Shown piece by piece: positions 1-64,000 of a stretch of DNA of 64,000 nucleotides. A program made the translations under genes and the position numbers. This stretch comes from Cytospora piceicola (Eukaryota > Ascomycota > Sordariomycetes > Diaporthales > Cytosporaceae). The notes under the pieces are model-generated. The model was not told where the DNA came from, did no database searches, and was given only the letters and a program-made list of their open reading frames with translations. The stretch covers positions 992,001 to 1,056,000 of the forward strand of contig JALQBC010000008.1 of the NCBI GenBank assembly GCA_023375675.1, in the 5' to 3' direction. The stretch's first letter is position 1, and every line of letters starts with the position of its first letter.

Positions 1-1899
1 GGCTTCCAGAACAAACGCCTCGACACCGGACAAATACTTGCTGATGGTATCCCGAGTCTGTTTGTCGGATTTGACTAGGGTGTCCAATTGTTGCTCCCAT
101 CCAGGCTCAAACTTGAAGTCGTCCTTGAGGGCTGCGAGGAATAGCATCCGCTTGCAATACGTGACGGCGGTGGGGAAGGCCTGTGGTGCCAGATCCACGA
201 AGTTCTGCATGACCCAGGAGTCATCTCCCATCACGGCGGAAGTTCCATAACCAATTGGTTCCATGAAAAATTGCTTCACCAACGCCTGCCAATCCGGCAG
301 GTCATTCGTAATCTGCACGTCGTTGACCCGGTACGTCCAGGGGTCTAGGCCCTTGCGGCCCTCTTCGATAACTTCCATCCTCTCGTCGCTGCGTCCATCG
401 ATGGCTAGAATGTCGACCCATCTGGCGATGGGATCTGACAAAGCAAGGCACTGATTTGCCCATTTAGTAGCCACGTGGCGTACGCTCCTCACGGCATCTC
501 CACCTTCAGAAAGTGTCATGTAAGTAAGGATGATGGTCCGCAGACTATCGAATTCTCCGTTACCAGGCTTGAAAAGCGAGGTCATAACAGAAAGGGCACC
601 TTCAATGTTCACCACGACCTCGGGTGTGGGGTCCTCCGAGAGAGACCGGAATAGCCATGACACTAGCTCCAGGAGCTTGGACTGCTCAATTGTTGAGCCT
701 CTTGCCAAAACACCAATCGTCTCGTATGCCCTTGCTCGTAGGTTCCTGTCATCGAGCGGATCTAATGCTCTTTTCTCCTGGCTCGGCTTCGGCCAACCCT
801 GTTCCTCTGTGATGAAGAATCGCAGCAGACCAACCAATGGAGGACCAATGGTGAAGTCGCTTCGCCCGGGACCGATGCGAGCCACCCAGTTGATGAACTC
901 AAAGAGGGCTTTATGCAGTTTGGTCAGTTGCAACCCATCGACAGCCCCGTCCGTAGGTTTGATATCTCGCTGAACCACCTTGAGGATAGCTTGCGTAAAA
1001 GTAGTGGAGACCGCTGACTTGGACAGCAAGTTGAGTATCCTGATGCGGTATGTGGGCGGCAGTCGAGAGTGAGCATCGAAGAGCAACCTGACCCGAGTCT
1101 CGTCCTCCAAAGACACCTTGTTCCTCATCAACATAGCCTCGCCTACCGCGTTGATGCGATAGTCGGTACTGGCCGCGGCATTGATGGCGGGCATGAACCT
1201 CTCCTCGTCCGCAAATGCGCCGCTCTCCAGGAATTTCGCGGCTTTGATCTTGGTCGTTGCCAAGTCCAGCCCCCCAGCACCCCATGTCTCCTCGTGCTTG
1301 CCCAGTGAGAGAAATGCGACGTCTGCGTCGACGAGGCCAAACGGCCGCGCAGCCGCGGACAGCAAGAGGAGCTTTCCCAGCCACGCCGCGACGAACTCGG
1401 CATCCTTGCCGTCTGACAGCCCGACCTCGCCGCGGAAGGCCTCGTCCTCCTTGCTGCCCCTGGGTGGAATGGTGAGGTCCTTGAGCGTGTGCAGGAAGAA
1501 ATTAAACCTCGCGGGGGTGGTATGCGTGCTCTGGTGGATGCCGCCCAGGATGGCCGGCACGAGTTTAGTCCGTTGGTCAGCACTGATCCTCTCGATGCTG
1601 TGCTGGATGAAAGTGATGTCGAGCTGCCTGATAACGGGGTGGCTGCTTTGTATGTACTGGTCCCAGAGAGCAGCAACTGGCAAGACCACATCGGGGGATT
1701 TGATGAAAACCTTCAGCCTCTGGGCGATAGTGACGACCTTTGCACGGACGGATGCATGGTCGCTACCAGCCTTGAGGAGCAGGGGCGGCAGGTAGGTGTT
1801 GAGCAGTTGGCCGAGCTTTGGGCCGTCGTTTGCGACGTTGAGGATGCGCAGGTTGACCTTGTCGACGAGCTCGAGCTCCTTTTGCTCGGTGGAAGCCAT
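1..1899 (-). CDS. ecm29: Proteasome-associated HEAT-repeat protein Ecm29, N-terminal third (runs off window)
   Basis: An open frame runs without a stop or intron from the ATG at 1899 to base 1, giving 633 codons, so the 3' two thirds (the family is about 1,800-1,900 residues) lie outside the window. The N-terminus MASTEQKELELVDKVNLRIL followed by GPKLGQLLNTYLPPLLLKAG is the conserved opening of Ecm29. The rest is helical, HEAT-like and without low complexity. In the family, Ecm29 tethers the 19S regulatory particle to the 20S core and acts in proteasome quality control in nucleus and cytoplasm. The start is the first ATG of the frame and coincides with the conserved start. Ecm29 identity is from recognition of the N-terminal pattern; the alternative is another HEAT-repeat protein, less likely. 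Confidence 0.85.
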   Translation of the reverse strand, partial: MASTEQKELELVDKVNLRILNVANDGPKLGQLLNTYLPPLLLKAGSDHASVRAKVVTIAQRLKVFIKSPDVVLPVAALWDQYIQSSHPVIRQLDITFIQHSIERISADQRTKLVPAILGGIHQSTHTTPARFNFFLHTLKDLTIPPRGSKEDEAFRGEVGLSDGKDAEFVAAWLGKLLLLSAAARPFGLVDADVAFLSLGKHEETWGAGGLDLATTKIKAAKFLESGAFADEERFMPAINAAASTDYRINAVGEAMLMRNKVSLEDETRVRLLFDAHSRLPPTYRIRILNLLSKSAVSTTFTQAILKVVQRDIKPTDGAVDGLQLTKLHKALFEFINWVARIGPGRSDFTIGPPLVGLLRFFITEEQGWPKPSQEKRALDPLDDRNLRARAYETIGVLARGSTIEQSKLLELVSWLFRSLSEDPTPEVVVNIEGALSVMTSLFKPGNGEFDSLRTIILTYMTLSEGGDAVRSVRHVATKWANQCLALSDPIARWVDILAIDGRSDERMEVIEEGRKGLDPWTYRVNDVQITNDLPDWQALVKQFFMEPIGYGTSAVMGDDSWVMQNFVDLAPQAFPTAVTYCKRMLFLAALKDDFKFEPGWEQQLDTLVKSDKQTRDTISKYLSGVEAFVLEA

Positions 1900-2852
1900 G
1901 CTGCGCTATATTTCCGTCCCCTTATGTCCTGTGTCGTCCAACGGCAGGTGTCGTGCCTGGATATTGTGGTATGAAATAATTCAGGGTGGAACGGGAGAAG
2001 GGTGAAGCAATGATCGTGTCCCCTTCACGTCGCAACACACAGACGATTTGTAAAGGAAGGACGGAATGAGGACAGAGACAAACGGGGGTAAGAAAAAGAG
2101 AAAACCGAGGCTATTTCATCTACACCATGGTTTGTCTGATATCACGCGATATAAATCCAAAGCTGTTGGATGTTGCTGCTGTCGTCATATGAGACCTGCC
2201 TGCAGCTAGGTAAATTGAATGAACGTCGCCTCGCCTTGCCAGCCTGCCTAGCATCCAGTCCAGTATCGTCTGCTGTGTCGGCCGCCGGACCACTGTTTAC
2301 GAGGGTGCCGAGTCAGCATTGTCCACCAGTGCGAGTGGGTAGCCGTCTGACATTGCTTACGTAACCCGATATACGAAGGTTGGTTCTGCACGCTGCCGCA
2401 AGGCAACCCCTATAGGACATTACGAAGCACTTATACAGCGAATTGTTATGATGCCGATTGGACCAACTTGAGAGGTGGTATCCGTGACCAATTACTACTA
2501 ATCGATTTCTCATGGATTACTTACCTGTTAGTCAGTCATCTGCGCAGAATGGCGCCCTTGAGACATACGCCACCGACGTCCGTACCATGCCATCCGCCAA
2601 TAATGACTTCGAAACTCGTTCACTTCGATGATATATCACGAGATATATCATGTAGGTGGTGTCTTCCAATACGACCCATAATGCTGTGAAACTCTTTCTT
2701 CGGCATCGACGATCTCGTCCAGTCAGTTCCTACAGTAGGCATGAATTGGTTGCCCCCAGTTCAGTAAAGATGCAATGCATTTATATATGGACGTCCTAGG
2801 GATACATGATATTGTTATCCTACTGACGCACCATTTCCGCCTACGCCCAACC
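1900..2852. other. Intergenic, upstream of ecm29
   Basis: No gene supported. It holds the presumed ecm29 promoter and 5' UTR. Around 2,627-2,650 there is a short direct repeat, GATATATCA twice, separated by CGA. Small ORFs here lack codon structure or family resemblance. Confidence 0.5.
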
Positions 2853-3026
2853 ATGCACCGTGTCGCTCTACTCCTGTTATTGCCGCTCTGTTCGTGCCTT
2901 GCGGCGCCTTCCATCCTCATCCCCACACCCGAATCTAGCTCTGTTGACCAGTCTAAACCGGGTACTGTTGCTCTTCTGAAAATCTTCAAATTCGCGTGCA
3001 AATTGTTTCCCATATATTTGGCATAG
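2853..3026 (+). CDS. Possible small secreted peptide (57 aa), or first exon of a lost gene
   Basis: The ATG at 2853 opens a 57-codon frame. It begins MHRVALLLLLPLCSCLAAPS, a textbook signal peptide: basic n-region, leucine core, and an AxA-like cleavage site near residue 19. The remainder is short, contains IPTPESSSVDQSKP and then a hydrophobic tail, and has no recognised domain. Because it stops only 8 bp before the end of convergent idh1, it may be a chance ORF, a genuine tiny secreted peptide, or the first exon of a gene whose later exons are gone. The only positive evidence is the signal-peptide quality. Confidence 0.25.
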   Translation: MHRVALLLLLPLCSCLAAPSILIPTPESSSVDQSKPGTVALLKIFKFACKLFPIYLA

Positions 3027-3033
3027 TTTTCCT

Positions 3034-4280
3034 TTACAGAGTCTCCATCTTGTCCAGGATGGCCTTGGTGAACTCGTGGGTCGAGTTCATGCCACCCATG
3101 TCACGAGTGCGCACCTTGCCGTCGGCAATGACAGCGTAGATAGCCTTGGAGATCCTGTTGGCGTGGTCGTCGAGGCCGAGGTGGCGCAGCAGCATGCTTC
3201 CGGAGAGGATCAGCGCGGAGGGGTTGGCCTGGTCCTTGCCCTGGATGTCCAGGCCGACGTGTCGGCAGCCGGGCTCGAAGACGGCAACGTCACGGCCCAT
3301 GTTGCAGCCTGGCACGATACCGGGGCCACCAACCAGCGCGGAGCCGATGTTGGACAGGATGCCACCGTACAGGTTGGGCATGACCATGACGTCGAACTGC
3401 TGGGGCTTGGAGACGCACTGCATGGAGGCGTTGTCGACGATCATGTCGTTGGCCTCGATGGTGGGGTACTCGGCGGCGATGCGGTGGAAGGTAGATCGGA
3501 ACAGACCGTCGGCCAGCTTCATGATGTTGGCCTTGTGGATGCAGGTAACCTTCTTGCGGTTGTTGGCCAGAGCGAAGCTGAAGGCGAACTTGGCGATGCG
3601 CTCAGACTTGGCGCGGGTGATGATCTTGAGCGACTCGACGACGCCGTTGACGGACTGGTGCTCCAGGCCGGAGTACTCACCCTCGGTGTTCTCACGGATG
3701 ATGCACATGTCGACGCCCTTGTGGCGGGTCTCGTAGCCGGGGACGTTCTTGATGAGGGAGACGGAAGCGTAGATGTCGAGCTCCTGGCGCAGAGCGACGT
3801 TGAAGGACTTGTGACCGCTGCGCTCCAGGGGGGTGTGCAGGATTCCCTTGAGGCCGAGCTTGTTGCGGCGCAGGGAACTGACGGCCTCCTTGAACATATC
3901 CTCTGCTGAGCGTCCTGAAGCGCTGTTGCCGAGTCCTGACATGTCGATCTGCTCCCACTCGATGGGCACGTTGTCCGCCTTGAAGATGGTCTTGACGCTC
4001 TCGGCGACCTCGGAACCGATGCCGTCACCGGGGATCAGGGACACGGTGTACTTGCCGCCATACTTGGCAGGCTTGAAGACATCGCTCTGGATGGTGGCAT
4101 ATGTTCGTGCGGCGATCGGGGACTGCTGCTGCTTGGCAGCACGCATGAGGCTCTAGTGGGAAGAAGCAAAAAAAGTGTAAGCATGTGTACCATCATATCG
4201 ATCTCGCAGCAGCCAGTGCTTGGCAGGGCGCAGTGGCTGTGGCTTACCGAGGCCGTTCTTGCCGAGTTTCTGGACAGCAT
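3034..4280 (-). CDS. idh1: Mitochondrial NAD-dependent isocitrate dehydrogenase subunit 1
   Basis: Two exons: 4280-4248 and 4152-3034, with the intron at 4247-4153 (GTAAGC...CTAG). The join restores MLSRNSARTAS-SLMRAAKQQQ and gives 383 residues, normal for the family. The N-terminus is a mitochondrial presequence (Arg/Ser/Ala-rich, no acidic residues in the first 30). The body is a complete isocitrate/isopropylmalate dehydrogenase fold: LIPGDGIGSEV near residue 50, IRENTEGEYSGLEH, HKANIMKLADGLF, and MPNLYGGILSNIGSALVGG. The order and wording match Idh1, the regulatory partner of the Idh1/Idh2 octamer that converts isocitrate to 2-oxoglutarate in the TCA cycle. The start in exon 1 is preferred over internal Mets because only it supplies the targeting peptide. 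Confidence 0.95.
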
Positions 4281-5578
4281 CTTGGCTATGGGGGAGTCGT
4301 GTAGGAGCGGAGAGGTGTCGAAAGGGTAGACTGGGTTGAAGGAGCGAGGTTTCGGGGGAGAGATGGATGGGTGATGTCGTCAGGAGGAGGCTGTCCAACA
4401 GCTTCGCACACACAAAGGAAAGGTAATGGGTGATGTGGATAGTGTACGGGTAAGAATTAGCCTGCAAATGCCTCAAGAGAAAACAAATTGACGATGGCTA
4501 TTCGCAGCGGCTTAGTTTTGGCAGAGCAGATTCAAGAAAGGCTGGGTCAAGGATCCACCAAATTCGGCGCTTCTCGGTTTACCGGGCTACGCCGCTCGCT
4601 TGAAGCTCGGTCAGAAGGCAAACACCTCCGGCTGCAAAATAATCTTCCGACCCGGCCGCCAAGACAAGCTTTTAGTTGACGACACACTGCTGTCCAGTAG
4701 CCTGCCCATAGTAAGAGCCGCAAGTCACAGTGCTATCGTTTGTACACCCACAATCCGTGTCGGATAGTTAGTGACATGTCTGCCCCACAATTGATGAGCA
4801 CTTGTGCCTGACTAGCAACATTATCCATCTCCCTTCTTTCCTTAAATGTGTATATACGCAAGCTCTTATCTTATTTTTCGGATAGTAAATTGGCATCTAA
4901 GACGTCCGTATACGAACCGCCTGCTAGCCGATAAGAGATTTCGCCCGCAAAATCACTTAGCACTAACAGGAAGTATGTACTGGCTGTTAGGCTTAGGTTT
5001 TCAGGGTTAGGGCTTTCAATTTCGACATGGTTAGGGGGGACTAAGTAATTACCTAACTAAGTAGGTAACTACCTAGGTAATTATTTGATCAAATAGGTAA
5101 GAAGGTAGCTAGGGATGTAAGTAGGGAGGTAGGTCCGTTGGTAAGTAGGTAGGTAGGTAGGTAGGTAGGTAGGCTGCGGGGATGCGTTGCCACCACATAT
5201 ACCTTGATGGGTACTTTACCCGCGTCGAACATTCTCCTGGCCTCAGCCTTAGAGTGTCGACCGCAGCCATAAATACAACTTGGGTTGGTCTCGAGTATCG
5301 ACTCACTTCAACCGATTCACAGGAGAGATGATCTAATATCATCAATCGTCAGAGAGTGACCTGGCAATCTGGCGTCTAGACATCGGGACAGTGAATCACA
5401 TTCAAGGCGCCGGCCATGGTACGGGGAGCCGAGAACGAGGAAGAAGATTAAGCAAGTAAAATAAATGGTGAACAAACTCCCTCCTTATGGGAATACAACT
5501 AAATCGTCCCAAGCAACTTGTTCCCTCGAACAATCTCCCTGGGCAGATAAGGCAGTTCTCAAGACCATCACTCATCAA
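4281..5578. other. Intergenic with TAGG microsatellite and telomere-like words
   Basis: No gene supported. It holds the idh1 promoter side (4,281-4,500). The stretch 4,985-5,040 carries several TTAGGC/TTAGGT/AGGGTTAGGG words. The stretch 5,040-5,115 is rich in TAGGTA/TACCTA, and 5,143-5,171 is a TAGG tetranucleotide run. The rest looks like ordinary spacer and the 3' flank of the gene that ends at 5579. Confidence 0.6.
5140..5172. repeat. (TAGG)n microsatellite
   Basis: About seven uninterrupted TAGG units. It is preceded by a looser field of TAGGTA and GTAGG words from about 5,045, including the palindrome CTACCTAGGTA. Confidence 0.9.
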
Positions 5579-8500
5579 TCAGAACACCTCAATCTCGTCC
5601 AGACTCAGTGGAATCAAGACCACCGGACTGTACGTGCCACCACCCGGCGTTCCCTTGAGTGTGGGAGGGCCCCCTACATTGGGGTCTTCTTCATGGTCAG
5701 AATCCCAATCTTCTTCCCACCCTTCTTCGGGGTCAGAAGGCCAATCCTTCTCCCAGTCTCCTTCCGAGTCAGAATCCCAATCTTTTTCCCACTCATCTCC
5801 GGGTTCTGGCTTAGGCTGCGCTTTGGGTTTACCGTAGTGCTCCTCAATCCAAGCCAAATCGGAGACAAGCACCTCCCTCTGGATCACAGCGTCCATGATG
5901 TTTCGGTGCTCCGCCCTCCAGGACTCACTCATGATGTCCTGGGCGAGTGCCTTCTTGTCCTGCTCGATGGCCTTCTTCAACCTTTCCCGAAACTCGGGGT
6001 TATCCACGTTCTTGCCCAATCGTTTCGCCCTCGTTTTTTCTTCATTCTTCACGTGCTTCTTGTAACTCCTGTACTTCTTGGATTGCATTGCCATCTTCTT
6101 CAGCATCGAAATCGCGTCTGTGGTTTCCTTGTCGAGGCCTTCTAGTGGCTTGAAGGGCAGTTTCGGGTTGATCTTGGCCGCTACCGCCTTGAGAGCTTCC
6201 TGTGCTACGTCTTGAAAGCACTCCAGGCGTCTCCCAGGGTTCTTGTTCTTGGGCGTCTCCAGCTCATCTTGGGTCTTCCTCCGGAGTCCTTGGAAATGAG
6301 CATTTATCCACTCGTTCTCCCCCGAGTTGTCGTTATAAATCCACAACACAGGCGTATTCTCGAACCTCTCGTCATACATAATTATCCAGGCAAATTCTGA
6401 TTGACCGTATGCCGGCCAGACAAGGCCAAATCTCGCAAGGGTGCCCTGCTGCTCTAGGTACCTCTGAGCCACCGTTGCCACTTGATCAACGTAAAACGTA
6501 TTGGTATTTGTCCACTCGGAACCTTCTGGGGCCTCTTTGACCACCTTGTCGTAGATACGTTGTAGTTCGAAAAGTGTCGGCGGCTGAACAGACGGGAACT
6601 GGTGCTGAATGCTGTGTTGTATAGCATACCACGCGCAGAGACGGCCTCGTGCGGATGTGGGAATGCGTTGCGCGCCGCCGGGAAAGTCGTGCTCATAAAT
6701 CAGGCGCCAGTCTCGTTCCTGTGGCCTTTCCCCCGGCAGCGCGGGCGTCGTGGGAGTAGTCGCAGTAGTCCATGGGAGACACTGGTCCCGCTTCTCGCAA
6801 CATTTCTGGCACTCGCAAATCTCTTTCCCCTTTCCCTTGTCGATTTTCGGAAGCGGGGGCGCAGGAGGCTCCGGTGGGGGCTTTTTCCCTGGGCGTGGTT
6901 TTTTGGGCGGAAGATTCCCGGGAGGACGGGCCCCAGGAGGAGGATCCTTAACAGGAACCGGTGGTCCTGGAGGAGGAGGAGGAGGAGGAGGAGGAGGAGG
7001 AGGAGGAGGAGGAGGTGGTGGTGGTGGTGGTGGAGGAGGAGGTGGAGGGGGAGGAGGAGGAGGTGGTGGAGGGGGAGGAGGTGGAGGAGGAGGAGGAGGA
7101 GGAGGTGGAGGGGGAGGAGGTGGAGGGGGAGGAGGTGGAGGGGGAGGTGGAGGGGGAGGGGGAGGAAGAGATGGAGGGAGGCCTGGAGGAAAACCGGGAG
7201 GGAGGCCTGGAGGGAAACCGGGAGGGAAACCAGGAGGGAAACCGGGTGGGAAACCTGGGAAACCTGGGAAACCTGGGAAAGCTGGAGGGAGGATTGGAGG
7301 GAAATTAGGCTCGGGACTGTTGGGAGGCGCCGGTGGAGTCTTTCCTCTTGGGGGTGGTCTCTTGTGGGGCCGTATATTCTTAGGAGGACGAGTTTTACCA
7401 GGAGGCTTCTTGATTGGGTTTGATCCTGGGGGAGGTATGACTGGAGGAAACTCTGGAGGGACGACTGGAGGGAGAATAGGAGACTCGGGAATTGGAGGAA
7501 GGGTTGGTTCAAATGGTGGACGCTTTTTTCCTCCGTGTTTCTTCTTACGAGGCGGCTTATTCTTAGGAGGACGAGTTCTACCAGGAGGGTTCTTGATAGG
7601 GTTGGATCCTGGGGGTGGTATAATCGGAGGGATACCTGGAGGGATGACTGGAGGTATGATAGGCTCAGGACTATTAGGAGGCGCTGGTGGACGCTTCCCC
7701 TTTGGGGGTTTTCTTCCGAATGGGGGGTTATTCTTGGAAGGACGTGTCTTATCATGAGGTCTTCGTATTGGGCCCGGCCCTGGAGGAGGGTTTGGTGGTC
7801 CTGGATCGATGACTGGAGGTAGGATAGGCTCAGGACTATTAGGAGGCGCTGGTGGACGCTTCCCCTTTGGGGGTTTTCTTCCGAACGGGGGCTTATTTTT
7901 AGAAGGACGTGTCCTATCATGAGGTCTTCGTATTGGGCCCGGCCCTGGAGGAGGGTTTGGGGGACTGGGCGGCCCAACTGGAGGTAGAACAGGCTCAGGA
8001 CCGTTAGGAGGGGCAGGGGGCGGTGGTGGGTTTCCTCCTGGCGGTGGTCTTCCGGGTGGCTCATTATTCCCAGGAGGACGGCCTTCTGGTGGTTTCACTG
8101 CTGGTGGCTTCGGGTGTTTCCATGGTAGCTTCAATCCAGGCTTCCATTCATGTAGAAGGACATCAACAAACATAAGGCTGACAATCCCTCCTGGTATAAA
8201 CAAAAAGAAAAGCTTTCGACGGTCATCATCATCTTCATCAGGCGGCGACGCCGTCGTAGTAGCAGGGCCTATTGCGGTGGTAGTATCTGTGGTCGAGGTG
8301 ATGATCCTGCTTGTGCTGATATGCGACGTTCTTGGTTTCGAGGAGCTTGACGTTACTTTCGAGGTGCTTGTCGATTTCCAGGTGCTCGATATCCACGGGC
8401 TTGAGGAAGCTTTTGAGGCAGTCGATGTTCCAGGGGAGCCTGACTTTGTCGTAGTTATTGTTGTTGTCGTCGTCGTTGTTGCAGATTTCGAGGATGTTGA

Positions 8501-9730
8501 CGATCCAGCAATGTCCGAGACCCAGCCACCCGTAGAGTTAGTAGGTGTATTGGTACTAGTAATACCTGGCGTCTCCGTCTTTGTCGAAGTCAATGTTTCC
8601 ACCGCAGTCGAGGTGCTTGTCGGGTTTGAATTGCTCGTGGGGCGTTTCGAAGTTCTTGTCGCTTTCGAGCTCAATGAGCTAGAGGTAGCCTTCGAGGCAG
8701 TTGATGTTGTAACAACACCTGACGTTGTTTTTGTAGGATTCGATGTGCTTGTCGGCGGCTTCGAGCTAGTTGATGATTTGGAGGTGGTCGACAATGTGGA
8801 CGATTTCGAAGATCTCGACGTTTTGACGATACTTGACGTCGTGGTAGACTTGGAGGTCGACGTTCTGATGACACCTGATGTTGATGTCTTTGGTTTCGTG
8901 GTAGTCGGGGTTTCATCAACGCCTGACTTTGTCGTGGTCACTGTTGTTGTCGTCGTCGGAGATTTCAATGAGGATGACGATTCAACTTTGTCTAACGTTG
9001 TACTGGTAACTGTCCTTGTTGTTCTAGATTTCGAGGCACTGGATGTCTCAATAATGCCTGGCCTTGTGGTGGTAACTGTGGTTGACGTTCCAAGGTTTGA
9101 ACTGGTCGACTTTTCAGAGTTATCTGACGTTGTAGTAGTGACTGTCTTTGTCGTTCTAGGTTTCGAACTAGTCGACGATGCACCGTCATCTGACTTAGTA
9201 TCAACAAGTATATCAGTGCTGGAATAGGGTGGTGTCAGAGTAACTGTCGTTGTAGTTATGGTTATCGTCTTCGCAGCACCTGTAGGTTTTGAGGTGGTCA
9301 ACGTCTTGGCGATGTCTGAAGTGCTACTGGGACTTGTCGTTGTCTTTCCAGATTTCGAGGTTGTTGAAGATCCGGCGAACTCCGACGTTGAATCATCAGA
9401 TTTGTTAGTGCTAGCAAAACCTGGCGTCTCTGTCTTCGTCGAAACTAGTGTTTTCACGACAGTCGAAGTGCTTGTAGATGTGGGAGTCACGGTGACCGTA
9501 ATGCCGTCAAAGCTGTTTATCTCCGTCTTCGTCGAGACGAATGTTTTCACGGCAGTAGATGTGCTTGTGGATGTTGGAATCAGGGTGACAGTAGTGATAT
9601 CGAGGACTGTTGCACCAGATATCGCATATGGGACATCGACATCTACGTCCTTGGGCGGCTGGGCGGCAGCCACATGTAGGGTGGCTAGCACCATACATGT
9701 AAGTGCGGAAGCTAAAGCCGGAGGGCGCAT
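5579..9730 (-). CDS. Giant modular secreted/membrane protein: Ser/Thr mucin region, TM, proline-rich repeats with poly-Pro tract, cysteine-peptidase-like C-terminus
   Basis: A single 1,383-codon frame. Residues 1-23 (MRPPALASALTCMVLATLHV...) are a signal peptide. Residues ~30-500 are a Ser/Thr-rich mucin-like region with repeated TSTSTSTVVKTLVSTKTET-like units. A hydrophobic segment at ~505-525 (KLFFLFIPGGIVSLMFVDVL) looks like a membrane span. Residues ~535-975 are proline-rich, with imperfect ~56-residue repeats containing PPAPPNSPEP, GPIRRPHDKTRPSKN and FGRKPPKGKRPP, then 66 consecutive prolines (856-921). After a Cys pair (CECQKCCEKRDQC) comes a globular part, ~1005-1160, with GRLCAWYAIQHSIQ (Cys1032) and LWIYNDNSG...NAHFQGL (His1145). 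The spacing and sequence style recall papain/OTU-type cysteine-peptidase domains; this is inference. A charged helical region and an acidic tail of EKDWDSDSEGDWEKDW-type repeats follow. Type I topology would put the peptidase-like part in the cytoplasm. Not recognised as a named protein. Confidence 0.85.
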   Translation of the reverse strand: MRPPALASALTCMVLATLHVAAAQPPKDVDVDVPYAISGATVLDITTVTLIPTSTSTSTAVKTFVSTKTEINSFDGITVTVTPTSTSTSTVVKTLVSTKTETPGFASTNKSDDSTSEFAGSSTTSKSGKTTTSPSSTSDIAKTLTTSKPTGAAKTITITTTTVTLTPPYSSTDILVDTKSDDGASSTSSKPRTTKTVTTTTSDNSEKSTSSNLGTSTTVTTTRPGIIETSSASKSRTTRTVTSTTLDKVESSSSLKSPTTTTTVTTTKSGVDETPTTTKPKTSTSGVIRTSTSKSTTTSSIVKTSRSSKSSTLSTTSKSSTSSKPPTSTSNPTKTTSGVVTTSTASKATSSSLSSKATRTSKRPTSNSNPTSTSTAVETLTSTKTETPGITSTNTPTNSTGGWVSDIAGSSTSSKSATTTTTTTITTTKSGSPGTSTASKASSSPWISSTWKSTSTSKVTSSSSKPRTSHISTSRIITSTTDTTTAIGPATTTASPPDEDDDDRRKLFFLFIPGGIVSLMFVDVLLHEWKPGLKLPWKHPKPPAVKPPEGRPPGNNEPPGRPPPGGNPPPPPAPPNGPEPVLPPVGPPSPPNPPPGPGPIRRPHDRTRPSKNKPPFGRKPPKGKRPPAPPNSPEPILPPVIDPGPPNPPPGPGPIRRPHDKTRPSKNNPPFGRKPPKGKRPPAPPNSPEPIIPPVIPPGIPPIIPPPGSNPIKNPPGRTRPPKNKPPRKKKHGGKKRPPFEPTLPPIPESPILPPVVPPEFPPVIPPPGSNPIKKPPGKTRPPKNIRPHKRPPPRGKTPPAPPNSPEPNFPPILPPAFPGFPGFPGFPPGFPPGFPPGFPPGLPPGFPPGLPPSLPPPPPPPPPPPPPPPPPPPPPPPPPPPPPPPPPPPPPPPPPPPPPPPPPPPPPPPPPPPPPPPPPPGPPVPVKDPPPGARPPGNLPPKKPRPGKKPPPEPPAPPLPKIDKGKGKEICECQKCCEKRDQCLPWTTATTPTTPALPGERPQERDWRLIYEHDFPGGAQRIPTSARGRLCAWYAIQHSIQHQFPSVQPPTLFELQRIYDKVVKEAPEGSEWTNTNTFYVDQVATVAQRYLEQQGTLARFGLVWPAYGQSEFAWIIMYDERFENTPVLWIYNDNSGENEWINAHFQGLRRKTQDELETPKNKNPGRRLECFQDVAQEALKAVAAKINPKLPFKPLEGLDKETTDAISMLKKMAMQSKKYRSYKKHVKNEEKTRAKRLGKNVDNPEFRERLKKAIEQDKKALAQDIMSESWRAEHRNIMDAVIQREVLVSDLAWIEEHYGKPKAQPKPEPGDEWEKDWDSDSEGDWEKDWPSDPEEGWEEDWDSDHEEDPNVGGPPTLKGTPGGGTYSPVVLIPLSLDEIEVF
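6968..7165 (-). repeat. Trinucleotide tract encoding 66 consecutive prolines
   Basis: On the + strand an unbroken run of NGG triplets (GGA, GGT, GGG in frame). In the sense frame this is 66 CCN codons, bounded by Leu-Ser-Leu-type sequence on one side and Gly on the other. The mixture of TCC-, ACC- and CCC-like phases shows block duplications rather than simple slippage of one codon. Length is likely to vary between strains and is prone to assembly error. Confidence 0.9.
7675..8010 (-). repeat. Two near-identical ~168-bp tandem copies in the proline-rich region
   Basis: The stretch from about 7,675 repeats from about 7,843 with only scattered substitutions. Both copies start with AGGAGGCGCTGGTGGACGCT and carry the same GAGGTCTTCGTATTGGGCCC block. 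The period of about 168 bp equals 56 codons, so the reading frame is kept. More diverged relatives occur at ~7,310-7,675. Confidence 0.85.
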
Positions 9731-11081
9731 TGTGAAGATCGCCCTCTGGTCGAGGGTTGCCGTACTCGTTTTCTGATTTTAATGAATGCAGGTTTGGAAT
9801 TGGAAAACGGGGAATGCAGATGAACTTTATCCAAGTCGATATGTGCACGCACGCTTCTCTTCTCAGGGTTTGTGACCTCCACACGTAGTCAAGAAACGGC
9901 TTCGAACTTGGTTTTCACGGATGATAAGAACAGGCCCGGGCTCACCTCTGCATCGAACATATTCGTATGTATTTCGGATTAGTGGCATACCAACAATTGT
10001 TTAAATAAGTCTACACGACGAACGCAAGTGCCGGGACAATAGATAAACCTAATGGCTTGTCACCCACAGACGTGTCCCGCACGCCAGCGCCAATACAGAA
10101 CACGAAGCATAGACAATTACTAATCTGGGCTACTGTAAGGTCATGTGGTATGGTGTCACGGCGCCTTTGACAACAAGCCAGATAGAGATAGTCTCGAGCC
10201 CTTGAGGGCGATCCGAAAAGTTCTTGCCAAATAGCGGAACGCCCGGGCATTATTTAACACGGATTCGTCCGGGCGTTTTCAATTCGGGCGTAGGCCCCCT
10301 TAATGGCTCTGTTTTTGTGCAAGGACGAGGACATGATATCCGTCAATATGAATTATATTCAATGTTTGCAGCCGGAGAGCTTCAGACCGAAACAGCGTAT
10401 GTGGGATGCAAGGCACCTGGGTGAGAACCTGCGCACCATGCTAAAGTAAGTAACCTTGAGAAAGTTGTGTTCCTCTTCAATACCTGATAGCAACGAACGA
10501 GCAGGTTGGAGGTGAAATGTTATTTGGAGCATTATCACAGTTCAGTGGTAAAGTCGCCAAGGCAATTAGTTCGTAATTATAGTTACGAAAAAGTAATACT
10601 TGGCACTCAACAATGGCGGCTTCCATGAGCCCTCCTCCGATTGGCCAATCCAAACATCTTCATCCTAATCGGGCAGGTTGCATTTGCGGACACCCACATA
10701 GTAAGCAATTTTGAAAGGCATGTAGGGTAGTAGTAGGCCGCCAACAGCGACTGTTTCAGTCCCCGAGCCTTTAATGGCCTACCATTTTTTATTTGGACCA
10801 GATGGAATGAACACGGTCAACCCTAGCGCTTACATGAGGCTTCTAGAGAGTCCGAGCTGATGATACGAGCAAGCGGAATGATGAAGCTTTCACTGAAGCA
10901 TTGAAGCCTGGACCAATGTTTGCAACCTTGGAAGATTCCAAGGTCGTCAGTCTCAGCTCTGGGAGGCCTTGTGCGAAGGTTCAAAAGGAGTCCATTCTCC
11001 ACCTCGAAAGTTCCCGTCGAATGCAGTCCGAGCCTCTCTATGGTTTGGAGATCCTGTGTCGGTTTTCTGACATACTCTACG
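9731..11081. other. Gene-poor spacer
   Basis: I see no supported gene. It includes the presumed promoter of the 1,383-residue protein (9,731-10,000). The rest holds only short ORFs with no codon structure. Base composition is ordinary, so it is not a RIP block. Confidence 0.5.
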
Positions 11082-11440
11082 ATGCGTACTACCACAGTCT
11101 CCGTCCTCTTGGTACATCTGCTAATTCTTCCGACCCAAGTTCGCGCGGCAAAACAATGTTACTTCGTCGACGGTTCTCTGCCAAACGATGGTACATCCTA
11201 CGTGCCATTCATTATCGTCCCTGCAATGTCGCTACTGGAGCCCGGACGTCTCACCTACAGACACTGACTACATTCGCGGAGCTCAAGGTCCTCTCGGCAA
11301 TGCATCACGGTCTGATGCTCTTGTCCAAGCCGGCTATTCTGCTAGAGTGGACCCACATCTGTATACCCTACGGCCAGCGCAACATATTTCTCTGGATATA
11401 ACGCTTGCTTATGCTAGTCAACGTCCTATGGTATAGCTCC
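11082..11440 (+). pseudogene. Probable relic of a small secreted cysteine-containing protein
   Basis: An ATG at about 11,082 starts MRTTTVSVLLVHLLILPTQV, a clear signal peptide. It is followed by AAKQCYFVDGSLPNDGTSYV, which resembles the start of fungal secreted proteins beginning CYxxDGS. The frame then stops at ~11,267. The continuation that looks coding moves into other frames (PTDTDYIRGAQGPLGNASRS, then THICIPYGQRNI). Frame changes without convincing splice sites suggest decay by indels rather than introns. The coordinates of the 3' end are approximate. Alternatively this could be a short intact 61-residue secreted peptide. Confidence 0.35.
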
Positions 11441-12699
11441 CGTGTCTTTGCAACAACTTTTACCTGCATACCTGGGGAAAGAATCTGTCATGCATTAGTT
11501 CCGGGACTGTACATCGACCGAAAGACTCTCAATATCTGTACAGCCTTCTTCAACCTCTCAATAGACGTCTTTATTCATCTACTGCCCCAAAGGGTTAATC
11601 CGGAAGTTACAGACGACGAGATTTCGCAAAATTGGTAGCTATATCGTAGTTCGATGTTTTTTTTACAAATTTAATAGACTCATCTGCCCGATATATCCTG
11701 ACAAAACACTTTCTAACAACGATTTAGTCGTATACATGGCTTATATTTCCGCCGGCGGCCGTATCTACTCGGTAATCACTCTACAGTATTCTAGTAACAC
11801 GACAAGTAGTAACACGACGTTCATATAGGCATTAGCTAAGAAGACCTATGTTTTCATTGTCCTCTGCATCCCCGCAATACCAAAAGCCTTCAGCGGTGCC
11901 CGGAAGGGTTTGTTAGGTAAGATTCTCAGGTCGCTACGTTCTAGAAACGCCTTTATTTATATAGCAGCCGCAAGCCATCTCCGGTCAAAGACAATGCATA
12001 GCGTCCTTATAACAACAGTATTACGCCTTCTGCTGGGTCGGATATGTACCACACGACAGAAGCTGGTGTTCCTACGCTGGGCTTAGAGCATGTTGTTCCT
12101 TTTCGCAACACCGTAAGCGCAGGTGAAACTTACAACGCGTCTGACCAGTCCCATGTAGCGCAGTCACCCGCCTACTGTAGTGGGATTTTGAAGACGACTG
12201 AACATGGTCATACGGAGCAAAATGTGTCGATATAATTGAATAAAGGCCCTTGTAATGCGGACCTGTATATCACGCTACAACACCCCTGGGTGCAACAATG
12301 AGGTGTTGATCCTGTCGAATCATTATGCGCTTCCAAGATCGGCCTTATCGAAGTAATCTTGCAAATATTTCGGTGTGTTTTGGGCTCCTTGAGAGGCGGA
12401 GACTGCACTGCACATATCCAACCGCACGGCTGATCAGGCACAGATATGAATTGCAGTCTTGTTCGAAAATTAGGGCAATTTGTGGTGGCCTGGAATATGG
12501 TGAAGTCTCAGTTCTATATGGTGCCTTCGTTTCAACCTGGGAGGGGGGTAACTTGAGGTACCTATCTGCGAGTAGGTGGCTACCACAATTTTTACACCTA
12601 TACTTACCTAGGTAAGCTTTTGGCACTTCTCGATGCTACTGATGCTACTGATATCTGTCTTATATACCTCTAATTGTATAAACTGCGTGTAGAATTTAG
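11441..12699. other. Gene-poor spacer
   Basis: No gene supported. The part at 11,640-12,040 is locally AT-rich with a short duplicated word (AGTAACACGAC at ~11,790-11,820). A TACCTA/TAGGTA cluster lies at 12,550-12,615. Confidence 0.5.
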
Positions 12700-12996
12700 A
12701 TAAGAGGTAATCTAGCTGATTTTCCGGGATCTAGACAGGAGGAACTGTCCAGACGAAAGGTACCGTTACCTCCGGGGCTCCCTACACTTGGCAGGGAGAT
12801 CGAGAAACAGGCCCTCTTGCCGTGTAGACAGGACGATCTTTCTGCACGGACTGAACCCCTTGAAAGCTCAAGCATGTTTCGAATACGATCCGAAGTGCAA
12901 GATTTTGATTTTCCGGACATGACAGACTACGATCCCGACGCCCCCGAGAATGGGCGCAGAGTCGAAGAGGAAATCCTAGGCTCGGAAACTGAATAA
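12700..12996 (+). pseudogene. Orphan 3' coding fragment with acidic C-terminus
   Basis: A 98-codon open frame starts right after an in-frame TAG at 12,697. It has no Met until two thirds along and ends at TAA 12,994-12,996. It reads like real coding sequence: SRRKVPLPPGLPTLGREIEK, then an acidic tail DFDFPDMTDYDPDAPENG and VEEEILGSETE. No upstream exon could be found. It is probably the last exon or a remnant of a degraded gene. Family not recognised. Confidence 0.3.
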
Positions 12997-13244
12997 ACTG
13001 GGACATCGATGTTGTGGGTTATTTCACAAGGCAGTTCAGCAACCAATTGAATCTCAATGGGCAGTCTCGTATATCATACGAAGCTAGTTGTTCTTTTAGT
13101 AGTAAGCGGTTAGTTAGGACCAAATATCATCTAGCAAACATAAATAGCCTTGTGAAAGTCGCATAGACGAGGGTAGCGAGAGCTGCTTCCAGCGGCTCCA
13201 TATATCGTCGACATTGCGCCTTGAAAGAAAATAAGACAGCCTCT

Positions 13245-14484
13245 TCAAGGGTCGAAGAAGTACGGCGGTCTCCCCCGCCTTTTGGGGTCAGGCTGCCGCC
13301 TTGCCATTTCCTCCTCCTCCCATGCGTAGCACCTGGAGGTGGGGGTAGAAACTTGCCTAATTCTCTCCATAGCGGCGGCCACCAAAGCCTCATCACATAC
13401 CCCACCGTCTAGTGGCTTCATCGTCTCATCTTGGATGAGGGCCCAGTCACCGTAATCTGGCCAGTCCTTCGGGTTGATCACACAGTGGTCACGGAACGGC
13501 GGCTCCCGTGGAATTTCGTGACCAAATTTGAAGATATGGTGATCAGCTTTCCCACGGTAGTGGTGCCAACGCCATTTGTTCTCCAGGGTGATACGAATTG
13601 GGAGAGGGCAGGGGCTGGTATCTATTTGTGGGCTTGGGCTTGGTGATAATAGGAAGTCCAGAAGATCGCTGAATTGCCTTTCGGTAGGTGGTGCAATAGT
13701 AGAAGCACTTTTTGGGTTATGTAAATAGATGCCATTGCACTGCATAGTAAATTAGATACCAGTCTCTGCTTTGCATGGGAAATGTTATCTTTGTCTGAAA
13801 GGTGCTTACCTCTTCTTCATCTCTTCCACGGTCAAAGAGAACAACACCTCCGAATATATGGTGCTCTGCCCAGTACCCAACAACATCTGCCAAGCCGTTT
13901 GGATACCTATCAAATTCCACATAAAGGTCAACATAGAATGGGGTGGGCGGTCCGTATGTGATGTGCATGTACTGGTCTTCTCCTTCCGAGGTCAATGCAA
14001 GCTCTTTTGTAAGCCAGTCCTCCCACTCAGCATGTTTATGAGTACCGTCGTCTAGTTGATAGAGAAAAACAGCGATATCATGACAGGCAATTACAACCAT
14101 TTCAAGGAGGCGAAGCTTATATGTTATAGAGCCCGGAGATGTGTTTTGGTAGGCCTGTAGAAGCTTTGAGACAAACATTAGCCCACTTCCAATATGAGAT
14201 ACTATGTGTTGCCTCACCTTAGGCTCGAATTCGACAGAATCAATATCGAATTGCGAGCGAAAAGCTCGGGTCTTGTCCATGGTTCCAGGGCACAAGTCCT
14301 TGTGATCAAGGACAGCTTGAGGGAATCCTTCACAGAATCTATGGTCCTCTTTATAGATGTTGCTGATTGGCATCCCATCAACAATCTGGGCATAGGTAAA
14401 CTCAGCAATTGGTGTAGACAGAAGCTTGGCCATGGCGTGTTTAAAGGAGGCTTGATGCTCTGCATTCAGGCTTGTAAGAGACAT
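13245..14484 (-). CDS. Hypothetical protein, two exons, 389 aa
   Basis: Exons are 14484-13810 and 13739-13245. The intron at 13809-13740 (GTAAGC...TGCAG) joins ...FDRGRDEE to CNGIYLHNPKSAS in phase 0. The protein begins MSLTSLNAEHQASFKHAMAK. It is a soluble mixed alpha/beta-looking protein with no signal peptide or membrane segment. Its C-terminus is basic and proline-containing (EEEEMARRQPDPKRRGRPPY). A region around HDIAVFLYQLDDGTHKHAEW and FYVDLYVEFDRYPNGLADVV looks globular. I do not recognise the family. Good codon structure, a clean intron and absence of frameshifts argue that it is a real gene, perhaps lineage-restricted since it sits beside gene-poor sequence. Confidence 0.7.
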
Positions 14485-16510
14485 GATCGCTGATGCACAA
14501 GCTTGAATGAAGGCTGTGCAGCTCTGTGCCCGAAAGTGAGTGTGTAGTTACCACAAGGTTCTTGGTGACACTGGAGAGTGTAGTGGGCGAGATTAAAGGT
14601 CGAAGAGATGCGGTGTGGGGACCTCGGGATTAGCACCTTGAATACTTACATTTGTAGACACTGCCTTAGTAAGTACCTAAGTATGTGGGTACCAAGTGAG
14701 GATCAATGTTGTTGGACGGAAAGTCCCAACAGTGAGTGTTGATTGGGAGCTCGATTCAATGTTCGGCTGGTCCACTGCTATTCTAGGAATAGTTGTCTCT
14801 ATCATTGAAGACTCCACCTGGTCGCTTCCCTCCTCAGCCTCGGACCTACTTCGGACTCTCTTGTCTAAGGTCAGACTGTAAGTGACTTCGCCGTAGGGAA
14901 TGCAGTAGATACTATAGCGGAAATTCGTAGGGCTTAACAATGGTTATCCGGCTTAATAATGGTTCTCCCCTAACATACGACTACAGTATAACTAATAGTA
15001 GCTTAGAAAATAACCGTTATCCCGAGGGCAACCGTTGTTTACTTCCCCCCTATAATAATGCGGCTTAGGCTTAATTCTGGCCGATGTAAATTATCTCTCC
15101 TGTTTCCCTTCTATCTAGGAATACCTACTAATAGAAGGTTGTTGCTTTGCTTAAAGACATGTTACCTAATAGAATACCTAGGTACCGAGGTAGGTTCTTC
15201 GGGTTAAATATTAACTTGCTTGCTTGCGTACCTTCCCAAGGGTTCCTTTTCTTTAGCGAAGAGAAAGGAAATCTTTTATAGAAAAACAAGGCACGTATTA
15301 CCTCCTAGCGAATTCGGCCCATCAGATTAGGCCCCTAACTATAAAGGCAACCTCGAGAAAGTACTGACTCGGTCGCTCTTTCGCACGAGAGTGCCCTTGC
15401 AAGTATGTATCCTTCCCTATTTGAATTCTTATCGAACTGGAAACTCCAGGCTGACTAGGTCATGATCGCTTTATCAGTTTGTCGACGGTCTCAAGCGTGC
15501 CTATCTCATAACTCCTACCAATGCTGTCCCCTATCAGTCATTGCGCATTCTGCTTAGTTTAAAACTTTGGCACGAGCTTAGTCACGCGTTTGTCCACAAC
15601 CTGGCCGGAGAGCTGTTCAGGCGTATCCCCCGGAAGTCTCAGTTTCGTGGAATGATGAGGAGAGGGCGACCGGAGTTGGTGAAAGCGGAGACTACATGGA
15701 ATGCACGATATAGGGCGAAGTTTGGCTGGAAGTGCCAGCCTCTGTGTGGACTGTTTCAATGTTCAAGAGCTTCGACCTTGAGGCGAAGTGCAGCCACATG
15801 CCAGTAGATAATTCCACATGTGCAGCTATGGTAGGAATATCCAATACCTAGCAAATATTGGACCATCCGGCTTCAATCCTGATAGTTTGAACCCGACGCG
15901 AGATTCATCTGAAAGCTCTAGCCTTCATGTGGGCTGATACATGAGATTCATTCAACTTGGAGGCGAAGTTCTTCTTAAAGCTCTAGCTTTTGTGTATGCT
16001 GACTTAAGAGATTCATTCAACCTTGAGGCGAAGTGCGGCTAGTAGTCCCAGCCGCGGTAGGAACATCCAACCCAGTGCTTACAGCTTCAACCCTGATGGT
16101 TCAACCAGGACGCGAAGTTCCTCTGGAGACTCCAGCCTCTGTGCAAATCAAACCACACCGGTCCAATACCAACCTATCTCCAACTTCACATCTTTAATCC
16201 AGTGGCCAATTCCACTTGGGGGCGTTCACGTTCCGGGTCCCTTCCACAAACACAGGAAACTTGGGAGTCTCTACCTATCTGACCTCCACCAACAGTAAAT
16301 CTTCCCTTTTCTACCTCCTCCATTCGCATTGACACTTTTATTTCCACCTGCCTTTTAGATTACATTGTCACCATCTCCGATCCCGTTTCTCCTTGGGTCA
16401 CCAACCACCTTTGGGGGGCACTCGGCAACCAGGAAACGGGCTTGGTGTGGTGTTTCATACGCTGCTAAGTATCTTTTACAAGCTGGGAACGTTTAGATAC
16501 TTTGGTAAGT
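14485..16510. other. Intergenic with AT-rich patch and tandem repeats, upstream of zinc-finger gene
   Basis: No gene supported. At ~14,900-15,350 there is a TA-rich patch with a two-copy GGCTTAA(C/T)AATGGTT motif (14,932 and 14,951); it may be a small RIP-affected repeat relic. Tandem repeats occupy ~15,705-16,155. CT-rich sequence at ~16,300-16,400 suits a fungal promoter/5' UTR for the gene starting at 16,511. Confidence 0.5.
15705..16155. repeat. Six diverged tandem repeats of ~65-115 bp
   Basis: The word GAGGCGAAGT (or GGGCGAAGTT/ GACGCGAAGTTC variants) recurs at ~15,712, 15,781, 15,897, 15,960, 16,025 and 16,110. Each is followed by an AGC...CCAGCC or CTCTAGC element and TTCAAC. Units at 15,893-15,957 and 15,957-16,021 are the best-matched pair. 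The array lies 350-800 bp upstream of the zinc-finger gene start. Confidence 0.7.
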
Positions 16511-19175
16511 ATGCAGCCGAAGCTGGTACACGATACGGCCTCCAACACCGGCTCGAAGCAGCTGACAAAGGAGGCCAAGTCGAAGGTTGAGGGCGTGGCT
16601 CGTCCTCAAGCTGGTCAAGAGAGCCCGTACCAGCGGGAGCAGAAGCGCCATCAAGCGCAGGCATACGTAGGCCAGCCAGTCCAGGGTACCCAGTTTCCCT
16701 ACGTGCCTTCCTTGACCTCTGAAATGCTTACGACCCTTCCCGCTGCCGCCTTCCCCATGCTTCTGGACACTGAGGACCTACTCAATTTCGACTCGCAGGA
16801 AGTCTGGGCACAGTTCAACTCGTCCTTTCCAACAAAGTCCTTCCCACCCGGACCTTTCGATCAGCAGGCAGGTGCCAGCCTCGAGAAAGCCTTCAGTCTG
16901 AACAACAAGCCCTCCTCAAGTTCGGCTGCCGCCATCCATCAAACGGCCTTGCCTGAAGTCAAGGTCAACGTAAGTCAACTTGCTTCCATCCTCTCTTCCT
17001 CTCCCCTTCCAAGTCCCAACACATACCCACACCAAGACGATACCACGGCACCACACGGCACCACAAGGCACGGAAAGCCTCACCTTCTTTAGCACATACA
17101 ATCCTTTCGTCTTCGCGATCCTGTTGCCACTCCACTCCATTGCACGGTCGCACCGTACTGTTACTCTTTGCTTTCTGTCCATCTTTGCTTCCTTGCTTTT
17201 GCTTCTCTACTCCGTCCTTTTCCCTGCAATCATCACGACCTCGGGAGGTCTATATAACACTGCACCGCCTAGTTCCAATCAGTAACGGACTCGAAATCCA
17301 TTCGGTTGGTCTTTCAAACCTCATCCGACCCCATCTTTCTATTCGTTTGTCAATCGGACGGCAGAATGTCGATGCAGTCGTCAATTAACCTAATGTACTC
17401 TGTAGACTGCCATGGACTCGAACCCTCCTTTCTCACAACCTGCGACCATGGTCGATGACAAGGCTGTTGCCATTCCACTCATTTGCCATCTGTGCCCCAG
17501 GAAGCCTACCTTCTCCGATGTTTCACATCTACTGACCCACGTCTCTTCGAAGTCACACCTTGCAGCTGAGTTCAAGCTCAAGCACTCTAAGAAGGCTGAG
17601 GATCAGGATGCCCTTGTCCAGTACGACCAGTGGGCCCAGGACCACGGCGTCAATGATCTGGTCGCCAACCGTATCGCCGCCAAGGAGCAGAAGAAGGCCC
17701 CTAAGAGACAGCGAGTTGTAGGCAATGAAGTGAGTGGTTGGGTGATGCTTTTCTCTTGGGCAGGCAAGACTGACAAAAATGACAGCACCCGAAGAAGAAA
17801 GCCCGTAAGGAAGTCAAGGACGAGATTGACGACAACAACCAAGACCAGCTGCATCAAGTTCCTCCTCAACCCAATGCAAACACATGGCACCTACACACGC
17901 CAAGGGACAATTCCTTTGATGATCCATACAACACTCCCACCAACAAGAGATTCTTTAGCGTCTACAACTTCGCCGAATCTCCACAGATCTCCACGTACAT
18001 CAAACAGGAGAGCGCCCACTCTGGAACTGAGGTGGCCGAGGCTTCCTTCCAACCAAACACGACGGATCTTGCAAACTACGATCTCAGCGCGACAAAGTTG
18101 AAGGGAACTGTCTACCCGGGGATGAGCATCTTCGATGCCGCTACAGAGGACCAGCGACGAAAGCGCAACCAGAAAAAGCTGCCGTCTGTATTGCAGAACA
18201 TGGTGCTGACATCCGAGTCGGTCGAGCAGTATGAGTGCATCTGGGATGGAGACATGTCTGGGGTCACCAGAACCAGAAACGTTTACGACAGCCCGTCCAT
18301 CGATGGAAGCCCAGTAAGTAGAAAAATCGGCTCAAGTGCAAACCAGGTGATCAGGATACTGACAAGGGTTGCTTTCCAGGATGGCAAGGACAATCTGCCC
18401 TCAACTGGCAACAAGCGACGTGGCCGACGAGCCGTCATAAGTAGCCCTGGCCCTCGTCGACAAACTAGGGCGTCTACCCGAGCTGCCTCCTCCAAGGTCG
18501 GAAAGCGCGGATCTGTTGTGCCCAAGCAGGTATCACTGAAGATCGAGGAAGGCCTGGATTCTGATGACGCCACAAGCAATTCGCTTCGTGCACCCAGCCG
18601 ATGTGTCTTTGATGGCGATGCCGACGCCGAAGCCGACACCATTTCGATGGAAGACGACGTGTTCCAGGAACGCCGTCAACCTGGTCAGGGTTTGTTTCTC
18701 TCTCCCTACCTACTCTTTTCATGTGTAACAGCCCTGCTAACTTGTAACATTTGCAGGTACCGCTGCACTCCCTACTACAAGCCATCCGTTCGGCCATCCA
18801 ACCGCCATGCAGGCCCTGCCAACCAACATGCCTCTGAATGCGACGTCCTCCATCTTCAACAAGAGCGCTTCAAACTTCTTCGATGGTTTCGGAATGAAGG
18901 AAAATGACAACCTCAGCTTTCCGCTGCAGCAGCCAGTTCCCATGCCCAGCTACTTTGCTCCACAGGGCCACAACATGCAGCAGAATGGCTTGAACCCCCT
19001 TTGCGTTCAGCGCCAGGACAACTTCCCTTTTCTCTATGGCGCTGGTTCGTTTGACAACTCAAAGTCGTCTACCCCAGCCTTCCAGACCTTGAACGGTACT
19101 GACTACAGTGGCCTGGGCTCCGGTGCTCCGTACCAAACTGGACATGTCAAGCGGTCTGAATTTGAAATCTTGTGA
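16511..19175 (+). CDS. C2H2/U1-like zinc-finger protein, probable nuclear regulator
   Basis: Five exons: 16511-16969, 17406-17729, 17786-18313, 18380-18689, 18757-19175. All introns are GT-AG and the join stays in frame for 679 residues. Exon 2 encodes the one recognisable domain, ICHLCPRKPTFSDVSHLLTH followed by VSSKSHLAAEFKLKH, a C2H2-type finger. Basic patches (KKAPKRQR, HPKKKARKE, NKRRGRRAV) look like nuclear localisation signals; the rest is disordered and Ser/Gln/Asn-rich. Known only as a conserved ascomycete zinc-finger type; a DNA- or RNA-binding role is inferred. Intron 1 is 436 bp, long for this organism. The start is the first ATG; a TTTG|GTAAGT donor-like site overlaps it, so an upstream exon is possible. 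Confidence 0.8.
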
Positions 19176-19973
19176 CTCTCGACGGAAAATGCCCGGGAAG
19201 ATGCATTGGACCGAGTGCTTCACAGGGTCTGCCGGCAACCCTTTTGCATGTCAAACTTGACACGCATGGGGTGGACTAGGCTTTCAACGTGATACTTCAA
19301 TCTCATGTTATGAGATGCAAAGGCCTTCATTGGGCTCCTTTCCATCACTTCATGGATACCCACATTGGGATTTCACTGGGTTCACAAAATCATCCGCGGC
19401 ACCGGGATCTCCAAAACTATTTCACCAGATGAGACGCCTGCACGTTTCATTTTGCCACGTCAGAGTTCGGATATTATCTCGCAAGACCTAAGACAACAAC
19501 ATACGACACGGAAGCATCACAGCCCTGGACGAAGTTAGAGCTCGTTTATTTCGTCTTTTGGGATTGCTTTAGTGGAGGCTGGTATCATATTTGCTTTCTT
19601 TGTCTTCTCTTAGCGGCGCCCACATGTGGCATATTATCATTTGGGCAGATCGGTTAACATATTTCTTTGGGACTGGCGTTTTGAATGGGCCGACGCTTAA
19701 AAGTAAGGGGCGTGTTGCGAAGCAGGGTGTTCAGGCGAGCACCGCAGTAACTCGCCGTTAGGCAATTCGGCGTCAGGTCAAACTACACGACTGCATTATG
19801 GGACATTCCGGCTTAGCGATTGGGGGATGGTGGGTGTATAAATCGGTGACGAGGGCTGAAGTCGGGTCTGGGTCAAATAGCTTTAGCAAATGCCAATAGA
19901 ATCATCGTTGCTTTCAATTATCAACGATTCACCGTGCGTACATTTCGAAGAGAGAATTGTATTCATACAACTT
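19176..19973. other. Intergenic between convergent genes
   Basis: 3' flanks of the zinc-finger gene (+) and msh3 (-). No ORF with coding character. Confidence 0.6.
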
Positions 19974-22900
19974 TCACAACTGCTCGATGCCAGAGATCAG
20001 TTGATCTAGGGACTGGTCACCTCCTTTCCCGCTTAACATATCAGTCATCAAGGCAGCAGCTCCGCGGAGTCTCCTGGCCTTGATCTCATCCTCCAACTCT
20101 CTGGACTTCTTAGCAGCCACTTCGAGCACCTTCCGCGGGATCCTCGCCAACCTTGCGACATTTAGCCCATACGAGCGATGAGCGACGCCCTCGGCAACCT
20201 CGTACAGGAACGTGATCTCCTCATCACCACCTAAACCGTCCACTTCCTCGTCATCAGATGCCCTGCCATCCCCACCTGACACCTTGTTCGCGGTGAACCG
20301 CATGTGCACGTTCTTGACGAGGCCGCCACCCATCCCGTCGGCGATCCTAGCCAGGTTCTGGTAGTGTGTGATGAAGAGGGTCAGGCACCTCGTCTCGCGG
20401 ACGACGTGCTCCAGGACGGCGTGGGCGATGGCGGCGCCGTCGTGGGTGGACGTGCCGCGGCCCAGCTCGTCGAGGACGACGAGGCTGCGCGGGGTGGCGG
20501 AGCGGAGGATGGCGGCCGTCTCCGAGACCTCGACCATGAAGGTGCTCTCGCCGGCGAAGAGGTTGTCGCGGGCGCCCATGCGCGTGTGGATGCCGTCGGC
20601 CAGGGTGAGGGCCATGGCGCCGGCGGGGACGTAGCTGCCAACCTGGGCGAGGAGGACGAGCAGCGCGGCGGCGCGGACGAAGGAGGACTTGCCGCCCATG
20701 TTCGGGCCGGTGATGAGGTGGGCCAGGGGCGCGGGGGAGGACAGGGTGGTGGTGAAGGGGATGTACCCGTTGGGCAGGGTGTGCTCGGCTATGGGGTGGC
20801 GGCCGGCGGTGATGGCGATGGTGGGGGGCGTGGAGGGCGGGAGGAAGGTGGGCTTGCTGTAGCCCGGCAGGGAGGCCACCTTGGACAGGGAGAGGAGGCA
20901 GTCGAGGGTCGCGAGGGCGGACACGGCGTCGCGGAGGGGCTGGTACTGGGCGGCGATGGAGGCCAGGAGTTGGCGGAAGGCGGAGTCGCAGGCGGCGGCG
21001 AGGGCCTCCTTGTGCTGGTCGCGCTCCGAGATCATGCGCACGACCTCGGGGGTGTGGAAGCGCGAGAGCTTCTTGGTGCCGCTGATCTTCATCCACGACG
21101 CGGGCACCTTCTTGAGGTCGGTGTTGGGAACCTCGATCAGGTAGTCGATGCCGGCTACTACGGCGTAGGAAACCGGGGTCTTCTTGCCTAGTTTGGTGGC
21201 TGCTTCCTGCCGGTGGGCGTCGAGCTCCTGCTCCACGGCGGCGATGCCGAGCTTGTGCTCCGTGATATCATCTGTTTCTTGAGACTCGAGGAAGAAGTTA
21301 TACTTGTCGTCCCGCCGTGCTGCTTCTGAATTGATCTGGTTGAGAAAAGAGACGACGATCTCGCCAATCTGTGGTATCGAGCAGATGGCCTCTCTCAGGA
21401 GAGGGGACGCGAATCCGGAATCCTCGGGTGTTTTGACCTTGGCGTATTCCATCGAAATCTTCTGTAATATTTGCAAAGTATTCAAGACCTCTGGTCGCGA
21501 GCACTTGCCGTAGTAGATGCGAATCAAACTCCTCTCGAGGTCCATTCTGGTGCTGCTGAGGAGGCCCTCGATCTTGTCGACTCTCCACGTCGACTGCTGG
21601 CTGTGTAGCTCCTCGACAGCTGCCACTCTTTCCTCAAGCTTTCCTTGGTCAAGAAGCGGCCGGCCGATCCATTTTCTCAAGAGTCTTTGCCCAAATCGAG
21701 TGTTTGTCTTGTCAATAGCCCAGAGTAGACTTCCCTTCTCTGTGTGATCTGTCTGGTTTCTGTACACCTCCAAACTTTCCAGTGTCGTTCCATTTACCAG
21801 CATATGTGTCCTTGTTGAGAACGACGTAAAATACTTCGTCAAGTCGAAGATGTGCTCGAGACCATACTCCTTCAGATGCGTAATCATCGCAGAGAGACAG
21901 ACGGTAACTGGCTCCGGTAGCTTCAGCACCTTCTCCAGCAAGGAAGAGGCCCGCTCGTCCGACTTGTCTTTCAACTTGTCGGCATAGAACTGTGTAACAT
22001 GGGAATATGCTTCGGCGGCCATGGTCTTTCCTTTGGGTACCCTCTCCACGCGGCTTCTGTCCCCAAAGACGTTGGTGCTACTTCCAGATAGATGCTGCAG
22101 AAGCTTGTCCGTAGCCTTTGTAAGGTCTCCGACGATGAGGAACTCGCACGGCGATATGTGCAATAATCTGGTCTCGATCTCACGCCTCATGAAGCCGTCC
22201 TCAAAGTTATCGTAGATGATATCTCCAGTTGCCGGCTGCACGGCGAGGATACCGACGTCCACCTTCTCGTCCGTGCCCGATCCCTTGGCTTTTGACTCAG
22301 TGATGCAAAGCAGGTAGCCGCCTGTCGGCGCACCCGTGTTTTCCAGTGACTGGTCAAGTTCCCCGAGCTCGTCAATATACGTGCCTTTGGTGTACACGTT
22401 TGTGAGCTTGCGGACGAAAGGGGCGTTCCGGTTGTCTCCAGCCTTCTTGAGAGCCGCCGTCTCGATCTGCCGTACAACTCCGACTTTGTGCCCGGCTGCA
22501 ACTAATCGTTTGGCGTGTACTGGTAGACGATGGACCGGAATACTTGCGGAAGCAAAGCGGTCCAGATGCGCCTCAGAGGGATCTATTGAGCTGATGGTTA
22601 GTTGGTCTGCAGGTTACTGCAAGGGAATTGGGACTGTATCACTTACGTTCGTCGTACCGGAATTTACCAGGGATGCACACAATGCTCAATTCCTTCGAGG
22701 CAATACGAGCATCCTCACCAAAAAACCGGAACTTGTAGCCGACCTCCACAATAAGAACAGTATCCATATGCTTCTTTTTGATGTCCAGGAACTGAATCTC
22801 CATGGGTGTGAGCTTCCCCGTCTTGGACCCTTTCTTCTTCGTCGCCTTGGTCTGGCGAGGCGCGTCCTCTTCCTCCTCGGCTTCCTCACCCTCTTCCTTG

Positions 22901-23427
22901 TCTTCGTCCAGGGCGGCAGTCTCGTCATCGATCTGGAAGTTCCGCCGCTTCATCATGGCCATGCTGTCCGGGTGCCCCAGCTTCTTCACGAACCTCCGGT
23001 GTAGCTCCTCCTTCCGCCGCTGGGACGCCGCGTCCTCTTCTTCGTCATCCACACCGGCTGCCGCCGCATCGCCGGGTCGCGACCCGTCGTAGACATAGCG
23101 TTCTGTCCGGACAGGCTTGGTGGACGCCGCGGCTTCGTTTCGCTTGGGTGACTTCGGGAAGAAGGTGCTCGTGGCATGGTCGTCTTTCGATTTCGCTCGT
23201 TTGAGGGAGGGCGATGTACCGTCATTTCCGTGATCGGCATCTTCTTCGAGAGGTCGTTTGCGCGAGGCTGGGCTGCTGCTGCCACCGCCGCCACCGCCGC
23301 TTCCACCATCTTGCTCGGTTAGCCGGGTCTTCTGAATGGCCTGCGAGAGGCCATTGACCGTCTTTGGCGTGAAGAAGCTTGTCAGGGAAGCTTGACGCTT
23401 CTCAGGCTGCTTCGATGGACCGGCCAT
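19974..23427 (-). CDS. msh3: DNA mismatch repair protein Msh3
   Basis: Exons are 23427-22647 and 22582-19974. The intron at 22646-22583 (GTAAGT...AATAG) joins ...KFRYDE to [20 protein letters not shown]. The protein is 1,129 residues. A PCNA-binding PIP box, QASLTSFF, lies at 12-19. A disordered acidic/basic linker runs to ~200. The MutS domain I begins at [20 protein letters not shown] with the mismatch-probe region, then the connector, lever and clamp. The ATPase has Walker [10 protein letters not shown] (~885) and Walker [19 protein letters not shown] (~962), followed by FITHYQNL. In the family Msh3 pairs with Msh2 (MutSbeta) and recognises insertion/deletion loops in the nucleus. All catalytic motifs are intact. 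The start chosen places the PIP box at its usual extreme N-terminal site. Confidence 0.95.
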
Positions 23428-23835
23428 GGCGAATTGTGGTTTGTGAGTGTCTGGACATTGATGACGGGAATCTGGGGAGGTCAATTGTACTTTACGCGTC
23501 CGCGACAAGACGCGTCTACACGTACCCGTGCGCAAGTGGCCCGTGCACCTTACAGTGTGGAGCCGAGAGGCTCCACAGAACATGTAGTTTATTTTGACTT
23601 CATCCCTTGCCGAATATGATCCTCCGGGCCGAAATGGGCTTTGCCAACGGCATAGGACCCTGGAGACCAAGCAGAAACCTGTGGTTCCATTGCAATATCC
23701 CTAATACCGAAGGAAAGGAAACGGTAGCATTATCACTATGAATGGATATCCTTCAGGTCAGAACAAAATACACAAAACACTCGCGTGGTGCGGCACGGCC
23801 CCGGTCTATAACAATGTCGCCACTCAGGTCTACCC
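23428..23835. other. Intergenic: msh3 upstream region and 3' flank of the next gene
   Basis: No ORF of interest. It contains the msh3 promoter and 5' UTR. Confidence 0.5.
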
Positions 23836-26779
23836 TCACTTCCCAGACCCAGCCAGCGATCGATCCGCCCCAAAACAAGGTAGCAGCGTCTTCTTCATGC
23901 TCTGTCTCCTGCGCTCCCGTTCAGCCTTGAGCCGTCGTGCCTCGTTCCCGTTCCTCCGGATTTGCCGGTGCAGTGGCTGCGGAGCATGTGGGGCAGGACG
24001 ACCTGGTCTCCCGTCCTGCGAGACAGCATCAAACGCTTTGAGGTCAGCCAGAAAGCGGCGTAGCCTGAGGCCAGTCTTTTCACGAATCCACGCGTCAAGG
24101 TCTGGGTCGCAAGCGGCACAGATGGCCATTTTGAGCCCCAGAAGGACGTCCCTGTCGGCAATGTCGTTGTCGAAGTAGTCAACCGATTCCTCTGTTTGTG
24201 ACGCAGCCTCTGCTGTTGGAGTCGACGTCTTCCCTGGGGCTTTTGGTTCTGAGCCAGGCCTAGTAGAGGCCTTCGACTTGTTCGAGCTCGTAGCTTCGGA
24301 GGACTCTTGTTCTGTGCTTGTCTTCCGGGCTGCCTCGTGGTCCAGGTTCCTCTCCTGTTGCCTCCTCTCCTCCATGTCATCTAGCTTCTGAATGACGGAG
24401 TCCAGTGCCTTCTCGAAAGAGGACGATGACTCCACAGTGTTCTCCCAAGTGTAAGGCAACTGCGGCACCCGATCGAAGGTCTGCTCGGAAACCGGGCCAG
24501 ATGGACCGGAGCTCGTACTGTGCGACTGTGACTGGGATTGGGACGGTAATGGTTGCTTATCAATTCCTTTCTGCTGGCTGGATGCTGTCACGTATTTCCC
24601 CTTTTCTGGTGATGTTTCCGGTTCCTCCTGAATAGTAGTGGGCATAGGTAGATGTCTCCCTTTTGATCTGCGCCGCAAGACCGTCACTTTGGACCATTGT
24701 TTGGACAGAGACTGGCTGCGAGACTGGCGGCTGTCTATTATAGGTGGGAGCTGCTGGCTGCGGACATCTTTAGGTGGAGTGGGCGGCTTTTCTTCTTCAG
24801 CATCCCTGATCTTGGTCATCTCAGCTGGAGGTGTGAAGTAACGCTGGATGGTCGCCTCAATTTCTTCGACGGTTGGAGGAGACGATGAGCTGCTAGGAGT
24901 TGGATCCTTCATTGGGGACGGAGGAATTTCCCTCAACTCGACCACATCCTTGGCGTCTTGAGGCGGCGGAGAACTGTCGTGAATCAATACTCTAGCTGTG
25001 GGCCACTGAGACGTATTCTCCATGTGACGGCGTCCACTCCTTAGGGGTACCGGGCGTCGCTCTATTGGAGGCTGTTTCGAAAGTGTCGGACGCTGCTCAA
25101 CTGAAGGCTGTTCTGGAAGAGGTTTGTCCAAAATCGGGCTCTCTTTGCTAGACGATGGTGATGATATTGATGTCGTGTGTGTTGCAGGCTGCTTAGCCAG
25201 CGGTTTGTTTGGTGCTGTGGAGTTGAAGTATGCATCAATGATACCCAGATTGTCAAAAGGTGTCAGAACCGGTTGTGCTGCCATGGCTTGCGAGGGATGA
25301 AGGTGGTTGGTAGAGACCTTACGCCCGGTGTGAGTTCTGGAGGCCACTGCAGAGCCCTGATTTCGAGCCCATGGAAGCAGAGATTTGTTGACTGGTTTCG
25401 CTTGCGTCGTCGAGCATGTGGGTTGAGCTGGTGTTGGTGCTGTTGGTGGGCCATCTTCTCTCCGCGGGACAGCTGGAACTGCTGCGTCTTCAGACACTGA
25501 TTGCTGTTCCGAGGGAGTCATACTGCTCCCATCAATTTGCACACGTGCCACGGATGGGTGTCTTCTTTTTCTTGTTGACATGACAGGCAACGCTTTATAA
25601 CTCGACTCCGGGATCCTTGGCATTTGCTCTCGCGACGTTACGGCCAGCCCGGCGGCTTTGAACTGGCGATGGTAGGGTAATAGTTCAGAGACAGTGTCAA
25701 GAGTAGTCGGAGAATCCGAAACTGTGGGCGTACGAATGGGCAATGGCGCTTTGCTATTGGCATTGACAGCCATACAGTACCTCTCGAGCTCCTTTGTAAA
25801 ACGAGTCAAAGACCTCCGTTGACTAGGGGCCCGCGATAGTGTTGAAGCTGGTTTGGGACGGGCCTTCATTTCTGGTGGAGTCGCAAGGTACGATAAGCGG
25901 TTTTGTTGTGAAAGAGTTCTCGCAAGGGACTTCTCGGCTAGAGGTTCAAGGACTGCACGGTGCTTATCTCGTGTCGCCTTTGATGATGCCCCGGCCCCAT
26001 GCTGACGGACATCTCGGATCGGTTTGACGGGGCGCGTGCTCACACGCCTTGAAGATGGTGGAGCGCGAGCGACATAGCTACCATTCCTCTTTGACGATTT
26101 GTGTTTCGGTACCCTGGTGCGATTCATACTATCACTACAGCCGTCGAGAGATCCGACATGAGCGTATTCTTGTTTCCTCTTTGGTGTAGGTACTGCAGTT
26201 TACAAGTCAGGGTGTGATACATAAAGCTCTTCAAGATAACGCACCGTAGTGGTCAGGATCATCAGGAACCTGCATAAGAGAATACCTCAAGTTGAGTCCG
26301 TCCCTAGCAGGCCTGGCAAGCCGGGTAGCGGTGGGCTGTGGCTGGCTCTCACAGCGGCCCTCGTCCTTCGGCGGTGCAGCAGGACGACTCATTGGCGGAT
26401 AGGGATCAGCATCGCGACGACGAGGGGTTTCTAGGCGGCCAATCCAATACGAAGGGTCTATGTGTGATTCGTGCTTGGAAGAAGATTTTTGAAAACGGCT
26501 GGAGTTCCGTGTGCCGGAAGGGTGCAAACCCGCTGATGAAGAAGAATGGGCAAATGAGACCCTGACGCGACTATTCCTGTTGCTGACACGTCGGCGTCGA
26601 CCGATGAGGGCCAGCTGGGCGCGGCGTAGTCTGGATACGGGTGGACTAAGGGGCGTCTTGAGAACTTCATGGGCAGCCTCGGTGGAGGGATTCTTGGGCT
26701 GAGGTGGTTGAGATGCGGATGGCTCAGTAGTGGCATTGCGGGCGAGTTTGACATTGAGCCGACGGTGCGGACTTCCTTT
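23836..26779 (-). CDS. Large disordered basic protein of unknown function (start unresolved)
   Basis: The last exon is 26192-23836. It joins across a 52-bp intron (26244-26193, GTGCGT...TGCAG) to an upstream coding stretch 26779-26245, making ...DDPDHYVPTPKRKQEYAHVG and about 963 codons. Most is Ser/Pro/Arg/Gln-rich and disordered. The only globular-looking part is at the C-terminus: LLGLKMAICAACDPDLDAWI, then REKTGLRLRRFLADLKAFDA, ending in a basic KAERERRRQSMKKTLLPCFG segment. Upstream, MPAFNLS (26803-26783) is in frame but separated by a TAG at 26782-26780. So either an unseen upstream exon supplies the start, the acceptor ends at CCTAG 26780, or a nonsense change is present. Function not recognised. 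Confidence 0.6.
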
Positions 26780-27032
26780 CTAGGATAAGTTGAATGCAGG
26801 CATCGTCCATATTCCAAAAAGACCCGGTTGTGTATGTGTAAAGTGGTTCGCAGGAATGCTACCGATGCCGTGGAGATTAGGGAGGGTAGGACGTGATGGA
26901 AGAGGTTGAGAAGTCAACACAAAGCCTGAGACTGGCTCTTCCAAGTCCCATGCGCAGGACAACTAGAAACGACACATGTAAGCCGTCATTTCGAGGCAGG
27001 AGCCTTGAATAACTCTTCCTGGCTTTCAAGGT

Positions 27033-27399
27033 TTATTTGATATCTTTGATGCCAGGGCTAGAGTAGTTCTCCAGCTGCCTTCGTCCCTTCCTCAACAAGA
27101 ACTCTATGGCAGCGAAGTCACGCTTCTCTATGGACATGTATTTCTGGAACTCAGCCCTACGGCACCAATTAGCTCGATAGTCGATGTTGACAAGTCAGTA
27201 AGGGAACTGCCCACCTGGCGAAGGCTTCGAAGTGTTTTCGGGTGGTCTGTAACAAGCTTGTGTCAACGGCACTCTCGGGCTGAGCAAGATTGTCCGAAAA
27301 GGGAGCACCATATAATACCTCGGGTTTCAAACGAGATTGCCTCAAGCACTGACGATATAGGCCTAAAACATCTTTTTGTAATCCTGACAAGCGTGCCAT
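27033..27399 (-). CDS. SDHAF1: Succinate dehydrogenase assembly factor 1 (LYR-motif protein, Sdh6-like)
   Basis: Three short exons: 27399-27319, 27246-27215 and 27156-27033, with introns of 72 and 58 bp (GTATTA...TTACAG and GTGGGC...CGTAG). The product is 78 residues. It starts MARLSGLQKDVLGLYRQCLR with the LYR motif at 14-16, then TTRKHFEAFARAEFQKY, KRDFAAIEFLLRKGRRQLEN and YSSPGIKDIK. This matches the small SDHAF1/Sdh6 proteins in length and order. They act in the mitochondrial matrix, binding the Fe-S subunit of complex II and recruiting the Fe-S transfer machinery through LYR. The IEFLLRRGRRQLE-type segment distinguishes it from other LYR proteins. Confidence 0.88.
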
Positions 27400-27754
27400 T
27401 GTGAGTTTCAGCGTGTGTCTCGCCGTTTTTATGTACTGGCTGGCTCTGGGTGTCGCGGTGTTGTGTGTGAAATAGACTGAATGAATGAAGTTCTCCCAAG
27501 TCTTTGGGCCGAGAGCCGAGGCTTTCCACTGCAAGTCAATAAACGTCATTTCTTGCTCCACCCCTACGGCCCTATGTGCACGCCCTATACCCAGTATTAG
27601 CACGGTAGCACCCGTCATCAATTGCCGTAACCCCGACCGTTCATCGGACGGCAGCATCGGTGCGGCGACGGCAATAAAATACATAGATGAAACCCGTCCC
27701 TTGTTGGTCTTATACTGTGAATTATTAACATCTCTACATTCGACAGAATTCGAT
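27400..27754. promoter_or_regulatory. Divergent promoter region between SDHAF1 and the FAH-family gene
   Basis: 355 bp separate the two divergent start codons. No conserved element recognised by eye. Confidence 0.4.
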
Positions 27755-28507
27755 ATGGCTGCTTTTTCCGTGGGTTTTCCCTACTCTTGCTAGTCAATTG
27801 GAGTTGGGAAACTGATACAGCACCTCGTACCGTAGCGACTGGTTCGTTTCCTGGCAAAGGATGGCCGTATCTACTACGGTGATGCCATCCTTCCCACAGG
27901 AGTTACAGACATTGGGAAGGCAAAACAGGCCAGGGTCATCACCGGTGACATTTTCGGGAAGCACGATGTGACCGACGAGGTCGCCGGTATCCGCACGCTT
28001 CTATCGCCTCTGGCACCGGAGCACGTCAGAACTGTGCGGTGCTTGGGATTGAACTACGCAAAGCATGCGCAGGAGGTTCGTCTCCAATGACCAAAGTGAC
28101 AGCCCTGGTCTTCGGAGATGGTAGACTCATGCGCTTATAGACAAACATGTCTGAGTCGAAGTACCCAATTTTGTTTGTAAGACTTCTCCGGCCCCTGAAC
28201 CATCCCCGGAAGGTATCGAAGAGAGTTGCCCTGACGTGTTGGAATAGTACAAACCCATGACCGCACTCGCTGGGCCTTTTGACCCGATTCCCATTCCACC
28301 AAAGGCACAAGAAGGCGAGGGTATTGATTACGAGTGCGAGCTTGTTGCTATCATCGGCAAAAAGTGCGTGGACGTACCCGAGTCCGAGGCTCTTGATTAC
28401 GTTCTCGGATACGCAGTCGGCAACGACGTCTCTCACCGGGACTAGCAGATTAAGAGAGGTGGTGGGCAGTGGTCGCTCGGGAAGGCTTTCGATTTATGCC
28501 TCGACAA
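27755..28507 (+). pseudogene. FAH-family (fumarylacetoacetate hydrolase domain) gene, 5' half, interrupted by the 18.8 kb element
   Basis: Exons: 27755-27769 (MAAFS), 27836-28075, 28141-28176, and 28248 onward. All introns are GT-AG and the joins stay in frame, giving MAAFSRLVRFLAKDGRIYYG..., VRCLGLNYAKHAQE, YKPMTALAGPF, YECELVAIIGKKC and GYAVGNDVSHRD. The paired Glu of YECELV and the Asp region fit the metal site of FAHD1/acylpyruvate-hydrolase-type enzymes. At 28443 the conserved Trp of HRDWQIKRGG is TAG (TGG to TAG, the change RIP makes). After QIKRGGGQWSLGKAFD the sequence leaves the family and enters the element. The missing 3' half resumes at ~47,287. Confidence 0.9.
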
Positions 28508-28640
28508 CGAGAGGCGATAATTTCCGATTTTAGTAGGTCTCAACTCCTGAAATAGTGTTTCTAAAGTATATTTTCGAGTTTAAAACCTGTTTCTAAAGTT
28601 TATCTCGAGTCTAATATATATATCGTAAGTTAAAACTTTA
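28508..28640 (+). repeat. Left terminal inverted repeat
   Basis: Matches the complement of 47,146-47,285. Shared words in the same order are CGAGAG, AGGTCT(C/T)AACTCCTGA, TATTTTCGAGTTTAA (28,569-28,583 against 47,199-47,213) and GTAAGTTAAAAC (28,625-28,636 against 47,146-47,157). Differences are mostly transitions. Weaker similarity continues inward to ~28,740. Confidence 0.85.
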
Positions 28641-28839
28641 TCTCTAGAGTTTGCCTTCGAGCCTTCGAGTTCTAATCGTAACTATTACTATCTTTATCTC
28701 GACCTCGATTTTCGAGTCTTAGTCTTCTAGCTTCTACGACGACCTTAAGTCCTAGCCTTCGAATCCTTATCGTCTAGCTTTTATAACGATCTTAAGTCCT
28801 AGCCTTCGAGTCTTAAGCTAATAAATAGTGTTTCTAGTA

Positions 28840-29345
28840 TATTTTATAACCGGCTTAAGCTAAGCCGAGTAAGCGTAGCTATACGGAAACAAACTAACTG
28901 TAATACCTTATAAACAGTCTAACTAGAAGATATATAAATAGTTACGATACCTTTTATAGTTGGCTTAAGCTATACCGAGTAAAAGGCGGTATAGAAAAAG
29001 TATATCGTATACTCGGTCCGCCCTGGAAAATCTACGTATAATACCTTTTACGGTTAGTCTGCCCCGGAAAATCTATATACGATACCTTTTACAGTTAGTC
29101 CGCCTTAAAAAATCTACAATAGCTACGATACCTTTTACAGCCGGTCTGCTATAAAGCATGTAACGTATAGCTATAATCCGGATAATCTATAGATAGCTAT
29201 AATACCTGTTACAGTCGGTTTAAACTATACCGAGTAAGAAAAGTAATACTAAACTATAATTTCTTATAAACAGTCTAGCCGGATAATTAATAAATAGCTA
29301 CGATATCTTTTACGATCGGTCTGCTATAAAACATATAACCGGTTA
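28840..29345 (+). repeat. Left subterminal repeat array
   Basis: Several ~70-bp units share GATACCTTTTACAG, GTCGGTCTGCTA and AGCTATACCGAGTAA words, at about 28,850, 28,960, 29,040, 29,085, 29,130, 29,200 and 29,310. The complement of the same unit is found at the other end of the element. Confidence 0.7.
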
Positions 29346-31081
29346 AGCTATTTATAATACCTTCTTTAAAACTAATTCGGCTTTTTTCGAATATTTCGCA
29401 GCTCCTATTTTTTATTACTCCTGTTTTTTATAGTTTTTTTAAGCTAGAGATAATCTTTTTATAGTCCGTTTAAAATATAGCTCTTTCGTAAACCTCCCGA
29501 ATTAAAGATAATATTTCTACAGTCTGTTTTAAAGTAAGATATTCTCTTTCGGCGGCTTTTCCGAATTAGAGATATTCTTTTTACAGTCTGTTCTGTTCCG
29601 AGTAAAACATTTCCTATCGGCAGGTTTTCCGAATTAAAAATAATCTTTTTATAATCTGTTTAAAGTAACTTCTTTAATAAGCAACATTCTGTTATATATA
29701 AAGATATAAATTTATAGCGCCTGAGCCGAAGTAAATTTAAATTTATATAGTTACTATTACTATAGAAATAGTTAAGCTAGCCTTTATAGTTAAAGGCTAA
29801 GCGCTATTAAACGTCTGCTCTTTACTACTTAGTAGGATTATAACTTAAGGTCTGTTATATATAGTTAATAACGTTTAAGCCTCGACGTATAATTAAGCTA
29901 AACGCTCTTTAACAGATAAGGCTTTATATACATTAGAATACCGTACTCCTTTAAAACACTTAATAAGATAACTTTAGATATTATATAAACAATAAACCAC
30001 TAATAATAAAAGCCGTACATCCCGCTCCCTTAATACTCGATAAGGAAACATCTAAAGGCACTATATAGCCTTAAATAAAAACTAAATATACCGCTTTAAT
30101 TAAGCAATATAAAGAAACTAGCCTAGGCTAGTTATAACTATAGTAGCCTATAGAAACTATAAAATAAAATTATAAAATACTACTACTATATACTTGCTTA
30201 CCTTTATAAAATAAGTAAGTATTTAAATAGTAAAAAGCCGCCCGGGATAAGGGATTCGGAGAAGTTAATTAAAGTCTTGGATAAAACAATTATAAACGTA
30301 TTAAATCTAGTTTCTAAGGTTAGCCTCTTAGTAACTAAATTTAGTACGATTCTATAGTTATTAAGTCTATAGCGTAAATTAAGGTAGTAGAAACAGAAAG
30401 GTATATACTTTAAATTAAAGAACTACTTACTTATCGATAATATATATCTTCTAAAACTACTATCCTTAATAGTAAAGTACTATAAAGTTAACCGCCTGCG
30501 ATATAATACTTCTAAAAGTAATAGTCTTAAAGAATATTATACATTTAGTATAATAGCTGCTATTAAAGTGTTTCGGGGTTAGCTGTCCGAGATGCCTAAT
30601 ATTAGCCTTATAGATAGAAAAACAAAGAAAGTTAAAATATTATTTAATAGTACAGATAACGTAACAGATAAGGGTATAATAAGAACTCTATATAGCTTAT
30701 ACCTTATATTACTAATATAGTTTCCCTTTTTAGATTATATATTTATCCTGCTAGTTTTAAACTAGTTGCGTATTACTTATTTCGTGTTATTTATCTATAT
30801 ATTACTTATCGTATATTTATTTATATATTACTTATCGATATATCTTTTACCTATCGCCGTTAAATATTCTTTCTGTTTTACTATTAAAGTTAATCCTGTC
30901 GTGTTTTATTATTTAATACTTATATCTGTCCGTATTTATCTATATCTATCCGTATCTATCCGTATTTATTTATATCGACTAGTTATAAGCCTTTATCGTA
31001 TTTTTATAGCCGATACTCTGATATTAACATTGTAAACTATCCTCGTTAATAATATCGAATAATAATATCCCCTGCTTTTAG
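29346..31081. other. Element interior, no traceable gene
   Basis: RIP-saturated AT-rich sequence. Short AAT- and TTTTAT-rich runs (29,390-29,700 has several AAACTCTTTT/TCCGAATTA repeats). No frame could be followed for more than ~60 codons. Confidence 0.4.
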
Positions 31082-31594
31082 TTAAAACCCGAGTACCTCG
31101 ATATCGAGGTCTTTTATACTATCTCTTACTCGGAAAAGAACTAGACCGATAAAGATATTATTAAGCCTTTAGACTAAAAGAGAAAGCAGGTTATAAATAC
31201 GGCTTTCGACTAGCTAGGCGTCGACCTATAAAACCCCCTTTATCGGAAGTTAAAGCGCAGTAAAGATAATATACGCTAATTTTACTTTACTTATATAGCC
31301 GATACATTAAAGAGCACAGCTATAGACTAGCTTACAGGTATAATCGGGTCCTATATTAACAGTATTAATAACCTTACCTCCGTCTTTATACTTAAAGAGC
31401 TAGCCTACAACCGTTACTATATTGTCTATAAGCTTCTAAATACTATCGAACAGGAAGACTTACTCGGCCTTAACGAGATTATAGCTATTTTAAAGGGTCG
31501 AGCTTCGGAAATATACGCTCCCGTGTCCTCTTACACCTTATACCTTACTAATAAGTTAGTATTTAATAATAACGACGTCGTTAAGTCGATTTAG
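31082..31594 (+). pseudogene. RIP-decayed frame A in the element (~170 codons)
   Basis: One frame runs across the region broken only by TAG/TAA codons of RIP type. Readable stretches include EYLDIEVFYTISYSEKN, SINNLTSVFILKELAYNRYY and LLNTIEQEDLLGLNEIIAIL. Codon structure and lack of frameshifts argue for an ancestral coding region, probably mostly helical. Family not recognised. Confidence 0.5.
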
Positions 31595-31790
31595 TTAAGT
31601 AGGAAATAAATCGAGTAGGGAATAGAAGGGGCTTTATTTAATGTTTTTTACTTAGTACTTTTTATCTAATAGCACGACGTCTATCTGTTTAAGTCGAATA
31701 GGTCGAGAAGGAGCGTTAAGTCAGTCGAGTAGGAAATAGAATAAAGCTTCGTTTAACGTTCTTACTTAGTGCTTTATATCTGCTTACTTA
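31590..31790. repeat. Two-copy ~110-bp tandem repeat in the element
   Basis: GAGTAGG(A)AATAGAA, GCTTTATTTAATGTT/GCTTCGTTTAACGTT and TTACTTAGT(A/G)CTTT words occur in the same order at ~31,610-31,665 and ~31,718-31,775. Confidence 0.6.
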
Positions 31791-33842
31791 TTTAGTTTAC
31801 CTATATGTGTCTTTTTAATTATATTAATTACTTTTAACTTTTAATAGTATAAGCTTAGATTAGAGAATATAGAGAAACACTAACTTTATAGAATTAACTA
31901 CCTTAAATTACCCTATATTTAATTGCTCTTTTAGTAGTACCCTTAAGTAGGCTATACCTTTACAACATTAGCTAGTTAGCTAAGGACGTAGATAACTACC
32001 CTTTATATACTGCCCTACCTCTTTAAGCCTTAACCTTTTATATACTACTACCTAAACCTTAAACCTAACGCCTTTTCTACCTTTTTAGCGGTTAGGTTGC
32101 TTAACGATAGTTTTATTAATACTTTTAAATATAGCTTCTACCGCGCCGCCGAGGCCTATACTTCTATAAGGCGTATAGCCTTAGACAACTTAATATAATA
32201 GTAGACAAGATAACTTTAAAAGGTAAAGACCTTTATAAACGACTTAACCCTTATATAAAAGGGATAGAGCAGCTATAGCTGTGCGACTTTACCTAAAATA
32301 CCCGACAGGTAGTAAAACTAGTTAAGGCCGATAGCGACGGCCGGCGTAAATTAAACCGGCAGCTTAGATTCAAACGAAGGGAAGGTATACTACTACGGTT
32401 GTAACGTAGGTAGGCTGTTAGCTATACCTTTAGATTTTTTTAACACTTAGATTTAAAATAGTACCTATTCGAGTATAGTTAAAGCCGCGTACTAGTAACA
32501 TATAAGCTTAAAGTTATATACGTATATAAATACTAAAGACTTACCTAAAATAAATAAGGCAGCTTATAATTAAAGTACGCCGACAGTACCTATAGCTTAC
32601 CTCGACGTAGTAGTAAAGCGTAGTCGTAGTATTTAATACGGCTTTAGTTATTATAGCACGGTTTTTAAGTAATATAGTAAAGGTTAATATAAAGTAAGTT
32701 ATAGTAAAGATAACTCCTGTTGTATTTAATAAACGGGCTATACTCGATAAGGTTATCTAACTAAATCCCGCTTTATAGCTATTTAGCTAAAAACTATACT
32801 TACGCCTTAAACAATAAAGTAATATAGTCCCTCTTTTTATAAGACTTAGTAATATTAGTATATACGTACCTTTACTAACTATATAACAGATCTTACTATA
32901 TACGTCGCGGTTATTTTAGAATACGCTGTCGGCTTAAAATTCTAAGCTAAAACATCGAAAGACGTCGTTACCTATTCGGAGCTTAAGATAATATATATAT
33001 TAGTATACTTGTGTAATACGCCTTATAAGTTTATAAGCTTCGAAACGCGTTATTTAAACCTTTCCCTCGCGTTATATATAAGCTAAAAAACTTCTTTCTA
33101 CTAGCTATAGAATTTAGTAGACCGCTTAATCGAATATACCGGTATAGCTTTAGAGTAATTACTACGGTAGTTTTATCGCCTTTTTAAGGTATAAGAATTA
33201 AAATTTAGGTTTTCGTTTATAACTTTAAGAGTATAGACTAAAGAGTTTAACAGGCTACCGATAAGGATTCGGTTAAAACTTATAAGCTAGATCTTAGTTA
33301 GTACCTGCTATAAGGCTTATAATAACAGCTCGATAATAATAAATATATAGCCTATAGCTTTACTACGGACGTTTTTCTAGTACTATATACGTATATAACG
33401 CTATAAGTTCTATAGCCTTGAAAACGTCTTTTAATAAGGTATACCGTTAGGCTGCTGCTTATAGCACTTTAAAGTAGTACTATTATCGGCTATAATAGGT
33501 AAAATAACGTAAGGTTTAGTATAATACCTTACTTATATAGCTAGTAGTAGTACTTTAAAGCTTTATTACCTAATATCTCGACACGTCTGAAATCTTTTAT
33601 AACACGGTCTTTAATTATAAAGATCGAGTATACTAATATACGCTTGTATAGTTAGTTTAGAAAAAGACATAGCTATTAAGTCGTTATAACGGATCGAGTC
33701 TAAAAGTTAAGCTAAAGACTTCTCTTAGCCTCGAAAGTATATACTATAGTAAGTATCTGTAACTTAAACACCTTTCTTAACCTATTTATTAAGCTAACTA
33801 TTAATTTCATTAAGAATACCGAAAACTTTATTAAGGAAACTA
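31791..33842. other. Element interior, weak coding traces
   Basis: RIP-saturated. On the minus strand ~33,190-33,450 a frame can be followed for about 90 codons (ADNSTTLKCYKQ, SLLNSLVYTLKVINENLNF) with many RIP-type stops; too weak to call separately. Confidence 0.3.
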
Positions 33843-34232
33843 CTAGTTGTAAAAATAATAGCTAAAAATACTATCTACGGCTTAATCTTTCCTACGCAGC
33901 CCTAAACTAGCACTCTTTAATATATTAACTATATCTGTTATCGTAATATAAACCTTATATAACCTCGCTTTCGCCTTTATAACTACCTTCTCTATAACCT
34001 CGGTCTCCTGCTCCGTATATATACTATAGAATTCGGTAACCCTTAAGGCTTTTAAGATCGACGTAATAACATTTATAAGGTCGCGTTCCCGTCCTTTAAT
34101 TTCGGTCTTATAGGCTTCGATAAACTACTTATATCGTTCGAAGATAAGGGCCCTCTTATTAAGGTGTTTATACCTAGCCTCGGTATAACGCTCCTTCTTA
34201 TAAACCTGCCGTTTTACAGTCGGACACGACAT
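33843..34232 (-). pseudogene. RIP-decayed frame E in the element (130 codons)
   Basis: An ATG at 34232 and a frame to the TAG at 33845-33843, with only two internal RIP-type stops. It reads MSCPTVKRQVYKKERYTEAR, then ALIFERYK and TEIKGRERDLINVITSILKA: strongly basic and helical. A second frame immediately upstream is also open (AEDRTRRFNTFESYIAEREY), so the true 5' end may lie further up with a frameshift or intron between. Family not recognised. Confidence 0.45.
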
Positions 34233-34963
34233 ATTCTCTTTCGGCGATATAAGATTCGAAGGTATTAAAGCGTCGCGTTCTGTCTTCGGCGCTAAACGTA
34301 TTATCTAATACGCTTAACGTATTTAACGTAAAGCTCGAGTACTCGAGGTAGTAGTCCCGGATGAGTTTTATAAGGTAAATAAGGATATTAAAAGTATCGT
34401 TTAAATTATTACGTAAGTATTTACAGATAGCCTATATTTAAGCCGAGCTGTTTATAATATATTTAGCTATTACTCTCGGCGGACTAGGTTTTATTCTTAA
34501 AGACTATTAGTCGGTATAGTAAAGATAAATACTAATTAACTTATATAAACGTAAAAGCGTAGATGGGTTATTAAGAACTAGTTATATAGTTAAAATTCGA
34601 TATTATAGTAAAAGTAAGACTAAAGGTTAAGAGTAAAACGTACTCTGCGATCTTATAGTAAATACTACCTTAACCTTAGCCGATAAGACCGTTATCGATA
34701 TCAGGATAATTAACTAAACTAACTTCGATCTATTATATAGTCGATTAATTTAGTCGTTTAAACGCCTTAACCCTACTTATTAAGAAACCGCCTTATACCT
34801 CTTAATCTACGATTACAGCGATAGCCCTTTATTAATAAAGTAGCTCTTACGCTTTTAACGCCAGCTAAAACGCTAGTGTAAAAGTATACTAATAAAAGCC
34901 TTATAATAACGACTACGACTAACAGAGTAGCCGAAAATACTTAGTACGTAAACGTATTTATAA

Positions 34964-36433
34964 ATGAATACTACCGTGTCCGAGATAACTAAAAACTAGC
35001 TGTTAAAAACTAGAATAAAATAATACTCCTTTTACTTAAAGCTAGCTTTAAGCTCGCTCGCTATAATTATTTTATAGCCCGACCTCCTTACTAATATAAC
35101 TTTCATGCTCTATTATATATACCCTTTTACCTTTAGTCGCGTATCAGGCGTATATTGTCTAAAGAGTAAATATATTGCCGACGAGGTAAGAGTTTACTAT
35201 TATTACTTATAATATATAACCGTCTACTAACTTAAGCTAAGTAAGTTCTACCGCACTTTACTACCCTTTCTCGTACCTACACTTTCGACTACCTAAAATA
35301 CTCCCTTAGTAAACCTTTAAACCCCCGCCGAAGCGTATATTAACTATTAAGGTACCGATCTCGCGGTATACTATAAGAAGCGTATTCTCTCCGAGGCCGA
35401 TACCGACTTAAGTAAATAGATAAAAAAAAAGCTCCTGCCCTACGCCGCTATATATAATAATAGTATACTATAAGAACTGTTTAAGGCGGCGTATAAAGAG
35501 GTAGGTAAAGCTTCGGAGCTTAACCTCAAGCCGATACGTATACTTGCCCGGTACTAGTACGGCTTAAAGGTTAAAAAGAAAGCTATTAAAGCGTAAATTC
35601 TCGAAAGTATTATTCGATATATTACGAAACGACTATAGCTTATTATAGCCCTTATAACGACGCCCGCTTTCGAAAAGGATACGCCGTCTTACTTCGAGAT
35701 CTTTTACCCTTAGTAATTTAATAATATCTTTAACTTTACTAAACCCGGTACTACTACCTACTATAGAACAGCTATCTTCGACGTCCTTTTAATTACAGCC
35801 CCCTTTCGTAATATAAGCTTCGATAACCTGTTAACCCCTCCCGGCTAATAAACACGCTAAACTTACGCCGATATATCCTTATACGTCTCGGATATAACCG
35901 ACTTACCTTCCGTCGGTTTTACCCTTTACCTCGGCCTTAGCCGTAGCCGTAGCTACTCTATCCTAGCTATTACAGGTTAAAGAACTATATAAGACGGCTT
36001 CGCTCGGTATTCGAAGCCTTGTAAGTAAGAGTAAAAGAACTTTAAAAACCTAGTATCGTTTATTTGTAATAACCTGTCGTAAGCTTAAAACTTACTAGTA
36101 GACTTTATAAAGGTCGTTAATACTAAATACCCCGATGTTACTACTATTCTCCTAGATAAAAGCGGCTATACCGAAAAGGCTATATAAGTCCTTTTATAAA
36201 GTATGTCGGACGTTAATAAACAGACCCTTATAATAAAAATCTATACCGCCGGGGCCTATTAAACCGCCTTAGACTAGCTAAACGTCCTCTTTAAAATTAT
36301 ATAGAATACAGACCGCGTAAGTAAAACGATAAACAAGGTAGTAAATAAAATAAGATATTTTAATATTCTATTTTTAAGCGATAATAAAGAAGCTTCCGAT
36401 AACGTTAAGGAAGATAACCTAATAAAAACTTAA
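34964..36433 (+). pseudogene. RIP-decayed frame B in the element (490 codons)
   Basis: A single frame from ATG 34964 to TAA 36431-36433, without frameshift and with stops only of TAG/TAA type. Readable parts include MNTTVSEITKN, FTFSRVSGVYCLKSKYIADE, IEIFYP-like and TPAFEKDTPSYFEIFYP, SDITDLPSVGFTLYLGLSRS, NLLVDFIKVVNTKYPDVTTI and DVNKQTLIIKIYTAG. It looks like a soluble protein with alternating alpha/beta patterns. I do not recognise the family. The ATG and stop may both be RIP products; boundaries are tentative. Confidence 0.6.
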
Positions 36434-37354
36434 TTTAAAGTTCTAGGTATTTAATTACTTAACTAAATACCTAAAACCTTAAAACGGTCTAAATACTTAA
36501 CGCCTCTACCTTACTAATCCTCTTCCCTTTAAAAGAAAATAAACTCTAACCTCGCATATAACTAATAATACGACTCTTCTACTTTAGTATAACTTATTTA
36601 GTATCCTGTTCTGTTTATATATATATTAAGGCGTATAGTAGTATTAGTTAATTTATTAGTATTAGAGATATATCTAATCTAGTAAACCGATTACAATAAC
36701 GGTTATATAGGTATAGTACTTAAAAAGTTTCGTAACGTTAATACCTTTTAAACTTAGCGTAAGATATAAATATCTGCAGATATCTGTAGTACGGTAGGTT
36801 TAAGATTAGTATAGATAATATAAGTAAGAAAAAGATATCCTATTTACGATTATTTCTAATATAAAATATAGCTATCTCTTTTCGTAATATACTAACCTAA
36901 TCAGTCTACTTTTAAAGTTATTATTTACTATCTTAACTATATAACCTTTAGGAATTCATCTCTACCTAGGTTACTTATTATTTTAAAGGTTACCTACTAT
37001 TTAAACTAACTCGTCTCGCCCTCTTAGTATAATCTTATATAGCAGCTTCTATACTAGAAATATAGTAGCGGCTTAGGCTTTAAACAGACTTTAAAGTTAT
37101 ACTATCGACCTTTAGCCCTTTCTACTATCAGGCTTATAGCTAAAGCCCTTTTAAAACTCCTCTCTTACCTATAAATACCTAACACCGGAAGCCGTAATTA
37201 GTAACCTGCCTATACCTAGTCTTAATAACCCGTTTTATACCCGAAGACGTAACTCTAAACACCTAAGACTTATAGCCCTTTATATTAAATTATAATTAAA
37301 TTTAACTAAAAACTAAGTATAATAAAATCGATCTTTAAAATATACACTATAATT
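36434..37354. other. Element interior, nothing traceable
   Basis: RIP-saturated spacer between frames B and F. No readable frame found. Confidence 0.4.
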
Positions 37355-37654
37355 TCGGAAATAATAATATATTCGGTAACTTTTAACTACTAATATACTA
37401 TAACTATATTACTAAATAAGAGCTAAACCTTATACCGGATCCTATACTAGATCTTATACTAAATCCTACTCTTAACCCTACACCCGACCCTATATGGAAT
37501 TAGTTATTCGATCGTTTAGTTAAAATGTCCGAGGCTCTTACTAATATATCCTATAGTATTAGTATTATAAAATTTAACGCCTTAGTTATTAGCCGAAAGG
37601 CCTAGTATAGAGGAAATAAGCTCGTTACTTAAAGAACCTTAAACATAATGTTTT
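37355..37654 (+). pseudogene. RIP-decayed frame F in the element (~100 codons)
   Basis: The frame reads NNNIFGNFQ-like, then a short degenerate repeat of Pro-Asp/Asn units (PDPILDLILNPTLNPTPDPI), then LFDRLVKMSEALTNISYSIS. Stops are TAG/TAA of RIP type. It resembles the N-terminal low-complexity plus coiled-coil part of a longer protein. Family not recognised. Confidence 0.4.
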
Positions 37655-40202
37655 AAGTTAGGAGTTTAACCTTAAATTTTATTATAAGCTATAAACGTTT
37701 ATTATATGTACTAAAAAAATTTAAAGAGCCTAAAAGCCCCTGGTATAGTATATAGATATAGCTACAGCTATTAATTAAGCGACTGCCTACTTTAATATAC
37801 TTACCGATAGCAGTCTTAGGTAATATTAAATAATACCTTTAGCGGACAGTTATACTGTCTTATATTCGATAAATAGAAAAGAAAAGAAAAAGAAGAATAA
37901 AGTATAATAAATAATATTAGCGTTAACCGTAAAGTAAAAAGGGCTAGTCGTAAAGTAAAGAGAGCAGAGAAAGTATATAAGCTAGTTAGTGCGTTTACGC
38001 CTTTTTAACTTTAGTCCGTAACTCTTTAACTTCCGTAGCTTTTTAACTTCCGTTTACAGTTTTAACCTCCGTCTACGCTCTTACTTACCGCCGACTATCC
38101 CCTTATTTTCTCGATAATTTTCTAAATAAAGCGTTTAGTAAAGGGCTTTCGGTTATTATAAGGTAAACCGCGGCTCGAAACCTTATACTTACGCGACGTC
38201 TATAACCTTATATCCTTATACCTCCGTTTTAGGTTATTCTTTAAGATAAGTAAGACTTGCTTTTATATCGTTATGCCGGGTAAAACCCCTTTATTATATA
38301 GTAAAAGCCGTTTAATTAGCCTCGTATACTCCCTTGTCTTCTTCTTTTTAACGATATATAGGATACGCCTTTTATTTAACTCCGCTTATAATATCTTTAA
38401 TATTTACGAAAAGATATCCTCTTTAAACTCAGGCTTAGCTTTAACCTTAAAACTTACCGACTTATCTTTTTATAGAAGCGTACGACAAGTCTTAGTACAG
38501 GTTAAAGCTATTAAAGCGGTATTTAGTATATTATTTAGGTTAATAGGGTTTTATATAGTGTTTAAAAGGTAAAGGTATAACTATATAGTACTTACTATCG
38601 TCTAGTTCGGTTAAACGGCTAAGACTAAAATAGCCGTTATAAATAAGGTAGCCGTTATAAATAAAGCAGCCGTAAACAGAGTAGCCGGGAAAGCGAAACT
38701 CTATATTATATTATTTACGATTATATACTTAGCTACCTTCTTTTACTTCTTCTCTTATAAGAGTTTATACTTAAACAGAACCTTTACTAGGTTTATAGGT
38801 AAAGTCTACTTAAATACCGACAGGACGTATACCTTATTAATCTAAAGAGATAGCTTTATATTTCGTATAATTAGCTAGGCTAGCTATTCGAACGACGTAT
38901 TTAATAGTATTTAGATATTCTTATCTTATATATAAGTATATATACCTTAATTATTTATATAGATAATATTAAAAACCTTCGAGAGTAGTACTTAATACGC
39001 TTTACCGTCTTACTATAAGCTATACCCTGCTAACGCGTCGGTAATAAACAGGTAAGCGATAAGCAGCTTACGCTACTATATCTCCTACCCCCGGTCTATC
39101 GAGACTTTACGATTTACGATATACTACCGGAGCTTCGGTACTATTATATTAAAAAGCCCTTTAAAGCCGGCGGAAGGCTAAAGCCGGTTTATAACGTTAG
39201 GCCGGTCGTGTTCTTATAGCTCCGTTATTATATATATACTAACGAAGTATTTCTTATCTGTAAATATAAAGTCTAAGGTTTTCTTTTAAAGTCTTTTAAT
39301 AAAGAGGCCGATAAGTAAGAGAAGCTTACCCCTTAAAGGGTTATTTTACAGGAGACTATATTTTTAAAGGGCAAAAAAGACTAATAGCTATCTAAAGTTA
39401 CTTTAGTTTAAAATACCTCGTTCGTTAACGTAGTAACGAAGTCTTTTTATACCTTCCGCGTCTATAAACTTTAAAAGCTCTTATATAAAGATTTTCTGTT
39501 TAGTAATCGGCTTATCGTTAAAGGCTATAGTTATCTAGTAATAATATAGCTAACGGCTGTAAGGTATAAGATAATGTAGGATTTATCTGTAAAGTAAGTA
39601 ACGATATATTACTCCTCCTTTTGTTAGGTATGAGTTTTACTAAAATACTAATAAATAGTCTGCTTAAGCCCCGCTTTAAAGGCTAATACTACTTCTAAGA
39701 TATACTTTTTATCTCTTATTTTAATTAAACCTCTAGCTTTAGTCTATCGAATACTATATTATAGCTAGCTCCTTATAGCTAATAGCCTCTTTTAGTTTTA
39801 TTATAGCTTCTAAACACGATTCGAAAGCTCTACTACTATCGATTATTACCTGCTTATAGCCTTTTATTAATTGTTAAAGGTAACTACGGCGTAGCTAATA
39901 GCTTAGTTTAGATATATTGTATATTAAGGGAGTATTACTTTACGTAGTCCGACTAATTTAATTAGTATACTAATTTATATCAGAGATCCGGTCCTTATAT
40001 AGCCTAAGTATACTTATTTAACTTTATATATCGACTTTATATAATTTCAGATTTCTAAGCTAAGCTTCGCTAATAGTTAGTCTTTAGTTATTACTACTAT
40101 TTAACTATCGTTAGTATTTAGCTATCTTTAGTCTTTATCTCTTTTATTACTCGACTTTTATTATTCTTTAACTCTTATTACTTCTCGACTCTTATTACCC
40201 TT
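37655..40202. other. Element interior with scattered open stretches
   Basis: RIP-saturated. A 99-codon ORF at 38,273-38,572 survives without a stop and is hydrophobic (SLVYSLVFFFLTIYRIRLLF). Open stretches in the same frame continue to ~39,400. Other frames are nearly as open, so no gene is called. Confidence 0.35.
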
Positions 40203-43200
40203 CGACTTTTAGCAGCCCTCTATCTTATTATAAGTAAGCTAAACAGACTTTCTTACTAAAACAGGAGGTAAAGGAAGCTATAATTCCGGCAGGCCTTTAA
40301 GCTAACTACCTAGTATACCGACTAAGTTCTTTATCTTAGTAATATATAAAAGTAAAACGACATCTTTACCGATAACGAGTCTTAAGCTTCCGACTCCGAG
40401 GCTTATAAGCTTAAAGAATTATTTAAACTATACGTTTAAAGAAATTACGTAATCGTGTTAAAGGCGAAACGTACTACGAAACTAAACGATAAGGCGTTCC
40501 CGGTTACTTTAGAAGATCTGATCGAGGTAAGGTTAATAAGTAATTATCTTCTTAAGCACTTTAAAAAAGATAAGAAATATATTCCCGGCCTTCCCTTAAA
40601 AGCCTATAGCGATTATATTTAAAATGTTATCGATAGCTACCGGCACTAATTCTATAGTATTACGCTCTATAACATTACTTTAGTACCGAACATCGCCGCT
40701 GCGCCGAACGCTAGTTTAATATTAGATCTCTTTATATATTCCCTAAACTACCTTATAAGGTAGAATATAACTTTCTAAAGGTTACTATTCTCGCCCTCTG
40801 TAAAAGCTTTTACTCCGTTCGCCGTTCGTAACTAAAAGTTATTTTATTATATAGCTACTAATCTAGTAATAATAATAGAATTCCTTAATATAGTAAAAGG
40901 AATCGACTTATTTATTCTGGATTTTATAATCGCCGTATATATTAAAAGGCTCGACTAAAACACCGAAATACCTTAAGATAAACGCCTTTATAAGCTTTAG
41001 TAGCTTACTATAGCCGTTAAGAATCTCGTAGTACTTCGCCGTCTTTTAGAATTTTACAGCTACTATTAGATACGGCATTAGAGATAGGCTAAGATATCGG
41101 ATAAGAACCTTAAGATAGTCTTTAAAAGTATATTTATTAAAAAGAAAACTCGAATTATTAAATAAATACTTATAAAAGTAAAGCGGGATAACACCCCCTT
41201 CTTAAACATTATATTTAAAAATACTACGTTACTTAATAAAGTATCGGACTAAAAGACGGTAAAAGTTATAAAGAGCTATCTTAATATTTTTAAAAGCTAC
41301 AGACTTAATAAAACGGAATTTCGGGCGTATATATTTCTTAACGGCTATAATCCGATTTATTCCTTTTATATATCGTCCCGCGACCGGCTTAAGGAACTTA
41401 GTTATACGATAGGTATACTATATACGATTATCTCCTCGACTTCGCTATACTAGGAATATAACCGATTAATAAAAGAGTACAGAGTTTATAAGCCTTAGCT
41501 AAAAACGGATTAAAAGCCGCTTCTATATATAATTATTTACGACGTTGTATAACGAGTCGCTTAAACGATCTATAATATTTAAGTACGCCGACTAAGTAAA
41601 AACTGTTATTCGGAAGTATTTATACTAAAAGTCTAGTAATTTATTAAAAACCGCTAAGGCTTCTTAATTATACCGTAGGCTTATAGCCTTTTCCGCTACG
41701 TCTTTACTACGTAAAGACCTTTTAACTTAACTATATTTTCAGGTTATTAGACTAATAAGTATAAAGGATATTTTTACCTACCGATAGAAGGGCCTGTATC
41801 GCTCTTAAATCCGCTAAACCTAGTCGTAAGCTTTTATAATAAATTTCGTAGCTTTACTTAAGATAGCAGTATTACTAATAAAATTATAGGCCTTTTCGAC
41901 CCTTTATTTTAGTTTACCCTTTTTACTTGCTTCTTTTAAATTCCTATAAGTAGTCCGTTATAAAAGCTTAACCTTACCTTCGGTATAAAACGATAAGTCT
42001 TGCTTTCGCCGGGAGAAGTACTTAATATATAAGCTTCCGATTCTTTATTTCCGAACCTCGACTTTTTAAAGCCTTTATACGTAAAGCTTATAGACAGTAA
42101 TAACTAGCTTTTTAAATACCGGTATCCGTACTTTAACTACCCGGCGACTACTAACCTCGATACCGGTTAATACTTTTATTATTTTAACCGAAAGTATAGT
42201 AGTTAGCTATACTAATACTAGCTTTATATAAGAAGATTTTATTCTTAGAAGGCTATAGATATATACTTTACGATAAATTCTTATCTCGATATAAAGAGGG
42301 TAGTTAATAACGCTCGGGATTTCTTTTAAAGGTATCTCCGTTATAGCTATATCGACTATACTATAAGGCTAAAGAGGTTCCGCGACTAAAATAGATTAGA
42401 TAAATATATTTAATTTATATATACGCTGTTAAAAGAAAAGGAACCTCTTAAGTTTATATACGAATACGGTTATTACTAGACGAAGTATATATTCTAACTT
42501 AGTATATACTAAGCTACTCTGTTTTATTAACGTTATATAAAAGACCGTAGTAAGCCTAATTAAGGTCTATCGAAAAAGTATTAATATTAGGCGTGTTATT
42601 TCGAGGCGAATTAGAAAGAAAAGCAGATAAGGCATATAAATTTAAACTAATATAAAAGGGTAGTCTTTTATAATATACTTCCGGCCGGCTAGTTAAAAAT
42701 AATCGATAAAGACGTAATAAAATAATAGAAGGTCGGTAACAGAAAGATACTAAAAAGCGTCGCTATATAGAATAAACTTATCGTTAATTAAGACGATATC
42801 CTATAGCAAAGAGCTAAAAATAATACCTAAACGAAAAGCGAAATAACTTATAAACTATATAGATTAAGCTTCTTAAGCAGGAAGGAGTATAAGGTATACT
42901 ATCGAACTGCCTAGTATAAGTATAAGCACCTAAAAACAGCACTCTCCTTATAGATATATAGCTATTAGCACTATAACCTTAATATATATATCTAACTATA
43001 TATAAGGATATATATAAAAGAGGAGCACGTCGACTTAGTCGATTTTAGCACTTAGGTAAAAAAACTAAGTAATAGTTTTCTGAAAATCCTCTACGACGAA
43101 AAGGCTCTCTTTATCGACTTAAAGATAAATATATATTTATTATATTTTTATCGTGCCTATCGGGTAAGCTATCTCTATAGGTATAGATAAGGATTTACGT

Positions 43201-43478
43201 ATAAAATAAACTGTAAGATTCTAAACTTTATCGATAAAAACCCCTCGAAAGCGTATAAGAAAGTCCGCTAGTTCTTAAAAGACAGGGTTATATTAAACGA
43301 GAAGGTAGCAGATAAGTAAAATATATTAAACAGGAATATATTAGGTAAGAATATACTAAGTAAGAATAAGGCAGAATAATAAAACGGGGCTATTATAAAA
43401 TACTTTTTTAAGCGCGCCTATTCTCTATACTTAGCCCTATTAGCCCTATCGGACAGGCCTTCGAAACGCCGACGCTAA
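40203..43478 (+). pseudogene. RIP-decayed frame C in the element, longest (~1,090 codons)
   Basis: One reading frame can be followed from about 40,203 to 43,478 with no frameshift. Every interruption is TAG or TAA, convertible to Gln or Trp by undoing RIP. Readable stretches include LKELFKLYVQRNYVIVLKAK, TLEDLIEVRLISNYLLKHFK, NIAAAPNASLILDLFIYSLN, VAVKNLVVLRRLLEFYSYY-like, SNSFLKILYDEKALFIDLKI and a C-terminal SDRPSKRRR basic tail suggestive of nuclear localisation. A TAA at 43,377 lies before the tail and may itself be a RIP product. The size suits a transposase or other mobility protein, but I see no diagnostic catalytic motif; the role is inferred only from being the largest frame. Confidence 0.6.
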
Positions 43479-43786
43479 TCATTAAGTATCGAGCTAAGTA
43501 CTTAAAGCTCGTTATAAACAGTATCGCTTACTATAAGACCTAACAGGAAACGTAATCTATAATCGTCCTTAGAACGTACGATTCCCTATTATCCTACTCT
43601 TACTAAAAAGTCTGTAATTACTAACGGAAAATATATACTCTAAGTCTTACACGATATCCTTACAGGATCTATACGATATCCCTACGAAATCCTATACGAA
43701 ATCCTATATGAAAACCGACCGGTATTAAAAGAAAAGAGGTATATAAATATATAGGTATAGTAGTATAATAAAAAAAGGAAATTACT
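43479..43786. other. Element interior with short degenerate repeats
   Basis: At ~43,650-43,710 a short repeated word (TACGATATC, TACGAAATCC) occurs five times. No frame traced. Confidence 0.4.
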
Positions 43787-44410
43787 TATTAGATATCGTT
43801 TCTTTAGTCTTTTATTAACCTATTTATTATTCTAATAGTAACGTTAATATCTTACTAACCGTATCCTCGTCTTATCCTATTATATAAGTAAGTTTATCCT
43901 TCGCGTTATATAAGTCGCCTTATACCTTATAGACTATATCGTATAGCTTCTAACGTTCGTTATATAAACGGTTAGCCTTTACCTAAGCTAGTACCCGCTT
44001 TCTTTAGCTTAAATTCTTAGCTGCTATCAGCTCTTCCTTCTCCTCCTTTTCCTCCTCCTCTTCCTTTAAGTAAGTATAACGGCTGTTTATATCGTCGATA
44101 TTATATAACGTTAAAAGCTAGCCTTTTTTAAAGTCTTCGATAAGCTCCTTTATATCGTCGTTGTCGAGGAGGCCGGGGACTTATACTACGTTAATTATAA
44201 CGTAAACGCCTATAGAGCCGATTCCGACGACTGTTATAACTTTATTAAGAATTATACGGAGCTTAGCCGTTAGGCCGTATACAGCTATAGCTTTCGTAAT
44301 AATAGCCGCTAAGCACTTTAATTTTTCTAGTAAGTATAAGAAGACGTCGGACTTACTAAGCTCCGAGCTAGACGATATAATAGGTATAGCTTTTAAGGTG
44401 TTATAAGTAC
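43787..44410 (-). pseudogene. RIP-decayed frame D: membrane segment plus coiled coil (~205 codons)
   Basis: A minus-strand frame can be followed throughout with only RIP-type stops. In order: SSSSELSKSDVFLYLLEKLK, a hydrophobic stretch VITVVGIGSIGVYVIINVV that looks like a membrane span, an acidic DNDDIKELIEDFKKG, then a strongly charged coiled coil (YLKEEEEEKEEKEELIAAKN) and QVKANRLYNERQKLYDIVYK. Its 3' end faces the end of frame C (convergent). Family not recognised. Confidence 0.5.
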
Positions 44411-46629
44411 GTTATCTATCTATATTAAGCTAAGGGATATTAGTTACCTTAATCCGGTTAAGCTTACTACTAAGCTTAAAATATATCTTCTGTTATTATA
44501 TATAGTTTAAATTAATCGGGTTACTAATAATAATAAGATTACAGATAAAAAATAGAGATAGTCTATAGAGATAGAAGATAAAGAACGCTATTTAGGTTTT
44601 AAAGTACCGAATAGCGAAGCGTCTCCGATCGATTATATACTTACTTTCTTATTAAAAGCCGTTTAAGCAGTATTATAATAAAAAAAACCCGACTTATAAG
44701 TAAAGCTAAACCTAGCTAATAGATATATGTTACTATACAGGTTTTAGCCGTTAGCTAAGTAAAGAGAACCCTATTAGCTGCCTTTACCTATAGAATTCGT
44801 TTTAGGCAGCTTTATATAAGATATATATTTTAGGTATATACTTAGTTAATAAAGATTAGTATTTTAAATCTGTTTTTCCGGGTCTGCTTACTATTTAGCC
44901 TATAGCAGTAAGGTAATATTCTAAAAGAATAAAGAACTTTAATCTAGGTATATACAGTATATTATTATACTAGACTAGTAGCTTTTAAAGCAAGATATTT
45001 CGTTTATAAGCTGAAAAATTAATAAAGTATATAGGTATAAGAAGATTCTGTTATATTAGACAGACGTTTATACTGTACTTTCGCTTACTTAAAATCTTAG
45101 GATTCTCTTAAGCTTTTTATTATAATCTTAAGCTCTTTTTACCTTTTAATTAAGAATATAATAACTAATTAAATAATAATTAAATAACCTATCTCTTTAT
45201 AACTTACCCCTTAATAACTAAGAATAACTACTATCCGCCTTACCGTTTAAAACCTCGGAAAGGCCTGTATATTCTATAAGTTAATATTACTTCCCTTTCC
45301 TCTTAATTATCCTTACTATAAATTAAGTACTTACGCTATTAAATAGTCGGCTCGGGACTTTATAGAATGTTAAATAAGGCTATCTTTAAACTCGAAGACG
45401 TTTATAACGTTATTATAAAGCTATTTATCTTAGGCTTTAACACTAAGAGAATTATCCTTAAAGACGCTACTAGCCGTATACGAAGCTTTATTTTTAAGGT
45501 ACGCTAGAACGCCGTATAAGCTAAGATTAAGCTATACTTAAAACGTAGTTAAAGAGTAGACGTAGAAATAACCTTTATATCTAATAAACACGACACGTTC
45601 GACCTTAAGATCGGCGGCGGTATTAATCGTACTATAGTTTACGGTCGTGTAAAGTTCGCAGTCACTAAGCTAGCCGAAAGCTAAAAGATTTATAACACCT
45701 CTTTATTTAATATCCTATAACCCGGATCCTCTCGCTTTAAACGTCGTACCGCTTATAAAGAGGAAGAGGAGGACGAAGATAAGAGTCGACAGATTATAAA
45801 AAATAAGGATAATAAGATATAAGGATTTAGTTTTAGTTTATTTATTTCGTTTTAGTTTATTAGAAAGATAAGCAGAAAAAGAATAAAACACTAGCTTTTA
45901 AAAGAATAGCACTATTATTTATTATTAGGTTCTAGAAAAAATCACTACTATTACTTATTAGGTTTTAAGAATTAGCTAAAGCGTTTATAACTTTGCTTAA
46001 TATTTATAAAGACGGGATAAAGATAGATTTTAATAGCTTAATATCTAGATATACCTAAAAGCTCGGTATCGTGTTATAAAAACTGAATAGAATATATCCC
46101 GTACTTAATTCTCCGTTCTCTCCGTTCTTTATATTCCTTTATTATTAACTAAGTAAATTAGGGATCTCTTTATTAATCTTAATTTAGTATTTTAGGTTAC
46201 CTTTTAGTAGTAAACTAACGATTAACTTATAATATAACTTTCCGTTCTAGCAGGTAGCCTTTATTATACTTATATAGTCCTAAGCCTAATCATTTTAACT
46301 TCCGGCCTTAAACCGAACTATTATCGTAAGCCTATAATATTACGTTCTGCTAGCCTTTATTAACCGCTTTATTAACGCCGTTAGCGCCTTTATTCGCGCC
46401 TTTATTCGCGCCTTCGTTAATAGCTCTATTAAGCCTTCCGCCGTAACAGACCTTATAATATATAACTTAAACAGGTATTTATAAAAGCTTAAGACAGACG
46501 ATTACCTAATAGCGGTAGGCCTACGATAAGTTAGTATATATAAGTATAAGCTAGGCCCGGGTTATATACCTCGTTATACTCCGGAGAAGTAGGCTCGCCG
46601 AAGTCGTTAAATATACGCTAATATTATAA
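44411..46629. other. Element interior, right part, nothing firmly traceable
   Basis: RIP-saturated. One moderately open plus-strand stretch at ~45,360-45,780 contains a K/E-rich end (KEEEDEDKSRQIIK) but earlier codons are ambiguous. No gene called. Confidence 0.35.
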
Positions 46630-47000
46630 CGCAACGTAGATTAAGCGGTTAAAAGTATCGACAGCTAAGTCGTTATATATAACCGTAAAAGGTATCGTAA
46701 CTATTACCTAAGCAGTTATATATTCTATAATAAACCGACCGTAAAGGTATTATAGCTTCCTGTATCGCTTTTCCTACTCGGTATAGCCTAAGCCGGCAGT
46801 AAAAAGCATTATAATATACGTTACGTATTCCGTAGCGGACCGACTATAAGAGGTATTATAGCCTAGTATCGCTTTTCCTACTCGGTATAGCCCGGACCGA
46901 CCGTAACAGACCGGCCGTAAAAGGTATCGTAGCTTAATATCGCCTTTCCTACTCGGTATAACTTAAACCGACCGTAGCAGACCGACTATAAGATACACTA
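46630..47000 (-). repeat. Right subterminal repeat array (mirror of the left array)
   Basis: About four to five units share GTAAAAGGTATCGTAGC, CGCTTTTCCTACTCGGTATA and CCGACCGTA words at ~46,680, 46,740, 46,840, 46,910 and 46,965. Their complement (ATACCGAGTA, GATACCTTTTAC) is the left array's unit, so the arrays face each other across the element. Confidence 0.7.
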
Positions 47001-47145
47001 GAAATACTACCTATACGGCTACGGTTAGATAATCAGTAGTCTATTTAACGTAATAGAGTTAGACGATTAAGACTCGAAGGTCGAGATAGTTACGATTAAG
47101 ACTTAAAAACTAATTCGAAAGTCGAGGATATACTTTAAAGACATA

Positions 47146-47285
47146 GTTTTAACTTACAATATATATATCACACTCGAAAATACACTCTGAAAACAGTCTT
47201 AAACTCGAAAATACACTCTAAAACCCCGTATGAGATAGTGTCTCAGGAGTTAAGACCTGCCGAAAATGGGAAAAAATCGCTCTCG
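47146..47285 (-). repeat. Right terminal inverted repeat
   Basis: Inverted partner of 28,508-28,640. This copy keeps a few more TG/CA dinucleotides (for example GTGTATTTTCGAGTGTG in complement), so it appears slightly less mutated than the left copy. Internal short tandem duplication: the CACTCGAAAATACACTCT block occurs twice (47,171 and 47,203 areas). Confidence 0.85.
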
Positions 47286-47286
47286 G

Positions 47287-47731
47287 TTAACAAAGGGGCT
47301 CCGTTCGGCCCAGGTATCGTGAGCAGCTCGCTGATCAAGGACCCTCAAGCGCTGAGAATCTCCACGAAGCTCAATGGCAAGACCGTTCAGGTTGGTGGCA
47401 GCATTCTTTGTTCACGAACGCCTCGAGCTAACAATCTCGTAGGACTCTACCACGGAAGACATGATTTTCAATGTTGCCAAGACAATTGCCTTCCTGAGCC
47501 AAGGCACAACACTATTGCCAGGAGACCTTCTCTTCACTGGGACGTAAGTTATGATCCATATCCCCGAGGGAGACGAGGTGCTGAACATCATTCCCTAGCC
47601 CCTCTGGAGTTGGTATGGGGATGAGGCCACAGGTATGGCTAAAGGATCGTGACGTTGTGGAGGTTAGCCTCGAGGGCATCGGAAGCTGCGTCAACACAGT
47701 CGAGTTTAGCAGCCTGCAGTCAAAGCTATAA
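47287..47731 (+). pseudogene. FAH-family gene, 3' half (separated from its 5' half by the element)
   Basis: Resumes as NKGAPFGPGIVSSSLIKDPQ, exactly the family continuation of ...WSLGKAFD at 28,493. Exons: to 47390, 47443-47543, 47599-47731, with introns GTTGGT...TCGTAG and GTAAGT...CCTAG. Joins give [65 protein letters not shown] and IGSCVNTVEF, ending at TAA 47731. No stop or frameshift in this half, so decay since insertion is slight. Before insertion the gene would have been an ordinary ~300-residue FAHD1-like enzyme; it cannot be expressed as one protein now. Confidence 0.9.
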
Positions 47732-48050
47732 GTTGACTGTGAGCTCAAAAGCGACGCTATTTGAGAGCAAATGCCGTCCATGACCCAAGCGCAGGAAAGG
47801 TTTATCTGATTATGCTCCTGTCACATGAGGCAGGCGAACTCTCTAGAAGCCTCATATTCACATTACCTCCGCAGTCTTGTTTTCGAAGGGGTGTGCATTA
47901 CCGTCCTGTTCCCCATCGTCATTACATTGGGAGTATACTGGCTGGAGCCTTGTTCCTGCCTCCTTGCTGCGAGGAACAAGGAGTGGAACTGTAGGTTAGT
48001 CTCCCATACCATATGAGGCATGTAGATCCTAGAAACCAGACCAGCCCTTT
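47732..48050. other. Intergenic between convergent FAH 3' half and RBR ligase
   Basis: No supported gene. A short ORF at 47,825-48,016 has one hydrophobic stretch but no start context or family; treated as chance. Confidence 0.5.
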
Positions 48051-50311
48051 CTAGTGTGGCTGATTATTTTCAACCGACGGTACAGGGTCGCCAACTTCCT
48101 GCACCACAGTCGGATCCCACCTCCTGTCATCGTCATCCACGATCCCCTCCTCAATCTCAGCAACTAGGTGCTCCTCCAGCAACCTGGCCCGTTCCGCTAC
48201 GACCAGCTCGTACCAGCGGAGCTCAGATCTGACCTTGACCTGAAGTTCCTGCTGCTGAACACTGAAAGACTCCAGGATCCGCGCCGTCTTGACCTGTATG
48301 GGCTTCTCCTCGATGGCCTGTTCGTCGTCGTCCGTCCAGAAGAACTGCTTGAGTTGTTCATCGCGATACTGCGGCCAGTGTTCCTTGGCTGCGCCGTCTT
48401 GAGAATTACCATTCTCGGGCTGGGTCCCAACCGGCTCGTCGATGGTGTTCTCAGACGCGTCCTGAAAAAGCTCGGCCTCGTACTGCTCCCACAGCTCTTT
48501 CTCTTTCTCTTCCAGCTTGATCTTGCTCGCACGTCGCAAATGGTTCATCTTGGCCACGTACTTGAACACAAGACCCTGCTCAGCTGTCTGGATTTGCAGA
48601 AGAAGCTCCCGCCGGCAGCGCTCGTGCTGATCCTTCAATACGCCTCTCTGATACTCATTCACCTCTCTCAGCAACGCCATCAAACCAGCATATTTAGTCG
48701 TAAACAGAACCTTCCGCCGGGTCTCCTTCGCCAGCCGTGCCCTTTCCAGCTTCTCTGACATCTCCGCCTCCATCCTCTCCTCCTCCATCCTCTCCTCCTC
48801 CATCCTCTCCTCCTCCTCCTTCCGCCTCTCCGCGTTCCGCCTGGCGCGTTGCTTGATCTCGTCCAGTTGCTTCTTCGTGCACCAGCACCACATTACCCCG
48901 CCGCACACCATACATACAAGATGGCCGCACCGGCACATGACGTTGGGGCACCCGGCGCGGTGCTCGATCATCGTGTGGCACCGGGGGCACCGCCTCCACC
49001 CCTCCTGGGCCGCAAGCCGCTGCACGAGCTCCATGTCCTTGTTCTTGGCGCACTGCACCGCGTCCGTGTGCGCAGCCTGCCGGCAGTCCATGCAGGTCAG
49101 GTGTCTGGACTTGCACCTGGCGCGGCGGAAGGGCGTGTTGGCTCTGTCGGAGGGGACGAAGAGCCCGCAGTCGGGTGTGGGGCAGTAGTATCGGGCTTGG
49201 ATTGGTGTCGAGTACTCTCGGCGTTTCTGCTTGTATTTCACGGAGAGGGCCCCGGATATGTTTCTGAGACAGGTCTTCTGGTCGACAGGGTTCATACAGC
49301 ATTTTGGCGGCCATTGGGCTTCACTCTCCAGCGCGTGCACGATGAGACGTTGGAAGCATGGTTTGCAATAGCTGTGACAACGCAACTTGACGAGTTTCCT
49401 TGATTTAAAGTTGTCGAAACAGGAAATACACTCCCTACAACGAAAAGTCAGCAAATAGACCGAGACAATACACAGGAGGTATGTTGGGATACAAACGCAG
49501 TCTCTTGACTCAGGTGGAGAGCTTGCTTTGTTATCTGGAGTCTCGACCTGAGGTCTGGATAATGCAATTCCCCTGTGGAACGATGATGAAAAAGGCCAAG
49601 ATACTGGTCTGTCTCACTGAGCCTTCGGAAAAGTTCCCTGAGAAGTTTCCACTTCTTGGGGTTGGAAGAAGAGGAGTTTGTGTTGGCTGTATGTGACCCG
49701 TTCTTTCGAGGTTCGAAGCTCGTCGTCTCCAGTGCAAAGTCGGTTTCATTCTCAGTTACTGGAGATGGCTTCATGGTAGTGGGCAAGGAAATTATGCCTT
49801 CACTCGGCGGAGGTGTATGGATTAGGCGGGTATCCAATGGCTCAGACGAGGAATGAGAGCCATCTGTCGTAGTTGGTTTGGATAGTACGCGATCAACCGC
49901 TTTACCCGTAACGACGACCCGGACCTTGTTTTTCGCTCGTTCGCCATTGTCTTCTGACTTCCACCTCTCCTCTTCCTGCAGGCGCAAGTGTACTTCCCTT
50001 TCAGCAGTAATCTGAGATAGAATGTTCTCGACCGACGCCCTGATGATACTATCCAGGGTCTCCGGAACGACCTGACTGAGTTCTTTGATAGCCTCTGGCA
50101 GCCCATATTTGGCGAGATTGACTTGCTGGCCGTCTTCGGATGGGGAAGACTCGTTGCCCTTGTTCAATGATTCTCTATCCTCGGACCTTATAGAGCGAGT
50201 CGTCGAGACTGTCGAGGTTATCCTGGACTGCCCACTTGGCTCCGTCATCGCATGTGCGGATTGATCAGTTGAAGGGAGAACAGCATTTGGACGGTCACGT
50301 TCCTGAGCCAT
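48051..50311 (-). CDS. RBR-type (RING-IBR-RING) E3 ubiquitin ligase
   Basis: Exons are 50311-49548 and 49434-48051. The intron at 49547-49435 (GTCGAG...TGTAG, with CTGAC branch-like site) joins ELHYPDLR to ECISCFDNF in frame, giving 715 residues. Residues 1-250 are disordered (MAQERDRPNAVLPST...). RING1 follows: CISCFDNF, RCHSYCKPC, PPKCC. The IBR has YYCPTPDCGLFV, CKSRHLTCMDC and HTDAVQC. RING2 is CPRCHTMIEHRAGCPNVMC then CGHLVCMVCGG; the Cys of the GCPNVMC motif aligns with the thioester cysteine of RBR ligases. A long E/R/K coiled coil with a MEEER repeat follows. The family transfers ubiquitin through a RING/HECT hybrid mechanism. Substrate unknown. The GTCGAG donor is weak, but it is the only one giving the right phase. 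Confidence 0.82.
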
Positions 50312-51014
50312 GTCCACGGATTTTGAACTTTTATAGCCGATGGTGATGCGGGTTGGTAGGAGGAAATGGAACCCGAACAGCATTTAGTAATGCAACATCG
50401 TACTGCAGAGAAGTAAAGGAACAGCCAGTAGGTTCGGCAGTATTGAAGTACTATCATATATATATATAGCGGCAAAAATTGGCCGCTGTAGTGGTGTGGA
50501 AGGTACGATAGGTTTGTTTACGGTGTAAAACAGGAGGCGATGATTGATGTGATTCTCATAGTTGTCTCGTATCGAGTCACATAAGTGCCGTTAGCCGTAT
50601 TTTAGCGGATTGACCGTGTCCCAACCTTGTGGTCGCCTGCCATTCTGGTCTGAACAGGAGAGCATCTGATTAGAATGCAGCTGCTAGAAGTATCTAGGTA
50701 TGGATGTGGTTGGATGGTGCGAGTGAGCTCGAACGCCGGGAAGGGCCTGTGCGAGCATCGTGCGTCCCGTTGTGCGTCGGTTCCCTTAAGCTAACTTGCT
50801 AGATGTACCTATACTGTGACGTGTTGGTGTTGTAGTCATATTGCTTTCAAGTGATACGCCAGTACACCCGAGGTATTGAAGACCTCTCGTGTCTATCACA
50901 TTTGGTAAGGAATGATACGGCGTGAAGACGGTCGTGGAGTGGCTCACTAGGAATCTGGTTAAGAGTACGAGTAAATGTACCATCTCCATCGTGCAATGTC
51001 ATTATCAGTTCTCC
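50312..51014. other. Intergenic
   Basis: RBR ligase promoter and palC 3' flank. A TATATATATATA run at ~50,456-50,467. No gene supported. Confidence 0.5.
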
Positions 51015-52634
51015 TCAATAGTAAGAAGAGACACTGCCAGGATATGCACCTGGGGTTGGTCGTGCTACTACTGTCTCTTCATCCGAACTATGTTCGTCGC
51101 CAAAGTCATCGCTACGGTCTGGTGGTGCCCGCATAGCATTTAACGTCAGGCTGTCAAGTACCGGCAAGTCGTATGGCTTGAGGGTATGTATCTCTCGCGC
51201 AGAGGGCATCTGTGTGAGTAACGTGCCGGCGGGTGTGATCGCCTGGGTGAACATCTGAGGATTATATACTGTCAACCTTCTCTCACTCTGAAGAGCCTCG
51301 CTGGGATGGAATAATATATGACAGATTCTTACCGTGTCATTTTGCTTGGCCCATTTCGCTTCCAGCATCTCGATGACCCGCGTCTCCTCAAGCTTACCCG
51401 CATCCGCGCCCCACGCCGTCCCCTTCTCGACCTTGCGATCTTCTCTCTTCTCCGCCCACTCCTTCTTCAGCTTGCTCAGCCCTGACGACTTCTCCGACGG
51501 GCTCCGGACCTCGACACCGAGCTCGTGCAGCGCTGCGTGGAGCCAGCCGATCGCGTTGCCCGTCTGCCCGCCCAGCTCGGCATCGACCCCGAAGAAACGG
51601 CATGCCTTGGCTCGGCTTGACCGCCTCAGGTCCTCGAGGTACCTGATGAAGCCATCGTTGAGCCGTCCATTCCCGCCGCCTCCTCCGTCTTCACCCTCAC
51701 CATGCCCCTTCTTGCTCCCGAAGCGCATAAGGCCGCCGCCGCCGGGGGAGCCCCCCTGTGAAGCACACAGCGAGTGGGCCTTGGCCGCGTGCTCCGAGGC
51801 GGCAAGACACAACCTGGCAAACAAGTGTGCCCGGACCTTTGGTATATCCGGAGCCTTGTACATCCACTCCTTGTCGTTGTTATTCCTATCCTGCGCCACG
51901 ACAGCCGGGTACGGGTCGTCCTTCAGCACAGCCAGCAGCGTCGCCTCCGCCAGCGCCAGCTCGCACTGCGCGCGGGCCGTCGCGGCGGAGATGTCGGCAC
52001 ACGGTGGCGGGGGTGACGAGGGGGAGGAGTGCTGGGGCCGCTCCGCGCGGCGCGCGAGGTAGTCGTACACGGAGGCCGCGTCGAGGAGGTGCCTGGTGGC
52101 GGCGGACACGGCGGCCTGGCGCTGCTGGGAGCCTATGGCGTACAGGTCGTCGGTGTTGGCGGTGGTGGTGGAGAAGAGGGGGTGCAGGGCGGCGCGGGCG
52201 AGGAGCGTGTAGGTGTAGCCGAGGGTGGCCAGGACGAAGGCGACCTCGTGCTCCAGGGTATGGGTCCGGACGCGGGCCTGCTCCTTCTTTCCGGGGATGG
52301 ACACTTCTGACAGGGTGGGGCGCCATTCTATGTCGAGGGGCGCGCTGGACCGCTGGATTATGCTGAAGATCTCGTCGCCGTTGCCGTTGGTGCGGTGGTT
52401 GAGGCCCGAGTCGACGGCTAGAAGGTGTGGGAGGTAGTTCGTTATAGCGGAGATTATGGTGGGGAGGTTGGAGGGTTGCGAGGAGGGCGGGAGGCGCTTG
52501 TGTTTCTTGAGCACATCTCGGACGACGCCACGGTGGGTGCTGGCGGTTAGGGGCAGGGAGGGGTGCGAATCGCAGGTGAAGGTCGAGGAGTAGGAGAAGC
52601 CGGAGGTTGTGGGGAGGACGAAAGGGTATGGCAT
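51015..52634 (-). CDS. palC: pH-response regulator PalC (BRO1-domain protein)
   Basis: Exon 1 is 52634-51333 and exon 2 is 51254-51015. The 78-bp intron (51332-51255, GTAAGA...CTCAG) contains no stop, so the frame is also open unspliced: 513 residues spliced, 539 if retained. The start [20 protein letters not shown] and the following [19 protein letters not shown] are characteristic of PalC. The BRO1-like helical body covers most of the protein ([59 protein letters not shown]). In Aspergillus and relatives, PalC links the PalH receptor complex to ESCRT-III and PalA/PalB, leading to PacC cleavage at alkaline pH. Divergent from alg6 with 500 bp between starts. Confidence 0.9.
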
Positions 52635-53134
52635 TTTGGTATGGATGCGACCAGATTGGTCTATAGGAGATTTATGGTTGTGGCCGTCGAGGAAGATGCA
52701 ATGCTCGCGACATGCATTCTGTAGGCAGTAGTATTACAAAAATCACAATACAACCTATAGCTACTATCCCGCGTCTTACTTTGTCGTCTTCCATGCTGCC
52801 ATGGGCTGCAGGGTACCATGCATGTAACGTCCCGCTGTCCCGCATGGCGCCACAGAACCTAAGATAGCGCCTAAGATAGTGAATGCCTGTAGTTTGGGGG
52901 CTGCCCCACTCTGACAACGGAAACTTGTAGCTGCCGATCCGGGGTTGTCGATGTTCGCGGGCTCCCGGTTCTGGACAGCTTCCAGTAATCTCTACCTAAG
53001 CTACTTAGTACCATAGTACAAACCCAGCACCTTCACGACGATCGGACTCCACCACCATTGACGCCCCTCACGACGACCTCAACCCTCCAATTGACCTTGT
53101 ATTGTTGTCCTGAATTGGACGCACAACAGTGGCA
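52635..53134. promoter_or_regulatory. Shared divergent promoter region of palC and alg6
   Basis: 500 bp between the two start codons. No consensus PacC site (GCCARG) was noticed by eye. The repeated word CCTAAGATAG(C/T)G occurs twice at ~52,858-52,880. Confidence 0.4.
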
Positions 53135-54971
53135 ATGGCTGGAACTCCCGGGTCGCACCACAAACCGCGCCGCAAGTTCAGGAAAGCCGGCGATGGACAT
53201 GGCCTCCAACTTTCCAAGTCCGAAACCCTCGTTCGAGCGCCCTCGTTCCCACTGGCGGCATTCCTCTGGCCAGCAAGAGGTTCTGTATCCAAATGGGAGG
53301 TACTACCTCTGGTTCTCATGGTAGTCGGGCTATTTAGGTGGGCAGCGGGACTCTGGGGATATTCAGGTGAGGACAAACCCAAGCCCGGCGCTGTTCTAAC
53401 TCCCTGTATACTAACACCGGTGTCCTCGTGCAGGCTTCCAGAAACCCCCGATGTTCGGCGACTACGAGGCGCAAAGGCACTGGATGGAGATCACCACCCA
53501 ACTACCCGTATCGCAATGGTACTTCTACGATTTACAGTGGTGGGGACTCGACTATCCGCCCCTGACGGCATACCACAGTTGGCTATGCGGCAAGATCGGT
53601 ACACTCATTGACCCGTCCTGGTTTGCTCTCTACACTTCTCGAGGGAACGAGGATCCCAACTTGAAGATATTCATGCGAGCGACGGTTATAGTCTCGGAAT
53701 ACCTCGTCTACGTCCCGGCGGTGGTCATGTTCGTCAGACGGTACAGCAAGCTCAATGGCATGTCCAACTGGTCTGCCTCAGTTGCCCTTGTCGCCATTCT
53801 CATGCAGCCCGGAACGATACTCATCGATCACATCCACTTCCAGTACAACACGGTCATGCTGGGCTTCGTCGCCGCTAGCATGTCTTCCATGATCGCCGGC
53901 CGCTTCTTCTGGGCTTCTATCTTCTTTGTCTGCGCATTGGGGTTCAAGCAGATGGCACTCTACTACGCCCTGCCTGTCTTCTTCTTCCTGTTAGGCAGCT
54001 GCCTGTTCCCGCGCATCAACATCCCCCGATTCCTCGGCATCGTGATCGGTACTGTCGCCGCGTTTGCCGTACTACTCCTGCCCTTGGTTGCGGGTGCCTT
54101 GCATGACACCGATCAAGGCATATCTACTAAGGCGGAGGTGGACACACCAGGTGCACATCTGCCCATTTTGCAGTGGATTGGAGATTACGTCCCTGACAAT
54201 GCATTCTATTGGCCTGTGATCACACAGCTGGTTCAGATGGTTCACCGTGTCTTCCCCTTTGCGAGAGGACTCTTCGAGGATAAGGTCGCCAACTTTTGGT
54301 GCGCTGTCAACGTGCTCATCAAGCTGCGGGATTATCCCTCGGACCTCCTGCAGAAGGCCTCTCTGGCCGCGACTCTGGCTTTCAGTCTCCCTCCCAATTT
54401 GATTCTGTTCTTCAAGCCTAAAAGGGAGCTCCTGCCGCTGGCATTCGCAGCCACCGCGTGGGCTTTCTTCCTGTTCAGCTTCCAGGTCCACGAGAAGAGC
54501 GTGCTCCTCCCGTTGATGCCCATGACCTTGCTCCTGGCCGGTAACAGTGGCCTCGGCAAGACCACCAGGGCCTGGGTTGGATTTGCCAACATTCTTGGGT
54601 CATGGACCATGTTCCCGCTCCTCGAACGGGTCCACCTCCGTGTGCCGTATGCCGTCTTCACCCTGTTGTGGGCATACCTCTTGGGTCTCCCGCCTACTTC
54701 GCTGAAGCCGTACTTCGAGGACGGATCCAGCCCCTTGGTGCAGTGGGGGACGTTCCTCATGCATGGTGCCTTCTATGTGGCCATGGCGGCCTGGCATGTC
54801 CTGGAGGCTTTCTTGTCGCCGCCAAATGACAAGCCGGACCTGTGGACGGTCGCCAACGTTGGGATCGGCGCAGCGGGCTTTGTCATCTGCTACCTGTGGT
54901 GTCTCTACCGTCTAGTTGTGGAGAGCCAGATCATTCCGAGGAGATGGGTTTCGAAGACGAAGACGCAGTAA
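53135..54971 (+). CDS. alg6: Dolichyl-P-glucose alpha-1,3-glucosyltransferase Alg6
   Basis: Exons are 53135-53366 and 53434-54971. The intron (GTGAGG...GTGCAG) joins ...LWGYS to GFQKPPMFGDYEAQRHWMEI, giving 589 residues. The lumenal GDYEAQRHWMEIT motif with LPVSQWYFYD and WWGLDYPPLTAYHSW is the hallmark of the ALG6/ALG8 family (GT57). QPGTILIDHIHFQYNTVMLG is also conserved. About ten membrane segments follow. The family adds the first glucose to Man9GlcNAc2-PP-dolichol in the ER. The wording matches Alg6 better than Alg8, by recognition. The N-terminal ~45 residues are basic and disordered, longer than in yeast. Confidence 0.92.
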
Positions 54972-56785
54972 AGTGCGGCATTATTCAGAGCATGTTCTGG
55001 GCAGCGATGCCTGACACACATCCAAGGGTGAGTTTGCGGAATATAAAAAGGGGGATCTAAAAATACTCTAGGGTTTCGAGGGGATACAACAAGCATAGCA
55101 TGCATGGTACGGCACATATCAACTAACTCTATCTTACGTCTTTGATTGCGCTTCCGTTGTATTTTAGAGCATTACAATTTCGATTCTTTGTGGATGGGCT
55201 TCTAGGTTATTTAGATACCCAGATGGTAGCGGCAATTTTATGAATGGGAGGCGGCTGCATCCTCTCTACTCTCCATCCCTCTTGGAACCAATTTATTCAA
55301 TCGTAAGTAATCACTGTAATGAGTCACGGAATCTGAGCCGAGCCAATACAGAGCCTGGTGCATCAGGTCACGATCTCGGGACGGTTGATTCATCCCCCGC
55401 TTTTACAAGGCTTCCGGGAAAGGAAAGGATACCGGAACCTGGGACCTTACAACAACGACAGCATCAGCACGGCCGCTCGACCACAATATCCTTCGAACAT
55501 GGAGACGGCAAGACTGCAGGTTGACAAATCGATTTGTGGGAGCCCCGTCCCGGGCGAAATAAAATATCATCTCCCAAGCTCCATCCTTTATTCATCCTTT
55601 GGCAATGCTTTGACCCTTCTCCTTGTTGCGAGCCGAGCTATACTCTATTGGGATTCAGAGAATCGAGGACCTTCAATGAGGTGAATGGGAAATAATTTGC
55701 AAGCCTGCGGCACGTGGTCCTGCTCGTATCCAACTTCTTTATCCATGCGGCATGTTGAAAGGAACTTAAGCCGCGTCGTTCTTCAACGAAGAGATCAGTC
55801 GACGTTGGCCAACCCGAAGAGACAACGATTACCAACCCTCGGTCAACTCAACACACACTCGAATTTGGACGCTGGTTGATTGGCAGGCCTGTTGGACCTT
55901 GAGAGATCCCCTCACTTGCTTGCTGGCTGGGTGCGCCGTTGGCTGCTGCATTGTAACCCAAGGTGATGTTCCCATTATACTATTGGCAGATCAATGGACC
56001 TCCAGAGCCTTGCCAGGCCTCACCGATGCCATGTCATACCAAGCCCATAACAAGATTCAACTGGTATTGTTGCAGTTTGGTATGTGAGTGCCATGCAGGT
56101 AGTCTATTATGGACAGTGTCCCGGGCTCCCTTCGGTAAGCCCCAAACTGATCTGCATAGAAGAACCTTTGGAAGGGCATCCCATCCTCCATGATCCTGGT
56201 TACAAAAACGATGGCCTCAAAGGGTGATTGGGTGGAGGGGAGGGGGGAAGGGAGATACACAAAATGGGCACTGGGACACTGGGTCAATGTGCTAGTAGAG
56301 GTGCAAACTGCAGAAGCTATTCTAGATAGCTGGTGGCGGTGGTCTGTAAGCTGAGGCTTGCCCAAGTGTGTGAGGTGCTGAGTGGCTCAGCCAGTATCGT
56401 GTTACTATTCTGCTGCTAGCCATGCAATCTTGCTGCAGTCAGCAAACAAGAAAGACTTGGACCAACATCCATGGCTTCCTTTATCATCTATCAAGACCAT
56501 GCTCGAGAATGCCACCATTCTCCGCAACCTCGATGTCACTGGTTCTTGGTATGGCTCACACACCCTCAACTTCGCCTTGCAACCCTTCTGCTTAGTTCCC
56601 TTGGCTCCTTTGTCCCTCTCAGCCGTCTATCTTATCCTGTCGGTTCCAATGTTCTGTGACCCGTCACCTCGTCCCTCTCCCCTCGCGAGGTTGGTTCGAA
56701 TCATCCCCACTCCACTTTCCCTCGACGTTCGTTGCCAGTGTGCTTTGCAAGATTCAGCACCGAAAACGCCCCAAGAACGCGCGAA
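54972..56785. other. 1.8 kb intergenic region
   Basis: No gene or tRNA supported. A B-box-like GGTTCGAATC at ~56,693 was considered but has no matching A box or cloverleaf. Numerous short ORFs lack coding character. The last ~250 bp, pyrimidine-rich, form the presumed promoter of the next gene. Confidence 0.5.
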
Positions 56786-58362
56786 ATGTTACTGGCGACG
56801 ATACTCGTGGGCATGGCGGCCCTAGCTACTGGGGTCAGAGCTCAAAGTAAAGCTTCTAGGGCCACGACTGCTTCGTCTTCATCTTCGTCTACCTCAACTT
56901 CAACTACAACTTCTGCTTCAGCGGATGCAACGCACAGCATTGCGGTGGGAGCCGTATGTCCTTCATCCCGTCTTATGGGAAACGTTTGAGTACTAATTGG
57001 TTGTACAGGAAGGCTACAAGTTTTCACCTGATACGGTTACGAATGCCTCGATTGGAGACATTATAGGTGAGACTGTTCATTAACTGTGAAGGCTGTTGCC
57101 TACGAAAGTCTTGACTGACACCTCACACCTAAATAGAATTCAGATTTTATCCGACTGGACACTCAGTCGTGCGTTCCGAATTCAAACTTCCATGGTGAGT
57201 ATCTTCCTTCGCATTGTGTTGGCTCAGAGACCAGGCATTCTGACTTGATCCACCAGTGTACCATACGAAGACACCGGCCCAAACAAGGTTGGCTTCTTCT
57301 CCGGCTTCATAGAAGTCGCTACGATCACCAACAATGTAAGTTGACCTTACCTCACGGCCGCTCATTATTGCGCGTCCTTATGGCTGACAACATCCAGGGT
57401 CCTACCTTCTCACTGAGGGTCAACGACACGCAACCCATATTCTTCTACTGTGCTGCGCCAGGCTCGTGTATAGATAACTACATGATTGGCGTCATAAATC
57501 CCAACAGCACAGAGACCTTGGACATCCAGCTCGACTACACCAAAAACACAACATTACAGCTAAGCCCAGGCGACCCACTGCCCTCCGAGACCGCGGCCTC
57601 AGGCTCAGCAGGAGCAACCTCCCAGCCGACATCTGGGTCATCGCCAGGCGGCCACTCAGGCTCCAGGCTAAGCAGCGGCGCGATAGCAGGCATCGCCATC
57701 GGCGGCGCCGTCGTCGTCGTCCTCGCCGCGGCGCTGATCTACCTATGCGGCCGGAGGGGCGGGATAGACAAGGCGTACACGCGGCAGGGCGGGCGCTCGG
57801 CGCCGCCGCCGCCCATGATCGAGGCCAAGTACGACACCGCCGGCGGGGCGCCCAAGAGCCCCGGCCAGGAGACGTTCGCGACCACGGCGTACTCGACCAC
57901 GCCGTCCAACGACCCGTACCAGCCACAGCAGGCCGGGTACGGGCACGCCGGCGCGGTGCCGGGGTACTCGGTCAGCAGCGCGAGCCCGCCGCCCGTGAGC
58001 GTCCACTCGCACAGCTCGTATCAGCACTTCGGGGCTGCGCCGGGGATGGGGAGCCCGCTTATGCAGGGGATTAATGATGGGACTGGGCAGACTGGGTTCT
58101 TGTAAGTTGCTTGCACTGCTTGGTGCTTCTGTGCGCTGAGGAAGATGAATCTGGCTGACAAGACTTGCCCAACAGCACCCCACAACATACCGGGACACCA
58201 CCGCCACACCAACAGCAGCAGAGCCTACACTCCTCGCCCGTAGAACTGCCCACGTCAAAAGACCCAGGAAACTCACCGCTTCCGGGCTACAGCAACACGG
58301 GGCGGATATTCAGCTGGGCGACCGGTGGTGAAGGGTCTTATCGACCTGGCAAACCGGCATAA
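56786..58362 (+). CDS. Extracellular serine-rich protein with cupredoxin-like domain and single TM
   Basis: Six exons: 56786-56953, 57009-57066, 57137-57194, 57257-57335, 57398-58101, 58176-58362. All are GT-AG and joined in frame to 417 residues. It has a signal peptide (MLLATILVGMAALATGVRAQ), a Ser/Thr-rich linker, and then a cupredoxin-like domain: SIAVGAEGYKFSPDTVTNAS, FYPTGHSVVRSEF, VPYEDTGPNKVGFFSGF, FFYCAAPGSCIDNYMIGVIN. The His of GHSVV and the Cys of FYCAAPGSC are in the places of blue-copper ligands; whether copper is bound is not shown. A Gly/Ser linker, one TM (AIAGIAIGGAVVVVLAAALI), and a Pro/Gln/Tyr-rich cytoplasmic tail ending SWATGGEGSYRPGKPA follow. Likely a cell-surface protein; function unknown. 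Confidence 0.88.
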
Positions 58363-60624
58363 TGAGGCTTGTGATCCCGCGCTTTTTGGTTTCTTCGATT
58401 CTCTAGACTTATATTTCCAGATTATCCGTGAGGTCAGGTGATGGCCTCATGATTAGGGCAGGTTGGCGTTTCAGGGCGGTTAGCATCAATGCATCCCTCG
58501 CTCTGGAGATAGAAAATACAAAACTGGAGGTGATTGTGCACCATACAGAACGACAAGTAGTTCTTTTGTGGGGATGGGTTTATGTTTGCGGCTGTGTCTG
58601 TTTGGTGGCCATGTTGAAGGGCATGAAGCTCTGTCTGGGACATAATAGTACCAATCACGATGAATATCATACGAACCGCTTAATTATCTCTTACTTTGAT
58701 AACTGTGCTGATTGAAACTGGGATGGAAAGACGGAGCCAGGGCCCATAGCACAGCTGAGACTCGGTCATACCCGGAGATGTCTCTTTCTCCATTCTCCAT
58801 GGCATAATAGTGAGAGCTCCCGCATCCCTAACGAGCATATACATCTTGACACAGTCAAGCCCACGGCTGTAACCCTGGGAATATGGTGCCTTACAGCCGC
58901 ATGTCGAACATGGTACCCTGCAAGCCAGAATATCGCAGTATAGAAATAAGTGTAAGCCCTCACAGCCTCGAGCAAACATCCTCTCGAAGCTTTTGCCTCA
59001 GCTTGTCACATGCGCCAGCCACCTGGTGTCATCTCTCAAGTGCCAAGATCATTACTGCGTTCAAATGTTCTGAACTCTGATCCCCTCATAATATGGCTTG
59101 CTCATTTCCCAGTTATCAACCAGGCATCTATCCACAAACCTCAGAAGTTGGCCGAAGAATTGTGCTGAGGGATCTCAAGCCTCCTGAAAACCACACAGGA
59201 CACAACCGATCGGGAGTAAATCTGGGAAGAGAGGGCATCATATCTTCAAGGCCAAGAAATACCAGCGAAGGGCACAGTGAAACGACAAATGCTCAGGTCG
59301 GACCATCTGTATAGCCGTGCCACATCCGACTTCCGATTCATCTCGAGGCCCAGATGCTGAGGCTGAGGCTGAGTCTTCCGGATCAGTTGTCCCCTTGATT
59401 GTTCGAGCATTCGTTGAGAATTATATATGCTTGGCCTCCCGACTAGGGTTCATAGTTGGGCCTTATACACCAGTCTTCAAATTCATTAAAGGATGAACAT
59501 CTAATGTCCATTAAGGTCTCATCACGCAATTTATATTTGCGCAGTACCTCGCCAACTTATCCAGTGATGTCACATACTACCTAGGTAGTTGGCTCGGGAT
59601 TTCGAAACCTTCAGATATAAGTTTGTACCTTTTAGTGTTCCCCATCTTCAAGCCAGTGGCAACCCAATCGTGCTCCTGAAACAGCCTTAATATGGGGTTT
59701 GATAAGCTTGATTCGGACGACGGCATCGAGGATATACTCAATTGCTAGTCCCCACGACACTACTAACCTACTTTACCTACTTACCTACTTACCTACAGTA
59801 GCTAACCCCTGTATATCATATGGCCCATCCAAGTCACTGTATGATATATAGGGGCAAGATTTCACATACCTTATTAGCCAATCTTTCCACTGGATGTATA
59901 TAATATATCAAGGGTATATGCTATATATGGGTATGATATATAGGGGGTAGCTACTGTACATACCTCTTGTTAGTACCCAGCGGTTTTACAGGCGAAACTT
60001 CTTATCGGCTAATACATTGTTAATATGGGAACCTTTCACGGGCAGCAAGGACTAACATAGCAACCGTAAAGTAAAAGAAAGCTCGTGTATATAAAGCAAA
60101 GATTACATGGCCAGAACAGCGTTCCGACGAGTTCGTGGGCTCTATTGCGTGACTGCCAGGAGCAAATCTCGCCATCCGGCAAATATAACATCGTAGCTTC
60201 TCCTACAAAGTATCCCTCTATCTGGCACTAGACAGGAAACGATATACTATAAACTAACAAAACAAGATGCACATAGATCGAGCTTTGATCTAGTAGAAAA
60301 CTGCCATGCATCTGGAACTCGAGAAAGGATGATGAAAGGCAACCAAGAAGGTTGTAATATGATGCACCGAACAAACAACCGCTTATACCCGGCCTCAAGG
60401 CTTCTCTAACCACGGCATATTATTTGTCTGACGGGGAATCAGGTCTCCGAATAAAGAAGTTACCAAGCTCTTGTTATTGAATAGCCATGTACCGCTATTC
60501 AGCTATCAGCTTGTCCATGTTTTTACACCTGGGATAGTTTTGGACGACATCTCATCGCAGTTTGGATTAACATTGAATACATTATATCCCATCATACCCA
60601 CCACACTCCAGCAAGACACAGAAG
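58363..60624. other. 2.3 kb intergenic region with low-complexity repeats
   Basis: No gene supported. At 59,765-59,800 there is a CTACTTAC run of three to four units. At 59,838-59,960 the word ATGATATATAGGGG occurs twice within TATA-rich sequence. The last ~200 bp are the presumed promoter of the dienelactone hydrolase-family gene. Confidence 0.5.
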
Positions 60625-61509
60625 ATGTCACTGCCCAGCGGCATATCACCCTGCTGCCTCAGCGGCTTCCAGTGGTCCGGCACACCAACCGGCACAGTCG
60701 GGAAGCTCGCCTCCAACGACGCCTACATCACCAGCGACAGCCCTAGAGTGGCCATCATGGTCATCCACGACCTGTTCGGGTGGGAGTTCCCCAACATCCG
60801 CCGGCTGGCCGACCACATCGCCCGCGAGGCCGGCGCCACCGTCTACGTCCCCGACTTCTTCGGCGGCGAGCACCTCCCCTGGGCCCCGATCGCGGCCGGG
60901 AAGTTCGAAGCCCTGGGGGCCTCGCTGCATGCGTTCGTCCGGAAGAACGGCCGCGACGTGCGCGAGCCGGAGCTCTTTGAGTGCGCAAAAACGCTGCGGA
61001 GGGGCTTCGCGAAGGTCGGCGCGGCCGGGTTCTGTTATGGTGGGTGGGCGTGCCTCCGCCTCGCTTCTGCGCAGCACCAGCCGCCGCTGGTGGACTGTAT
61101 CTCTGTCGGCCACCCGTCACTCATGACGATTGAGGATATCGACGGCGTGGGCGGTGCCGTCCCCGTCCAGATGCTCGCGCCGGAGATCGACCAGGCATAC
61201 CCGGCGGAGATGAAGCTGCATACCTTCACGGCGTTGCAGAAGCTGAACGTGCCGTTCGAGTATAGGCATTTTTCCGGGGTGGAGCACGCTTGTTTTATTC
61301 GGGGGAGTGACGGGGAGGAAGATCCTGGAGAGTGGGATGGGATGGTCAGGGGCAAAAACGCGATCGTGGGCTGGATGAGGAGTGGTTGCATGGTATGGCT
61401 GGCGAATAGTTGTATCCTTTGTTGTTCTTCTTGCCAGGGCGCAGTGTCTGGTGGTTTGCGGCTGTACACAGCGGTAGTCAGTGAAGCAAGGCCTGTCTCT
61501 GGTCATTAA
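60625..61509 (+). CDS. Dienelactone hydrolase-family protein (alpha/beta hydrolase)
   Basis: A 294-codon frame from ATG 60625. It starts MSLPSGISPCCLSGFQWSGT, a common opening of fungal DLH-like proteins, then VAIMVIHDLFGWEFPNIRRL, ATVYVPDFFGGEHLP, the nucleophile motif GFCYGGWA (Cys), VQMLAPEIDQAYP (Asp) and FSGVEHACFIRG (His). That is the Cys-Asp-His triad of the family. Soluble, probably cytosolic. The natural substrate is not predictable; bacterial members open dienelactones in aromatic degradation. After RGKNAIVGWMR the sequence (SGCMVWLANSCILCC...) departs from the family's usual short end. Either a 45-bp intron (GTATGG...GCCAG) or a readthrough tail caused by a changed stop may explain it. 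Confidence 0.85.
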   Translation: MSLPSGISPCCLSGFQWSGTPTGTVGKLASNDAYITSDSPRVAIMVIHDLFGWEFPNIRRLADHIAREAGATVYVPDFFGGEHLPWAPIAAGKFEALGASLHAFVRKNGRDVREPELFECAKTLRRGFAKVGAAGFCYGGWACLRLASAQHQPPLVDCISVGHPSLMTIEDIDGVGGAVPVQMLAPEIDQAYPAEMKLHTFTALQKLNVPFEYRHFSGVEHACFIRGSDGEEDPGEWDGMVRGKNAIVGWMRSGCMVWLANSCILCCSSCQGAVSGGLRLYTAVVSEARPVSGH

Positions 61510-62334
61510 CGCCGCCGTGCGTATAGGTTGGGAAGATGGTCCGCCAAAAGAAGTCTGCATGCTCTGTTATAGGGAGCCAACAACCATTCCAAAACCATCC
61601 GATTCTATGTATCTGCAACCTTGAGTCCTTTCACAACACATACACACACAAACCCTCTCTCTCTGTCTTTACTTTTAAAAAGTCGCGCAACCCTTGAGAC
61701 AGAAGCAGCATGCACCCGACTTGCGAGCTGCACAACCATACTATCCACGGATTGGAGGTTTGGCAATCTCAGACGATGTTTGGATCCTTAGACATGCACT
61801 GCTTCCTGATAACCCGCGGAGTGGCATGGTTTGTAGCACATGCGATACCAACCTCACATGCCCGATCATTATCTCGCGGTCGAGAAATGATTCTGAGCAT
61901 CCATATGCAGGAAAATAAAGAAGACCAGGAGGGAAGCACGATAGCAGGAAAGATATGATGTGCATGCCTTGATAGCTCACAGCAGCCACATGTTTAGAAT
62001 CAGTTTTGAGAGGGAACTTCCTGGTCGCTATGTTTGTTGTCTGGCCAATGTCGCTTGTGACAGAAACCAGTCGCTGGATTCAAAACCGTATTCAGTCGGC
62101 ACATTGCTTGGATGACTTCACCTTCCTTTGAGATCAATGAGAGCCATAGGGACGGACCCCGGTATGCTTTTCCCTTGTCTTGACCCTAGGTTCCATGGCG
62201 ATATCGGAGAATAGGCCGTTGGATGGTGAGGGTCATGTTCAGAATTAACGAGGTACACCATACCTTGAAAAGAGGGCAAACAGAAATAATGCTAGTGGAA
62301 AGAGGAGGAAAACGGTGTAGATTGCTTCTACCAT
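61510..62334. other. Intergenic between convergent genes
   Basis: 3' flanks of the DLH-family gene and bet2. A short CT dinucleotide run near 61,655. No gene supported. Confidence 0.5.
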
Positions 62335-63382
62335 TCACTTCCCCAGAACCCTCTCAATAGTCGACCTCGGCATACAGTACACCGGGTTCACACGCTCCGT
62401 ACCCGGGTACTCCAGCAGACTCAACCCCGTCATGCCAAAGCATGTATGCCAGACGTCCACCATATCGCCAGGCCTGTCCGCGATGCCACCCTTCTCGGCG
62501 TCCTGGCACCGCAGGATGAACGCGATGAGCGCCTCCCGGTCGATCCAGTGCGCGCGGCCGATGATCTGCAGGCTGCTCAGCACCCACCAGCTGTAGCACA
62601 CGTCCTCGTCCTTCTCGGGGCGGCCGTTGAGCCCGCCCCCGGGGACCTGGCGCTCGCTGAGCCAGCGGCCGAGCCTGTCCCGGTCGACGACGTCGTCGAG
62701 CCGGCCCGCGATGGCGAGGGCCGCCACGCACGTGAAGATCTGGCCCGAGTGCGACTCGGCGCCCGGGCTGACGCCGTAGCCGCCGTCGAAGTTGCCGCAC
62801 GCCGCGATGTGCTCGACGGCCCGGCCGACGTCGACGAGGTGGAGCAGGCCCAGCAGGGAGAGGGCGTTGAAGGCGCCGTAGAGGAAGCGCGTGTCTTCCT
62901 CGCCCCACTCGTCGCCGGCGAAGGTGCCCGTCTCCTTGTTTTGGAGGCTGGCTATGACTGTATGGGGGCATCTGTTAGTCTACCGGTTCACTGATCGATT
63001 TAACGCTTTGAACGGCACACGCACACTCGCCCACCTTGGCCTTGCCCTTTCCTCTCTCCTCAAGCTCGTCGAAGGCGTCTACCATGGCGAGGATCTGCAC
63101 GGCACTGACCGTGTAGAGCATGTGGGCGTCATGGCCCGGGGCGGCGGAAAAGCCCCCGCTCTCGTGCTGGCAGGAGAGCACAAAGTCTATGGTCTCAGCC
63201 CGCGGGAGGGCGTCGGGGTGGCCGAGCAGGTGCAGGGCGACGAGGCCCCAGTAGACGCCGTTGAGGCGGAGGTGCTCGGTCAGCCAGTAGTCGTACTCAT
63301 CCTTCCTCGTGTCGAGGGACTGAATATATTTGACGTGGGCTGCCGTGGCGAGCTGGAGCTCGTCGGGGAGCTGTGTGGACAT
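62335..63382 (-). CDS. bet2: Rab geranylgeranyltransferase (type II) beta subunit
   Basis: Exons are 63382-63027 and 62971-62335. The 55-bp intron (63026-62972, GTGTGC...AACAG) joins KAKVGE to [15 protein letters not shown] in frame, giving 330 residues, the family's usual size. Prenyltransferase alpha-alpha repeats are evident ([78 protein letters not shown]). Zinc ligands are in place: Asp and Cys of the [10 protein letters not shown] segment and His of DVWHTCF. With the alpha subunit and Rab escort protein it attaches geranylgeranyl to Rab GTPases. The ATG at 63382 is used; the frame upstream has only a TTG. Confidence 0.92.
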
Positions 63383-64000
63383 TGTCAAAGGAGGGGGGTT
63401 TCGCGACTGGGATGAGGTCCGCTCGTGTGGGAAGGCGGTAAATAGGCATTTGGAGGCGTGTCGTTGAAATTCGACTATTATCTTAGTAAGCGCTTCTTGC
63501 GTCCGTCCCCACGAACAGGAACAGACGCACTCAACAGTGGCTGTTTTACGACATGATGCTCATCTGACCCTGGAGGAGAAAAAAAGCCCCGAGAGTGACA
63601 ATGCAACCCTCATGTGTCAACAAGGTCTATAGTCATCTTAACATCTTACATGCAGCCACTTGTTTGCAGCTATTGTAGGTACTCGCAAGGTTCGATAATC
63701 AACATTGAATTTCCTGTGCCACGAGGCCAACCTGCGTTATGATCAACAAGTCACTGAATCATGCTTGCACCTGAGACCCAGCTGGACATTTGAATCTGTA
63801 CGAGATTTTGAGGTTCGTCCTCAAGATACGTAGATGATCGGCATCTGGGGGAATCAGGTATTTAGGGACTGTCTGGGGGTGGTACTTAGTACACAGAAAG
63901 AACATGGAATTACTAGGTACACGAAGTCTTCGCGGGTTGTCCGATTTACTTAGGGTCCGGGTCCCGAATACCGATAGTACGGCTCGGTATCAATTTAGGG
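63383..64000. other. Intergenic, upstream of bet2 to window end
   Basis: bet2 promoter region. No ORF with coding character. Confidence 0.5.

What the first reader, a model, noticed from the sequence alone, without database searches (positions are those of the whole stretch)
28508..47285. An 18.8 kb terminal-inverted-repeat element of unknown class sits inside a FAH gene
The FAH coding sequence breaks after ...WSLGKAFD and resumes 18.8 kb later at NKGAPFGPGIV, which pins both boundaries. The two ends are inverted copies over at least 130 bp, and the interior carries several long decayed frames. LTR retrotransposons, LINEs, Tc1/pogo and simple hAT elements are smaller or lack such TIRs. Starships are large but carry a DUF3435 tyrosine recombinase and short TIRs. 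No diagnostic motif of any class was seen. Size and architecture suggest a giant cargo-bearing DNA element.
Basis: partly seen in the sequence, partly recalled or inferred. Interest (0 to 1): 0.92.

Follow-up and report, generated by a model that had tools for sequence, protein, structure and literature searches.

The report
Giant extinct fungal transposon family
An 18.8 kb mobile element that broke a metabolic gene in a Cytospora-like fungus is one of 48 dead copies found in that genome, the measured ones mostly 35 to 49 kb long, and its genes matched no known family of jumping DNA in our searches.

Summary
It is RIP-mutated. The host genome (Cytospora-like) holds 48 copies of its ~954-aa gene C, this one included, each with a gene B copy nearby, in five subfamilies. 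Of 18 other copies with both ends located, 15 measure about 35, 40 or 45-49 kb according to subfamily; three are longer. In the five copies read along their length, same-subfamily divergence is almost all transitions: near-identical elements spread, then RIP killed them. Nineteen copies show no target-site duplication of 2 bp or more, and flanks prefer T-R before and C after. FAH homologs imply a clean insertion. No known transposon class was recognised (no credible Pfam match in six frames of this copy or nearly all of a 40 kb copy), although the same masking recovers a RIP-damaged Starship captain elsewhere. Within subfamilies gene B differs by 0.1% in transversions but gene C by 3-4%, and gene C alleles are shuffled across subfamilies (four gametes in 1268 of 2628 site pairs). 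I read this as a new giant DNA-transposon lineage; that C is its recombinase is inference.

The parts
28499..47296 (.). Whole element, subfamily iv (only copy found), 18.8 kb, RIP-mutated
   Evidence: ends from 19 located pairs and FAH homologs; RIP index
28499..28800 (+). A-type end: CCTCGACAACGAGAGGCGATAATTTCCGATTTT.. and terminal inverted repeat
47050..47296 (-). B-type end (read inward CCTTTGTTAACCGAGAGCGATTTTTTCCC..) and terminal inverted repeat
28700..29700 (+). Subterminal repeats, partly inverted copies of those at about 46730-46990
30788..31495 (+). Core block E, protein-like; strand provisional
31985..33535 (-). Core gene A (~500 aa), minus strand favoured, frame changes inside may be introns
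33900..34500 (.). Further coding block with codon-phase signal
35069..36568 (+). Core gene B (~500 aa), 48 loci in the genome
38101..39582 (.). Core block D (~500 aa), strand unresolved
40419..43280 (+). Core gene C (954 aa read through 65 TAA/TAG), 48 copies; candidate recombinase/transposase
45310..45810 (+). Core block F (~170 aa) near the B end; strand provisional
27836..28498 (+). FAH-family gene, 5' part, with in-frame TAG at 28443-28445 (exon limits approximate)
47297..47732 (+). FAH-family gene, 3' part (exon limits approximate)

Best explanation
A lineage of giant multigene DNA transposons. Each unit runs from an A-type to a B-type end and carries core genes (at least A, B, C, D and F are shared by the window and long copies); the measured long subfamilies hold 16-30 kb more sequence of unknown function. 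Units moved whole and spread in bursts, inserting cleanly at a weak target (T-R on the left, C two bases into the right flank) without a target duplication of 2 bp or more. RIP then destroyed every copy found. Inferred: integration is by an element-encoded recombinase making a flush or site-specific exchange, most likely gene C. Shown: gene C alleles recombine across subfamilies while gene B stays clonal, as if the mobilising gene is exchanged among elements or re-copied during break repair near the ends. The window copy is the short, diverged member that killed FAH.
For: Multi-copy ends: 40 places scored of 86 candidates and 40 of 88. Gene C and gene B: 48 loci each, 48 of 48 paired within 19 kb. 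Lengths follow subfamily: i 39.8-41.8 kb in 6 of 8, ii 45.1-48.9 in 3 of 4, iii 34.7-37.5 in 6 of 6. Differences within subfamilies are almost all transitions, 10908 to 594 (C14 with C12 and C9) and 4658 to 247 (C28 with C24). No TSD of 2 bp or more in 19 copies; left -2 T 17 of 19 (P 1e-9), right +2 C 14 of 19 (P 2e-4), uncorrected. Gene B transversions 0.08-0.13% within and 6-9% between subfamilies; gene C 2.9-3.75% within and 3.5-3.8% between, Mantel r 0.15, p 0.08. Four gametes in 1268 of 2628 site pairs. Coding-phase signal. No known class recognised, with controls.
Against: No protein of the element has an identified function: two profile searches of 5.8 billion proteins, each scoring only the 7996 candidates sharing most words, gave 0 hits; PDB profiles and two single-sequence folds (pLDDT 34.5 and 35.3) gave nothing usable. 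So the role of C is a guess from its genetics. RIP damage lowers sensitivity everywhere. Gene C is internal in the window copy and points outward in the five long copies read. The window copy has no sister of its own subfamily, yet is RIP-mutated. Block F is also locally diverged between C28 and C24, so C may not be the only exchanged gene. Clean insertion rests on one gene (FAH); a 1-bp duplication of G cannot be excluded.
Confidence: 0.55

Rival explanations
1. A divergent Starship lineage whose captain (tyrosine recombinase) is too diverged or RIP-damaged to be recognised; gene C is that captain.
For: Giant size, ascomycete host, imperfect inverted repeats, no clear TSD, target preference. 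Captain/element discordance and possible captain swapping are discussed for Starships (PMC12134995, passages read), resembling gene C shuffling.
Against: PF11917 gives two hits in the genome, both at C51 and neither in a gene C copy, although that RIP-damaged DUF3435 is recovered by the same masked scan. PF00589 finds nothing in this genome. Gene C is not a 5'-most inward-reading gene: 1.1-1.6 kb from the A end and pointing outward in the five long copies read, internal in the window.
Confidence: 0.25
2. Endogenous DNA virus or Polinton-like element: a viral genome with terminal repeats integrated many times.
For: 18.8-49 kb, inverted ends, several core genes in changing order and orientation between subfamilies.
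Against: No credible Pfam match to polymerase, integrase, packaging ATPase or capsid in six frames of the window copy or of nearly all of a 40 kb copy; DNA_pol_B_2 none, though that family rang in no control genome either; no relative of gene C in IMG/VR; no TSD of 2 bp or more (the 6-bp TSD of Polintons is recalled).
Confidence: 0.1
3. Helitron/Helentron-type rolling-circle element with asymmetric terminal inverted repeats and no TSD.
For: No TSD; asymmetric ends; a short palindrome at the A end.
Against: Helitron_like_N gives two hits in the genome, both outside the elements, one of them with 17 stops; no TC..CTRR termini (recalled rule).
Confidence: 0.03
4. AT-rich patchwork of nested retrotransposons, or an assembly artefact, with fortuitous inverted ends.
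For: The block is RIP-mutated and AT-rich; two enlarged copies hold nested reverse transcriptases.
Against: Collinear copies over about 35-40 kb at different sites, the same end pairs in 19 copies, no reverse transcriptase domain in the window copy or in nearly all of the C14 copy.
Confidence: 0.02

Closest known systems
Starship giant transposons (DUF3435 tyrosine recombinase captain)
   Same: Size, Pezizomycotina host, sometimes inverted repeats, target preference, discordance between one gene and the rest of the element
   Different: No DUF3435 found in them; candidate gene not at the 5' end reading inward; 48 copies in subfamilies that were near-clonal where tested; no recognised cargo
Polintons/Mavericks and Polinton-like viruses
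   Same: Tens of kb, inverted ends, several core genes
   Different: No polymerase B, integrase, ATPase, protease or capsid recognised; no TSD of 2 bp or more
Kyakuja-Dileera-Zisupton (KDZ) and other large TIR DNA transposons
   Same: Terminal inverted repeats, one long conserved protein
   Different: KDZ domain not found (search without a ringing control); no TSD, where KDZ is recalled to make 8 bp
Helitrons/Helentrons
   Same: No TSD, asymmetric ends
   Different: No Rep domain in the elements; ends do not fit the recalled rule

Membership tests
Starship | DUF3435 captain | tested here: not met
   PF11917 hits only C51:181911-182709, not in a gene C copy; the masked scan recovers that RIP-damaged copy
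Starship | captain is the leading gene at the 5' end | tested here: not met
   gene C points outward near the A end in the five long copies read and is internal in the window; no other captain candidate found
Starship | short direct repeats at the target | tested here: not met
   no consistent direct repeat of 2-12 bp in 19 copies; 1 bp not excluded
Polinton/Maverick | protein-primed DNA polymerase B | tested here: inconclusive
   PF03175 none in own genome, but it rang in no control genome; six-frame Pfam scans none
Polinton/Maverick | retroviral-type integrase and 6-bp TSD (recalled) | tested here: not met
   no integrase domain; no TSD of 2-12 bp
Helitron | Rep-helicase protein | tested here: not met
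   PF14214 only at two places outside the elements
KDZ | KDZ transposase domain | tested here: inconclusive
   PF18758 none, but no control genome rang
LTR retrotransposon / LINE | reverse transcriptase | tested here: not met
   RVT_1 has 58 hits in the genome, none in the window element
DNA transposon with TIRs (generic) | paired inverted ends with dispersed copies | tested here: met
   19 located pairs; collinear copies
DNA transposon with TIRs (generic) | DDE transposase | tested here: inconclusive
   no Pfam transposase found; RIP damage limits the test

The most novel reading that the evidence does not exclude
A superfamily of giant (19-49 kb) multigene DNA transposons, outside Starships, Polintons, Helitrons and all DDE groups, inserted without target duplication by an undescribed recombinase (gene C). 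Its mobilising gene recombines freely among element lineages living in one genome while the rest of each element is clonal.
Probability: 0.4. Interest if true: 0.86.

Novelty: new variant of a known kind. Interest (0 to 1): 0.72.

Why it matters
To my knowledge Starships are the main giant transposons described in ascomycetes. A second, unrelated giant class would account for part of the AT-rich RIP blocks that genome papers count only as repeats, and would supply a new recombinase. Because RIP makes transitions only, transversions preserve the pre-RIP history: here they show clonal bursts plus one freely recombining gene, a concrete test case for the captain-swapping idea.

Tried and rejected
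Led nowhere: Pfam on core blocks and on gene C in 6 copies; profile searches of 5.8 billion proteins with gene C and gene B, 0 hits each among the 7996 candidates scored; IMG/VR with gene C; PDB by profile (none; one hit at E 0.75, ignored); AlphaFold2 of genes C and B from the window alone (pLDDT 34.5 and 35.3; not searched further). Weak Pfam rows at E 0.099 (Imm30) and E 0.17 (Decapeptide) were treated as chance.

Rejected: Starship by captain test; LTR/LINE; Helitron; patchwork; TSD of 2-12 bp (best of 634 settings z 3.2, 39% identity against 28% shuffled; C28, C36 and C5 each have a 4-5 base match, at offsets that do not recur across the set). Diversifying selection on gene C: its transversions fall by codon position 423/314/694 within subfamilies, similar to gene B between subfamilies (2351/1998/4694), so no excess of amino-acid change was seen.

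Dropped rows: the pair C47:1195182 is left out of the end tables because its B end was not matched by the pattern (by eye it has the variant end). An earlier pattern mis-picked the A ends of C9 and C5, mended. One search stopped with an error in its last step (the TSD scan), which was rerun. Of 48 loci, 19 pairs of ends, 18 elements in the B/C comparison (17 in the Mantel test, without the window) and 5 copies along their length (C14, C12, C9, C28, C24) were examined, besides the window. Gene B of C1, C43 and C5 was fetched but not compared, because no gene C piece was fetched for them. Gene C was compared over 900 of about 2850 bases.
Full report
WHAT IS THERE. The window is G000:C79:992001-1056000 of a 43.65 Mb genome in 99 contigs. 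The interrupted gene is FAH-like; its best matches are an unnamed protein (86%) and, the best named one, Cytospora chrysosperma (84%), so the host is probably a sordariomycete near Cytospora/Valsa. The species was not identified. Between the FAH halves lies an AT-rich block (26-38% GC per kb) with composite RIP index 1.2 to 2.0, against -0.96 to 0.16 in bins wholly outside.

ENDS. A DNA search with the left end found 66 matches, 40 places scored of 86 candidates; 32 of the 66 rows start at the first query base. The right end gave 53 matches. They pair in opposite orientation. In 19 pairs, window included, the A end reads CCTCGACAWCGAGAGG.. and the B end, read inward, CCCTTGTYAACCGAGAGCG.. or a variant CCCTGTCAAGCGAGAGT..; a 20th pair failed the pattern. 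This puts the window ends at 28499 and about 47296.

INSERTION. 118 of 120 listed FAH homologs read D-[G/A]-W-A-P at the break (the other two were missed or mis-hit by my pattern). The window has GAT TTA TG before and GG GCT CCG after, so a clean junction restores W-A-P. No setting of a 2-12 bp target duplication stands out over 19 copies. Flanks are not random: -2 is T in 17 of 19 and -1 is G or A in 19 of 19; counted from the end of the conserved GGG, +2 is C in 14 of 19.

A FAMILY OF GIANT UNITS. Gene C (window 40419-43280) has 48 copies, each with 65 to 86 stops, nearly all TAA or TAG. Gene B has 66 matches, which I group into 48 loci in five classes by identity to the C9 copy: i 12, ii 8, iii 9, window 1, v 18. 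Every B locus has a C partner within 19 kb, 48 of 48. Nineteen copies with both ends measured 18.8 kb (window), 39.8-41.8 kb (type i, 6; two longer, 53.9 and 102.1), 45.1-48.9 (type ii, 3; one longer, 61.6) and 34.7-37.5 kb (type iii, 6). The longer ones hold reverse transcriptases in C47 and C90 and Starship-type genes in C51. C14 aligns end to end with C12 and C9, mostly at 81-87%, and C28 with C24, mostly at 80-86%. Between types only some blocks align, in different order and orientation.

RIP ON NEAR-IDENTICAL COPIES. Differences within types are transitions: 10908 against 594 transversions for C14 with C12 and C9, 4658 against 247 for C28 with C24; many 500-bp bins have no transversion. 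Outside the gene C stretch the type-i copies differ by 0.36-0.46% transversions, inside it by 2.7-3.9%. C-to-T change is most complete at CpA (533 changed, 209 kept) and least at CpC (434 against 2215). So these types were almost uniform when RIP struck.

REAL GENES, UNKNOWN FAMILIES. Between the window and the other types, transversions peak at one codon phase across B, C, F and, less evenly, A and D. No Pfam family at E 0.5 or better was found in six frames of the whole window element, nor in the first 20 kb of the C14 copy; the next 20 kb of C14 and 18 kb of C28 gave one weak row each, E 0.17 and 0.099. Controls: RVT_1 is found 58 times, 53 of them with three or more stops; DUF3723 with 24 and 25 stops; DUF3435 at E 7e-10 with the same X-masking. 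DNA_pol_B_2 and KDZ found nothing but rang in no control genome, so those two prove little. Phage_integrase found nothing here while ringing in all 14 controls.

THE ODD GENE. For 18 elements I compared transversions in gene B and in 900 bases of gene C. Gene B: 0.13, 0.08 and 0.12% within types i, ii and iii; 6.2 (i-ii), 9.3 (i-iii) and 7.7% (ii-iii) between. Gene C: 3.4, 2.9 and 3.75% within; 3.5, 3.8 and 3.8% between. The window is on average about 15-16% from the others in both. Without the window the two distance matrices barely agree (Mantel r 0.15, p 0.08). C36 (type i) is nearest to C28 (type iii) in gene C at 1.1%. Nearly half of the site pairs show four gametes, 1268 of 2628, so gene C is a recombined mosaic. 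In C9 against C14, clusters of transversions alternate with clean stretches between about 35.8 and 38.5 kb, and the first 0.8 kb of the B end is also raised; in C28 against C24 block F is raised too. Codon-position shares are similar to gene B, so this looks like exchange of ordinary alleles rather than diversifying selection.

HOW IT MAY WORK. Shown: dispersed whole units, specific ends, preferred flanks, no duplication of 2 bp or more, near-clonal bursts, RIP death, recombination at gene C. Inferred: C acts on the ends as recombinase, and exchange happens either because units trade their mobilising gene or because gaps near the ends are repaired from other copies. Captain/element discordance and possible captain swapping are discussed for Starships (PMC12134995, passages read).

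IN PRINT. Eight searches of the open library listed nothing that by title or start of abstract describes this family. Passages of a five-species Valsa paper (PMC9911072) report AT-rich regions and LTR elements as the major repeat content. Passages of a giant-transposon review (PMC6431247) and of a Verticillium Starship paper (PMC12289983) mention no such class. Subscription papers and preprints were not searchable.

Noticed in passing
window 28443-28445: In-frame TAG in FAH where homologs have W (SHRDW), about 55 bp outside the element: a RIP-type change that may have spilled over the boundary.
   Followed up: partly
G000:C51:118812-220892: An A/B end pair 102 kb apart encloses a RIP-damaged DUF3435 captain (181911-182709) and a DUF3723 gene (146323-147192): possibly a dead Starship nested in a type-i element.
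   Followed up: partly
window 28499-47296: The window copy is the only member of its subfamily found, yet is fully RIP-mutated, although RIP needs a duplicate (recalled); a sister copy may be lost or unassembled.
   Followed up: no
window 6960-7181 and 48759-48831: Short tandem repeat array with related inverted copies 41 kb away, the latter inside the frame of an IBR-domain protein at 48051-49613.
   Followed up: no
window 7375-8011: Overlapping direct duplication of about 470 bp at 80% identity.
   Followed up: no
L032 (C28, about 32.0-32.7 kb from its start) against C24: Core block F is locally diverged between two otherwise near-identical type-iii copies, so gene C may not be the only exchanged gene.
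   Followed up: partly
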